Source: Bolinopsis microptera
Taxonomy: Eukaryota; Ctenophora; Tentaculata; Lobata; Bolinopsidae
NCBI RefSeq assembly: GCF_026151205.1
Contig: NC_087081.1
Coordinates: 620,001 to 684,000, forward strand
Reading direction: 5' to 3'
Length of the DNA: 64,000 bases
Shown here: piece after piece, positions 1 through 64,000 of the stretch
Layout of the letters: every line of letters begins with the position of its first letter
Position numbering within the stretch: the first letter of the stretch is position 1
Position numbers and translations under genes: made by a program
Notes under the pieces: generated by a model
The model's input: the letters and a program-made list of their open reading frames with translations, nothing else
Told to the model about the DNA's origin: nothing
Databases searched by the model: none

Positions 1-264
1 GCATGGGTTAGCTTAGAGAACGCAAAATAATTTGGAGGAGAATGTCAACATAAAATGAACTTGAGATTATATAACTTAGGGGATATGGTTAAATTATATG
101 AAGGGGTAAACTCTGACTGGGGTCCTCAGAATAAATAATACCGGGGTACAGGAACACATGAGAAAGCCAGTGGAACATCGTTGGGAATTCTAAGGAACAA
201 AACCTTAAAGGAAAGGCTATTTAAGATGTAAAGACTTAATAAAGATGGTCTCTATAAAGAGTAC
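1..264. other. intronic flank of the TSR gene, no feature recognised
   Basis: This stretch lies downstream (minus strand) of the TSR exon donor, so it should be intron of that gene. No further exon was found before the window edge, so the gene continues outside the window. Confidence 0.4.
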
Positions 265-441
265 CTGGACATTGTTGAGTAGCGCAAGCTTCTGTAACCA
301 CTCCACCCTGATCCCCACCACAATCAACTCCACCACGTGCAGGGACAGGATCAGTGCAAGTTCTGGTTTTGTACCGTGTTCCTCCACCACATGTTACTGT
401 ACACACTGACCAGTCTGTCCAGCCGGTCCACCCACCGTTAA
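265..441 (-). CDS. thrombospondin type 1 repeat exon of a membrane protein
   Basis: The exon encodes one TSR module of about 58 residues. It opens with the tryptophan ladder GGWTGWTDWS, followed by CTVTCGGGTR, the R-x-R-x-C run (KTRTC) and closing cysteines (DCGG, TQQCPG). Six cysteines are visible, as expected for a TSR. The acceptor is TTTAG before position 441 and the donor is GTACTC at 264 downward. Both junctions are phase 1, the usual symmetric phase of extracellular TSR exons. The upstream exon at 1012-1086 encodes a membrane helix and also ends in phase 1, so this module should be extracellular, directly after the membrane span. Further exons lie outside the window. The ligand and gene name are unknown. 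A 43-bp tandem repeat starts at the acceptor. Confidence 0.85.
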
Positions 442-912
442 CTAAATCGGTTACTGTTACAATAATGTAACTGAAATACAACCACTAAATCGGTTACTGT
501 TACAATAATGTAACTGAAATACAACCACTAAATCGGTTACTGTTACAATAATGTAACTGAAATACAACCACTAAATCGGTTACTGTTACAATAATGTAAC
601 TGAAATACAACCACTAAATCGGTTACTGTTACAATAATGTAACTGAAATACAACCACTAAATCGGTTACTGTTACAATAATGTAACTGAAATACAACCAC
701 TAAATCGGTTACTGTTACAATAATGTAACTGAAATACAACCACTAAATCGGTTACTGTTACAATAATGTAACTGAAATACAACCACTAAATCGGTTACTG
801 TTACAATAATGTAACTGAAATACAACCACTAAATCGGTTACTGTTACAATAATGTAACTGAAATACAACCACTAAATCGGTTACTGTTACAATAATGTAA
901 CTGAAATGCAAC
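442..912. repeat. 43-bp tandem array abutting the TSR exon acceptor
   Basis: About 11 nearly identical 43-bp units run from the acceptor of the TSR exon into the intron. On the minus strand each unit carries two acceptor-like segments, TATTTCAG and CGATTTAG. The unit closest to the exon supplies the acceptor actually used. Units are almost identical, which implies recent expansion or homogenisation. Confidence 0.9.
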
Positions 913-1011
913 CACGGTTTGGTATGATATGGAAGCATGTATAGTAGGGTGACCTGGAATTAACTGAATTTGTAGACTGATTTTCGACGAATGTGCTAAA
1001 TTTAATCTTAC

Positions 1012-1086
1012 CCCTTATTGCGTAGATTATCACAAGAGTTATAGCTGCAATTTTAACTGCTACTAGAATCAACCAAAACGTCCAAC
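1012..1086 (-). CDS. transmembrane-helix exon of the TSR membrane protein
   Basis: This 75-nt exon has a good acceptor (TTTTTCAG) and donor (G|GTAAGA) and is phase 1 at both ends. Translated from the first exon it reads G, then WTFWLILVAVKIAAITLV, then IIYAIR. That is a single hydrophobic helix of about 22 residues ending in a positive charge. It joins in frame both candidate first exons (each ending in RTL plus S or A) and the TSR exon downstream. The inferred topology is a cytoplasmic N terminus, one membrane span and an extracellular TSR. No signal peptide is seen, so a type II (signal-anchor) protein is likely. The membrane topology is an inference from composition only. Confidence 0.75.
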
Positions 1087-1201
1087 CTGAAAAATGTTAT
1101 TGTGAAACTCGATGCTGATCGTTTCATCTGGTACTAAACTCCGAATTTATTTATAAGACAAGTTAAGATTAGGACATTCGGTCAATAATAGTAATACGAA
1201 C

Positions 1202-1379
1202 CAGCTAAAGTACGTATAGGACATTTAAAGATTGAATGATAATCTGCGGCTAAATCTTGGGACCCTCTTTCTTCACCAACAGTAGAAGATACAACAGTCT
1301 CACGACCATGAGCTTCAGCATCATGAACATCTTCAATTTTATTGGAGCGATCAAACATGATAACAATTGTTGAGACCAC
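1202..1379 (-). CDS. proximal alternative first exon, cytoplasmic N terminus of the TSR membrane protein
   Basis: The exon encodes about 59 residues, starting at ATG 1379 or possibly ATG 1358. It is acidic and polar (RSNKIEDVHDAEAHGRE, then VGEERGSQDLAADYHS) and ends IFKCPIRTLA at a phase 1 donor (G|GTTCGT). Its last 12 residues match the end of the exon at 6368-6623 (ILKCPPRTLS), with the same phase and position relative to the donor. The two look like duplicated alternative first exons that share the downstream membrane and TSR exons. The start codon is uncertain, and an upstream non-coding exon cannot be excluded. Confidence 0.6.
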
Positions 1380-1778
1380 ACATAGTCATAGTACGACTGT
1401 TCGAAAGAAAAGAATTGAAACAAAGAAAAAAATCGAAGATAATTATCCATTTTTGATTTTAGATACACAATCTCGGTGATATCGTGCTATGAATATAATT
1501 TTATAGTTGTATTATATCATGCTTGTGAATATTTGCACTTGTAAATTTTTTAACTCTGCATAAAACAGTAATTCTCTCGGGAAGATGATTCACTTAAAGA
1601 AATTAGTTGCTTGGAGATCTTGGAGGCTTAAAACACTTTAAATTGGGTATGTATAATTTAAATTTATATGGTATGTATAAAAAATGATATGTATAAAGTC
1701 TACAATGGGAAGAAGGGTAAAACCGTGTGCAATAAAATAGTAAACAATTTAATAAATTTCCATATAATTATATATATA
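1380..1778. other. AT-rich spacer, no gene seen
   Basis: This is the presumed promoter or intron region upstream (minus strand) of the proximal first exon. It holds a short TATATATATA tract at 1770-1780, just before the 33-bp array. No open frame or motif could be supported. Confidence 0.4.
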
Positions 1779-4700
1779 TAGTCTCAAGTCAATTGTGGGT
1801 GGCTAATTGTATAGTCTCAAGTCTATTGTGGGTGGCTATTTGTATAGTCTCAAGTCAATTGTGGGTGGCTATTTGTATAGTCTCAAGTCTATTGTGGGTG
1901 GCTAATTGTATAGTCTCAAGTCTATTGTGGGTGGCTATTTGTATAGTCTCAAATCAATTGTGGGTGGCTATTTGTATAGTCTCAAGTCTATTGTGGGTGA
2001 CTAATTGTATAGTCTCAAGTCTATTGTGGGTGGCTATTTGTATAGTCTCAAGTCTATTGTGGGTGGCTAATTGTATAGTCTCAAGTCAATTGTGGGTGGC
2101 TATTTGTATAGTCTCAAGTCTATTGTGGGTGGCTAATTGTATAGTCTCAAGTCTATTGTGGGTGGCTATTTGTATAGTCTCAAGTCTATTGTGGGTGGCT
2201 ATTTATATAGTCTCAAGTCTATTGTGGGTGGCTATTTGTATAGTCTCAAGTCTATTGTGGGTGGCTATTTGTATAGTCTCAAGTCTATTGTGGGTGGCTA
2301 TTTGTATAGTCTCAAGTCTATTGTGGGTGGCTATTTGTATAGTCTCAAGTCTATTGTGGGTGGCTAATTGTATAGTCTCAAGTCTATTGTGGGTGGCTAA
2401 TTGTATAGTCTCAAGTCTATTGTGGGTGGCTATTTGTATAGTCTCAAGTCTATTGTGGGTGGCTAATTGTATAGTCTCAAGTCTATTGTGGGTGGCTAAT
2501 TGTATAGTCTCAAGTCTATTGTGGGTGGCTATTTGTATAGTCTCAAGTCAATTGTGGGTGGCTATTTGTATAGTCTCAAGTCAATTGTGGGTGGCTATTT
2601 GTATAGTCTCAAGTCAATTGTGGGTGGCTAATTGTATAGTCTCAAGTCTATTGTGGGTGGCTAATTGTATAGTCTCAAGTCAATTGTGGGTGGCTAATTG
2701 TATAGTCTCAAGTCAATTGTGGGTGGCTATTTGTATAGTCTCAAGTCTATTGTGGGTGGCTAATTGTATAGTCTCAAGTCTATTGTGGGTGGCTAATTGT
2801 ATAGTCTCAAGTCAATTGTGGGTGCCTATTTGTATAGTCTCAAGTCTATTGTGGGTGGCTAATTGTATAGTCTCAAATCTATTGTGGGTGGCTATTTGTA
2901 TAGTCTCAAGTCAATTGTGGGTGGCTAATTGTATAGTCTCAAGTCTATTGTGGGTGGCTATTTGTATAGTCTCAAGTCTATTGTGGGTGGCTATTTGTAT
3001 AGTCTCAAGTCTATTGTGGGTGGCTATTTGTATAGTCTCAAGTCTATTGTGGGTGGCTAATTGTATAGTCTCAAGTCTATTGTGGGTGGCTAATTGTATA
3101 GTCTCAAGTCTATTGTGGGTGGCTATTTGTATAGTCTCAAGTCTATTGTGGGTGGCTATTTGTATAGTCTCAAGTCTATTGTGGGTGGCTAATTGTATAG
3201 TCTCAAGTCTATTGTGGGTGGCTATTTGTATAGTCTCAAGTCAATTGTGGGTGACTATTTGTATAGTCTCAAGTCTATTGTGGGTGGCTAATTGTATAGT
3301 CTCAAGTCTAATGTGGGTGGCTAATTGTATAGTCTCAAGTCAATTGTGGGTGGCTAATTGTATAGTCTCAAGTCTATTGTGGGGGGCTATTTGTATAGTC
3401 TCAAGTCAATTGTGGGTGGCTATTTGTATAGTCTCAAGTCTATTGTGGGTGGCTATTTGTATAGTCTCAAGTCAATTGTGGGTGGCTATTTGTATAGTCT
3501 CAAGTCTATTGTGGGTGGCTATTTGTATAGTCTCAAGTCAATTGTGGGTGGCTATTTGTATAGTCTCAAGTCAATTGTGGGTGGCTAATTGTATAGTCTC
3601 AAGTCTATTGTGGGTGGCTATTTGTATAGTCTCAAGTCTATTGTGGGTGGCTATTTGTATAGTCTCAAGTCTATTGTGGGGGGCTATTTGTATAGTCTCA
3701 AGTCTAATGTGGGTGGCTATTTGTTTAGTCTCAAGTCTATTGTGGGTGGCTATTTGTTTAGTCTCAAGTCTATTGTGGGTGGCTATTTGTATAGTCTCAA
3801 GTCTATTGTGGGTGGCTATTTGTATAGTCTCAAGTCTATTGTGGGTGGCTATTTGTATAGTCTCAAGACTATTGTGGGTGGCTATTTGTATAGTCTCAAG
3901 TCTATTGTGGGTGGCTATTTGTATAGTCTCAAGTCTATTGTGGGTGGCTATTTGTATAGTCTCAAGTCAATTGTGGGTGGCTATTTGTATAGTCTCAAGT
4001 CTATTGTGGGTGGCTATTTGTATAGTCTCAAGTCTATTGTGGGTAGCTATTTGTATAGTCTCAAGTCTATTGTGGGTGGCTATTTGTATAGTCTCAAGTC
4101 TATTGTGGGTGGCTATTTGTTTAGTCTCAAGACTATTGTGGGTGGCTATTTGTATAGTCTCAAGTCTATTGTGGGTGGCTATTTGTATAGTCTCAAGTCT
4201 ATTGTGGGTGGCTATTTGTATAGTCTCAAGTCAATTGTGGGTGGCTATTTGTATAGTCTCAAGTCTATTGTGGGTGGCTATTTGTATAGTCTCAAGTCTA
4301 TTGTGGGTAGCTATTTGTATAGTCTCAAGTCTATTGTGGGTGGCTATTTGTATAGTCTCAAGTCTATTGTGGGTGGCTATTTGTTTAGTCTCAAGTCTAT
4401 TGTGGGTGGCTATTTGTTTAGTCTCAAGTCTATTGTGGGTGGCTAATTGTATAGTCTCAAGTCTATTGTGGGTGGCTATTTGTATAGTCTCAAGTCTATT
4501 GTGGGTGGCTATTTGTATAGTCTCAAGTCTATTGTGGGTGGCTATTTGTTTAGTCTCAAGTCTATTGTGGGTGGCTATTTGTATGGTCTCAAGTCAATTG
4601 TGGGTGGCTATTTGTATAGTCTCAAGTCAATTGTGGGTGGCTATTTGTATAGTCTCAAGTCTATTGTGGGTGGCTATTTGTATAGTCTCAAGTCAATTGT

Positions 4701-6245
4701 GGGTGGCTATTTGTATAGTCTCAAGTCTATTGTGGGTGGCTATTTGTATAGTCTCAAGTCAATTGTGGGTGGCTATTTGTATAGTCTCAAGTCTATTGTG
4801 GGTGGCTATTTGTATAGTCTCAAGTCAATTGTGGGTGGCTATTTGTATAGTCTCAAGTCTATTGTGGGTGGCTATTTGTATAGTCTCAAGTCAATTGTGG
4901 GTGGCTATTTGTATAGTCTCAAGTCTATTGTGGGTGGCTAATTGTATAGTCTCAAGTCAATTGTGGGTGGCTATTTGTATAGTCTCAAGTCTATTGTGGG
5001 TGGCTATTTGTATAGTCTCAAGTCTATTGTGGGTGGCTATTTGTATAGTCTCAAGTCTATTGTGGGTGGCTAATTGTATAATCTCAAGTCAATTGTGGGT
5101 GGCTATTTGTATAGTCTCAAGTCTATTGTGGGTGGCTATTTGTATAGTCTCAAGTCTATTGTGGGTGGCTATTTGTATAGTCTCAAGTCTATTGTGGGTG
5201 GCTATTTGTATAGTTTCAAGTCAATTGTGGGTGGCTATTTGTATAGTCTCAAGTCTATTGTGGGTGGCTATTTGTATAGTCTCAAGTCAATTGTGGGTGG
5301 CTATTTGTATAGTCTCAAGTCTATTGTGGGTGGCTATTTGTATAGTCTCAAGTCTATTGTGGGTGGCTAATTGTATAGTCTCAAGTCAATTGTGGGTGGC
5401 TATTTGTATAGTCTCAAGTCTATTGTGGGTGGCTAATTGTATAATCTCAAGTCAATTGTGGGTGGCTATTTGTATAGTCTCAAGTCTATTGTGGGTGGCT
5501 ATTTGTATAGTCACAAGTCTATTGTGGGTGGCTATTTGTATAGTCTCAAGTCAATTGTGGGTGGCTATTTGTATAGTCTCAAGTCTATTGTGGGTGGCTA
5601 TTTGTATGGTCTCAAGTCAATTGTGGGTGGCTATTTGTATAGTCTCAAGTCTATTGTGGGTGGCTATTTGTATAGTCTCAAGTCTATTGTGGGTGGCTAT
5701 TTGTATAGTCTCAAGTCTATTGTGGGTGGCTATTTGTATAGTCTCAAGTCTATTGTGGGTGGCTATTTGTATAGTCTCAAGTCTATTGTGGGTGGCTATT
5801 TGTATAGTCTCAAGTCTATTGTGGGTGGCTATTTGTATAGTCTCAAGTCTATTGTGGGTGGCTATTTGTATAGTCTCAAGTCTATTGTGGGTGGCTATTT
5901 GTATAGTCTCAAGTCTATTGTGGGTGGCTATTTGTATAGTCTCAAGTCTATTGTGGGTGGCTATTTGTATAGTCTCAAGTCAATTGTGGGTGGCTATTTG
6001 TATAGTCTCAAGTCTATTGTGGGTGGCTATTTGTTTAGTCTCAAGTCTATTGTGGGTGGCTAATTGTATAGTCTCAAGTCAATTGTGGGTGGCTAATTGT
6101 ATAGTCTCAAGTCTATTGTGGGTGGCTATTTGTATAGTCTCAAGTCTATTGTGGGTGGCTAATTGTATAGTCTCAAGTCTATTGTGGGTGGCTATTTGTA
6201 TAGTCTCAAGTCTATTGTGGGTGGCTATTTGTATAGTCTCAAGTG
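1779..6245. repeat. 33-bp minisatellite, about 135 copies
   Basis: The unit contains TATAGTCTCAAGTC and ATTGTGGGTGGCTA. Two recurring variant positions (A or T before TTGTATAG, and AA or TA after CAAGTC) mix along the array. Because 33 is a multiple of three and the unit lacks stops in one frame, a spurious 1498-codon reading frame spans the whole array; it encodes only an 11-residue repeat. I do not regard it as a protein gene. On the minus strand the array lies in the intron between the two alternative first exons of the TSR gene. Confidence 0.95.
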
Positions 6246-6367
6246 GTACACGTAAGTATCACGGTGCCCGGTGGTTGATTAAATTATGAAAAGTGAAAAC
6301 GACGGACAAAAACAAATGACTGTTATTAACAACGCTGAGAATAAGCTAATAGTAAGACATTACAAAC

Positions 6368-6623
6368 CTGATAATGTACGAGGTGGACATTTTAAAATGG
6401 AGCGACACCACCCAGTATCCTTAGCAACTTTAGTTTGCTGACCATCATCTACTGTTACTGTGACATTTTCATTAGGTTGTTCATCACTGTCGCACAAATC
6501 AGACGGTGGTTCACCGTTTAGTGCATTAATAGAACCTGGAGCTTCGAGTTGTTGAAAATCATCAGCTGCAACATTCACAATCACATTTTGCGATTCACAG
6601 TCGTTATTCGGAGTGACCTCCAT
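6368..6623 (-). CDS. distal alternative first exon of the TSR membrane protein
   Basis: The exon begins at ATG 6623 (MEVTPNNDCESQNV) and encodes 85 residues, rich in D, E, N and Q. It ends WCRSILKCPPRTLS at a phase 1 donor (G|GTTTGT). That end aligns with the exon at 1202-1379 (SIFKCPIRTLA), and the phase matches the membrane exon at 1012-1086. I infer a first exon spliced over the 4.4 kb array into the membrane and TSR exons. The cytoplasmic tail has no recognised domain. The shared KCPxRTL end just before the membrane could be a juxtamembrane motif, and its cysteine is a possible palmitoylation site (speculative). Confidence 0.6.
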
Positions 6624-7193
6624 AGCACTTGTAATACAAGTGCTGTATACAAGTGTTGTATTTGTTGTGGAATACGATTTGCTCAGCTGTACTGCCTGAA
6701 GAACAGTTCATAAGTAAGATATCCTTGACTAATTAAACCAATTAGCAAAATAGTTTAACTAACAATATAGTGCTCAATTAACAAAACAATCACAACTTTA
6801 CCTTAATGTTAATGATGATAAACAATGCAAATACCCAGCGCAATAATGTGTAAGTAAACTGTGTATAAATTCGCCCTCACAGAGATTCTCCGTGTAACAA
6901 TATAATAGGTTTCGTACGTGAGCCAGTATAAGTGTAAGTGTACACTCAGAAGTAAGAATGTTTAGTTGAGTAATCATATAAAGAAAAGTACTAGGAACTT
7001 GTTTTGAACGAGTGTGCTGTTTGCGGACATATAAGAATATATATGTATATATTAATGCTTTTCATGCAAACAAGTTACAACAAATATCAAATTCTTTATG
7101 TAGTGCATCCTGGGTTTAGACAGGATATGCCCGCTTAAAATACTTCCATCGCGTCAATAAATGTAATAGATTAATTGTAGTATTGTAATTAGT
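6624..7193. other. upstream region of the distal first exon, no gene seen
   Basis: The first bases (6627-6647) form a 21-bp palindrome, AGCACTTGTA/A/TACAAGTGCT. The rest is AT-rich with no supported feature. It could hold the promoter of the minus-strand TSR gene, but no diagnostic promoter motif was seen. Confidence 0.3.
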
Positions 7194-7399
7194 TTATATA
7201 TATATAATTATATTCGTCACTTCTGATCGCGACAATACAAACAGTGTAAAACCAACAATTTTGACAAAGCCACAACGCAGCTTCCCAACAACCGATTTGC
7301 AGAATTCAAAAAGGGACATTTTAAAAAGAAATTGCTGAATTTTGGTTGCTCGGTAAGAATTTTGCCAATTATTCTCAATTTTCTTGTTGTGCTCCACAA
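7194..7399 (-). pseudogene. possible decayed copy of the first-exon end plus membrane exon
   Basis: A segment reading FFLKCPF is followed without an intron by a hydrophobic stretch (FVKIVGFTLFVLS in another frame). The DNA around GTCAAAATTG resembles the membrane exon's GTTAAAATTG in the same relative place. This could be a retrocopied or duplicated remnant of the TSR gene start. The match is short and frame-broken, so chance similarity is possible. Confidence 0.2.
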
Positions 7400-7980
7400 C
7401 TATACTTCTGTATACTTCAGTCATTGGGCTGATGACTCCAGTGGAAGGGCTGGTGACTCTAGTGGAAGTGTTGGTGACGATGAGAAAGACCATAAACCAG
7501 GGATTCCTTCGGGAGCATGTAAGATTATATCCTTTTGTTCGCCAATGGGGTGTGTCTGGGTGTCAAAGATCTTCAAGGTGGGTGCTACTTGTGATGAACT
7601 CTAGAAGGATGGGGTGGTAATACTCGGTCTGGCCGTCTGGAAGCCCATAGAATTCCAGTTCAGAAACCGAGTAAGGAGGTGCGGCTACTGATGAGAAGCC
7701 TCCTTAAAGTTTATTTGGGTTAGAAACGACATCTGGGTCCCTACCCTCGCACAAGATTATTCTCAATTTTCTTGTTGTGTTCCACAACTATACTTCTGTA
7801 TACTTCAGTGATTGGGCTGATGATTCCAGTGAAAGGGATGGTGACTCTAGTGAAAGTGGAATTTTTATACATATGTTTAAGAACATTAAATGTTTTGCCA
7901 GTGATACCTAGTTTAGCTAATTTTAAGAAAAGAGCTTCACGGCAAACAGAGTCGAAGGCTTTCCGGAAGTCCACAAAAAC
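7369..7980 (-). mobile_element. LINE reverse-transcriptase fragment with an internal direct repeat
   Basis: On the minus strand, 7974-7741 reads MDFRKAFDSVCREALFLKL and continues with TGKTFNVLKHMYKNS. This is motif A and the following helix of a non-LTR reverse transcriptase; the aspartate of FRKAFD is the usual metal ligand. The segment carrying TCTCAATTTTCTTGTTGTG (about 100 bp) occurs twice, at 7372-7480 and 7758-7855. The fragment is short and truncated, so the element is dead. Confidence 0.65.
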
Positions 7981-8680
7981 AGCATAGACGGGAACCTTGA
8001 TGATTCATGATGGTATGAAACCAAATGGAGGTACTGGAAGTCAAAATGCCAAAGAAAATTGAAAAATAATATTGTCGAATTTTCTGTTCCATTTTCAGTT
8101 TTTGAAGATGAAATTTCCAGGATCGAAATTTTATAGTTTTAATGGACGGACTTTCAAGACTTCTTTGTCTTGCATGTCCCAGGAACGATCATATAGTTTA
8201 AAGTTTATGGCAGGATCACTGCCGAAAGCTGCATCCTGTCCAAAATTCTGTTAGCAGATGAGTATTAATGGCGAACATTTTGCCGTATAAGGCGAACATT
8301 TTTTAAAGATTTTGCTTGTGCAAAAGGGCTAGCGCCTAGATGATCAATTTGGCACTAGAGATCATTTTCAAACACAGTTTTAAGAACGATTAAAATAATA
8401 CGGTTCTAAATGCATATTAGAGCCTGCCACCAGCTCTTGCTAAATAAGTGTGGTTCGAAAAAGGGATGCATATTGTATTCTTCCAAGAAATAATTTCAGG
8501 AAGCTTGGTTTCAGGAGTGAAATCTAGCAATGTGAAATGATAAATCCAGCAAGATTTTGTGTTGGCTCATTTGTTAAAATTATGAAGGATTTCACGCTAG
8601 GAAATTACTGAAAACTGGTCAAAATGGGGACCCGTGGAAAAACTTAGCTCATGATATTACTATTGGCCAGCTAGCTAGCA
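7981..8680. other. spacer, no gene seen
   Basis: AT-rich sequence with short open frames and no recognisable motif. It leads into the terminal inverted repeat at 8681. Confidence 0.3.
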
Positions 8681-9401
8681 TGATTATAATGGGGACACCT
8701 AAACATAAATGCGGACACCTAAACATAAATGCGGTATCATTTCGGCTATATAGCACGTGGGTACTTGCGCGCGCACCAACTCTTCTATATTATAGTCGTT
8801 TGTCGGCCGCGCTCAGTATACTATACTAGAACTTTTAATGGCAACAGGACTAATATGATCAGTCTCATGCTGAAGACTTAAAGTGGATACTATTACTTCA
8901 TAAATCATAAATCATACTTGCGATGACTTGACTTATTTCTTAAATTAAAATGAACTATTTACACTAAATTTCGCTAATTTCAGTAAGTGTAACTCAATTC
9001 ATTTTTTTGTATCGAATTTTTGGATAAAGTTGATTGATTAAAAATAAATTAATGTACACAAATTTTGCCTCAGATATACAGGGTGGGCCAAAAGTCAGTG
9101 TGCAAACGTTGGGTCTTATACCTCCGCCGCGTTTTATATTTGAGAGCTGTTGCTTTGCAGATGGCATACTGTACTTACTGGTTCGAGGATTCCGTCGTCA
9201 AAATTTGGAAATTCGAATATTTTAGACCACGCCCATTCAATATTAAAACACCTATATTGTTTTCTCTGAACATGCTGAACGCCTAATTTTTTTCAGAGAC
9301 AGTAGATTATCAAATGTTGCATATGATCTGAAAACATGAGGCAAAATATGATGTGAGCCGAAATGATACCGCATTTATGTTTAGGTGTCCCCATTATAAT
9401 C
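8681..9401. mobile_element. non-autonomous DNA transposon (MITE-like), 46-bp inverted ends
   Basis: The left end (from TGATTATAATGGGGACACC) is the reverse complement of the right end (GGTGTCCCCATTATAATCA) over 46 bp ending in the ATTTCGGC/GCCGAAAT segment. The left arm carries an extra tandem copy of 20 bp (ACACCTAAACATAAATGCGG). The interior (721 bp in total) encodes no transposase. At 9078-9097 it holds a sequence (CAGGGTGGGCCAAAAGT) like one end of a mariner-type element, possibly a nested insertion. Target-site duplication is unclear; TTATAA is present at both edges. Confidence 0.75.
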
Positions 9402-9936
9402 AGAAACACTGTGTTATTTCAGTTAAGGAGCTCCTCATTATATTTTGAAGTCTTTAGTCGCGAGAGGGCAAATATGCCACCCACTGTTCCAAATACTGTT
9501 AAGTATTCTGAAACGTTAAATTGTACAGGCTCGAGAGTCTCGATTTTTTTGTGACACATGGCAGCCATTTTAGGGTTTGAATAGTCGAATCTGATTGGTT
9601 AAGTTCTGTCACGTGTCAAAAGATATGCTTCACCTCACCCCAGAATTCACATTATGCACGTATGCGGTACGATGTTTTAAATACTTTCAACACTACTATA
9701 TAACAAATAATTTGAGAATATGAGTATGACGTAGAAATGTCGATAAGTTATTCAGCTATTTATTTCCATTAGAATCTGTCTTCACTGAGTCTATTCAGAA
9801 ACAATCAGAAATTTGAACAAAAGAACTATCAAAATGAGACTCAATAACACTACACGAATCCACCAGATGTTTTGAATGTTTTGTAAAATGATTTTTTAAA
9901 TTTGGTATTGTTCCCGTTATGTTAATTACCAACAGC
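9402..9936. other. spacer with one dispersed repeat
   Basis: No gene is seen. Positions 9680-9716 are identical to 51216-51252 (37 bp, core CAACACTACTATATAACAAA). A CACGTG with GATTGG nearby lies at about 9588-9618. Confidence 0.5.
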
Positions 9937-12244
9937 TTAGGCCAGCAACTCTGTTGTCTTCCCCTCCTGAGCAAATGTGCAGCCAGGGTGGTCGATGTTG
10001 TATTGATTCACTGCATCTTTTAAGAATACCCTCCATGAGATGTTGGTTGGGACTTTAGGAGCACACATTTTAGTGAACATCTCTCGTTGACACCGTCCGT
10101 CATCATTGTCAGTGTAGCAGGTGTATCTCTGGAACATTGTCTCCATTACAGAGCCATACGACTCAATAATGGCCTCAGAAGCACAGTCGACTAGGCATTT
10201 TAGAAAGAGGAGAAGGGGTCCAGGCTGGCATTTTTTCCAAAACCTGTCACAGGTGAACAGCGCTCTTGCTGCTAAATCAATTGTCGGCACTGCCTTGTCC
10301 TTTATCCACACACAGGCTTCTTGAAACACATCTCTAACCCTCTCTATCTCCACCGTTGACAGCTGCGATCTCCAAGGTTGAATAAACAAATGCTCCATGA
10401 TGTCAAGATTGAAGATGGTGTTCACTTTGAACTCTGGCACCAGCTCTTCAATCTCTTCGAATTCGGTGCTGCTGCATTTCTTAGTAGAGCATGCCGTGGC
10501 ACTGGTGAAAGCCTGACATTTTTACACATCTAAAAATTGCCCGGTTCACGCCAAAGATAGCAGGGGTTACCTGCACAGATCGGCCAGCGATGAAGTTGAT
10601 CAAAGCAGCAGCGTTTTGGATGAGAGGAACATCTTGCTTACGCTTGTTAGAGTTTATTTGGACCACCCATCCAAAAGTAGGAGCTGTACTGCACCTGCAG
10701 CTGGTCAAGAAGGTTTTTACCAAGACCCAGGATCATCTCCATCCTGACCTCTGGCTCCTCCGTCATCCGTGTCCATCTCCCTCCTGTCCTGCTTGTCCCT
10801 GTTTCTCTCTGATCGGGTCCTTCCTTCGTCTGGGGCAAGGTAGCCAGGGATTCCCAGTTCACATTTTTGCAAAGAATTCCCGAAGGTGGTACAACATGAT
10901 GGGAGTGGGGAATGTTTCAAACTTCAGCTTTGACAGAGCCTCTCTCCCTAGGTCTACCAGATTTACATATTCAGCTATATTTAGATGTTTGGACTGTCCT
11001 GCCAAACTGAACTGTGAAACAAACTGAATGGTGTTGTTTATTAAAGCCAGTTTGGGCACAAAGTCTTTGTGCTGAAGCATTTTCGATACCTTGAGAAGCT
11101 TGTCCCTCGTTTGTTTTAGAACAAGCTTCACATCTGCTGCTGCCTTAGCCTTTCCCTCCCCCTTTCTCCTCCTCAGACTGAACCGCGGGTTCCTCTGTCC
11201 CTGTGGTGCTTTTCTTTTCTTTCACTGGCCCTGGTGTAACTGTTTTCGTTTTCTTCAGTTTCACCATTTCCTGTTGGATCACACCGAGGATCACTTTAAA
11301 ATGGTTTATAAATGTTGTGAACTGCTGCTCGACATGTTTTACGAACTTGAGCTTTTTCAAAGCAGAAGGCTGTGGCATCCTTATCTTCTCGGCCATGCAT
11401 GAAGCATGGTACGTCTCGTACTAGGAGTTAGCCAGATTACTAATTATGGCGTTCACCCCGTCAATGATCCTGACTATCTTAGGGCACTTCGAGACAGCAT
11501 TCGACCACATCAGCTCCCACATGTGAGCTATGTCCCAAAGATTGAATAGACCCTCTAGGCAGTTCTGCTCCTCTATGTTCTGAAGCACATTATTGTTTAG
11601 ATATTGTCCATCCCCGCACAGCCCTACAAAATTTTTCATTGAAGAAATAGTTGTCCCACATGTCTCAAGCTCACTGAAAATAAGTCTGGCCAAGCCTGAT
11701 CCAGTGACGTCAATGGCGGAGGGGTGGCTGAAATACAGGAACTGTATAAACTTCGGGAGGCAAACCAGGTCCTCCAGTTTAGGGTTGGGGTTGCCGAAGT
11801 CAGCGAGCTTTATAACCCTAGTACCTGCTTAGCTCGGTGTTTCACCGTATCCTTATCAGCACTCACTGACTCACTGCAAAAGGAGTAAGGACACTTGTGT
11901 GCTCCCCACAGAAGTGGACAGGGGTAGCTAGCTGTTTACTCAGCCTATTGATCCGAACTTTGTAGAACACATCTACCCATTTAGGAGGAGCTGCTGCAGA
12001 ATGGTTTTGAAATCCCACGTTCACACCTGCTGAAATGTTAAGGACGATTCTCATGGGGTACGAGTTAAAACTGTCCTCCAGATGCAATGTATGCCCATGA
12101 GGACTAATCCAGCGCAATTCGTCATGGCCTCCTCGTTGTTCCTCCTTATCTTCTCTCTATCAACCCCGTTTTTTGCCCGCCACTGTGTCTGGTGTTTTTC
12201 TCCGACCAAATGTTTAGTAACCATAGTAACCACATAGTAACCAC
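9937..12244 (-). pseudogene. hAT-like transposase-derived gene body, frameshifted
   Basis: Successive minus-strand segments in different frames form one broken protein. They run GEKHQTQWRAKNGVDREK, then ELRWISPHGHTLHLED, VIKLADFGNPNPKLEDL, VGLCGDGQYLNNNV with LFNLWDIAHMWELMW, HVEQQFTTFINHFK, FVPKLALINNTIQF, and finally IEHLFIQ-like and VFQEACVWIKDKAVPT segments. The G-D-G-Q and D-x-A-H-x-x-E-L arrangement resembles the catalytic core of RNase H-fold hAT-type transposases and the zinc-finger host proteins derived from them. That family placement is from memory of the motifs and is moderate. At least four frame changes and several stops separate the segments. Three upstream exons (12328-12895) join it in phase. 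Confidence 0.5.
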
Positions 12245-12327
12245 CTAGTTACGACCAAATGTTTTGAAAATGTCTGCTTTTTAGCGTGAAAATCACTTGT
12301 TAGTTTCCCATTTTCACTAACACTGAC

Positions 12328-12395
12328 CTTCTTGAAGCACTTGGTCGTAGACTTCCTTGTCCAATACCTTGGACCAAGGACTCTGTCCAACGTTC
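12328..12395 (-). CDS. linker exon of the hAT-derived gene
   Basis: A 68-nt exon between a TTTCAG acceptor and a G|GTCAGT donor. It reads NVGQSPWSKVLDKEVY then DQVLQE. It starts in phase 2 and ends in phase 1, matching the exons on either side (12544-12671 and the body that opens at 12244). Confidence 0.5.
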
Positions 12396-12543
12396 CTGAA
12401 AGTTGACTGTTAAGCAGAGTTACAATCAGCCTTTTACTGTAAAAGTTTTACATGATGCATTGTGCATTTATTATGTAAATTGAACGTTTATTAACGATTA
12501 AGCTGTGATAATACGGACATAAAATTAACTTGTTTGCACTTAC

Positions 12544-12671
12544 TTTAGCTTCCTGCTGTTAAGGATATGCTTTTTGGACTTCTCGTGGATTCTTTTCCCA
12601 GTCTCGTGATAGGGTCTGTTGCAGAACGAGCAGTGCCAGCTAGCACGAGAGCTCGATGAGCCTTGCTTAGC
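12544..12671 (-). CDS. zinc-finger exon of the hAT-derived gene
   Basis: The exon reads AKQGSSSSRASWHCSFCNRP, then YHETGKRIHEKSKKHILNSR. The spacing CSFC...HETGKRIHEKSKKH is a single C2H2-like finger, as found near the N terminus of transposase-derived proteins, where it would bind DNA. Acceptor CCTGTAG is phase 0 and donor AAA|GTAAGT is phase 2. Confidence 0.55.
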
Positions 12672-12799
12672 CTACAGGAATAGTCATTAGAAATTAGAAG
12701 TCAAAATGTTATGGTCTAATAATCTAATTATCCAATTAACATTGAACTTGGCTGACAATTGCACACCCACTATTTAGTATTTACGTCTGGGCTTCTTAC

Positions 12800-12895
12800 C
12801 TTTTTGGGAACAGACCCTGGGGAGCCAGCACGATTTCTCTTCACCCCTTGACCTCCAGGATTGTGATATACGGGGGCACTCTCACTCTCACAGTC
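12800..12895 (-). CDS. N-terminal linker exon of the hAT-derived gene
   Basis: A 96-nt phase 0-0 exon (CCACAG acceptor, AAG|GTAAGA donor) reading DCESESAPVYHNPGGQ, then KRNRAGSPGSVPKK. It is basic and proline-rich, as expected of a nuclear-localising linker before the zinc-finger exon. Earlier exons were not found. Confidence 0.45.
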
Positions 12896-13602
12896 CTGTG
12901 GAAAGGTTATGTCAGCGATCTGCAACTAATAAAAAGTTTCTGGCGATAGAATTAGAAATGTGGAAATTCTGGCGATAGAAATGAAGTCATTTATGTGACC
13001 GTGCACGGTGCAGTGTATATTGACCTCCACTTTTCTAGTGCTGCAATTTGATTGTATCATTTATCAACTCATTAGTTGTAGAGAATTACAACATCAACTT
13101 ACAGTAGCTGCTCAAACTAAAAATGGATTGTTTAAAAAACTAATGACTATTAATTCGTGGATCATAAAAGTATTGAAATAAAGAAGTAGCAGTCATTTAT
13201 TACAGCTTTACAGTTCCTGGGCAATAATATTTTCAATACCTTCATTTAAGTCACCATTGTTGTTGTGATCAGCTGTGGCTTGAAAGGAAATAATGTCCAT
13301 CGACTTTATTATCTTCCCTAAGCTCGTTCATACATTTGGTAGCTGTCCATTAAGTAATATCACCCTGAGAGTAGAAATGTTAATCACTAATAAACCAATT
13401 AAGACTTATAAACTGTTGGTGAAAGTGTTTAGCCATCATTTTTATCCAAGTGTGGGAATCTATATCATGTAAATTTATTTTGTACAATGTAAAATATACA
13501 TTCATCTTGATGATAACAGTTTTTGTTAAAGCATATAATATCCTCTTTATTCTAAGATTCTATGTAAATCTGTAAAATCCCACCTTATCATTAGTAGGTC
13601 TA
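12896..13602. other. spacer, no gene seen
   Basis: AT-rich sequence between the hAT-derived gene and the GPCR fragment. Any first exon of the hAT-derived gene should lie here on the minus strand, but none could be supported. Confidence 0.3.
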
Positions 13603-14150
13603 TTATTCCATCTGAATTGGCGTTTCTGCGACGATATCCTCGTTTGCTCTTACTTGCGATGCTCCCTCAATTTGATCTCCCATTTCTACTGCAGTAACTT
13701 GCAATCTTAAATATGTAGTTCCTCTTGAACATCTAGCAGTAAAATTTCTGAATGCCTCACCAAACAACTCTCTGAGAGTGTTATCATAAAGTAAAGGGTT
13801 GATGACCGAATTGAGGGGTAAAACTATCATAGCGAAGGTGACGTACCAATCTGTAGCGTCGATTGTTTCGAGATTGTGGAGCCCGCTGATGATTATAAAT
13901 GGAACCCAACAGGCAAAATCTGTGGCCTGTGCCCTGTATTGCTCGGTTTCTGCGGACAGCATCTGGATTGCTGTTTTGCCCAGAATTCCTGGATGATTGT
14001 CGAGATATAATGTTGATAATCAAATAAGACACGGTTATCACCACAAAGCAGAAAAGGTTGACGCCCAACATAAGCCAAACTATCATATTTCCTTTCACGC
14101 CGATCATTTCCGTTTCTAAATCCGATGTAATGCCGCCGGCTTATTCTTAA
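13603..14150 (-). pseudogene. rhodopsin-family (LGR-like) GPCR fragment, TM5 to C-terminal tail, frameshifted
   Basis: One frame (about 14147-13930) encodes GNMIVWLMLGVNLFCFVV then ITVSYLIINIISRQSS, which is TM5 and the start of loop 3. A second frame encodes TDFACWVPFIIISGL (TM6 with the CWxP motif), IVLPLNSVINPLLYD (TM7 with NPxxY) and a short tail ending ETPIQME at 13603. ITSDLETE precedes TM5. The order and motifs match receptors like LGR and relaxin receptors. One base must be gained or lost near 13925-13980 to join the frames. No TM1-TM4 is found upstream, so this is a truncated copy or a receptor whose other exons lie elsewhere; a base error at the junction would also explain the frameshift. 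Confidence 0.65.
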
Positions 14151-14900
14151 TTACGGGATCAGATTTGATCTCTAATCAGTGATAGTGATTAGGCAACATA
14201 ACCTGCATAATATTAGAATAATATATCCTGATTTAACACTTTGTTTAAATTGGGATGGTTATGTCTTATATAATATACTATATTGATACTTTTATCAAGT
14301 ATAAACTGGGTTAAAAACCTCAATTAGGTATAATTCAGGAATTAAACACAATTAGAAGACTGTGAATATGATTACTTTTTTTCTGTTTGAGATTTGAATA
14401 ACGTTACTGTAATGTTCCAAATTATATTTTAAAATGTTAATATCATGTAAAAATACCTTAAAGGTTGGAGTAAAGAAACTATTTTCAAACGCTTAACAGT
14501 ATATTGTGTCATCATTATCGAACGAGCGAAACAAACTGGAAATCATGCCAATAGGGATATTATTTTTTTAAAGATGTGATGTAATAGGTGTACTATACCA
14601 ACTATACATGTAGGTATAGTAACTCAATCCAAGGATGATAATAATTTTACCAGCTTTGGCATGATCACACTGCATGAAAATAAATGCTCAGATATTGATT
14701 AAAACAGAAAACTTTTTAACAATTTTAAGCATGGTATCTATTATATATAATAATATTAATATAATTATAATAATATATTATGTTTAACGGCAACTTAAGA
14801 TAAATAAAATTTGCAGTTTAAATTGTTAACAAATTTAAATTTAATAAATGAAAAATCAGGCCCACTTAATCAATATGTTTGAGTTCAAATACTTTTTTTG
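14151..14900. other. very AT-rich spacer, no gene seen
   Basis: The stretch contains a run of TATTATAATAATATTAATA-type sequence near 14740-14790. No open frame, RNA gene or repeat family could be supported. Confidence 0.35.
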
Positions 14901-15569
14901 TCAGATCAGTAAAGAATGAAGCTGTAAGTCAATTTTAGTTTCTTCAATTACTTGGTCTTGAGTAAGTTCGTGATTGCTAGCATTATACCTCTTATAACAC
15001 TTGCCTTCTTCTGAGGTGAAATATGGCCATACCTTAAATCCTTGGCTGTCTTTACTGGAGTCCCACATGTTAATTCTAACATGAATGACATAGAGGGGCG
15101 GATATTTGTTACTTCTTTTGTGGTCCAGTATCTCCTTCTCACACCAGCACACATTAGGCTGCTCAAGCAGTTTATGTTTCTGTTTGATAGTGAGACCAGG
15201 AACATTAGGATATACAACTGCTCCATTTGCTGCTTCAATCTCTATGTAGTTCACTTCATAACGGTATTTGTCAACAGGAGGATCAAATTTTTTGCCTAAG
15301 AGCAAATCTAAAGCTTGCTTGAAATGCTCCATCTGGGCCCTGAATAGGTGGTGTCCAATAACTGTTCCATCATCTTTTATGCCTAGATACAAGTTACATT
15401 CTCGATTTATGTTTAAAAAAGCACAAATAGTTCGAGAAGATGGTTGAAAAAGGCGGTCATCAATTTCTCTAGCTGTCATCTGAGTGGACCCCAATCGATC
15501 ATGAGCCTTGAATTCAACCGTTTTGCTTTCTTCTTCATTGAATTCTTCATTCTCCTTTAGTTTAACCAT
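14901..15569 (-). CDS. Schlafen-like AlbA_2 domain protein, single exon
   Basis: The protein is 222-226 residues with an uninterrupted frame. The start is ATG 15581 or, more likely, ATG 15569 (MVKLKENEEF), because GTGTTTTAG just before the latter looks like an acceptor of a 5' UTR intron. Numbered from the first ATG, residues 17-25 read EESKTVEFK, and 50-76 read RTICAFLNINRECN then LYLGIKDDGTVIG. This is the signature of the AlbA_2/Schlafen core fold (E-x-K-x-x-E-F-K, then a cysteine-containing helix, then the G-I-x-D-D-G strand). Vertebrate Schlafens use this fold as a tRNA/rRNA endoribonuclease, but small invertebrate members are largely uncharacterised. The C-terminal half (residues 100-226) contains PLYVIHVRI and GKCYKRYNASNHEL, consistent with the second half of the same core. 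No helicase domain follows. Intactness beside decayed neighbours suggests a functional gene. Confidence 0.8.
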   Translation of the reverse strand: MVKLKENEEFNEEESKTVEFKAHDRLGSTQMTAREIDDRLFQPSSRTICAFLNINRECNLYLGIKDDGTVIGHHLFRAQMEHFKQALDLLLGKKFDPPVDKYRYEVNYIEIEAANGAVVYPNVPGLTIKQKHKLLEQPNVCWCEKEILDHKRSNKYPPLYVIHVRINMWDSSKDSQGFKVWPYFTSEEGKCYKRYNASNHELTQDQVIEETKIDLQLHSLLI

Positions 15570-15581
15570 TCTAAAACACAT

Positions 15582-16348
15582 AGGTAATATTTTTTTATTT
15601 TGTAAAGAATCGTATAATACATGTCAGGGATGAAAAGCTAATATGGTTCAGTGAAACACAAATTGTCAATAATATCAAACTAAAACTACTTTAATAATAT
15701 ATACCAGTTTCGAAAATCAGGATCCTCACTTTCAAAGTCAAACGATTCCATTCATGCTAGAATGAAGTTACCCAACTATAGTTTAAGACAACATGTCAAC
15801 ATTTGATCTTATGCAAACAGCTCAGGATCGGACACGAAACCAAAAACGTCATAAATAATCTCGTTATGGCGACGGTGTGACTAACTTCGTGGGCCTGCAG
15901 AAATATAAACATTGTCTACCACGCCCTTGATTGTAAATTAGGTGGATACGTTTCCATGCACCACAATGCCATAAGAGACACTGCAGCTTTCTTCCTTCAA
16001 AAAGCAAAGTGTAAGGATGTAGATTGTAGGGATCGAACCTACACTCCTGAGTACTGCCTGTAAACTTCATTCTCCAGGAAGACCAACACCCAGGATGAAC
16101 CCTGTCTTGATGTAGCAGCTGTTGAACTGTGTGTGCACCCTTTCCCTACATTGGTGTGCTTCCTAGAATCCTCAGGTCATCAGAGTTGCTGACAACCCGG
16201 CAGCAAGGTTGCTGCCTTTATTCTACTCCAATCCAGTAACGAGTTTCCATTTTGACAGCTGTATACTGCCACTGGAGGCTCATCCGGGAATGATTTCACA
16301 AACGTTGTAAGCATCTTACTATATATAAAGCGAGACGATATATATCAT
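15582..16348. other. spacer, no gene seen
   Basis: Upstream region of the Schlafen-like gene on the minus strand. The segment GTAGGTTCGATCCCTAC (minus strand, about 16034) folds like a tRNA T-arm, but no matching acceptor stem or D-arm is present, so no tRNA is called. Confidence 0.35.
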
Positions 16349-16843
16349 ATGTTTATATATCCGAACCATTTTACTGAAACCACGGCATCAACTTTAAGTA
16401 AAACAAAATTTTACTTTGACTGGTTCAAATGCTTTAAGACCTTTCTTGACATAAGGGTTTCACACCCCACTTGCTTATCAAACAGGACCAAAACTCTTCA
16501 AGAAGTATACGAAGAGAACGAAAAGGAGAAGAAGGATGAGTACTTGGAGAGAGTGTTGAACGTAGAGAAGGCCACTTTCACCCCAGCCGTATTTCTCACA
16601 ACTGGAGGCATGTCCAAAGAATGTAAGCGGTTTCTAAATAGAGTGGCAGACCTCATTGCCAGGAAAAGAAAAGAGAGGTATTGCGATGTGGTAAGACATG
16701 TAAGGACAAGAATAAGATTCGCTATGTTAAGAACCACACTCATAGCTCTACGAGGGTACAGAGGGAAAAAATGGACAGCAAATATGAGACACCCCTTATC
16801 AGAAGTCTCTTATAACCTCATCCCTGCCCCTATGATGGAGTAG
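16349..16843 (+). mobile_element. retroelement C-terminal domain fragment, copy 1
   Basis: The open frame ends at TAG 16841. From about residue 30 it reads FLDIRVSHPT, then NEKEKKDEYLERVLNVE, FTPAVFLTTGGMSKEC, HVRTRIRFAMLRTTLIALRG and VSYNLIP. The same blocks recur at 21737-22006 and 33555-33823. I recognise this as a conserved region found at the C-terminal end of retroelement-type proteins in many marine invertebrates. The conserved aspartates in DIRV and in the preceding block (ARFDISARG in copy 3) resemble a PD-(D/E)XK nuclease arrangement, which is inference only. The reverse transcriptase that should precede it is absent, so this is a truncated copy. Confidence 0.55.
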
Positions 16844-16945
16844 ATGTGTATATATCTGATTGTTGATATTTCATATTATATAATATTGGTAGCAGTGGAC
16901 AATTTCCGTTACCTCTGTATTGTGCTCTGCCAATTGCAACACTTG

Positions 16946-17018
16946 AATTACTTTATTGTATATATACAATAAAGTAATTTATTGTATGTCAAACAGTATA
17001 TATATATACTGTTTGACA
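16946..17018. repeat. two adjacent perfect palindromes
   Basis: Positions 16946-16979 form a 34-bp perfect palindrome centred on TATATATA (arms AATTACTTTATTGTATA). Positions 16987-17018 form a second 32-bp perfect palindrome (arms TGTCAAACAGTATATA). They lie 100-170 bp after the retroelement ORF and would form cruciforms in DNA or stable hairpins in RNA. Confidence 0.9.
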
Positions 17019-17127
17019 ACATTGAAAAAAAAAAGTTTCATAAGAAAAAAAATTAATTGCCTTTAAATCAGCATGAAAAAAAATTGCCAAATTATAAGAA
17101 TTTTAGTGCCCAAAATGTGGACTCCCA

Positions 17128-17196
17128 AGTGGTGTCAAAAACGCGAATTAAAAAGATAATGATTATTTTAGTCTTTTGAGTCTTGACACCACTATA
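17128..17196. repeat. inverted repeat, 11-bp stem
   Basis: AGTGGTGTCAA at about 17131 pairs with TTGACACCACT at about 17184. This is possibly a small MITE-like hairpin. A related hairpin, TGGCACCACT-ctac-AGTGGTGCCA, lies at 17858-17881 with a perfect 10-bp stem. Confidence 0.7.
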
Positions 17197-17264
17197 GGGT
17201 TAGACGGGTTGGACGGGTTCCTGCTATTTTCTTTAAAGTGCACAGGGATCTTTGACCATTGAAA

Positions 17265-18630
17265 ATGATCTGGCCCGGCGCGCGCTACTTCGAAGAAATT
17301 TAGACGGGTAACATCCGTCAAAGGGATCTTCGATAGTATGCATGTTGTATTGGGTGGGATTAATCGGAACGCGATTATTATTTTGCTTCAAAAATTCTCT
17401 GATAATTAATAATATATCGAATCCTTTTGGCCTTCCATTACTCCTAACATCTTAATTTTAACTTTATAACCGTTTTAAGAGTGTTCAGATTTTTAAAGGA
17501 ATTTTGGGTTTTACTAACTTTTTACAATTTCTAGGGCTTATGTCACTGAAGATGACGCCTTGCAACATGTTTGACGATAGCCTGTAGATTGATAGTTTGA
17601 TCTCAGTATTTACAACAATTCATCTAGTTTGATTGATTCAAAGGGAAACAAATTCCTCTATCGTGACATGTAATTGTAAGATAACAAACCTCGCGCGCGC
17701 GGCGCTTACAACTGCACCAGAGAATCTCTCAGCAATGTGTGGCTGTATGCGCGGTTGCTCTATCCAGAGCCCTTGCGCTTGCAGTAGCGCGCGCCCGCCT
17801 CACGGCGGTAAAAAGGGCTCTAGCCATGAACCCACCCAACAATTTTGGCACCACTCTACAGTGGTGCCAGAATTACCCGCGCTTTTGTCCTCATATGCGA
17901 CGTGTGTAGCCTTTCAGACATTGATTGCGTAAACGAGGTGTCGTACGTCACCTCAAGATCGGGTGACAGGGAGCTGACCATGCCCAAACTTAATTGATCA
18001 TTAATTGGGTCTGAGGTCACGTGATTATGAGCCTATGAGGTCACGTGACTATGACGTCACCAGATTTTGTCCTCCGTTTCCCGCTCATTGGACCAGGTGA
18101 GCTTGCATGCTTGTGAATGTAGGTGTAAGTACAGCTGTACTGTAGTTTATACCCAATTAACCCCTATACACTGTCACTATGCACTATAGAAACCTGAAAA
18201 GTGGTTACTGCATACTGGAGGGAGAAGTGCCAAGACTACCAGCGCTACATAGACGCTGTTGTCAGCACTGCGCACGCGCGCACGAACCTTCCCATTGGGG
18301 TTCGTGGATAGGTGCTTTTCTTGACTTGAGAAACAAGCGCGCCCGAAGTGGCGCGAAAGCACATGGTTAGGTGAATATGCGCGGCGGGCTGTGTATTGTG
18401 TATATAGCTGAATTTAAATTTAGATTTATTTGTAAATGTATAATAATATTAAATATGTATTGATTGTTTTGTGGTAAATAAAAATTTTGTTTTACTAAAA
18501 ATTTTGTTTTACTAATTAATTGACGGATGTTACTCGTCTAAATTTCTTCGAAGTAGCACGCGCCGCTTTCTTTTCGAAATATTGCCCGATGGCAAGTGCT
18601 ACGAAGAAGCGCGCGCCGGGCCTGATCATT
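17265..18630. mobile_element. CG-rich DNA element with long imperfect inverted ends
   Basis: The left end carries GATCTGGCCCGGCGCGCGC, then CTACTTCGAAGAAATTTAGA and GTAACATCCGTCAA. Its reverse complement appears at the right end in two pieces: 18522-18559 (near perfect) and 18606-18630 (CGCGCGCCGGGCCTGATC), separated by about 45 extra bases. No transposase frame is seen inside. The interior holds GCGCGCGC clusters unlike the surrounding AT-rich DNA. It is probably a MITE or a composite of related MITEs. Confidence 0.65.
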
Positions 18631-18968
18631 AACAAAGGTTTAATTAATTAATTTATATTTGATAATTTGTTTGGTAGTTTTGTCTCATATTGATATTGAT
18701 ATTGATTATAATATTGATATTGTTATTATTGAATGAAGCTAACTCTAGACATAAATAATACTACTTCTTTTAACAAAGGAAAGAAAAAATTTAGGAAAGA
18801 AAAATTTGTATTTACCACAAAACAATCAATACATAATGCTATATTCATAAATAAATTGAAATTGAAATTTCAACCACATATACACAATACAGTACGCCGC
18901 GCACACAGCCACAATTCGCACAGAATTTATTTAATTGTTATCTTACAATTACAAATTACATGTCGCAT
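18380..18968. repeat. nested inverted repeat, arms of about 100 bp
   Basis: The segment 18388-18490 (with GTATTGATTGTTTTGTGGTA) is repeated in reverse orientation at 18803-18905 (TACCACAAAACAATCAATAC). In addition, ACATGTAATTGTAAGATAAC at 17664 recurs inverted near 18940-18968. Related sequence recurs at 19195-19260. These are overlapping copies of one CG-rich inverted-repeat element family. Confidence 0.7.
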
Positions 18969-20517
18969 TTCTTAATTACTAGAGCCAACATTTCAGAAGC
19001 AAAATAATTTAAAAGATTTCTGTCGTTCGCGCAGTACAGGCCGTGAGCACTGCAAGAAAACAACAATTTCGAGAAAATCTAAAAAGAAGAAAAAATAAAA
19101 TCTATGATCTAATTAATATAATAATGGAGAGATTCCAAAAACCGCGCGCTCATTATTTGTGATTGAGCGCGCACCTCTGTGAACAAAGTAAAATACAATT
19201 TTTAAGTAAAATACAATTTTTATTTTCCACAGAAGAATCAATACATATTGAATTATAAATATCCGATAATTCCATTAATAATCATTAAAAGTTGCTTTGT
19301 CATTTGTAAAATCAAAAACGAAAAGCCCTACGCTGAACGCGCGCGGCACTTTTTCTGCAGCTGCCTAGCTTCAAGCTTGTAGCCGCTAACATCAAAGCCG
19401 CCGCGCGCGCCCAGTGCTGGGGTGCATTCTCATTAACAATTAAACTTGGTCAAAGATATTTATATACAATTCCTAAATTAAATCAATAATCATGTTAATA
19501 TGAGTATTCAACACTACTCGACAACAAATATTTGCCGGCCCATCAACGATTCAGTCGCCGAAACAAAAATCAAATGTTTGCTTTTTCGTTTCGGGGACTG
19601 TTTGAACTCAGTACCATATCCGACTAATCACACTTTATAATGGTTAAAATACAAAGTAAAAAGATTTTCCTCGATGGGCCGGCATTCGCAACCGCGAAAC
19701 GTTTTGAGTACGACAAACGATGACACCACCACCAGCCGTTAATTGATAAGTCCATGGGTGACGGGATAAAGTTAAAGTAAGATGTGTAATTTCATATTGC
19801 CTATCACCTATCACCTAAGTTACTTTGCATATACTGCTTCTAGTTACACGATAGCGATCTCAGTTCCCAATAACGTGTGACCCAACAGAGGGGATTGTGG
19901 AAGGACACGTACATTTTTCATTAACACGTGCCCTGATTACCCCCTCCGTTGAGCTACTATACGGGGAACGTTGACCGCCAGTCTGTAGTCAGATCGTTAA
20001 TAAATTATACTTTAAAATTGGTTGCCGGGTGATGGTGTCAGTGAGAGACGTTAAGTTAGGTGAACATTGGTACAAAAATATAATAATCTAGCAGTTTATC
20101 TCAAAGTTAAAATCACTATTTGTTAAAGTATACAAACAGTTCTATTCAAAAGAACAAAGTCCGAGAGCAGAGAGAAGATTTGGAGACTATACACGCATAT
20201 GTGGGGTTTAAATTTGGTATTAGTAATTTTAGGGTTCGACCGAAAATGTTGGTCGGTTGGTTAATAGGGAGCAGTCACTGTCATTAGAATTATCAGATTA
20301 GGAGCAACAATTAGAATCAAATTGGACATATTGTGTATTGTGTATTGTGTATTGTGTATTGTGAAATCAGTGAAATCTAGAATGGCGGTAAAATGCTATT
20401 GCTAGCGCGCCTTGTTATGCGCGCTAACATACTAGCTGCTGAAAATAAAGAAGTATATGCATGATAATGTTGTTTGGCGGCAGCGCCTGCCGATACCTGG
20501 ATTATATTGTGTTTAAC
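18969..20517. other. intergenic region with element remnants, no gene seen
   Basis: The region contains GCGCGC clusters at about 19140-19180 and 19330-19420, like the element at 17.3-18.6 kb. An imperfect hairpin lies at 19883-19951 (CAACAGAGGGG against CCCCTCCGTTG), and a short TGTATTG microsatellite of about five units at 20330-20362. A repeat with core TTCAACACTACT lies at about 19507. No coding region was supported. Confidence 0.45.
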
Positions 20518-20895
20518 TTAGAATTCAGTGAAATTTTTGTCATTCCATTCAACACCATACCTGTTTTGAGCATTCATCAACGACTTTTGTAATTTATTCT
20601 TAACAGAAGAACAAGAGGAATTAAAATTAAATGAGCCAATTTTACAAAACTCATTCCACAGCCACGCTGATTTATAGATGAATTGTTTAGTTGGAGAGGG
20701 TGTGATTAACATATTGTCTTTCCTATGAGATATGGTGAACAAAGAGAACATTGAAATTGGTACTCTTGTCTTAATTATCTTAAAAAATTCCATTAGGCAA
20801 CGTAGTCTATATAGGTTCTCTACAGCTAGTAATTTATGTTTTGCAAATAGAGGTTTGGTAGACTCCTTAACATAAAAAACAGCAGTACCGCTCAA
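20518..20895 (-). mobile_element. LINE reverse-transcriptase C-terminal fragment
   Basis: The frame reads KPLFAKHKLLAVENLYRL, then LMEFFKIIKTRVPISMFSLF, and SAWLWNEFCKIG further on. This is the weakly conserved region downstream of the polymerase in non-LTR reverse transcriptases; the same sort of region is at the end of the intact ORF2 at 40.2-40.5 kb. The catalytic domain is missing and the copy is 5'-truncated. Confidence 0.55.
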
Positions 20896-21736
20896 GCATG
20901 AAGTACTAAGGAGTACGCAGTTCTTGGTTCTGCGTCAGGCGTAGACATTTGTAGCAAAAGTTTCATTTATGAACTAATCAATTATGCTACATGTAATTGT
21001 ATTAAAGCAAAAAGAATATTCATTTTAGTAATAATTGACGTAAACATATGTGTTTAAATCACATTTATAATCCAGCGAGTTACTAATACTATTTGTTTGT
21101 ATTATTGATTATATATGTTTACACTAGCCTATATTATGATGGAGATATACATTATATAATTGCTCTAATCTTCAACACTGCTAAACAACAAATACCTACT
21201 CGCCCATCGTTGAAGCAGTCGCCAAAACAAAGCTCAAAGGGACTTGGAGTATAAACAACCAAGTTTGCATAAATTTCTATTCAACCGAGAATTCAGGAGG
21301 CAAAGGTAGGTGCGTAAACTTTATAGTCTGCACTCTCCGATCCTGTATCACCCTGGATTCTTTTCGACGTATCTTTGTAAAACTTTTGTTTTATTATACC
21401 TTCTAGTCAATCTCTTTCTACTCCAAGTCCCCTAGGATATCTGATCTAAAATTCGTGCTAGTTATATTTATTTATATATATGAAATATATTTTTGTCTGC
21501 TTTAATTGATACTAAATAAAATTGTTGTTTTCTTGAAATTGCCGTTTTCTTATCCCTCAAAAGTCGAAGCTATATGTGACATATCTCTCAATCTCTGTTT
21601 GCTTGGATTGACATATTCCTTTTCTATGGATAATGCAGGCATCACAAGTATTATATTGATATCTAATAAAAGCCTGCTTATAAATGACATGCCCTGCTCA
21701 GCCTTGAGAAAGATCTTGGTGAAAACCAAGCTATAA
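20896..21736. other. spacer with one dispersed repeat, no gene seen
   Basis: A repeat with core TTCAACACTGCT at about 21173 and CAGTCGCCAAAACAAA at 21222 matches a similar pair at 19507-19565. No other feature could be supported. Confidence 0.4.
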
Positions 21737-22006
21737 TTTTGTCCCCTAGTCTTTACAACATCCGGAGGTATGGGCCCACTCTGCACTGTGTTTGTAGATC
21801 GTATTTCTGAAAGGATAGCTGACCACAATAAAGAAGCTAAGAGCCAGGTCAAAAATCACATCAGAACACGATTCAGGTTTGATCTGCTACGAAGCACACT
21901 CATAGCACTCAGGGGAATCAGAGGAAGACAAAAAGCTCAGCACCTTGGACTGGATGACGTATCCTTCAATCTCATTCCTCAGAAGACGAGCTTTGAGGTC
22001 TCTTAA
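21737..22006 (+). mobile_element. retroelement C-terminal domain fragment, copy 2
   Basis: In the frame that opens after a stop near 21735, the sequence reads CPLVFTTSGGMGPLCTVF, then HIRTRFRFDLLRSTLIALRG and VSFNLIP, ending at TAA 22004. It aligns block for block with copy 1 (FTPAVFLTTGGM, HVRTRIRFAMLRTTLIALRG, VSYNLIP). Only the last third of the domain is present. Confidence 0.55.
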
Positions 22007-22082
22007 GTTTGTTTATGTAAATTTTATAGATAATTTATTGTAGCTTTTATAATGTGTAAAATTTTACGGACGAAATGATCCC

Positions 22083-22197
22083 AGGGGGGACTCCCAACCA
22101 ACCGCCTCGGCGGGTAGTTGATACACCCTTCACAAGCAAGAGCCACTTTGGTCTACTTGCTGTGAGGTGTATCAGCTACATGGGTTGGGGGTCCCCC
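22083..22197. repeat. long stem-loop after retroelement copy 2
   Basis: GGGGGGACTCCCAACC on the left pairs with GGTTGGGGGTCCCCCC on the right. Inside these, GATACACCCTTCACAAGCAAG pairs imperfectly with CTTGCTGTGAGGTGTATC. A CGCCTCGGCGGG mini-hairpin lies in the left arm. A T-rich tract follows at once. The position suggests the 3' UTR structure of the retroelement or a foldback element. Confidence 0.7.
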
Positions 22198-22460
22198 CTT
22201 TTTTTCTTTTTCTTTTTTTTTCTTAAAGGGTGTTTATAAATTTTATTTAGTTTTCTATTGAATTTATATCGAATTTTTATATAGGGTAATTGTTATATTG
22301 TGTGTATATTGTTTGAATAATTTTTCCCGTACCGATCATTTTGTCCCCTCTCAATCTCATATAATCTTTTCCGTTTCATGTAATATCTTTCATTCCTCAA
22401 TTCTTTTAACTACGAACATGTATGAACCACATCTTACTTAGAATAAAGTGGGGTTACAGA

Positions 22461-25400
22461 GAGTGGTACATATTACTACTACACTTTACACTTTACAGGT
22501 ACAAGGTACACATTACTACTACACTTTACACTTTACAGGTACAAGGTACATATTACTACTACACTTTACACTTTACTGGTGCAAGGTACATATTACTACT
22601 ACACTTTACAGGTACAAGGTACATATTACTACTACACTTTACACTTTACTGGTGCAAGGTACATATTACTACTACACTTTACAGGTACAAGGTACATATT
22701 ACTACTACACTTTACACTTTACTGGTGCAAGGTACATATTACTACTACACTTTACAGAGACAAGGTACATATTACTACTACACTTTACAGGTACAAGGTA
22801 CACATTACTACTACACTTTACACTTTACTGGTGCAAGGTACATATTACTACTACACTTTACAGAGACAAGGTACATATTACTACTACACTTTACAGGTAC
22901 AAGGTACACATTACTACTACACTTTACACTTTACTGGTGCAAGGTACATATTACTACTACACTTTACAGAGACAAGGTACATATTACTACTACACTTTAC
23001 ACTTTACAGGTACAAGGTACATATTACTACTACACTTTACACTTTACTGGTGCAAGGTACATATTACTACTACACTTTACAGGTACAAGGTACATATTAC
23101 TACTACACTTTACACTTTACTGGTGCAAGGTACATATTACTACTACACTTTACAGGTACAAGGTACATATTACTACTACACTTTACACTTTACTGGTGCA
23201 AGGTACATATTACTACTACACTTTACAGAGACAAGGTACATATTACTACTACACTTTACAGGTACAAGGTACACATTACTACTACACTTTACACTTTACT
23301 GGTGCAAGGTACATATTACTACTACACTTTACAGAGACAAGGTACATATTACTACTACACTTTACAGGTACAAGGTACACATTACTACTACACTTTACAC
23401 TTTACTGGTGCAAGGTACATATTACTACTACACTTTACAGAGACAAGGTACATATTACTACTACACTTTACAGGTACAAGGTACATATTACTACTACACT
23501 TTACACTTTACTGGTGCAAGGTACATATTACTACTACACTTTACAGAGACAAGGTACATATTACTACTACACTTTACAGGTACAAGGTACACATTACTAC
23601 TACACTTTACACTTTACTGGTGCAAGGTACATATTACTACTACACTTTACAGAGACAAGGTACATATTACTACTACACTTTACAGGTACAAGGTACACAT
23701 TACTACTACACTTTACACTTTACTGGTGCAAGGTACATATTACTACTACACTTTACAGAGACAAGGTACATATTACTACTACACTTTACAGGTACAAGGT
23801 ACATATTACTACTACACTTTACACTTTACTGGTGCAAGGTACATATTACTACTACACTTTACAGAGACAAGGTACATATTACTACTACACTTTACAGGTA
23901 CAAGGTACACATTACTACTACACTTTACACTTTACTGGTGCAAGGTACATATTACTACTACACTTTACAGAGACAAGGTACATATTACTACTACACTTTA
24001 CAGGTACAAGGTACACATTACTACTACACTTTACACTTTACTGGTGCAAGGTACATATTACTACTACACTTTACAGAGACAAGGTACATATTACTACTAC
24101 ACTTTACAGGTACAAGGTACACATTACTACTACACTTTACACTTTACTGGTGCAAGGTACATATTACTACTACACTTTACAGAGACAAGGTACATATTAC
24201 TACTACACTTTACAGGTACAAGGTACACATTACTACTACACTTTACAGGTACAAGGTACACATTACTACTACACTTAACAGGTACAAGGTACATATTACT
24301 ACTACACTTTACAGGTGCAATGTACACATTACTACTACACTTTACAGGTACAAGGTACATATTACTACTACACTCTACACTTTACAGGTACAAGGTACAT
24401 ATTACTACTACACTTAACAGGTACAAGGTACATATTACTACTACACTTTACAGGTACAAGGTACATATTACTACTACACTTTACACTTTACAGGTACAAG
24501 GTACATATTACTACTACACTTTACAGGTACAAGGTACATATTACTACTACACTTTACACTTTACTGGTGCAAGGTACATATTACTACTACACTTTACAGA
24601 GACAAGGTACATATTACTACTACACTTTACAGGTACAAGGTACACATTACTACTACACTTTACAGAGACAAGGTACATATTACTACTACACTTTACAGGT
24701 ACAAGGTACACATTACTACTACACTTTACATATTACTACTACACTTTACAGGTACAAGGTACACATTACTACTACACTTTACAGGTACAAGGTACACATT
24801 ACTACTACACTTAACAGGTACAAGGTACATATTACTACTACACTTTACAGGTGCAATGTACACATTACTACTACACTTTACAGGTACAAGGTACATATTA
24901 CTACTACACTCTACACTTTACAGGTACAAGGTACATATTACTACTACACTTAACAGGTACAAGGTACATATTACTACTACACTTTACAGGTACAAGGTAC
25001 ATATTACTACTACACTTTACACTTTACAGGTACAAGGTACATATCACTACTACACTTCACAGGTACATATTACTACTACACTTTACATATTACTACTACA
25101 CTTTACAGGTACGAGGTACACATTACTACTACACTTTACAGGTACAAGGTACATATTACTACTACACTTTACAGGTACAAGGTACACATTACTACTACAC
25201 TTTACATTTTACAGAGAGTGGTACATATTACTACTTCACTTTACAGGGACAAGGTACATATTACTACTACACTTTACACTTTACAGGTACAAGGTACATA
25301 TTACTACTACACTTTACACTTTACAGGTACAAGGTACATATTACTACTACACTTTACAGGTACAAGGTACATATTACTACTACACTTTACAGGTACAAGG

Positions 25401-28400
25401 TACATATTACTACTACACTTTACAGGTGCAAGGTACATATTACTACTACACTTTACAGGTACAAGGTACACATTAGTACTACACTTTACACTTTATAGGT
25501 ACAAGGTACATATTACTACTACACTTTACACTTTACAGGTACAAGGTACATATTACTACTACACTTTACACTTTACTGGTGCAAGGTACATATTACTACT
25601 ACACTTTACAGAGACAAGGTACATATTACTACTACACTTTACAGGTACAAGGTACATATTACTACTACACTTTACACTTTATAGGTACAAGGTACATATT
25701 ACTACTACACTTTACACTTTACAGGTACAAGGTACATATTACTACTACACTTTACACTTTACTGGTGCAAGGTACATATTACTACTACACTTTACAGAGA
25801 CAAGGTACATATTACTACTACACTTTACAGGTACAAGGTACACATTACTACTACACTTTACACTTTACTGGTGCAAGGTACATATTACTACTACACTTTA
25901 CAGAGACAAGGTACATATTACTACTACACTTTACAGGTACAAGGTACATATTACTACTACACTTTACACTTTACAGGTACAAGGTACATATTACTACTAC
26001 ACTTTACAGGTACAAGGTACACATTACTACTACACTTTACACTTTACTGGTGCAAGGTACATATTACTACTACACTTTACAGAGACAAGGTACATATTAC
26101 TACTACACTTTACAGGTACAAGGTACATATTACTACTACACTTTACAATTTACAGGTACAAGGTACATATTACTACTACACTTTACAGGGACAAGGTACA
26201 TATTACTACTACACTTTACAGGTACAAGGTACATATTACTACTACATTTTACTGGTACAAGGTACACATTACTACTACACTTTACAGGTACAAGGTACAC
26301 ATTACTACTACACTTTACACTTTACTGGTGCAAGGTACATATTACTACTACACTTTACAGAGACAAGGTACATATTACTACTACACTTTACAGGTACAAG
26401 GTACACATTACTACTACACTTTACACTTTACTGGTGCAAGGTACATATTACTACTACACTTTACAGAGACAAGGTACATATTACTACTACACTTTACAGG
26501 TACAAGGTACACATTACTACTACACTTTACACTTTACTGGTGCAAGGTACATATTACTACTACACTTTACAGAGACAAGGTACATATTACTACTACACTT
26601 TACAGGTACAAGGTACACATTACTACTACACTTTACACTTTACTGGTGCAAGGTACATATTACTACTACACTTTACAGAGACAAGGTACATATTACTACT
26701 ACACTTTACAGGTACAAGGTACACATTACTACTACACTATACACTTTACTGGTGCAAGGTACATATTACTACTACACTTCACAGAGACAAGGTACATATT
26801 ACTACTACACTTTACAGGTACAAGGTACACATTACTACTACACTTTACACTTTACTGGTGCAAGGTACATATTACTACTACACTTTACAGAGACAAGGTA
26901 CATATTACTACTACACTTTACAGGTACAAGGTACACATTACTACTACACTTTACACTTTACTGGTGCAAGGTACATATTACTACTACACTTTACAGAGAC
27001 AGGGTACATATTACTACTACACTTTACAGGTACAAGGTACACATTACTACTACACTTTACAGGTACAAGGTACACATTACTACTACACTTAACAGGTACA
27101 AGGTACATATTACTACTACACTTTACAGGTGCAATGTACACGTTACTACTACACTTTACAGGTACAAGGTACATATTACTACTACACTCTACACTTTACA
27201 GGTACAAGGTACATATTACTACTACACTTAACAGGTACAAGGTACATATTACTACTACACTTTACAGGTACAAGGTACATATTACTACTACACTTTACAC
27301 TTTACAGGTACAAGGTACATATTACTACTACACTTTACAGGTACAAGGTACATATTACTACTACACTTTACACTTTACTGGTGCAAGGTACATATTACTA
27401 CTACACTTTACAGAGACAAGGTACACATTACTACTACACTTTACAGGTACAAGGTACATATTACTACTACACTCTACACTTTACAGGTACAAGGTACATA
27501 TTACTACTACACTTAACAGGTACAAGGTACATATTACTACTACACTTTACAGGTACAAGGTACATATTACTACTACACTTTACACTTTACAGGTACAAGG
27601 TACATATCACTACTACACTTCACAGGTACATATTACTACTACACTTTACATATTACTACTACACTTTACAGGTACAAGGTACACATTACTACTACACTTT
27701 ACAGGTACAAGGTACATATTACTACTACACTTTACAGGTACAAGGTACACATTACTACTACACTTTACATTTTACAGAGAGTGGTACATATTACTACTTC
27801 ACTTAACAGGGACAAGGTACATATTACTACTACACTTTACACTTTACAGGTACAAGGTACATATTACTACTACACTTTACACTTTACAGGTACAAGGTAC
27901 ATATTACTACTACACTTTACAGGTACAAGGTACATATTACTACTACACTTTACAGGTACAAGGTACATATTACTACTACACTTTACAGGTACAAGGTACA
28001 TATTACTACTACACTTTACAGGTACAAAGTACACATTAGTACTACACTTTACACTTTATAGGTACAAGGTACATATTACTACTACACTTTACACTTTACA
28101 GGTACAAGGTACATATTACTACTACACTTTACACTTTACTGGTGCAAGGTACATATTACTACTACACTTTACAGAGACAAGGTACATATTACTACTACAC
28201 TTTACAGGTACAAGGTACATATTACTACTACACTTTACACTTTATAGGTACAAGGTACATATTACTACTACACTTTACACTTTACAGGTACAAGGTACAT
28301 ATTACTACTACACTTTACACTTTACTGGTGCAAGGTACATATTACTACTACACTTTACAGAGACAAGGTACATATTACTACTACACTTTACAGGTACAAG

Positions 28401-31400
28401 GTACACATTACTACTACACTTTACACTTTACTGGTGCAAGGTACATATTACTACTACACTTTACAGAGACAAGGTACATATTACTACTACACTTTACAGG
28501 TACAAGGTACACATTACTACTACACTTTACACTTTACTGGTGCAAGGTACATATTACTACTACACTTTACAGAGACAAGGTACATATTACTACTACACTT
28601 TACAGGTACAAGGTACACATTACTACTACACTTTACACTTTACTGGTGCAAGGTACATATTACTACTACACTTTACAGAGACAAGGTACATATTACTACT
28701 ACACTTTACAGGTACAAGGTACATATTACTACTACACTTTACACTTTACTGGTGCAAGGTACATATTACTACTACACTTTACAGAGACAAGGTACATATT
28801 ACTACTACACTTTACAGGTAGAAGGTACACATTACTACTACACTTTACACTTTACTGGTGCAAGGTACATATTACTACTACACTTTACAGAGACAAGGTA
28901 CATATTACTACTACACTTTACAGGTACAAGGTACACATTACTACTACACTTTACACTTTACTGGTGCAAGGTACATATTACTACTACACTTTACAGAGAC
29001 AAGGTACATATTACTACTACACTTTACAGGTACAAGGTACACATTACTACTACACTTTACACTTTACTGGTGCAAGGTACATATTACTACTACACTTTAC
29101 AGAGACAAGGTACATATTACTACTACACTTTACAGGTACAAGGTACACATTACTACTACACTTTACACTTTACTGGTGCAAGGTACATATTACTACTACA
29201 CTTTACAGAGACAGGGTACATATTACTACTACACTTTACAGGTACAAGGTACACATTACTACTACACTTTACAGGTACAAGGTACACATTACTACTACAC
29301 TTAACAGGTACAAGGTACATATTACTACTACACTTTACAGGTGCAATGTACACGTTACTACTACACTTTACAGGTACAAGGTACATATTACTACTACACT
29401 CTACACTTTACAGGTACAAGGTACATATTACTACTACACTTAACAGGTACAAGGTACATATTACTACTACACTTTACAGGTACAAGGTACATATTACTAC
29501 TACACTTTACACTTTACAGGTACAAGGTACATATTACTACTACACTTTACAGGTACAAGGTACATATTACTACTACACTTTACACTTTACTGGTGCAAGG
29601 TACATATTACTACTACACTTTACAGGTACAAGGTACATATTACTACTACACTTTACAGGTACAAGGTACACATTACTACTACACTTTACAGGTACAAGGT
29701 ACACATTACTACTACACTTAACAGGTACAAGGTACATATTACTACTACACTTTACAGGTGCAATGTACACATTACTACTACACTTTACAGGTACAAGGTA
29801 CATATTACTACTACACTCTACACTTTACAGGTACAAGGTACATATTACTACTACACTTAACAGGTACAAGGTACATATTACTACTACACTTTACAGGTAC
29901 AAGGTACAAGGTACATATCACTACTACACTTCACAGGTACATATCACTACTACACTTCACAGGTACATATTACTACTACACTTTACACTTTACTGGTGCA
30001 AGGTACATATTACTACTACACTTTACAGAGACAAGGTACATATTACTACTACACTTTACAGGTACAAGGTACACATTACTACTACACTTTACAGGTACAA
30101 GGTACACATTAGTACTACACTCAACAGGTACAAGGTACATATTACTACTACACTTTACAGGTGCAATGTACACATTACTACTACACTTTACAGGTACAAG
30201 GTACATATTACTACTACACTTTACACTTTACAGGTACAAGGTACATATTACTACTACACTTAACAGGTACAAGGTACATATTACTACTACACTTTACAGG
30301 GACAAGGTACATATTACTACTACACTTTACAGGTACAAGGTACATATTACTACTACACTTTACAGGTACAAGGTACATATTACTACTACACTTTACACTT
30401 TACAGGTACAAGGTACATATCACTACTACACTTCACAGGTACATATTACTACTACACTTTACATATTACTACTACACTTTACAGGTACAAGGTACACATT
30501 ACTACTACACTTTACAGGTACAAGGTACATATTACTACTACACTTTACAGGTACAAGGTACACATTACTACTACACTTTACATTTTACAGAGAGTGGTAC
30601 ATATTACTACTTCACTTTACAGGGACAAGGTACATATTACTACTACACTTTACACTTTACAGGTACAAGGTACATATTACTACTACACTTTACACTTTAC
30701 AGGTACAAGGTACATATTACTACTACACTTTACACTTTATAGGTTCAAGGTACATATTACTACTACACTTTACAGGGACAAGGTACATATTACTACTACA
30801 CTTTACACTTTATAGGTACAAGGTACATATTACTACTACACTTTACACTTTATAGGTTCAAGGTACATATTACTACTACACTTTACAGGTACAAGGTACA
30901 TATTACTACTACACTTTACACTTTATAGGTACAAGGTACATATTACTACTACACTTTACAGGTACAAGGTACATATTACTACTACACTTTACACTTTACA
31001 GGTACAAGGTACATATCACTACTACACTTCACAGGTACAAGGTACATATTACTACTACACTTTACAGGTACAAGGTACATATTACTACTACACTTTACAC
31101 TTTACAGGGACAAGGTACATATTACTACTACACTTTACACTTTACAGGTACAAGGTACATATTACTACTACACTTTACACTTTATAGGTACAAGGTACAT
31201 ATTACTACTACACTTTACAGGGACAAGGTACATATTACTACTACACTTTACACTTTACAGGTACAAGGTACATATTACTACTACACTTTACACTTTACAG
31301 GTACAAGGTACATATTACTACTACACTTAACAGGTACAAGGTACATATTACTACTACACTTTACACTTTACAGGGACAAGGTACATATTACTACTACACT

Positions 31401-33554
31401 TTACACTTTACAGGTACAAGGTACATATTACTACTACACTTTACACTTTATAGGTACAAGGTACATATTACTACTACACTTTACAGGTACAAGGTACATA
31501 TTACTACTACACTTTACACTTTACAGGTACAAGGTACATATTACTACTACACTTTACACTTTACAGGTACAAGGTACATATTACTACTACACTTTACAGG
31601 TACAAGGTACATATTACTACTACACTTTACACTTTACAGGTACAAGGTACATATTACTACTACACTTAACAGGTACAAGGTACATATTACTACTACACTT
31701 TACACTTTACAGGGACAAGGTACATATTACTACTACACTTTACACTTTACAGGTACAAGGTACATATTACTACTACACTTAACAGGTACAAGGTACATAT
31801 TACTACTACACTTTACACTTTACAGGTACAAGGTACATATTACTTCTACACTTTACACTTTACAGGTACAAGGTACATATTACTACTACACTTTACACTT
31901 TACAGGTACAAGGTACATATTACTACTACACTTTACACTTTACAGGTACAAGGTACATATTACTACTACACTTAACAGGTACAAGGTACATATTACTACT
32001 ACACTTTACACTTTACAGGTACAAGGTACACATTACTACTACACTTTACACTTTATAGGTACAAGGTACATATTACTACTACACTTTACAGGGACAAGGT
32101 ACATATTACTACTACACTTTACACTTTACAGGTACAAGGTACATATTACTACTACACTTTACACTTTACAGGTACAAGGTACATATTACTACTACACTTA
32201 ACAGGTACAAGGTACATATTACTACTACACTTTACACTTTACAGGGACAAGGTACATATTACTACTACACTTTACACTTTACAGGTACAAGGTACATATT
32301 ACTACTACACTTTACAGGTACAAGGTACATATTACTACTACACTTTACACTTTACTGGTGCAAGGTACATATTACTACTACACTTTACAGGTACAAGGTA
32401 CATATTACTACTACACTTTACAGGTACAAGGTACACATTACTACTACACTTTACAGGTACAAGGTACACATTACTACTACACTTAACAGGTACAAGGTAC
32501 ATATTACTACTACACTTTACAGGTGCAATGTACACATTACTACTACACTTTACAGGTACAAGGTACATATTACTACTACACTCTACACTTTACAGGTACA
32601 AGGTACATATTACTAGTACACTTAACAGGTACAAGGTACATATTACTACTACACTTTACAGGTACAAGGTACAAGGTACATATCACTACTACACTTCACA
32701 GGTACATATCACTACTACACTTCACAGGTACATATTACTACTACACTTTACACTTTACTGGTGCAAGGTACATATTACTACTACACTTTACAGAGACAAG
32801 GTACATATTACTACTACACTTTACAGGTACAAGGTACACATTACTACTACACTTTACAGGTACAAGGTACACATTAGTACTACACTCAACAGGTACAAGG
32901 TACATATTACTACTACACTTTACAGGTGCAATGTACACATTACTACTACACTTTACAGGTACAAGGTACATATTACTACTACACTTTACACTTTACAGGT
33001 ACAAGGTACATATTACTACTACACTTAACAGGTACAAGGTACATATTACTACTACACTTTACAGGTACAAGGTACATATTACTACTACACTTTACACTTT
33101 ACAGGTACAAGGTACATATCACTACTACACTTCACCGGTACATATTACTACTACACTTTACATATTACTACTACACTTTACAGGTACAAGGTACACATTA
33201 CTACTACACTTTACAGGTACAAGGTACATATTACTACTACACTTTACAGGTACAAGGTACACATTACTACTACACTTTACATTTTACAGAGAGTGGTACA
33301 TATTACTACTTCACTTTACAGGGACAAGGTACATATTACTACTACACTTTACACTTTACAGGTACAAGGTACATATTACTACTACACTTTACACTTTACA
33401 GGTACAAGGTACATATTACTACTACACTTTACACTTTATAGGTACAAGGTACATATTACTACTACACTTTACAGGTACAAGGTACATATTACTACTACAC
33501 TTTACACTTTACTGGTGCAAGGTACATATTACTACTACACTTTACAGGTACAAG
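22461..33554. repeat. 11 kb hierarchical minisatellite
   Basis: Basic units are 33 bp (GGTACAAGG with TACATATTACTACTACAC and TTTACA) and a 40-bp form with an extra CTTTACA. Variant heads GGTGCAA and GAGACAA set up a 106-bp higher-order unit (40+33+33) that repeats in long runs; for example GGTGCAAGG recurs at 22830 and 22936. A rarer variant (GAGAGTGGTACA) recurs at about 25212, 27777, 30591 and 33290, marking a superunit of about 2.6-2.8 kb. Since 106 is not a multiple of three and the unit lacks stops, all three plus frames stay open for kilobases. These frames are not genes. Confidence 0.95.
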
Positions 33555-33823
33555 GATGTGAGGATTGAGCCCCTGTTTACACCTATAGAATCAGCCAACT
33601 TCCTACAAAAGGGTAACAATGCTGATAAGGCTAGGTTCGATATATCAGCAAGAGGAGTGTGGAGCACATTTGAGAGGACTTTCTTTGACGTGCGCGTTTT
33701 CAATCCCAAATTGCCTTGAACATATCAAGGAAAGACCATGCCACAGTTCTACACTCTGCACGAGAATGAGAAAAAGAACCAGTACATGAACCAAAAGCCC
33801 CTCTTCAAAAATCTTTCAATCTG
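33555..33823 (+). mobile_element. retroelement C-terminal domain fragment, copy 3
   Basis: Directly after the last array unit the frame reads DVRIEPLFTP, then DKARFDISARGVW, FERTFFDVRVFNPKLP, an in-frame TGA at 33717-33719, TYQGKTMPQFYTLHENEKK and a stop near 33821. The DVRVFNP and NEKK blocks match copy 1 (DIRVSHP, NEKEKK). The fragment lacks the C-terminal third that copy 2 retains, so copies 2 and 3 cover complementary parts of the same domain and lie on opposite sides of the array. Confidence 0.55.
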
Positions 33824-33917
33824 AACAAAAAATGTGGTGGTCTTTCCTCCCTGATAATTTATTGAATACTGCAACAAAAATTATATTTCAACATTATTTA
33901 CGTACAAATCATTTTAG

Positions 33918-34010
33918 TTTGAATGTGATGCCGGGGAGACACAATCTACTCGAGGCAAATGATGACATGGGGTCTGAAGATGGATACTATGAAGATGATT
34001 ACTTACCAAA
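33918..34010 (+). CDS. APBB: Fe65 candidate first coding exon
   Basis: The likely start is ATG 33928 (MPGRHNLLEANDDMGSEDG, then YYEDDYLPK). The donor AAA|GTAAGA is phase 2. ATTTTAG before 33918 could instead be an acceptor, in which case translation starts further upstream. The exon is acidic, as Fe65 N termini are. Its link to the gene rests on phase and composition. Confidence 0.5.
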
Positions 34011-37000
34011 GTAAGATGATTTCTTAAGTTACTGAACATTGATTTTTAAAGACCCTTGCTATGAGTAATTTGATTTACAATTATATGTGATACTGAAAAG
34101 ATTCAACATTATTATCATATAGCTCTAAACCATTCACAATTATATTAAAATAACTTTTTTGTATTTCAGGGTAGATAATCTGAGAGCAGATGGTTACGAG
34201 GAGGAGTTTAAGAAAGCTATTTCAGTTCTTGAACAGAAGCACAAACACCCCAGAAATGGAGAAGTTCACAACATTTGGTGAGAAATGAGCAAATAAATAC
34301 AGAAATTGTACAGTTATACAGTATTATACGTACAATATAGCCTGAAATCTAGTCATTACAGCTCATTACATTACATCGTAAAAAACCTAAAAGCTGTGAT
34401 GTTTTGTTTTACACATAAAAGAAGTCCATGCACAATGCACATGCAGATATATTTACATAAAGTAAAGTAAAGTAAAGTAAAATTTATGACATCACATCAT
34501 CACACATGTCTACAAACTATCATCGCACTGTGTGAAAAAATATATAATAAATATTTCCCCACCAACATTAATTAATTATCAAATACAATATTTAAAAACA
34601 ATTTCATCAAAAACATTATCCTATTTTAAAAACTTCCCAGTGGAATAAAGATTTATAAAACGCTTCTTTGCCACATAAGGATGGAACCAAAGATAATTGT
34701 TATGTTTCTCTTTATTACTGACATAACTGGCTCCCTCAATTCTTACTAAAACTTCATTAGAAACATTCCAAAAAAAGCAATCATTTGTAATACTTTTAGA
34801 AATCATATCTATCTTATATCTTTCTAATTTTATTTTAAAACCTAAAACTGTCACAGAGTTCTTGACGTCCGGAGGGAGTTTGTTCCAATATGGAATAACT
34901 CGCTCCGGGAGAAAAGACTTCTGGATATTCTTGACCTTTGTCACACTTTTACTACATCTATTGGATGAAACCAGATTAAGACCTGATCTGCTTGGTCTGA
35001 ACATGTCTGAACCATAATCAGTCATACCATTAATAACCTTAAAAGCTTCAATAAGGTCCCCACGTATTCGCCGCTCTGCCAGCGTTGTCAAATTGAGGAT
35101 TTCCAGTCTACGGCTGTAAGGAACATATGTTGGCTTCAGAATCATGCGATAGTATGAATATGTTCTATAAAATAGTTAGCTGATGTTTGATATAGCATGA
35201 ACGAGTAATTGTTATTAATTATTATTCAGCTGTTATTACTTATGTAAACTAATTACAACACTACAAATCTATTACATTTATTGAGGTATGAGATATGATA
35301 GACGAGCGTAAGTGTTGACGTGCAAAGGACTGCTGTGAGTGTACTTGAAGATTACTCATCCTCCTCCTTCTCATCAAAACTATTCTCATCAAAACTACTA
35401 TCTGGACTGAAGGTATTGCGTTTACAGTGTTTATTGTGCTTCTGAACATTGAACTCTTGATAATATAACTATGTCAAATAATCAGAGCTCAGACATTAGT
35501 CTCCACTCTTGTGAGCGCCCTTTAGAACATTTGAACTTTTCATTCCAGTCTGAAAAATCAGAGAACTGTAACAATTGTCTGTCAAAAGACATCAAGATTG
35601 ACTTTTTAGAAAAAAAGTTGTCTTTATTGAATGAAATTATCAGAACTAGTGATCTCATTGCTCAGTACAATGATAGTCTCATATCAGATCAAACTCAAAT
35701 ACAAGAACAGAGTTTTAAGTGTGAAAAGTTGCTGCCAAACTTATCAGAGGAGATTGAATGTGAGATCATAACCATTACCCCTCAGTCACACGTTGTTATC
35801 AATCAAGTAGAAGCGTTTGATGTAGATGACATTGTTGTGGAAGATGTTGTATCGGACAGTTTGTTTGTTGACAACGATGTCGTGGACAAGGTTGTTCCAC
35901 AGGAGGTTGTTGGAAACGAGATTGTTATCAGTGAGATTGTTGTTAACGAGGTTATGGCAGACGAGGATGATGTGTCTGATCTCCCTGTATCTACTGCTAC
36001 TGGTGAATCACGGATCAACACCCCTAAGCCCAGAGACAAATATCCAAACTTGGTCCCTGCCCCTGTCTACGATCCTATAACACCGGGGCCAATGAATATA
36101 TCTGTAACTTGTTCCCCATCACCAGTGAAACCAGTTACCCTACTAGATGATGGTCCATTCTCTAAATTTTCACTTGATCTATTAATGGAAGAACTTGAGT
36201 TCAGTCACGGTTTTAAAAACAGGAAATCGGTTTATTTTGGTGACTTTCCCTATGAGTATTCAGGTGCAACACATGACCCAAAAAGTGTACACAATGATTC
36301 CTACCTTGCTAAACTCAGCTCCTACATTAATGTGATATTACCCAATTTCAGACACAATAGTATTCTCGTCAATCTATATGAAACTGGAGCAGAGTTCATG
36401 CCAGCTCATAGCGATTCTGAATCATGTATTGTAGAACACTCTGATATTGTAACCATTTCACTTGGTGCGACGAGAACACTGCAAATTAGATCAAACGGCA
36501 GCAATGAAGTTGTGGGCTCTGTGCAGCTTCAGCATGGAGATGTCTTCATCATGTCCAAATTGTCTCAGGCTGACTTTCAACATGAGATACTGCCAGACGA
36601 AATGTGTGATGAACCCCGGATCAGCATCACCCTAAGACTGATGAAGCCCCCTAGGATCACTCAGTCAACTGAGTTTGGTCTGCGTTCACCGCCCCCACCC
36701 ATCCCTCATTCAGGACACAAACTGACAGACTCTTCTTCACCTGCACTCTCAGTTTGCAAACAGTCAGCTAAAGCTTCACAAAAGTCTGTCCTATTCATAA
36801 GCAGCTCTATGTTCAGGTTTCTTGATGCGGACAAGTTATCATCGTCCACTGTTAGTGCTAGTAAACTGTTTTATCCTGGGGCTGATGCCAAAGTAATGTT
36901 AAATAAACTAAAAACTGACCTACACTCTGTTCCATCCCCATCTATTATTTATATTATGACAGGAACTAATAATGTGAACACAGTCTATTTTGGCTCAAAG

Positions 37001-40000
37001 TCACTGAAGGATGCAGCGGGTGACATTAGTAATCTCTTAAATTATCTCAAGTCAGTGTATCCGAATGCAACAATTAATGTTCTCAATATTCTTCCCAGGA
37101 GTACAAAAGGCCGCAATGATGTTGTGGCAGAGCTGAATAAGGTTATTAAGGATATGTGTAGCAAAGATTCTTGTTTTAATTACATTAGCACCCATAATTT
37201 ATTTAACTATAATAGAAGTGGATTCAGGAAAGAATTTTATTTTGCCAGACCATCTGCAAAAATATCTGATAACTGTCACCTCAATACAAGCGGTGTTATT
37301 CGACTTGCTAAATTTCTGAAGTATTGGGCCCATAAGCAAGTTTGAATTTTCAGAAAGATTGTTAACATTTTTTTCATCTAGATAAGGGATAATTACACAT
37401 TGTTCCTCATGTTTATTGAAGTTTTAGAAAGTTTTGTTATTATCTCATACAAATTTGCCAGTTCTGCAATTTATCTTATTCTGACAAGTTTATAGCAGCA
37501 TAAATTGGAAAATTTTCATGCTCTCACAGCAGTTCTTGCATTAACCCGTGCATTAGTAAAATCACAGTTTCATACCATGCCAAAAAGCTTGCAGTGGGAC
37601 ATTGCAACATGCAGGGAGGACTAACAGGTTTGCCAAAATGTCTTGAAATCCAAGATCTAATCTGGAAAGAGAAATTAGATGTTTTATGCCTGAATGAAAC
37701 AAATCTTAAGTCGGATATTGACTCAGCCAGTCTAAACCTACCCAAGAATTTTACTTTTATCCGCAAAGACCGTCCTAACGACAATGGTCATGGGGGATGT
37801 GGCATTCTCATCAGTGAGCACATAAAGTTTAAAATGATTCAACTAAACTTAGTTTTGCAATATGACCAAATCGAGGCTATTTGGATCCATCTTACAGATT
37901 GCAATATTTTCATCTGCTGTTTCTACAGATCTGAGTTGTTTAGTCCTCTTGACAAATTTTTAGATTATATGACAGACTGCATGATGAGTATAGGAAGTAA
38001 GAATGTTATTTGGCTGGGTGATGTAAATGTAGACCAAAACAACATCAGCAGTATGAACTATAAGAAATTAGACATTACAATGAAAATGTTTGGAATGGTA
38101 CAGGTAGTTCAGGATATTACCCGCATTGCTAAACTAGGAAACAGAATCACAAAGACCACAATCGATGTTGTCATAACAAACACTTACTCCAAGTTTCTTG
38201 ACTGCAAAGTCCTTGATGATTGTATAGGAGATCATCAGGTCGTTAAGTTCATTGTCGATTTCAATGTGCATAAGGCCTCAAAATTCAAGAAGTTACTAAT
38301 AAGAGATCACAGCAAAATGAATGTTACTGCTCTTAAAGAATTTTTGGAAACTTGTGATTATAGACCAATAATAGATTCAACTAGTCTGAATGATGCAGTT
38401 GATGGTTTAAACGAACATATTGATCACTACTATGATCACTTCTGTCCAATTAAACAAATTAAGTGCCATAGTGATTACATCCATAAGCCATCTCCAGAAT
38501 TTTTAGAAAGTAAGAAATTGAAAGGGAAACTTTACCGTAAATTTTTAACACACAACAAGAACAGACGTATACATCCAAATGGTCTTATACACTGTAATAA
38601 ATGTGACTCATTATGGATGGCATATAAACGGCAGAGAAACTATTCAACCTATTTGTCTAGAATTAATAGGAAGACTAACTTAGCAACAAAACTGAAAGCC
38701 AAGTGTGCCATGAATGATCTAAAGGGTGTATGGAAAACGATAAAGACAGCATCAAATCTGCCTGTTAAAGCTAACAATATCAATAACAATCTTGATGCTG
38801 AAACCACCAATAAATATTTTGCTGAAATAGGTCCAAAGATCCAAGCAGAAGTGCAGCTGGAAAATGAAAATGAATTTCTATCTTATCTACAAAATGAGCA
38901 GATTGACAACGAGACCAGCTTGAATAGCTTTACTGAAATAACTGAGTCCAATATCTTAGACTATGTGGCAAGTATCCCTTGTAGCAAATCCACTAATGAT
39001 CATATACCATTGAGAGTGTTTAGACAAATTTTACCTGCATTTATTGCTCCATTAACACATCTTGTAAATTTGAGTTTATCCAGTGGCATCATGCCAAACA
39101 GCTGCAAGGTTGCAAAAGTCACCCCAATCCATAAGGATGGTGATACTGAGAATCCTAGTAATTATCGACCAATCTCAATTTTACCGATTCTTGGAAAGTG
39201 CATCGAATTTTGTGTGAACTCCCAACTGACTCAATATCTTGATGAAAAGGGAATACTTTCAGAGCATCAATATGGTTTCCGTAAAGATCACTCTACAACT
39301 TATCTCATGTTAGATCTGTTTGATCGTATATTTACTGCTAAGAACAGTGCCAAGCATCCTGCAATTATCTTCCTGGACATCAGAAAGGCATTTGATACTG
39401 TTAACCATGATATTCTCATTCAAAAGCTGAAGCATTATGGAATAAAAGATACTGCATTGAGCTGGTTTAGGAGCTTCCTCACAGATAGATTACAGCAAAC
39501 TAGAGTTGGGAGTAGGATAAGCAGTTTACATTCATTGAACTCTGGAGTGCCTCAAGGAAGTATATTAGGACCAATTCTATTCAGCATTTTTATCAATGAC
39601 CTGCCTAATGCATGCCTATTTTCTAAACCTTATCTATTTGCTGATGACGGTGCATTATATTTTGACAATATATCTAGAGGAAACTATGGTAACATCAAAC
39701 AAGAGTTGAAATTAGTTATCAGATGGCTTCAGGCTAATAAACTATCCCTGAATAATGAAAAAACAAAACTAATGATCCTTGACTCTAAGCCTAACCTTGA
39801 TGCCATCCTTGTTGAAATTTGTGATGACCTTACTTTGGTAATCTGTGAAACTAAATCCCATAAGTACCTTGGACTTATAGTTGACAGCAGATTGACATTT
39901 AATGAACATATTGATAACATTAAGAAAAAGATATCCAAAAGAATTGGTGCTATGTATAGATCAAAAAAACTTCTCCCTCTTAAGTTCAGGAAGATGTTTG

Positions 40001-43000
40001 CTAATGCACTTATGTTGCCACATTTTGACTACTTAGACACCATCTGGTCAAGGACATATAAAAAACGACTAGGAGAGTTAGATATCATGTACAAAAAGGT
40101 TGCTAAAATAGCCCTAGATGTAAACATCAGAGAGAGGTCGGTTAATGTATACAAAAATATGGGATGGCTTCCTCTCCATTTGAGACGACAGGTTCATCTT
40201 AGCTCATATATGTACCGTATAATCAATGAAACATGTCCAAAGCATTTTATCGGGAAATTCTCGTATATTTCTGGTGGATCACGTGAGGCAGAAAACTGCA
40301 ATCTTTATACTCCTAAATCAAGATCTCACAAGGAGTTTAACTATCTAGGAACTAAGGCCTGGAACATATTACCAAAGTCCCTTAGAGAGTGTGACGACGT
40401 TAAGAAATTTTCTAAGTTATACAAAGAAACTCTTATGAATATGGTGCTAACTGATGAGAATTACCAAGGGGATAACTCTTACGATAAATTCATGATCCCA
40501 CCCAACACTAGCCAATGTATCTAGGCAGTTATGTTATTTCGGTTAAGTTATCTCAGTACATAAGTGAATCCAATCTATCCCCTGCAATCAAAGTATTTCC
40601 ATGCCTATTAAGCTATTACAGGAAATTAGGAACATCAGTGGAAAGGTGCACTGTCAATCATTATTGCTCCATACCTCCAGTCCTCCTGTTATGTGCAATT
40701 CTCACTGCTATGTATGCTCCTCATTTGTATCAATTATATTGATGCTACATTGTTATTGAATATGAAATAATTTTCAACCGTATTAATTTATTAACTTATT
40801 GTAAATAGCAAGTTTGACAAAGGGATTACGTTTATTTTACCCGGAGTTCGTTTAAGTTTAGTATTGTAAATAGTTAATTTGACGAAGGGAATACGTCTAT
40901 TTTACCCTGAGTTATGTTTTAGTTCAATCTTGACACAATTTTAAAATTATAATTTAATTATTTTATATATATGTATTGTCCATAACTAGGGTGGCCTGCT
41001 AACAGAACCATGATCTGCCTTGATTCATCCTTCAGCACAGAGAAAAGCTCCTTTTTTTTATACATTATGATTACAGAGGATCTGATATTTAGATATATAT
41101 TGCTGTGCTGTAAAAATTGACTTTATTTATTTATTTATTTATTTATGACATAAAATTTTACCATATAAACTGGCAAACTACTTAAATTTAAAGTAGAATG
41201 TTAGAGTTGCAGACGCCCTAATTCTAGTCAAAGCAACATTCATTACCCGAAGTACGTCTCTCTGTATCCTAGGATGGAAAAGATTAGTAATAACATTTAG
41301 TTTACAAAAGATAAATGTAATGCATTATAAATTATACATAAACCACAACGCTATTTGCACACTGCATTTAATGTAGGTGCGTGTGTATGTTTTGACTACT
41401 TCCTTGTGTACAGAAATATAGCAAAGACCAAGGTATTTCACTCTACTACTACAACGCATGTTTATAAACAAGCGTTGTATAATTTGTTAATAATTCGTTA
41501 ATAATTATAATTTGTTTATCGTCTAGTACCATGTAAAATGTAAACTGCCTCAACTTTGCCTTGATTTATACTCTCCTTCAACAGGAAATACCTCTATTTT
41601 GCAGATCGTTTAGTGATGAGATGATATAACATTATAACATAGTGCTCTGCAAACACACTAACCTAGGATCTGTCTAAAACAGCAAACTTTAACCTTTAAT
41701 ATCTCTTATTAAACTTGGTAGTGTTTAGTAGAGTAGGGAGCATCACAACTCTCGACAGACAAAGTGAAACAAGCAAATGACTGGTGAAAAATAAATGAAT
41801 TATAATCGACGTTTCGGCACTCATTGGCCTTTTACTAAGATTACTGATTATAAGTTACGAGGGTCTCGCTTAGGTAGGCGAGCCCAATTATAGGAACTAA
41901 ACAAGTAAGTAAGGTGGACCCCAACTTGGCTAAACAGTAGTTTTAAATAATATGCAGCTCTATAAAAATAATGCAAACAACAGCTTACAAGTCAATTATT
42001 TCATTTAGGTTTCACCAGTTATTTGGCTTGTTTCACTTTGTTTCACTTTGTCTGTCGAGAGCAGTGATGGTCCCTACTAAACACTACAATGTAAATTAGT
42101 TAGTTACATCTTATACATGATGTCCTTGTCGCATAGGAGCGGGGGTAGTGAATACTGTGTTTCGTTCAGTTGAAGTCTGCAAATAATCAAAGTCATGACA
42201 CGGAAAAATCTATTTTACAGGTAAAACTAGACAGAATAAGGAATAAGTAAAACTAGACGATTAGCACACTAACCACATTTTTCACTGCGCATTCACTGTC
42301 ATATTGATAGCGCTGGCAGGTGCTGATAAGACATGGGCTCATTTATTTTTAATTGTTTTAACTTCAAACAGAGCACTATACTGATACAGATCACTATACT
42401 ATCGACTCTGCACTGCCCACTAATCGTTAATCCAACACAAGTAGCTTATAAAATAGTGCGTGTGATCATCTGTCGTATCAAATCAAATTATTTTTCACTA
42501 TGTTAATAAATCATGATATGCAAGTTTTAATTTTTAAAGTTTTTTTAATTTGTTATGAATAAGCGTATATCATAATTTTAAATTCTCATATTTACGTATA
42601 TTAAATAAAATTATATTGTTATGTATCATATGATTTTGTAATCATTGGCCGGTGTACCAGAAACCGGTCCCCAAACAAACAAAGTACACACCACGCTCTC
42701 TTATAAGTTTTTCAAAGCATCTCAATTAAATTCTAAAATTTTGCAACACGAATGAATATTCAATAAATTAGATATAGAAAATGGTGCTTGATAGGAAATA
42801 GAAAGTGTCTTCCAGTATCAGTAACCTTGTTAAAGTAGGATGCGGATAGTAGGATGCAGATAGTAGGATGTAGGATGCGGATAGTAGAATGTAGGATGTG
42901 GATAGTAGGATGTAGGATGCGGATAGTAGGATGTAGGATGCGGATAGTAGGATGTAGGATGCGGATAGTAGGATGTAGGATGTGGATAGTAGGATGTAGG

Positions 43001-45967
43001 ATGCGGATAGTAGGATGTAGGATGCGGATAGTAGGATGTAGGATGTGGATAGTAGGATGTAGGATGCGGATAGTAGGATGTAGGATGCGGATAGTAGGAT
43101 GTAGGATGCGGATAGTAGGATGTAGGATGTGGATAGTAGGATGTAGGATGCGGATAGTAGGATGTAGGATGCGGATAGTAGGATGTAGGATGTGGATAGT
43201 AGGATGTGGATAGTAGGATGTAGGATGCGGATAGTAGAATGTAGGATGTGGATAGTAGGATGTAGGATGCGGATAGTAGGATGTAGGATGTGGATAGTAG
43301 GATGTAGGATGCGGATAGTAGGATGTAGGATGCGGATAGTAGGATGTAGGATGCGGATAGTAGGATGTAGGATGTGGATAGTAGGATGTAGGATGCGGAT
43401 AGTAGGATGTAGGATGCGGATAGTAGGATGTAGGATGTGGATAGTAGGATGTAGGATGCGGATAGTAGGATGTAGGATGCGGATAGTAGGATGTAGGATG
43501 CGGATAGTAGGATGTAGGATGTGGATAGTAGGATGTAGGATGCGGATAGTAGGATGTAGGATGCGGATAGTAGGATGTAGGATGTGGATAGTAGGATGTG
43601 GATAGTAGGATGTAGGATGTGGATAGTAGGATGTAGGATGTGGATATTAAATCCAGCCCTTCTCGCTGGCTAATATAGGTCACGTTATCTATCAAGTGAC
43701 TGTACCTCGTGACAGCGTCACTCGGTTACCACGTGCCCGACAAACTGGTGTCGTACCATACATCAGGTAATAACAGCACTGTGTTCAGTTATAACTCTGT
43801 GGAGTTCTAGAGTTTAATAAGATCTATTTTGTGGAAAGATGATGTCACACTTGCCGAATATTCTCGAATGGTAAACACATAAGTAAACACATAAGATTCA
43901 ACAAAATGACTATGAACTACTTTAAATGAGTTACAGATAGCCACTTTTAATTTGTTGTACGTGAAATTGAATTTGGTTTTGCAAATTGTGAGATTATAGC
44001 AGTACTCCTGTAGGCTGCATTCCTGGGGATTATAGCAGTACTCCTGTAGGCTGCATTCCTGGGGATTATAGCAGTACTCCTGTAGGCTGCATTCCTGGGA
44101 TTATAGCAGTACTCCTGTAGGCTGCATTCCTGGAGATTATAGCAGTACTCCTGTAGGCTGCATTCCTGGAGATTACAGCAGTACTCCTGTAGGCTGCATT
44201 CCTGGAGATTACATTCCTGAGAATAACCACTTAAAACTTTACTGACACACTTGCTACACTCAAAAGCTTTTAAAAGCAGCATGAATAAGATCATGTCTTA
44301 ATATAATATTTAACTCCAGGTATCATTACGTTGTGAAACTTAAAGTAGCTTAAGTTTTGAATTTTATTGCATTGTGAGGGTGAAATAAAGGAAAGATTTT
44401 AATGGCGATCAATTTCATCGCATTATTCTAATATATATTTCGTAAAAGCTTTCAACTTGCAGTTTGCAGAGAGTGTTAATTTAAAGCTTACGTTATATTT
44501 AGAAAGCGAAAACAGCTAGCATATTCCACAAAGAAGTCAGGACAAGAATAGCAACATTAAACAGCAAAATTATTGATTGAATCATAGTGGTTTATGCTTT
44601 ACCACAAACATACACATAAAAATAAATATGAACGTAAAGACGGAATACGACTGTTTCTGAATGATAAGAAATACTCTGAATTGATTAGGTTATAGTGCAG
44701 TAGTAAAGTGCCCCCCCCCCCCCCCCTTAGTGAGGGGGTGTGTCTCTAGTGCAGTAGTAAAGTGCCCCCCCCCCCCCCTTAGTGAGGGGGCGTGTCTCTA
44801 GTGCAGTAGTAAAGTGCCCCCCCCCCCTTAGTGAGGGGGCGTGTCTCTAGTGCAGTAGTAAAGTGCCCCCCCCCCCCTTAGTGAGGGGGCGTGTCTCTAG
44901 TGCAGTAGTAAAGTGCCCCCCCCCCCCTTAGTGAGGGGGGCGTGTCTCTAGTGCAGTAGTAAAGTGCCCCCCCCCCCTTAGTGAGGGGGCGTGTCTCTAG
45001 TGCAGTAGTAAAGTGCCCCCCCCCCTTAGTGAGGGGGCGTGTCTCTAGTGCAGTAGTAAAGTGCCCCCCCCCCCCCTTAGTGAGGGGGCGTGTCTCTAGT
45101 GCAGTAGTAAAGTGCCCCCCCCCCCCCCTTAGTGAGGGGGCGTGTCTCTAGTGCAGTAGTAAAGTGCCCCCCCCCCCCCCTTAGTGAGGGGGGCGTGTCT
45201 CTAGTGCAGTAGTAAAGTGCCCCCCCCCCCCCTTAGTGAGGGGGCGTGTCTCTAGTGCAGTAGTAAAGTGCCCCCCCCCCCCCCCCCCCCTTAGTGAGGG
45301 GGCGTGTCTCTAGTGCAGTAGTAAAGTGCCCCCCCCCCTTAGTGAGGGGGCGTGTCTCCGACTTTTACACATCGCGTCCAGGGAGCTTTTATATTGTATA
45401 ACTTGCAGATTTGCACTTTTACACATTTTCACAGTATTTAGTACTTATTATTAGTGTTCCCAAATACCTCATTTGGGCAGTAAGACTGGTATTCCATTTC
45501 ATTAACTGTCATTCACTGTTTCAGTGATACTCAAGTTAAGGAAAACGAAGACGAGTTGTATTTAAAGAAGGTAAGTATTTTGTTCCAATGTAAATATCCC
45601 AAATATTTCAAATATCTGTGCTATCGGATCAGGAATTAATGAATAAGACAGACAATGGCTGACCATTAATAGAGCGTATATTTGCATTCGGGAGATTTTA
45701 ATTCACTAATTGCATTGATGAACCTTCTTAAAAGGTTGATAGATTATTGATTAATTAATTAAAATTTCATTAACAACTCATTAACAACTCAATAATAACT
45801 CATTAACAATTAATTAACAACTCAATAACAACTCAATAATAATTAATGGTTTGCAGGTTAGTTTGTACAGATCTGTGGCTAACAGACAAAGTATGACTAG
45901 ACGCAGTATTGACAGTGATCTTGACAAACTGTCTTCTTCTCTTATCTCCAGCAAGGAGAGGTAGGTG

Positions 45968-46057
<90 letters not shown>

Positions 46058-46742
46058 AGGGAGAGAGAGAGGGAGGGAGGGAGGGAGGGAGGGAGGGAGG
46101 GAGGGAGGGAGGGAGGGAGGGAGGGAGGGAGGGAGGGAGGGAGGGAGGGAGGGAGGGAGGGAGGGAGGGAGGGAGGGAGGGAGGGAGGGAGGGAGGGAGG
46201 GAGGGGAGGGAGGGAGGGAGGGAGGGAGGGAGGGAGGGAGGGAGGGAGGGAGGGAGGGAGGGAGGGAGGGAGGGAGGGAGGGAGGGAGGGAGGGAGGGAG
46301 GGAGGGAGGGAGGGAGGGAGGGAGGGAGGGAGGGAGGGAGGGAGGGAGGGAGGGGAGGGAGGGAGGGAGGGAGGGAGGAGGGAGGGAGGGAGGGAGGGAG
46401 GGAGGGAGGGAGGGAGGGAGGGAGGGAGGGAGGGAGGGAGGGAGGGAGGGAGGGAGGGAGGGAGGAGGGGGAGGGAGGGAGGGAGGGAGGGAGGGAGGGA
46501 GGGAGGGAGGGAGGGAGGGAGGGAGGGAGGGAGGGAGGGAGGGAGGGAGGAGGGAGGGAGGGAGGAGGGAGGGAGGGAGGGAGGGAGGGAGGGAGGGAGG
46601 GAGGGAGGGAGGGAGGGAGGGAGGGAGGGAGGGAGGGAGGGAGGGAGGGAGGGAGGGAGGGAGGAGGGAGGGAGGGAGGGAGGGAGGGAGGGAGGGAGGG
46701 AGGGAGGGAGGGAGGGAGGGAGGGAGGGAGGGAGGGAGGAGG

Positions 46743-46815
<73 letters not shown>

Positions 46816-49800
46816 CGCAGTATTGACAGTGATCTTGACAAACTGTCTTCTTCTCTTATCTCCAGCAAGGAGAGGTAGGTGCTTGAGAACATGAATATTT
46901 GAGAAAATAATAATATTTGATAATTATGCGATAAAATGGTTTAATGAAATTACTTTGTCCAGTCTCCCAAGAGGGTTTACAATGATAAACAACCGACTAT
47001 TTTAAGTTCAAACAGTCACGTGGTATTTGTATTAATCCGTAAATTCATCATGTTTTGATACTTGATACTCTATTTACCGCAAACCCCGATTTACCATAAT
47101 ATATCTTATAATTGGTTTGCAATAGAGGCAAAGACTTTACCTACCAACAAAATAACCTGACTAAGTTAAAATTAAGTGGAAAAACATACCGGACAGACAG
47201 ACAAACATACAAATACAGACATACAGTATCACTGAGCAGCAGTAACAGATACCACCACCGACAATACAGTATCACTGAGCAGCAGTAACAGATACCACAC
47301 CGACAATACAGTATCACTGAGCAGCAGTAACAGATACCACACCGACAATACAGTATCACTGAAGCAGCAGTAACAGATACCACACCGACAATACAGTATC
47401 ACTGAGCAGCAGTAACAGATACCACACCGACAATACAGTATCACTGAGCAGCAGTAACAGATACCACACCGACAATACAGTATCACTGAGCAGCAGTAAC
47501 AGATACCCACACCGACAATACAGTATCACTGAGCAGCAGTAACAGATACCACACCGACATACAGTATCACTGAGCAGCAGTAACAGATACCACACCGACA
47601 TACAGTATCACTGAGCAGCAGTAACAGATACCACACCGACATACAGTATCACTGAGCAGCAGTAACAGATACCACACCGACATACAGTATCACTGAGCAG
47701 CAGTAACAGATACCACACCGACAATACAGTATCACTGAGCAGCAGTAACAGATACCACACCGACATACAGTATCACTGAGCAGCAGTAACAGATACCACA
47801 CCGACATACAGTATCACTGAGCAGCAGTAACAGATACCACACCGACAATACAGTATCACTGAGCAGCAGTAACAGATACCACACCGACAATACAGTATCA
47901 CTGAGCAGCAGTAACAGATACCACACCGACAATACAGTATCACTGAGCAGCAGTAACAGATACCACACCGACATACAGTATCACTGAGCAGCAGTAACAG
48001 ATACCACACCGACATACAGTATCACTGAGCAGCAGTAACAGATACCACACCGACAATACAGTATCACTGAGCAGCAGTAACAGATACAGACATACAGTAT
48101 CACTGAGCAGCAGTAACAGATACCAACACCGACAATACAGTATCACTGAGCAGCAGTATCAGATACCACACCGACAATACAGTATCACTGAGCAGCAAGT
48201 AAACAGATACCACACCGACAATAACAGTATCACTGAGCAGCAAGTAACAATACCACACCGACAATACAGTATCACTGAGCAGCAGTAACAGATACCACAC
48301 CGACTATACAGTATCACTGAGCAGCAGTAACAGATACCACACCGACAATACAGTAATCACTGAGCAGCAGTAACAGATACCACACCGACAATACAGTAGC
48401 ACTGAGCAGCAGTAACAGATACCACACCGACAATACAGTATCACTGAGCACAGTAACAGATACCACAACCGACAATACAGTATCACTGAGCAGAGAACAG
48501 AGTCAACCAGATACAGTACCACACACCGACATACAGTATCACTGAGCAGCAGTAACAATACCACACCGACAATACAGTATCACTGAGCAGCAGTAACAGA
48601 TACCACACCGACAATACAGTATCACTGAGCAGCAGTAACAGATACCACACCGACAATACAGTATCACTGAGCAGCAGTAACAGATACCACACCGACAATA
48701 CAGTATCACTGAGCAGCAGTAACAGATACCACACCGACATACAGTATCACTGAGCAGCAGTAACAGATACCACACCGACATACAGTATCACTGAGCAGCA
48801 GTAACAGATACCACACCGACAATACAGTATCACTGAGCAGCAGTAACAGATACCACACCCGACATACAGTATCACTGAGCAGCAGTAACAGATACCACAC
48901 CGACAATACAGTATCACTGAGCAGCAGTAACAGATACCACACCGACATACAGTATCACTGAGCAGCAGTAACAGATACCACACCGACAATACAGTATCAC
49001 TGAGCAGCAGTAACAGATACCACACCGACAATACAGTATCACTGAGCAGCAGTAACAGATACCACACCGACAATACAGTATCACTGAGCAGCAGTAACAG
49101 ATACCACACCGACAATACAGTATCACTGAGCAGCAGTAACAGATACCACACCGACAATACAGTATCACTGAGCAGCAGTAACAGATACCACACCGACAAT
49201 ACAGTATCACTGAGCAGCAGTAACAGATACCACACCGACAATACAGTATCACTGAGCAGCAGTAACAGATACCACACCGACAATACAGTATCACTGAGCA
49301 GCAGTAACAGATACCACACCGACAATACAGTATCACTGAGCAGCAGTAACAGATACCACACCGACAATACAGTATCACTGAGCAGCAGTAACAGATACCA
49401 CACCGACAATACAGTATCACTGAGCAGCAGTAACAGATACCACACCGACAATACAGTATCACTGAGCAGCAGTAACAGATACCACACCGACAATACAGTA
49501 TCACTGAGCAGCAGTAACAGATACCACACCGACAATACAGTATCACTGAGCAGCAGTAACAGATACCACACCGACAATACAGTATCACTGAGCAGCAGTA
49601 ACAGATACCACACCGACAATACAGTATCACTGAGCAGCAGTAACAGATACCACACCGACAATACAGTATCACTGAGCAGCAGTAACAGATACCACACCGA
49701 CAATACAGTATCACTGAGCAGCAGTAACAGATACCACACCGACAATACAGTATCACTGAGCAGCAGTAACAGATACCACACCGACAATACAGTATCACTG

Positions 49801-52800
49801 AGCAGCAGTAACAGATACCACACCGACAATACAGTATCACTGAGCAGCAGTAACAGATACCACACCGACATACAGTATCACTGAGCAGCAGTAACAGATA
49901 CCACACCGACAATACAGTATCACTGAGCAGCAGTAACAGATACCACACCGACAATACAGTATCACTGAGCAGCAGTAACAGATACCACACCGACAATACA
50001 GTATCACTGAGCAGCAGTAACAGATACCACACCGACAATACAGTATCACTGAGCAGCAGTAACAGATACCACACCGACAATACAGTATCACTGAGCAGCA
50101 GTAACAGATACCACACCGACAATACAGTATCACTGAGCAGCAGTAACAGATACCACACCGACAATACAGTATCACTGAGCAGCAGTAACAGATACCACAC
50201 CGACAATACAGTATCACTGAGCAGCAGTAACAGATACCACACCGACAATACAGTATCACTGAGCAGCAGTAACAGATACCACACCGACAATACAGTATCA
50301 CTGAGCAGCAGTAACAGATACCACACCCACAATACAGTATCACTGAGCAGCAGTAACAGATACCACACCGACAATACAGTATCACTGAGCAGCAGTAACA
50401 GATACCACACCGACAATACAGTATCACTGAGCAGCAGTAACAGATACCACACCTACAATACAGTATCACTGAGCAGCAGTAACAGATACCACACCGACAA
50501 TACAGTATCACTGAGCAGCAGTAACAGATACCACACCGACAATACAGTATCACTGAGCAGCAGTAACAGATACCGCACCGACAATTTTACCAGACTTTTT
50601 AATTGGTAGTGTGAACAGATTAAATATATTTAATATATTTCATATTAATTGTTATAGGTAGATCTTTTAGCTCTGTGAATTAAATTAACCTTGAACCAAA
50701 ATGTTAAACTTTAATAGAGGCATTCTATTTAGAACCTTAAACTCACGAAATCGCACCAGTCAAAGATTTGCAAAGAGGTAGAATTGAATCTCATGAACTT
50801 GAATGGGGATTAAACTGCACCACATGTAAATTACAAAAGTTGTCATTAAATCTGGGCTATGAATACTTTCTAACTCATTGTGTTTTTACTAACATTATGT
50901 TTCGTCAGGTGGTCTTCACAGACAGATGTAAATGATGACGTCAGCGATTTTACTGTTGAAGTTAATGGTGAAGTTAATGGTGAAGTTAATGGTGAAGTTA
51001 ATGGTGATGTTAATGATTTTAACGACGTCACAGTTGATGGTGATGGTGACGTCACAGTTGATATTAATGGTGACTTCACTGTTGATGTTAATGGTGAGTA
51101 CGTAAGTTTACAAGCTCCTGAAATGGAAGATAACAAGGAAACAAGTCAGTCTTCTCTACAAGTTCACAACAGTCCTATCAGATCTGCTCATAGTTCTAAC
51201 AGGTTTTTAGGTTTTAATACTTTCAACACTACTATATAACAAATAATTTGAGGAGATTCTCTCAAGATGATTTTTAAATCGAAGATTTCAAGAGCCTAAA
51301 CTGTGTATGATTCGCCTCTCCAAACAAATCTAAGGTTTTTAGGTGGTGTTTTTTGTGATAATTTGCAAAGCCCCTTGTAACAGCCACGTAGCCAGTTGTT
51401 CAGTAAAAAAGGGACAAGTCTGAAGCCCCTAGTAGTACCATGCTCATTCAGTTATACCAGTTACATTTTCTAGTTAATTAAATAATGTTTGAAAATTGGT
51501 GCTATATTTGATGATCTTAACGGAAATAAATTAAATTAAGTAAAAACTCTGACATCACATCATCACACAAAGCATAACATCCGCAGCAGCTGTTCCAGGT
51601 CCTAAACTAACATAATAATAATAATAAGTTTTATAAATTATAAATTTATACATCGCTTTATAGCCATAAAGAACTCAAAACCCAAAGATTCAGTTCAAAC
51701 CATCTAAAGTAGACTCAAGAGTAACATGTACATAAGAACTTATTTTTATGAAGTATGGATTTTACAATCTTTTATTTCAGTTTTTTTTTTACAATCTTTT
51801 ATTTCAGTTACAATCTTTTATTCTAGCAGTTACAATCTTTTATTCTAGCTTTTGCAACATTTTAATTGCTCTCTTATCGGTAGTGTTATCTCAACTTGCT
51901 GTTACACCGACACGTCGTGCTGTACGCCTTGGCTTTTGTAAAATGGATTTTTCCGTCGAACATCTGAACAGATTTGAAAAGGAGCTATCGTCAGCGATGA
52001 ATGAAATTTTGAAGATGTCAAAAGCACAAAGCGTTACAGAACTGAATCATGCGAGATTAATGGCTGTAAATAAAGATCCCTTGGCTACTGCAGTTGAAAA
52101 TCTTTCTAAGCTAATGACTAGTAATCTTGAACTTTGTAAATGTGCAGCCAGTACGATAGACAAACTTAAATCAGATCAGCTGAACTATCAGAAAGACCAG
52201 ATTAAACAGCAACAGGAGCAACTCGACTCTTTTAAAACAACTGTTCATACCGAGATGAAGACAGCGTGGAGCGATATCGTGAAGAAGAACTGCGAGACAA
52301 CTACAAGTACTCCGTCGATCAACAGTATAAAAACAGCTGTGAAAACCGTAGTTGAAGACGACATCCGTAGTAAGAATTTCATTATCTACGGTGTACCGGA
52401 GAATTATTCCCCTGATCCACACTTAGTGGCAGAAGAAGTGATCGAATTGATTTGGGAATCCTCAGGGTGTGATCCTAAAGTTGTGGCAGCAAATTCTATC
52501 GGGACTAAAACAACTTCAGGCAGTGGTAAACCGAGACCAATAAAAGTGACATTGGCTTGCACGGAATCAGTAAAAATGGTTCTTGCTCGAGCAAGAAATC
52601 TGAAGAAATCTAAATGTACAGCGTACCACACATGGTACATCACACCTGACAGAAGCAAGGAGGAGAGAGCAGCTCATCAGAAACTTGTTGTCAAAGTAAA
52701 GGAAATGATCACTGATGAGCCAACAAAGTATCATTATATTAGAGACGGCAAGATTTTCAGTGTAGATAAGGTTAAGGTGTAACATTCGGTGTTTTTGATA

Positions 52801-55800
52801 TCTACATAATTACTTTGATTTAAATGTGTGTATGGCTCTTATTTATGGCTGTTGCGTGTATTTGTTGATTACGGCTAATAACGAGGAACTTTTAATTGTG
52901 AGTTAAAAAACTGCAACCGTGATTGTAACTCAGGTATGTGATGACTTGTGGAGCACACATCGCTGAATAGCAATCGCGAAGCAGGTCTCACCAAGGCTAG
53001 GTATATTTAGGGTTTTTTATTTTTCTGAGGACACTTTGCCAGTAGTTTAACTTTTTGTGTTGTGTGCTACGGTACAGTGTTTCAATTTTTGGATATAGTG
53101 GTATGTTCTATCTTCCTATTTATTTATCTAATTCTAATGTAATACTTCAATATTATAGTAAACATTAACCAGTGTACCAAAAGCTGGTCCCCAAACAAAC
53201 AAACGATTTTATGAGAAAGGTAATACATGATACTTATACAAAAACATATTTCAGTTTACAATCAGACAACCGGAAGCTGAGTGAGAACAAACTGAACGGA
53301 AGCTCAGTGTCACTCCCTCTGAACAGGACTCTCAGCAACCTCAGCCTCCAAGCTAAACATCTGAACAAGAGCAATTCCTCTGTCGGTATGTGAAATATGT
53401 TACCTGGTCACATACACTTTGTTGTATCATCTTTAGATGGAGTGTAATCGATTGATTTATCAATGATGTGATTTGTGTCAGATTGAATCCACCGTCATAC
53501 ACAAATGTCACTCAATGAAAACCGAAGCTAACTTATTTGATGAAAGTTCTTGACTTGGTAAGCAGTCTAGGCGCAGTGGTGTGATGTTTATCTGAACTTC
53601 TAAAATGTAACATGCGGCACTTAGTTCCAACAAAATGTGCTCGAAATACTTGGTATTTTTGGAACGCGCGGTCACCTTGAAATCAGCTAAAGCGCGTTCA
53701 CGCGTGTTCTAGCTGTTGATTTGAGAATATAACATCAAGATTTTAAATCTACATGTGAATGTCTGTGATTGAATTATCTCTGCTAGCTATTTCCCATCGG
53801 ACCAGTCTGCACTGTTATTGAGTGTGCCCTGGTATTGTACTTGTGATGTGACACACAATAGTCTCATGATCTCTTCCTCCAATTCTCTATTATTAGTTGT
53901 GATCTATGGGTCAAAGCGGGTTATAGATCCAAGACTTTCTTTGTTCATATCATCTGTCAGATTATAATTTGAGTGATAATAACCCCTTTTACCTCACTCA
54001 GAGCTAAATTTACGGATTTAATATCCGATCTAGAGATTAAATCATGAGATTCATGACAGTTGAAGCCAATCGAATCTATCTAATTTTCACCGACACCGTG
54101 GCGGCCAAATCACTATGATTATTATACAATAACCTGTATGCTTACAATATATCCCAACAAAATACATAAATATTATACTCACATACTCGTGATACAAGTT
54201 AAACATATTTTATCGTGCATTTATATTTCCCAGCATTCAGACAAGCGCTGTATTGTAAGTATAATAGGATTTAAAACGCTTTCATTTGCACATCATTTAG
54301 AAACTGTACTTTTCCCTAGATTCCAGTTGTTCGATGCCAGATGGGTGGGAGAAGGTGGAAAGTAAAACAGGAGTATACTACTGGCATGTACCATCCGGCA
54401 CCACACAGTACCAACACCCTAACTTATCTAGCAACCAGGATGTATGTTCGTAGTTCTTATCTAGTTACCAGGATGTATGTTCGTAGTTCTTATCTAGTTA
54501 CCATGATTAATCTAGATGCCAGATAATCAACCTCAAACCTGCCTCGAATCGACTACAGTAAGGTTGGAGCTGATAGCTAATCCAAGTATAACTCTTCTAA
54601 CAGCTGTCGGAGAAAGTTTGTCAGTTGCAGATCTCCACACCTGAAACAGAAGAGCAGAGTTCCGAGATAGTGTCACGTGATCAGGACCATACTTCACACC
54701 TCCCACCCGAACAGTTAGTTTATCAGCACCTTAATTAATTATTTAGCTAATTAACTAGTTAGTTAGTTAGTTATTTGTTTACATTTTGTAATAAATTGAC
54801 TGAACTATCGGTTAACCATGTATTTGGTCCCACCAAACCTTGAAATCATAATCGTGCTTAGATCAACTTTTAAATTTTAGATTTACAATTATTCAAGATG
54901 TTTGTAAATTTGATAATAGATAACACGACATAAATAGCTCGTCCATACATAAAGTATTCTCGTTTTTCACCCACATTATTTCAGCCACAAGGTGATTAAC
55001 CTGGGATACATGGAGATGGACGCTTCAACGTTAAAAGCAGCTAACAGCTCAGTTTCCATAAACGAGTGTATCAGAAAGCTCAGCTCAATCATGAACGACC
55101 CCTCACAAACCGTAAGTAAGGGGGGGACCCCTCACAAACCGTAAGTAAGGGGGGGGGGGCCCTCACAAACCGTAAGTAAGGGGGGGACCCCTCACAAACC
55201 GTAAGTAAGGGGGGGGGCCCCTCACAAACCGTAAGTAAGGGGGGGACCCCTCACAAACCGTAAGTAGGGGGGGGGGCCCCTCACAAACCGTAAGTAAGGG
55301 GGGGGACCCCTCACAAACCGTAAGTAAGGGGGGGACCCCTCACAAACCGTAAGTAAGGGGGGGGGGCCCTCACAAACCGTAAGTAAGGGGGGGACCCCTC
55401 ACAAACCGTAAGTAAGGGGGGGGGGCCCTCACAAACCGTAAGTAAGGGGGGGACCCCTCACAAACCGTAAGTAGGGGGGGGGCCCTCACAAACCGTAAGT
55501 AAGGGGGGGACCCCTCACAAACCGTAAGTAAGGGGGGGGGGGGCCCTCACAAACCGTAAGTAAGGGGGGGACCCCTCACAAACCGTAAGTAAGGGGGGGG
55601 GGCCCTCACAAACCGTAAGTAAGGGGGGGGGCCCCTCACAAACCGTAAGTAAGGGGGGGACCCCTCACAAACCGTAAGTAGGGGGGGGGGGCCCTCACAA
55701 ACCGTAAGTAAGGGGGGGACCCCTCACAAACCGTAAGTAAGGGGGGGGGCCCTCACAAACCGTAAGTAAGGGGGGGACCCCTCACAAACCGTAAGTAAGG

Positions 55801-58743
55801 GGGGGACCCCTCACAAACCGTAAGTAAGGGGGGGGGGGCCCTCACAAACCGTAAGTAAGGGGGGGACCCCTCACAAACCGTAAGTAAGGGGGGGGGGGGG
55901 CCCTCACAAACCGTAAGTAAGGGGGGGGACCCCTCACAAACCGTAAGTAAGGGGGGGGGCCCCTCACAAACCGTAAGTAAGGGGGGGACCCCTCACAAAC
56001 CGTAAGTAGGGGGGGGGGGGCCCCTCACAAACCGTAAGTAAGGGGGGGGACCCCTCACAAACCGTAAGTAAGGGGGGGACCCCTCACAAACCGTAAGTAA
56101 GGGGGGGGGGCCCTCACAAACCGTAAGTAAGGGGGGGACCCCTCACAAACCGTAAGTAAGGGGGGGGGGGCCCCTCACAAACCGTAAGTAAGGGGGGGAC
56201 CCCTCACAAACCGTAAGTAGGGGGGGGGCCCTCACAAACCGTAAGTAAGGGGGGGACCCCTCACAAACCGTAAGTAAGGGGGGGGCCCCTCACAAACCGT
56301 AAGTAAGGGGGGGACCCCTCACAAACCGTAAGTAAGGGGGGGGGGCCCTCACAAACCGTAAGTAAGGGGGGGGGGGGGCCCTCACAAACCGTAAGTAAGG
56401 GGGGGACCCCTCACAAACCGTAAGTAGGGGGGGGGGCCCTCACAAACCGTAAGTAAGGGGGGGACCCCTCACAAACCGTAAGTAAGGGGGGGGCCCCTCA
56501 CAAACCGTAAGTAAGGGGGGGACCCCTCACAAACCGTAAGTAAGGGGGGGACCCCTCACAAACCGTAAGTAAGGGGGGGGGCCCCTCACAAACCGTAAGT
56601 AAGGGGGGGACCCCTCACAAACCGTAAGTAAGGGGGGGGGCCCCTCACAAACCGTAAGTAAGGGGGGGACCCCTCACAAACCGTAAGTAGGGGGGGGGGG
56701 GCCCTCACAAACCGTAAGTAAGGGGGGGGGGGGGCCCTCACAAACCGTAAGTAAGGGGGGGACCCCTCACAAACCGTAAGTAAGGGGGGGGGGGCCCTCA
56801 CAAACCGTAAGTAAGGGGGGGACCCCGTTACCATGACAACCAATACACAAACCGTAAGTTTCATTAACGACCCCTCACAAACCGTAAGTTTCATTAACGA
56901 CCCCTCACAAACCGTAAGTAAGGGGGGGACCCCTCACAAACCGTAAGTAAGGGGGGGACCCCGTTACCATGACAACCAATACACAAACCGTAAGTTTCAT
57001 TAACGACCCCTCACAAACCGTAAGTTTCATTAACGACCCCTCACAAACCGTAAGTAAGGGGGGGACCCCGTTACCATGACAACCAATACACAAACCGTAA
57101 GTTTCATTAACGACCCCTCACAAACCGTAAGTTTCATTAACGACCCCTCACAAACCGTAAGTAAGGGGGGGACCCCTCACAAACCGTAAGTAAGGGGGGG
57201 ACCCCGTTACCATGACAACCAATACACAAACCGTAAGTTTCATTAACGACCCCTCACAAACCGTAAGTTTCATTAACGACCCCTCACAAACCGTAAGTAA
57301 GGGGGGGGGACCCCTCACAAACCGTAAGTAAGGGGGGGACCCCGTTACCATGACAACCAATACACAAACCGTAAGTTTCATTAACGACCCCTCACAAACC
57401 GTAAGTTTCATTAACGACCCCTCACAAACCGTAAGTTTCATTAACGACCCCTCACAAACCGTAAGTTTTATTATCGTACAAACAGGGGACCCCCCCCCCC
57501 CCCCCCCCCCCCCCCTCAAACAAAACTTTATAGCCTATTCAATTTAGAATTGTATCTATTCGCTTCGGTCATTCCAACAGCGATGGTTTGAATAGAGAAT
57601 GATTCTGGTTTTTTGGTATTACGGTAATATGTTCATATAAAACAAATTAAAAGCACCATATTTAAAAAATCAAACATAACATAACAATAGGTCAATCAAA
57701 AAGGGATGAAAATTATGCAAAACAAAAATAGCTTTGCTATGAATCGTGAAAATCACAAGAATAAAAAGTAGTCAAAACAATCAATGTTTTTGAGTTTGAC
57801 TAGTCTCGGCTTGAACTTCTTTCCCATAAATTTGACTAGTCTCGGCCTCGGCTTGAACTTCTTTCCCACGAATTTGACTAGTCTCGGCTTGAACTTCTTT
57901 CCCATGAATTTGGCTAGTCTCGGCTTGAACTTCTTTCTCGTGAATTTGAATAGCCTCGGCTTGAACTTCTTTTCCGTTAATTTTAAAAAGTTAAAACTAG
58001 TACTGACTTTTTTTTTCTGTCAAAACTTGAGTTAATTTCATCGACCAACTAGAGGTGCCCCAGATCATTTATACTTTTACACAGTTTCTGTTATTTCAGT
58101 GACAACTTCAATAATTAATTACAATAATTAATTACAATAATTAATTACCTAATTAATTACCTAATTAATTACCTAATTGAACATTTTTCAGGATAATTTA
58201 AGCCTGCAAATCCTGTTATTTGAAGGGACCTACTTGAAACTTCTCGACTACAACAGCCGTGCTGTGTTATCCAGACAGAACATCTTAACCATCAGGAGAT
58301 GGGGCGTAGGCAGCGATGACGTCAGGTGATTATTTAATTTGATAATGAACTGATTTTGTAATCTATTGTGTTTTGAAACGTTAGATTATTGGTTAATTTG
58401 ATGATTAATTGTTTATGTCTTTATTAATGGCGTTGTTGATTGTCTGCCGTCTTATGCGCTTGAATACTGTGTACTGACTAGACTTACTATTACGATTATA
58501 ACATAATGCGACTCTCTCTCTCTCTCTCTCTTTCTCTGAAATTAATGGTCCAAATGTCCTTGTCACAAGAATGCATTGTTGGTTAATATTATTTCTCTTT
58601 CTCTCAGGAACTTTGCGTACGTGGTGAAGCAGAAGGGAACTAACAATTACCGCTGTTTTGTCCTGCATTGCTATAACCCTGCCAGTCAGATAGCTCTCCA
58701 CATGAAGAACATTTGTAAACTGGCGGCTGAGAAACGTGAAGAG
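33918..58743 (+). CDS. APBB: Fe65/APBB adaptor gene, eleven exons traced (3' part outside window)
   Basis: Exons at 33918-34010, 34170-34277, 45525-45570, 45857-45960, 50909-51202, 53255-53385, 54320-54441, 54604-54713, 54985-55111, 58192-58325 and 58608-58743 join with matching phases at every junction. They encode an acidic N-terminal region, one WW domain and most of PTB1. Fe65 proteins are cytoplasmic and nuclear adaptors: PTB2 binds the NPxY tail of APP-family receptors, and PTB1 and WW bind other partners including Tip60 and Mena. Domain order and the PTB1 strand sequence WGVGSDDVRNFAYV fit this family specifically. The rest of PTB1 and PTB2 should lie beyond 58.7 kb but were not found before 64 kb. 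The gene is unusually stretched by repeats and retrotransposons. The first exon is the least certain part. Confidence 0.85.
34170..34277 (+). CDS. APBB: Fe65 N-terminal exon 2
   Basis: It lies between TATTTCAG and a TG|GTGAGA donor, phase 2 at both ends. It reads VDNLRADGYEEEFKKAISV, then LEQKHKHPRNGEVHNI. It is a charged, probably helical segment. Its donor phase matches the exon at 45525, across an intron of 11.2 kb holding two LINEs. Confidence 0.6.
34278..34462. other. Fe65 intron 2, start
   Basis: No feature recognised before the tail of the truncated LINE at 34463. Confidence 0.4.
34463..35145 (-). mobile_element. 5'-truncated LINE with TTTAC tail
   Basis: The minus strand encodes the post-polymerase region of a non-LTR reverse transcriptase: VPYSRRLEILNLTTLAERR, then IRGDLIEAFKVINGM, and PYWNKLPPDVKNSVTVLGFK. 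The motif RRxRGDLIxxFKxxxG is typical of CR1/jockey-type elements. The frame is open to 34621. The 3' end lies at 34463-34482 with about four TTTAC units, an A/T-rich tail like that of other LINEs. It belongs to a different family from the complete LINE 300 bp away. Confidence 0.75.
35471..37345 (+). CDS. LINE ORF1 protein with AlkB-like dioxygenase and SGNH-esterase domains
   Basis: 624 residues from ATG 35471. Residues 41-85 are probably coiled coil and 98-170 are acidic and valine-rich. Residues about 245-392 match an AlkB-type 2-oxoglutarate/Fe(II) dioxygenase. The substrate-side strand reads VYFGDFPYEYSG; N301-x-Y303-x-x-G306 precedes the HxD pair H313/D315; SLGATR follows at 330-335; H371 lies in QADFQHEI; and R383-x5-R389 is in PRISITLR. 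These are the iron and 2-oxoglutarate ligands of ALKBH2/3-type enzymes, which remove alkyl groups from nucleic acid bases. Residues 438-620 match an SGNH hydrolase: S446 (block I, LFISSSMF), G470, N500 (block III, TGTNN) and D600/H603 (block V, DNCHL). Esterase domains are known in ORF1 of some CR1- and L2-type LINEs; the AlkB domain is the unusual part. No RRM or zinc knuckle was seen. Activity is inferred from residue conservation only. Confidence 0.85.
   Translation: MSNNQSSDISLHSCERPLEHLNFSFQSEKSENCNNCLSKDIKIDFLEKKLSLLNEIIRTSDLIAQYNDSLISDQTQIQEQSFKCEKLLPNLSEEIECEIITITPQSHVVINQVEAFDVDDIVVEDVVSDSLFVDNDVVDKVVPQEVVGNEIVISEIVVNEVMADEDDVSDLPVSTATGESRINTPKPRDKYPNLVPAPVYDPITPGPMNISVTCSPSPVKPVTLLDDGPFSKFSLDLLMEELEFSHGFKNRKSVYFGDFPYEYSGATHDPKSVHNDSYLAKLSSYINVILPNFRHNSILVNLYETGAEFMPAHSDSESCIVEHSDIVTISLGATRTLQIRSNGSNEVVGSVQLQHGDVFIMSKLSQADFQHEILPDEMCDEPRISITLRLMKPPRITQSTEFGLRSPPPPIPHSGHKLTDSSSPALSVCKQSAKASQKSVLFISSSMFRFLDADKLSSSTVSASKLFYPGADAKVMLNKLKTDLHSVPSPSIIYIMTGTNNVNTVYFGSKSLKDAAGDISNLLNYLKSVYPNATINVLNILPRSTKGRNDVVAELNKVIKDMCSKDSCFNYISTHNLFNYNRSGFRKEFYFARPSAKISDNCHLNTSGVIRLAKFLKYWAHKQV
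37346..37593. other. ORF1-ORF2 spacer of the LINE
   Basis: There is no ATG in the ORF2 frame here. The frame is open from the stop at 37501-37503 onward, and its last residues (YHAKKLAV) lead directly into the endonuclease domain. How ORF2 is initiated is therefore unclear. Confidence 0.7.
37594..40524 (+). CDS. LINE ORF2: APE-type endonuclease and reverse transcriptase
   Basis: Residues are numbered from the GTG at 37594. The endonuclease (about 1-225) has N5 (HCNMQGG), E35 (LNET), R60 (RKDR), D143/N145 (GDVN), T189/D191 (TTIDVV) and the terminal D213-H214 (IGDHQVV), which is the full catalytic set. The reverse transcriptase (about 500-770) has YRPIS at 524, D595 in FLDIRKAFD, SGVPQGSILGP at 650 and FADD at 682-685 with D684/D685. 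A C-terminal region follows to residue 976. The domain order, the PQGS and FADD motifs and the lack of an RNase H domain fit the CR1/L2/jockey group. The product nicks target DNA and primes reverse transcription there. The first ATG in frame (37609) falls inside the endonuclease, after N5, so initiation must be upstream at a non-AUG codon or by another mechanism. Confidence 0.9.
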   Translation: MGHCNMQGGLTGLPKCLEIQDLIWKEKLDVLCLNETNLKSDIDSASLNLPKNFTFIRKDRPNDNGHGGCGILISEHIKFKMIQLNLVLQYDQIEAIWIHLTDCNIFICCFYRSELFSPLDKFLDYMTDCMMSIGSKNVIWLGDVNVDQNNISSMNYKKLDITMKMFGMVQVVQDITRIAKLGNRITKTTIDVVITNTYSKFLDCKVLDDCIGDHQVVKFIVDFNVHKASKFKKLLIRDHSKMNVTALKEFLETCDYRPIIDSTSLNDAVDGLNEHIDHYYDHFCPIKQIKCHSDYIHKPSPEFLESKKLKGKLYRKFLTHNKNRRIHPNGLIHCNKCDSLWMAYKRQRNYSTYLSRINRKTNLATKLKAKCAMNDLKGVWKTIKTASNLPVKANNINNNLDAETTNKYFAEIGPKIQAEVQLENENEFLSYLQNEQIDNETSLNSFTEITESNILDYVASIPCSKSTNDHIPLRVFRQILPAFIAPLTHLVNLSLSSGIMPNSCKVAKVTPIHKDGDTENPSNYRPISILPILGKCIEFCVNSQLTQYLDEKGILSEHQYGFRKDHSTTYLMLDLFDRIFTAKNSAKHPAIIFLDIRKAFDTVNHDILIQKLKHYGIKDTALSWFRSFLTDRLQQTRVGSRISSLHSLNSGVPQGSILGPILFSIFINDLPNACLFSKPYLFADDGALYFDNISRGNYGNIKQELKLVIRWLQANKLSLNNEKTKLMILDSKPNLDAILVEICDDLTLVICETKSHKYLGLIVDSRLTFNEHIDNIKKKISKRIGAMYRSKKLLPLKFRKMFANALMLPHFDYLDTIWSRTYKKRLGELDIMYKKVAKIALDVNIRERSVNVYKNMGWLPLHLRRQVHLSSYMYRIINETCPKHFIGKFSYISGGSREAENCNLYTPKSRSHKEFNYLGTKAWNILPKSLRECDDVKKFSKLYKETLMNMVLTDENYQGDNSYDKFMIPPNTSQCI
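40525..41118 (+). other. LINE 3' UTR and flank
   Basis: Non-coding, AT-rich. A 54-bp segment is directly repeated (40798-40852 and 40865-40918), each copy ending TATTTTACCC followed by a GAGTT. The element's exact 3' terminus could not be placed. Confidence 0.5.
41119..41290 (-). mobile_element. possible truncated LINE 3' end with TAAA tail
   Basis: On the minus strand a short frame reads RIQRDVLRVMNVALTRIR and is followed by a UTR-like stretch and a run of six TAAA units (41123-41148 on the plus strand as TTTA). The pattern is that of a 5'-truncated LINE, but the coding match is weak. Confidence 0.3.
41291..41717. other. Fe65 intron, no feature seen
   Basis: AT-rich with no repeat or coding signal that I can support. 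Confidence 0.35.
41718..42087. mobile_element. 370-bp MITE with long inverted ends
   Basis: The left arm starts GTAGTGTTTAGTAG and continues to CTCTCGACAGACAAAGTG and AAACAAG. The right arm is its reverse complement, ending CTACTAAACACTAC, over about 75 bp. The right arm carries an extra 10-bp tandem copy (AAAGTGAAAC). The interior has no coding capacity. Target-site duplication is not clear. Confidence 0.8.
42088..42640. other. Fe65 intron, no feature seen
   Basis: AT-rich with no supported gene or repeat. The end of this stretch may belong to the LINE/SINE copy whose 3' tail lies at 42641-42682. Confidence 0.35.
42641..42682 (+). mobile_element. LINE/SINE 3' terminal hairpin and CAAA tail
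   Basis: CCGGT at 42649 pairs with ACCGG at 42663 around a 9-base loop, followed by CCCC and about three CAAA units. The same structure, with different stem bases, ends the half-LINE at 53164-53205, so both belong to one retroposon family. Confidence 0.6.
42838..43648. repeat. 21-bp minisatellite, about 38 copies
   Basis: The unit is GGATGTAGGATG with GATAGTA, with C or T in GG(C/T)GG-like positions alternating along the array. Because 21 is a multiple of three, open frames appear on both strands (for example a 311-codon minus-strand frame). These are not regarded as genes. Confidence 0.95.
43649..43991. other. Fe65 intron, no feature seen
   Basis: Contains several CACGTG- and GTGAC-like motifs at 43680-43745 but nothing that supports a specific call. 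Confidence 0.3.
43992..44216. repeat. 36-bp tandem repeat, about six copies
   Basis: The unit contains ATTATAGCAGTACTCCTG and TAGGCTGCATTCCTGG, with length varying by one base in the G run. Confidence 0.9.
44217..44693. other. Fe65 intron, no feature seen
   Basis: AT-rich with no supported feature. Confidence 0.35.
44694..45357. repeat. C-tract minisatellite, 13 units of about 50 bp
   Basis: Each unit is GTGCAGTAGTAAAGTG, then a C run varying from about 11 to more than 20 bases, then TTAGTGA, GGGGG and CGTGTCTC. The C run and the G5 are seven bases apart and can pair as a hairpin. Length changes are confined mostly to the C run. Confidence 0.95.
45525..45570 (+). CDS. APBB: Fe65 N-terminal exon 3
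   Basis: A 46-nt exon (TTTCAG acceptor, AAG|GTAAGT donor) reading DTQVKENEDELYLKK. It enters in phase 2 and leaves in phase 0, matching its neighbours. Charged, with no domain. Confidence 0.65.
45857..45960 (+). CDS. APBB: Fe65 N-terminal exon 4
   Basis: Reads VSLYRSVANRQSMTRRSI, then DSDLDKLSSSLISSKE. TTTGCAG acceptor is phase 0 and AG|GTAGGT donor is phase 2. Serine-rich, with a basic RRS site that could be phosphorylated (inference). The last 62 nt and the donor are duplicated exactly at 46813-46888, beyond a purine tract. Confidence 0.75.
45899..46888. repeat. 76-bp exact direct duplication flanking an 827-nt pure purine tract
   Basis: Positions 45899-45974 (exon 4 end, donor and first intron bases) recur exactly at 46813-46888. 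Between them, 45971-46797 is uninterrupted A and G on the plus strand: GA repeats at both ends and GGGA repeats in the middle. Long open frames on both strands here are repeat artefacts. Such tracts form triplex DNA and are prone to replication and assembly errors. Confidence 0.95.
46889..47222. other. Fe65 intron, no feature seen
   Basis: Ordinary AT-rich intron sequence between two arrays. Confidence 0.35.
47223..50583. repeat. 41/42-bp minisatellite, about 80 copies
   Basis: The unit is CAGTATCACTGAGCAGCAG, then TAACAGATACCACACCGA, then CA or CAA. The 42-bp form dominates from about 48950 to 50580 with almost no variation, while 47.2-48.8 kb mixes 41- and 42-bp units and carries many point changes and indels. 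The long minus-strand frames follow from the 42-bp length and are not genes. Confidence 0.95.
50584..50908. other. Fe65 intron, no feature seen
   Basis: Intron sequence leading to the exon 5 acceptor (GTTTCGTCAG). Confidence 0.4.
50909..51202 (+). CDS. APBB: Fe65 acidic-region exon 5
   Basis: 98 codons, phase 2 at both ends. After WSSQTDVNDDVSDFTVE it contains four VNGE/VNGD repeats (12-bp coding repeat), then DGDGDVTVDINGDF and VNGEYVSLQAPEMED, ending PIRSAHSSNR. It corresponds in position and charge to the acidic stretch N-terminal to the WW domain of Fe65 proteins. The donor AG|GTTTTT is weak; a slightly later donor (TTAG|GTTTTA) is an alternative. Confidence 0.75.
51203..51762. other. 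Fe65 intron 5 with two dispersed repeats
   Basis: 51216-51252 matches 9680-9716 exactly. 51550-51569 (TGACATCACATCATCACACA) matches 34492-34511 in the 3' region of the truncated LINE, so a second 3' stub of that family probably lies here. No coding region. Confidence 0.5.
51763..51862 (+). repeat. four tandem acceptor-like units
   Basis: TACAATCTTTTATT followed by TCAG or CTAG occurs four times in succession, each with a pyrimidine-rich run before an AG. It lies just upstream of the half-LINE ORF and is probably its 5' region. Confidence 0.75.
51943..52782 (+). CDS. half-LINE ORF1 protein (coiled coil, RRM-like, C-terminal domain)
   Basis: 279 residues from ATG 51943 (MDFSVEHLNRFEKELSS). 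Coiled-coil heptads run over about residues 75-115 (QLNYQKDQIKQQQEQLDSF). Then KNFIIYGVPENYS and KPRPIKVTLACTESVKMVL form an RRM-like core, followed by a C-terminal part with WYITPDRSKEERAAHQKLV and IRDGKIFSVDKVKV. This is the architecture of L1/CR1-type ORF1 RNA-binding proteins, which coat element RNA and act as nucleic acid chaperones. The frame is intact. No endonuclease or reverse transcriptase follows; the 3' UTR and tail begin within 400 bp. Confidence 0.75.
   Translation: MDFSVEHLNRFEKELSSAMNEILKMSKAQSVTELNHARLMAVNKDPLATAVENLSKLMTSNLELCKCAASTIDKLKSDQLNYQKDQIKQQQEQLDSFKTTVHTEMKTAWSDIVKKNCETTTSTPSINSIKTAVKTVVEDDIRSKNFIIYGVPENYSPDPHLVAEEVIELIWESSGCDPKVVAANSIGTKTTSGSGKPRPIKVTLACTESVKMVLARARNLKKSKCTAYHTWYITPDRSKEERAAHQKLVVKVKEMITDEPTKYHYIRDGKIFSVDKVKV
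53164..53205 (+). mobile_element. 3' hairpin and CAAA tail of the half-LINE
   Basis: CCAGT at 53170 pairs with GCTGG at 53184 around a 9-base loop, followed by CCCC and CAAA units. It matches the tail at 42641-42682 with a compensatory stem change. It ends only 50 bp before the exon 6 acceptor. Confidence 0.65.
53255..53385 (+). CDS. APBB: Fe65 serine/asparagine-rich exon 6
   Basis: Acceptor ATATTTCAG (phase 2) and donor G|GTATGT (phase 1). Reads LQSDNRKLSENKLNGSSVSL, then PLNRTLSNLSLQAKHLNKSN. It is the linker just before the WW exon, with no domain of its own. Confidence 0.65.
53386..54319. other. Fe65 intron 6, no feature seen
   Basis: Ordinary intron. An ACGCGTTCACGCGTG-like segment at 53690 is the only GC-rich spot. 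Nothing else is supported. Confidence 0.4.
54320..54441 (+). CDS. APBB: Fe65 WW-domain exon 7
   Basis: Begins after TTTCCCTAG (phase 1) and ends at GAT|GTATGT (phase 0). It reads CSMPDGWEKVESKTG, then VYYWHVPSGTTQYQHPNL. This matches Fe65 WW domains (PAGW, then YYWHxPxGTTQ). Fe65 has a tryptophan after GTTQ, while this protein has tyrosine, so the second signature tryptophan is replaced; ligand binding may differ. The exon end and donor are tandemly duplicated at 54424-54489. Confidence 0.85.
54424..54505. repeat. 33-bp tandem duplication across the exon 7 donor
   Basis: The 33 bp from 54424 (18 exonic and 15 intronic bases) recur at 54457 with three differences and begin a third, partial copy at 54490. 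Both full copies contain CCAGGAT|GTATGT, so two donors 33 bp apart are available; an in-frame stop in the first intronic part limits use of the second. Confidence 0.9.
54604..54713 (+). CDS. APBB: Fe65 linker exon 8 (probable)
   Basis: Between TTCTAACAG and ACA|GTTAGT, entering in phase 0 and leaving in phase 2, which fits both neighbours. Reads LSEKVCQLQISTPETEEQSS, then EIVSRDQDHTSHLPPE. It is an acidic linker between WW and PTB1, as in Fe65. An in-frame TAA just before the acceptor confirms that the exon must start here if it is used. Confidence 0.55.
54714..54984. other. Fe65 intron 8
   Basis: Short intron with tandem TTAGTTAG-type bases at 54740-54775. No other feature. Confidence 0.4.
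54985..55111 (+). CDS. APBB: Fe65 PTB1 exon 9
   Basis: Acceptor TATTTCAG (phase 2) and donor ACC|GTAAGT (phase 0). Reads HKVINLGYMEMDASTLKAAN, then SSVSINECIRKLSSIMNDPS. It aligns with the start of Fe65 PTB1 (the SLGWVEM strand and the SSVAVNNCIRQLS helix). The donor and the last exonic bases are repeated dozens of times downstream. Confidence 0.9.
55097..57476. repeat. minisatellite built from the exon 9 end and its splice donor
   Basis: Units of about 30-36 bp contain CCCTCACAAACC|GTAAGTAA and a G run of 7-13 bases, about 55 times from 55097 to 56825. After 56826, composite blocks with GTTACCATGACAACCAATAC and TTTCATTAACGACCCCTCAC alternate with the same unit. The distal form keeps about 25 bases of exon 9 (the exon reads CATGAACGACCCCTCAC). 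Every unit carries a full-consensus 5' splice site. G runs could form quadruplexes. Confidence 0.95.
57477..58191. repeat. end of Fe65 intron 9: poly-C tract and short arrays
   Basis: A C run of about 27 bases lies at 57489-57515. At 57795-57975 a 36-bp unit (TTTGACTAGTCTCGGC, then TTGAACTTCTTTCCC) repeats five times with one 6-bp insertion. At 58110-58175 TAATTA-rich units repeat. The rest is unremarkable intron. Confidence 0.85.
58192..58325 (+). CDS. APBB: Fe65 PTB1 exon 10
   Basis: Acceptor TTTTTCAG (phase 0) and donor AG|GTGATT (phase 2). Reads DNLSLQILLFEGTYLKLLDY, then NSRAVLSRQNILTIRRWGVG. These are the central PTB strands; RRWGVGSDD is the hallmark of Fe65 PTB1 (human sequences have VWGVGRDSG). 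Confidence 0.95.
58608..58743 (+). CDS. APBB: Fe65 PTB1 exon 11
   Basis: Acceptor TTTCTCTCAG (phase 2) and donor GAG|GTTCGT (phase 0). Reads NFAYVVKQKGTNNYRCFVLH, then CYNPASQIALHMKNICKLAA. This is the last strands and the C-terminal helix of PTB1 (compare DFAYVARD...CHVFRCEAPA in vertebrates). The next exon was not found with confidence. Confidence 0.95.
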
Positions 58744-58750
58744 GTTCGTT

Positions 58751-59482
58751 ACAGTTTTGTCACATGTCACCAGTTACAACCACGTCACAGTTCACACGTT
58801 ACAGTCAGGTCACACTTTACAATCACGTTACAGTTCACACGTTACAGTCAGGTCACACTTTACAATCACGTCACAGTTCACACGTTACAGTCAGGTCACA
58901 CTTTACAATCACGTCACAGTTCACACGTTACAGTCAGGTCACACTTTACAACCACGTCACAGTTCACACGTTACAGTCAGGTCACACTTTACAATCACGT
59001 CACAGTTCACACGTTACAGTCAGGTCACACTTTACAACCACGTCACAGTTCACACGTTACAGTCAGGTCACACTTTACAACCACGTCACAGTTCACACGT
59101 TACAGTCAGGTCACACTTTACAACCACGTCACAGTTCACACGTTACAGTCAGGTCACACTTTACAATCACGTCACAGTTCACACGTTACAGTCAGGTCAC
59201 ACTTTACAACCACGTCACAGTTCACACGTTACAGTCAGGTCACACTTTACAATCACGTCACAGTTCACACGTTACAGTCAGGTCACACTTTACAATCACG
59301 TCACAGTTCACACGTTACAGTCAGGTCACACTTTACAACCACGTCACAGTTCACACGTTACAGTCAGGTCACACTTTACAATCACGTCACAGTTCACACG
59401 TTACAGTCAGGTCACACTTTACAACCACGTTACAGTTCACACGTTACAGTCAGGTCACACTTTACAATCACGTTACAGTGAC
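58751..59482. repeat. 43-bp minisatellite directly after the exon 11 donor
   Basis: About 16 units of 43 bp (GTTACAGTCAGGTCACAC, TTTACAATCACG or ACCACG, then TCACAGTTCACAC) begin within 10-50 bp of the exon 11 donor. Three overlapping open plus-strand frames result from the repeat and are not genes. Confidence 0.95.
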
Positions 59483-60204
59483 AGTTACGTGACACATTTA
59501 AATCACATGACACACGTCACGTGACATGTTCATTGTTGGGCATTGTACCCATACAAAACATTTATCACCATGACAATATCCCATACAATATAACCACGAT
59601 ATTATCTTGACACTCACTACTTATCTCTGTAATGTGCAGTGGGAGACAGTATTTATGGTAAGAACCCCCATTCTGTGAAGCGTAACGAGATTACCTGATC
59701 CAGGGAATCAAGTCAACGTATTAATCTCCTCTTAATGCAATCCACCGTCTGATACTCTGCTAATGAATGAGCGAGCACCAAGAGAGACGTCAATTTAATC
59801 GGACCAATGGTGGCCCGTAATTATTGTCAGCAGCCAGTGGGAAGGCGCGAGGGTGGTCACGTGGCCAAAGTAGTGTTCGCAGAAAGGTTGCTGCTGGTTG
59901 AACAAGCTTATTTGGTGGTTTCTGGATATTGGTTGTCATGGTAACGTGGCATATATTCAGCTGTTTTATGAAAAATATATTGTCATGTAAATCGAATGAA
60001 GGTGATCATGCTTAAAGCAAATTTTTGCGCTCCCTCTGTCAAATACGATTAGTTTTATTCGAGGTCTTACTTCTTATCATTAGTTGCCATATTGCCTTTC
60101 AGTTATATCGCAGGTCTCGACTCTCGGATGAATTAAATAGATGATAATGTTGTAGTATTAATGTGTGCTTGCTGAGATATAACGTGATATATCACTAACA
60201 ATAA
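59483..60204. other. intron or intergenic region, no gene seen
   Basis: Presumed Fe65 intron. It includes a short segment at 59639-59656 with good splice sites on both sides, which I could not confirm as a micro-exon. Otherwise unremarkable. Confidence 0.35.
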
Positions 60205-60290
60205 GTGTGCCCGCGTCTGAGGTTGAACCCATGATCCTTAACAAGCAGTATAATGTAAAGATCGCTGAGTCACGGTGGCTACGCCCTCCC
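60205..60290 (-). mobile_element. possible tRNA-derived SINE head
   Basis: On the minus strand, GTGACTCAGCGATC resembles a Pol III A box and ATGGGTTCAACCTC, about 40 bases further, resembles a B box. Stems of a tRNA fold do not close well, so it is not a functional tRNA. Only this one copy is seen in the window. Confidence 0.35.
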
Positions 60291-62930
60291 TCATTTAATA
60301 TGATTTTAAAAGTTTACTGTGAGGAATTATTTAACATGCCCAGACGAGTTTGAGCAACCTGTAATATTATACTTTTAATTTTAAACATTTTGATGGTAAA
60401 ATTTTGAATGAAAGTATTGAAATGAAAGATTTAAGTTGTCTCGTTAAACTGTGGCTTAAGTTTTGTGGGAAGTTGGCCCAGTCCCATACATCAGAGACAA
60501 GATGTTATATAATCGTGTTGCGCATAAGTGTTTGATGGCTTGCCAGTTTAACCTGTTCTCAAGACAGAGCCTAATTGACCTCTTATTAATTTTTTCAACG
60601 GAATAAGGGTGTTTTCGTGTTATGAGACCATCAATAATTTAACTCCTCGTGGAATTTTATATCAGAATGATGCTCCTCTTTCTGATCATGGGCCTTATTT
60701 AAAAATACCAATTTTAATTATTTCCTCTCTTTTTTAAGACGGGTTTCTGTTTGTATGTCCTCGTCTACATACCCCTTACTCTGTCTCACCGCTCATAAGT
60801 GGACAGCGCCATGAACACGTGACAGTCACCTGTCACATTAACCAGTACACAGTCTCCAGTGTCCAGTTACCAACTACCTCATGTCACGTACTCATAGAGA
60901 GACCTTTATAATTTACATCTTTTATCGCAGCTAAACGACCAGTTTCTGGTAACTAGCATCGTGTTTCCATGGATACCAAACATCCCTAATGGCTTGATTG
61001 TTAATTACGTACTGTTATAAAGGATAATGGATCGCTTAAAATGTTTAAGTAGAAAAAAGTCGTTAAATGGTATACGTCGCCATTATTCGAGTTTATTATT
61101 TGCTTTCGCTCCAGTTTTTCCGTCTGTTCGAGTTGTTTTTGCGGGTTGTCCGACTTTAAGATGACGATTTTCCGTCCTTTCGATCAGCTGCAACTTTTCT
61201 GGGGCAACATAAACAAGGACGAAAGTGTCTACCCTCCACGTGAATCTTTTCACTCACGATCTTGTCGTCGTAGCGACGAAAATCAAAGCAACGAGAATCG
61301 GCAAAAACACCTCTCCGGACGTGGGCAGATGGGGGAGTTATCGGAAACTGAGAGAGGTTGTCGCAAACGGATCATCAATCAGGTACTTCCAGATGAGATC
61401 AAGTAATTTGTGGTTTTTGATTAGATAATTTCAGTTAGTAGATGTGTGGGCTTATATTAAGGTGGTGATTTGAAGAATGACACCCGGGGAAACTTTGAAA
61501 GGTTTCCGAATTAAACCAGCGGAGACGTTAGTCGTTGCTAATTGCTACATTATCAGGTTATTCAGACGAATTATTCTTTGGCATTGCAGTTTCATAATAT
61601 TTATCGTTTTCCCATTTCAAAACGATCAACAAAACATAGACGTAGCGCGTGTCACGTGCGATGTAACCATGGGAACAGTATTACTTACCATATGTTCCAC
61701 CCTATGACTGATCATTAGATCGCTTTTAAAAGTTTTAATAGACGTAAAACACATATTCTTCCCTCCCTTCTGCCTAGATTTCTACCATCTTTGAACTCGT
61801 ACCAACTCAAGATACTCACCCAGCCACTGCTCCCCAGTCACCCTCATAATCCAGTCTCCGGAAAATTAAACAAACCAGAGAGATCTTGTTAAAGCAGCTA
61901 AATGTGGAGCACTTTCCACTCAAGTTCAGGTTTTGTGGCAGCTTGGTGGCAGGACGGTGGCAGCTAGCGCGCATAAGCTGTCATCGTCTATACATGTTGT
62001 ACTACTTATCGGAAGGGAGGGTATATCTGTACCTGCATCTTGTTGTTGTCTTCATTACTATGTGTAGACATTATGTGCCTCATTACTCATTACTGTAGTA
62101 CTAGTAGTACTGAGTGTAGACATTACTGTAGTAGTGGAGTGTAGTAGCTGTGCCAAGTGAGTGAACCCATTTTATGCGTGTTGAGCTCGATGATTTTACG
62201 TTTTACAATCGCACAATTTTGTTTGACCTGTCTTCCTTACAGTTTGAGTTGCTCATTGTGGCGCCTTTTTTAATTAACTGGATGGTCTATGATTTCGGCA
62301 CTATGGGGCATTACATTTTGGTATGAGTGCAAGTTGTCGAAGCGTTAAGTTTGTTGCTCAATGTCTGTGTAGTAATGTGTTACAGTTCGTTGCCAATATG
62401 TAACAGTTAGTGTCACAGTGTGACACTCGTTGTACTGCAGCCAATCAGCCATCATGTTAAAACTATGATCATCAAACAATCCCTTTATTTAAAACAAGCC
62501 TTTGATCAGCACAACATTTTAAACTGTTTTCAGAGAACGCCGCTGATGTTATAGCTGTAACTGCTATGATATATACTATAATATATACTACTATAATATA
62601 TACTACTATATAATATTAGTATATCTCAGTAGTAAGTTTATTATTTACAACGTTTAATGAGCAGAAGGGGATTAGTCAGATGATCATTTGTGGCGGGAGG
62701 CAACAAATTTGCGGTAAATTGTTATGATTTTAACTTGTGGCCCCCCTCTTCGTAATTGTTATTTATATATTGTAACATTTTAAGTAAGATTTAACGTTGT
62801 GATTATTCACTATTCAGACACGTTTGTTTAAACTGTCATTTTAAACTGTCAAGTTTAACTTCACTACACCAAGGTTTGCTTGTGGCTTGCTTTTCTATTT
62901 ATGCTTATATATAATATCTCAAGGGAACAG
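60291..62930. other. long stretch without a supported gene
   Basis: Open frames at 61146-61406 and 61225-61428 lack family features, and codon use does not favour either. A pyrimidine-rich acceptor-like site (CCCTCCCTTCTGCCTAG) lies at 61775 and could precede an Fe65 exon. A small ATATACTACTATA repeat lies at 62570-62625. No PTB2 coding sequence was recognised. Confidence 0.4.
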
Positions 62931-63680
62931 CGTAGGCCAATGAGATCATCCCAAATCCATGAGGTCACCAAAAATCAACCAATCAGTGAACCGAAAGCTC
63001 CCCAAGTCGGATCTGACTAACAAAGCCTGTAAATTCAGGAAATAGCTTACACGAAAGGTTGGGAACCTGCTGCTCCACCTACCCTGGCTCCTGCTACCGT
63101 ACACTTACCGTGATTATGCTCTTTAATAGATGGTATATGTAATTGTTCCCCAGCTGTTCCCATGACTAAATCCTCCATTCTTACCGGCCACGTGACTTCA
63201 CACGCTGCTGTGATTAGTGGAAGTCTGGTGTCGTGACTGAATGCTGCCCGCTGATTGGCTGTCCCCAAGGCAATTTGTCATCAGGGTTACGTGCCCAGCT
63301 TTTTCTGCAGCGTTATTTGTCTGTGTTTTAAGTAAAGTTACATGTTTTATTTACCCATTTAGGGTGATTATGCTAGTAACAGTTCCATGTCACGTGGCCC
63401 CATCTTGTCTTCTGATTGGCTAATAGCCCTGAAAACGAACCATGATTGGTGTGTGTGTGTGTGTATGTGTGGAGGGTCCCATATCGCAGTTGTTGAATAC
63501 TTAAGTGCCCCATAGTACGGGTGGGGCTTAAAACGGTCGGTTGCCACACATTGTAATTTTTGTCGAGTATTTAAGATGTTTGCCTTTTATTGGTCCGTGT
63601 CTAGCTTTCTGCGATGTCACGTGACTTGATCTCTTCTGTGATTGGTCTGTTTTCTCGTTCCACGTGGAGCTGCTTGAATG
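62931..63680. promoter_or_regulatory. cluster of CCAAT and CACGTG motifs
   Basis: CCAAT (or its complement ATTGG) occurs at about 62939, 62979, 63251, 63415, 63444, 63587 and 63641. CACGTG occurs at 63189, 63391, 63618 and 63661. Three CACGTG-to-GATTGG (or GATTAG) pairs have nearly the same spacing: 23, 23 and 22 bases between motif starts. NF-Y binds CCAAT and bHLH factors bind CACGTG, so this may be a promoter or enhancer; alternatively it is a diverged tandem repeat. No adjacent gene start could be recognised. Confidence 0.4.
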
Positions 63681-64000
63681 AAAATACGCCCTAGCAGCCT
63701 GAACGTGTGTAAGATTTTCAAGTTTTAAAAGTGGGCCACTCTGTTCTACTATTCCGGGTAGCTGTACCCGACCACCCCATTCTGCCATTTCGTCAGACTC
63801 ACAAGGTTATTTTGCTTCCATTCGATTTTTAGATCGACCAAAATATGTTTGACATTATGCCTATTATGTTAATTTATTATTATTTATGCATTTCTAGGTG
63901 GTTTTCAATCTAAAATCCTAAAAAACAACCGCCAGAACAACATTTTTGTAATACTTGTTTCCTTTTATTTCCGAGTTTGATATCTTTTTGGCAGAAAGGA
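63681..64000. other. window edge, no gene seen
   Basis: AT-rich after 63800. No feature supported. Confidence 0.3.

Follow-up and report, generated by a model that had tools for sequence, protein, structure and literature searches.

A ctenophore LINE whose ORF1 protein joins a predicted ALKBH2/3-type dioxygenase to a predicted SGNH esterase and most of whose examined copies start with spliced leaders

The first open reading frame (ORF1) of a LINE in the genome of the ctenophore Bolinopsis microptera encodes a fusion of an AlkB domain and an SGNH hydrolase domain. The element is a young, multi-copy LINE of this genome and lies on the + strand of the window, a stretch of 64,000 nucleotides of contig NC_087081.1. 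On balance, we consider it somewhat probable that the AlkB domain strips m1A and m3C, modifications that block reverse transcription, from the element's own RNA or cDNA.

All parts of the element are on the + strand. A spliced leader, SL1 (35246..35285), is joined directly to the 5' UTR (35286..35470). This is followed by ORF1 (35471..37345) of 624 amino acid residues, which contains a predicted long helix, likely a coiled coil for self-association (residues 34-79, 35570..35707), an ALKBH2/3-type Fe(II)/2-oxoglutarate (2OG) dioxygenase (residues 217-393, 36119..36649) and an SGNH hydrolase (residues 437-622, 36779..37336). The open frame of ORF2 spans 37504..40524, with a mechanical start at the GTG at 37594 and the first ATG at 37609; no ATG ahead of the endonuclease was found in the family sequences examined for the ORF2 start. 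It encodes an APE-type endonuclease (37648..38244), with weak matches below the Pfam cut-offs (Exo_endo_phos, 2e-4), and a reverse transcriptase (39127..39879; Pfam RVT_1, 5.8e-37), and human LINE-1 ORF2p matches it at 2.3e-13. The 3' UTR (40525..41121) leads into a (TTTA)n tail (41122..41146), which is the 3' end of the element. No RNase H was found among the Pfam matches of ORF2 up to E 1, no integrase by Pfam in ORF1 or ORF2, and no terminal direct repeats of at least 40 nt within 35100-41300. A scan of 34000-42000 against Rfam gave no match up to E 0.1, and target-site duplications could not be made out by eye at three copies.

An earlier note on this DNA had read the frame as the ORF1 of a LINE, with an AlkB domain followed by an esterase. 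The frame and the residues named there are in place, and the LINE assignment is borne out by profiles, by the predicted fold and by conservation. The match of the single ORF1 sequence to PF13532 has an E-value of 3.6e-18 (66.9 bits, where the cut-off is 31.2), and phmmer with ORF1 finds human ALKBH3 at 8.5e-15 and ALKBH2 at 1.8e-6. With a 66-row profile of the group to which the window copy belongs, ALKBH2 and ALKBH3 are both found at about 1e-30, while the profile of a second group gives ALKBH2 at 5.3e-25, C. elegans NMAD-1 at 2.9e-8 and ALKBH5 at 6.5e-5. The nearest human AlkB is thus ALKBH3 for ORF1 alone and ALKBH2 for the second group, with a tie between the two for the window group. The predicted model of the domain contains the double-stranded beta-helix and superposes at 1.7 Å on ALKBH2, its best fold match; human ALKBH2 and ALKBH3 show 23-31% identity in the fold-match rows. 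The AlkB call of the earlier note is therefore far beyond chance by Pfam, phmmer and profile, but its limits, residues 245-392, were too narrow for a fold that spans about 217-393. Neither outcome that the earlier note had named as refuting, a missing profile match or a missing double-stranded beta-helix, was observed. By profile, predicted fold and conservation, the domain is of ALKBH2/3 type.

The predicted iron ligands are H313, D315 and H371, and the predicted 2OG ligands are R383 and R389 of an R-x5-R motif; their clustering was judged from the ALKBH2 superposition together with the sequence alignment. In a 100-row alignment, H313, D315, E317, H371 and R383 are kept in all 99 rows that cover these positions; for R389 the figure is 98 of 99. 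E317 aligns with the Glu that follows HxD in ALKBH3 and ALKBH2, a residue with a role in m1A/m3C recognition. The N-x-Y-x-x-G motif pointed out earlier has its residues in place, and Y303 is Tyr in 61 of 65 rows and Phe in the other 4. N301, a 2OG contact in AlkB, is not conserved (Asn in 30 of 65 rows). A branch with support 100/97 parts 42 LINE AlkB rows from 10 non-LINE AlkBs.

The SGNH call is weak from the single sequence, where the match (8.5e-5) is below Pfam's cut-off and 4c1b, the esterase of ZfL2-1 ORF1, reaches only 0.084. It becomes clear from the window-group profile, in which 4c1b is the best SGNH chain at 1e-10, and from the predicted model, which shows the fold. With the second-group profile, 4c1b scores 9.2e-8 and ranks below a bacterial chain (1.8e-9). 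The 50 listed fold matches do not include 4c1b; the SGNH rows among them are esterases, either bacterial or of PAF-AH type, together with three scaffolds made by design. Residues S446, G470, N500, D600 and H603 are present. The nucleophile S446 is at the position proposed in the earlier note, but its context is SSS rather than GDS, with Asp just before it in 9 of 66 rows. By profile, predicted fold and conservation, the domain is assigned as a LINE-type esterase. No RRM match was found in the Pfam scan of ORF1. The helix of residues 34-79, a feature which the earlier note did not include, was located by DSSP in the predicted model, with pLDDT block means of 70-86. By analogy with ZfL2-1, as described in PMC3905857, it is likely a coiled coil.

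Twenty genomic copies of ORF1 are 98.99-99.89% identical, and they are under purifying selection. With distinct changes pooled against the majority codon, without a tree or a correction for transition bias, the ratio of nonsynonymous to synonymous rates is 0.09 for AlkB (3 nonsynonymous and 9 synonymous changes; one-sided binomial p 1.2e-4), 0.33 for SGNH and 0.51 for the N-terminus. A section of 586 nt of the 3' UTR occurs at at least 40 places in the genome, window included (40 of 144 candidates were scored). Truncation is common, since 21 of these 40 3' ends have no listed ORF1 match upstream, a count confined to AlkB-bearing LINEs. One of the two other copies examined at full length, L031, has a broken ORF2 frame.

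The spliced leader at the 5' end also goes beyond the earlier note. It matches exactly the exon of SL1 in an array whose period is about 434 bp. The array evidence covers SL1: in ten overlapping loci, the exon is followed by GTAAG, with the GT donor expected of an SL RNA gene, at 37 of 39 sites and by GTAAAG at the other two. SL1 resembles the Hormiphora leader quoted in PMC8527503. Leaders were sought through the first 21 bases of the 5' UTR as an anchor, which was found in 28 of 30 family loci, and these 28 start with one of three leaders, SL1, SL2 or SL3. Leader type changes 8 times on the phylogeny of the copies, compared with a shuffled mean of 7.2; no link between the two was found, on a tree with 15 of 17 inner branches weak. 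Leaders are thus exchanged among copies independently of their phylogeny, and therefore the RNA of the LINE apparently receives a host leader by trans-splicing in each new cycle. Template switching is a less likely source, because the joint is the last base of the leader in 27 of 28 anchored loci and because in L048, a second copy of family D, the leader is joined at another acceptor, which lies 12 nt downstream of that in L036 and right after an AG (596 of 600 positions are identical beyond it). Counting against trans-splicing, the joint of L011 contains four additional bases (TGAG) that no AG accounts for. Insertion specifically at SL genes was rejected, as upstream flanks vary between copies, except between L015 and L026.

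These features allow us to propose how the element may work. The ORF1 protein would multimerise, probably through its N-terminal coiled coil, and coat the element's own RNA. With Fe(II) and 2OG, AlkB would oxidatively remove Watson-Crick-face methyls (m1A, m3C) that would otherwise halt the element's reverse transcriptase, and from a cleaned template more copies would reach full length. The esterase may work in contact with membranes or lipids, a role that has been suggested for ZfL2-1. In the laboratory, AlkB enzymes are used for clearing such methyls before reverse transcription (PMC9072684). Points that count against template cleaning are the common truncation, the variability of N301, the limits of the rate test and the broken ORF2 of L031. 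More tentatively, and with somewhat less than even confidence, we suggest that an entire lineage of ctenophore LINEs captured an ALKBH2/3-type enzyme once and keeps it as a template cleaner, or as an eraser of host marks, on an RNA to which the host spliceosome has given a new leader, the final AG of the leader accepting the next leader. The correct 5' end would then be restored in each cycle, whichever promoter is used.

If AlkB instead served counter-defence, it would erase a regulatory mark of the host (RNA m6A or DNA 6mA) from the element RNA or the new copy, and not a block to reverse transcription. This is a rather unlikely explanation, although the AlkB of orchid Gypsy elements acts on m6A in vitro as a demethylase, and the authors of that work suggest that it is involved in how the host surveys transposable elements (PMC9289625). 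The second-group profile does find ALKBH5 and the 6mA enzyme NMAD-1, but far more weakly than ALKBH2. It is less likely again that the main task of AlkB within ORF1p is to bind RNA or single-strand DNA in place of the RRM. ORF1 indeed has no RRM match, ALKBH2/3 structures bind DNA, to judge from their titles, and esterase ORF1 proteins are described as lacking known RNA-binding domains in PMC3905857. However, if binding were its sole role, such complete retention of the iron and 2OG ligands would be unexpected.

Target-primed reverse transcription exposes single-stranded cDNA, and AlkB might repair alkylated bases there or in the target DNA during integration. ALKBH2, the best fold match, is bound to duplex DNA in structures known by their titles, but ALKBH3 is the closer by single-sequence search and the results do not separate DNA from RNA substrates; we regard such repair as improbable. 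It is very improbable that the fusion is functionless, with a domain that has decayed or was called wrongly. The unusual SSS context and the sub-threshold single-sequence SGNH match would fit it, but open frames, conserved ligands and confident folds argue against it. Cleaning of the RNA template remains the reading we prefer. If it holds, nucleic-acid demethylation would belong to the life cycle of the LINE itself. Whether retrotransposition is limited by RNA methylation could then be tested directly, in an animal phylum that branched off early.

It is useful to compare this element with known systems. ALKBH2 and ALKBH3 are host repair enzymes; unlike ORF1, the human proteins are not fused to SGNH and are not part of a mobile element. 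Some plant RNA viruses carry AlkB domains and are likewise selfish RNA-based replicons with their own AlkB, a likeness drawn by domain content alone; no relatives of ORF1 were found among viral contigs. In ZfL2-1, a CR1/L2 LINE with an esterase-type (type IV) ORF1 (PMC3905857, PMC4120745), the N-terminal coiled coil (here a predicted helix), the SGNH domain and the lack of an RRM are common features. Its ORF2 likewise has endonuclease and reverse transcriptase. However, in the ctenophore element the dioxygenase lies between helix and esterase, and the searched texts of both papers are free of the strings 'alkb', 'oxygenase' and 'demethyl'. In its own set, PMC4120745 gives esterase ORF1s in vertebrate subgroups only. 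The orchid Ty3/Gypsy (Tat/Ogre) elements also encode an AlkB-type 2OG dioxygenase, whose activity on RNA has been shown (PMC9289625). These are plant LTR elements with an m6A demethylase in an additional ORF, while the ctenophore element is a LINE with a (TTTA)n tail and an ALKBH2/3-type AlkB fused with SGNH inside ORF1. In the open literature searched, AlkB was found in orchid LTR elements and in no LINE. Dinoflagellate retrogenes also bear leaders from reverse-transcribed trans-spliced mRNA (PMC12014239), but those are host genes, whereas the ctenophore case is an autonomous LINE apparently gaining a leader in each cycle. Leader exchange suggests how LINEs persist in genomes that trans-splice their mRNAs, and many of the leader sequences scattered through these genomes could be retrocopies and not SL genes.

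A search of 560 candidates for a host donor of the AlkB domain gave nine matches, none pointing to a donor. One of the nine, P0097, resembles a LINE fragment because its AlkB continues into GDSNT. Possible host ALKBH genes are present, for example at C5:18690430, and AlkB also occurs in frames of 2225-3388 amino acid residues.

The open frame ORF1 of the window (35471-37345, + strand) codes for a protein of 624 aa, P0001, which contains an AlkB domain (residues 217-393) and an SGNH domain (residues 437-622). The AlkB-SGNH fusion in a LINE ORF1, which was proposed in the earlier note, is real and occurs in several families within the window genome. Of 7997 candidates scored in the first protein search, 65 were relatives of P0001. 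PF13532 was matched by all 66 rows (P0001 and the relatives) and Lipase_GDSL_2 by 44 of the 66, at E ≤0.01. Only five of the 65 relatives carry NCBI names, and all of these are hypothetical proteins of the ctenophore Mnemiopsis leidyi. The relative P0064 has a PC4 domain without a visible SGNH domain and was left out of the LINE ORF1 count. A second search, with four distant hits as queries, returned 31 rows, one being the query row of the first search. In the second group of relatives found in this way the canonical GDSN motif is present, and a PHD finger was matched in 14 of 34 rows at E ≤0.05; other CR1/L2 ORF1 types are known to carry PHD fingers (PMC4120745, excerpt).

To compare the residues, 100 rows were aligned together: 96 proteins (P0001 and P0064 among them) and four families of the window genome. 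The AlkB positions H313, D315, E317, H371 and R383 are kept in 99/99 rows having a residue there, and R389 in 98/99. The SGNH positions are also retained: S446 in 99/99, G470 in 97/98, N500 in 98/99, and D600 and H603 each in 96/97. Conservation is absent at N301.

The element, a LINE, measures about 5.9 kb. Downstream of ORF1 lies the second open frame, ORF2 (37504-40524, + strand), with a match to RVT_1 at 5.8e-37. The endonuclease matches in ORF2 are weak (2e-4 and 0.0014) and lie under Pfam's cut-offs; human LINE-1 ORF2p (2.3e-13) is among the best solved relatives of ORF2. At its 3' end the element has a 3' UTR, followed by a (TTTA)n tail (41122-41146, + strand). No terminal direct repeats of 40 nt or more were found in 35100-41300, where the sole repeat is a 52-nt pair within the 3' UTR (40797-40848 and 40862-40913, 87% alike). 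The loci L031 and L032 are 99.4-99.5% identical to the window over about 5.86 kb, from the 5' UTR through the tail, and the ORF2 frame is open in L032 and broken in L031. A 174-aa ORF adjoining the element (34621-35145, - strand) resembles by eye the ORF2 tail of another LINE; it has no sequence match to the element's ORF2 and no Pfam match over the cut-off. Much of the window is occupied by satellite arrays of very large size (1777-6244, 22487-33555, 47221-50585 and 55097-57466), one of them about 11 kb long.

The window genome (264.65 Mb in 232 contigs) contains at least 81 matches to P0001 (71/982 candidates scored). The ORF1 of 20 full-length copies of the window's family, family A, is 98.99-99.89% identical (mean 99.53) and has no internal stops; in L012 it is shifted at the last codons. 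Distinct changes pooled over these copies give N/S rate ratios of 0.51 for the N-terminus (17 N, 9 S; p 0.08, one-sided binomial here and below), 0.09 for AlkB (3 N, 9 S; p 1.2e-4), 0.75 for the linker (4 N, 2 S) and 0.33 for SGNH (12 N, 10 S; p 0.011). The ORF1 proteins of families B/C, D and E are 38-42% identical to that of the window and 36-60% among themselves. A search with P0051, another relative, adds a family with a 551-aa frame and further family E copies, with at least 77 matches, family A included (77/786 candidates scored). In copies of the 551-aa-frame family among the matches listed, for example G000:C2:17781857, a TAG lies within the matched stretch; this TAG may mark a natural end that has shifted, or else a stop codon that is recoded. 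P0063, of the second group, has at least 67 matches (67/984 scored). They fall into five or more frame-length classes (749/750, 707, 742, 710 and 679 aa), and many of them span both domains. Matches to PF13532 number at least 151 (150/587 candidates scored), a total that may include loci outside LINEs. Some of these AlkB-type domains sit within open frames of 2225-3388 aa (G000:C10:16875843, C3:14441692, C12:8338315, C9:15868177, C12:2469580 and C9:11092850), possibly a different kind of element.

The loci L034 and L036 have ORF2 proteins 98% identical in amino acids and ORF1 proteins only 60% identical; therefore ORF1 has been swapped between elements of different LINE families. Such swapping is described for the Jockey superfamily (PMC4120745, excerpt). 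The AlkB tree was built from 42 of 97 usable LINE rows, picked at steps, and 10 non-LINE AlkBs, leaving out P0028, P0042 and P0064 on the LINE side and P0097 and P0104 on the non-LINE side. The LINE rows fall on one side of a branch (100/97). The window's group forms a single clade (99/92), and the second group comes together in 42% of bootstrap trees, too few to show a clade. With a small outside sample of 10 non-LINE AlkBs, the tree fits a single capture of AlkB by LINEs.

As far as searched, AlkB in an esterase-type LINE ORF1 is a new domain architecture, with a predicted enzyme activity. No LINE with an AlkB domain was found in the titles and abstract starts listed for open-licence PMC papers, or by text search of PMC4120745, PMC3905857 and PMC5408684. 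AlkB enzymes take off Watson-Crick-face methyls and aid reverse transcription in tRNA sequencing (PMC9072684, excerpt), and the esterase ORF1p of ZfL2-1 dimerises through a coiled coil and is able to bind lipids (PMC3905857, excerpt). The ORF1p of the present element may clean the element's own RNA. Of 144 candidate 3' ends, 40 were scored, and 19 of these have an ORF1 match upstream (that of C25 at 8.6 kb). Several full-length copies from the P0001 genome search lie outside this set, and the count, confined to the 3' UTR of this element, speaks neither for nor against such cleaning.

The 5' ends of the family carry spliced leaders; the window copy has SL1 at 35246..35285 (+ strand). In a survey of 30 family loci the opening 21 bases of the 5' UTR served as anchor, which is present in 28 of the loci (all except L025 and L028). 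A leader is located directly upstream in all 28 anchored loci: SL1 in 12, SL2 in 13 and SL3 in 3. L015 and L026 have a common flank, and therefore 27 anchored loci are independent. Just the 3' part of SL2 remains in L021. Four extra bases (TGAG) separate SL1 from the 5' UTR in L011; they are identical to a leader's last four bases and are possibly the remnant of an older leader. Across the 20 full-length copies, the SL type shows no tie to the phylogeny of the copies. In each of the families B, C and E one copy bears the same SL1 as the window, and in a second copy of family D (L048, compared with L036) the leader is joined at a second acceptor, after AG. The simplest reading is that the LINE RNA is trans-spliced before reverse transcription, in each retrotransposition cycle. 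The final AG of the inserted leader may itself serve as the next acceptor. No LINE with leader exchange in each cycle was found in the titles and abstract starts listed for open-licence PMC papers; trans-splicing has been proposed for LINE-1 chimeras with 17 mRNAs (PMC13174262, excerpt).

SL1 is the exon in a tandem array of SL1 RNA genes with a period of about 434 bp (G000:C1:14490815-14549191), in which a GTAAG donor comes right after SL1 in 37 of 39 sites read. Downstream of SL1 and its donor the array units contain CTCTTTTGG, which we take to be Sm-like. Genome-wide, with up to two mismatches, there are 838 SL1 and 1499 SL2 sites, while reversed-pattern controls gave 0. Varied sequences come after the dispersed SL1 and SL2 sites read, with one repeat family after several. 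The published leader of the ctenophore Hormiphora is of similar length, and its TTTGAG end is identical to that of SL2 (PMC8527503, excerpt). Together with the Mnemiopsis relatives, these leaders point to a ctenophore as the probable host. The contigs agree with this: among the matches listed, C1-C13 extend to 13 Mb or more and contigs with higher numbers remain below 62 kb, in keeping with 13 chromosomes in Hormiphora. Two further SL2 leaders are located in the window, at about 9676-9716 and at 51211-51252, each followed by unrelated sequence; these are probably other SL-tagged retrocopies.
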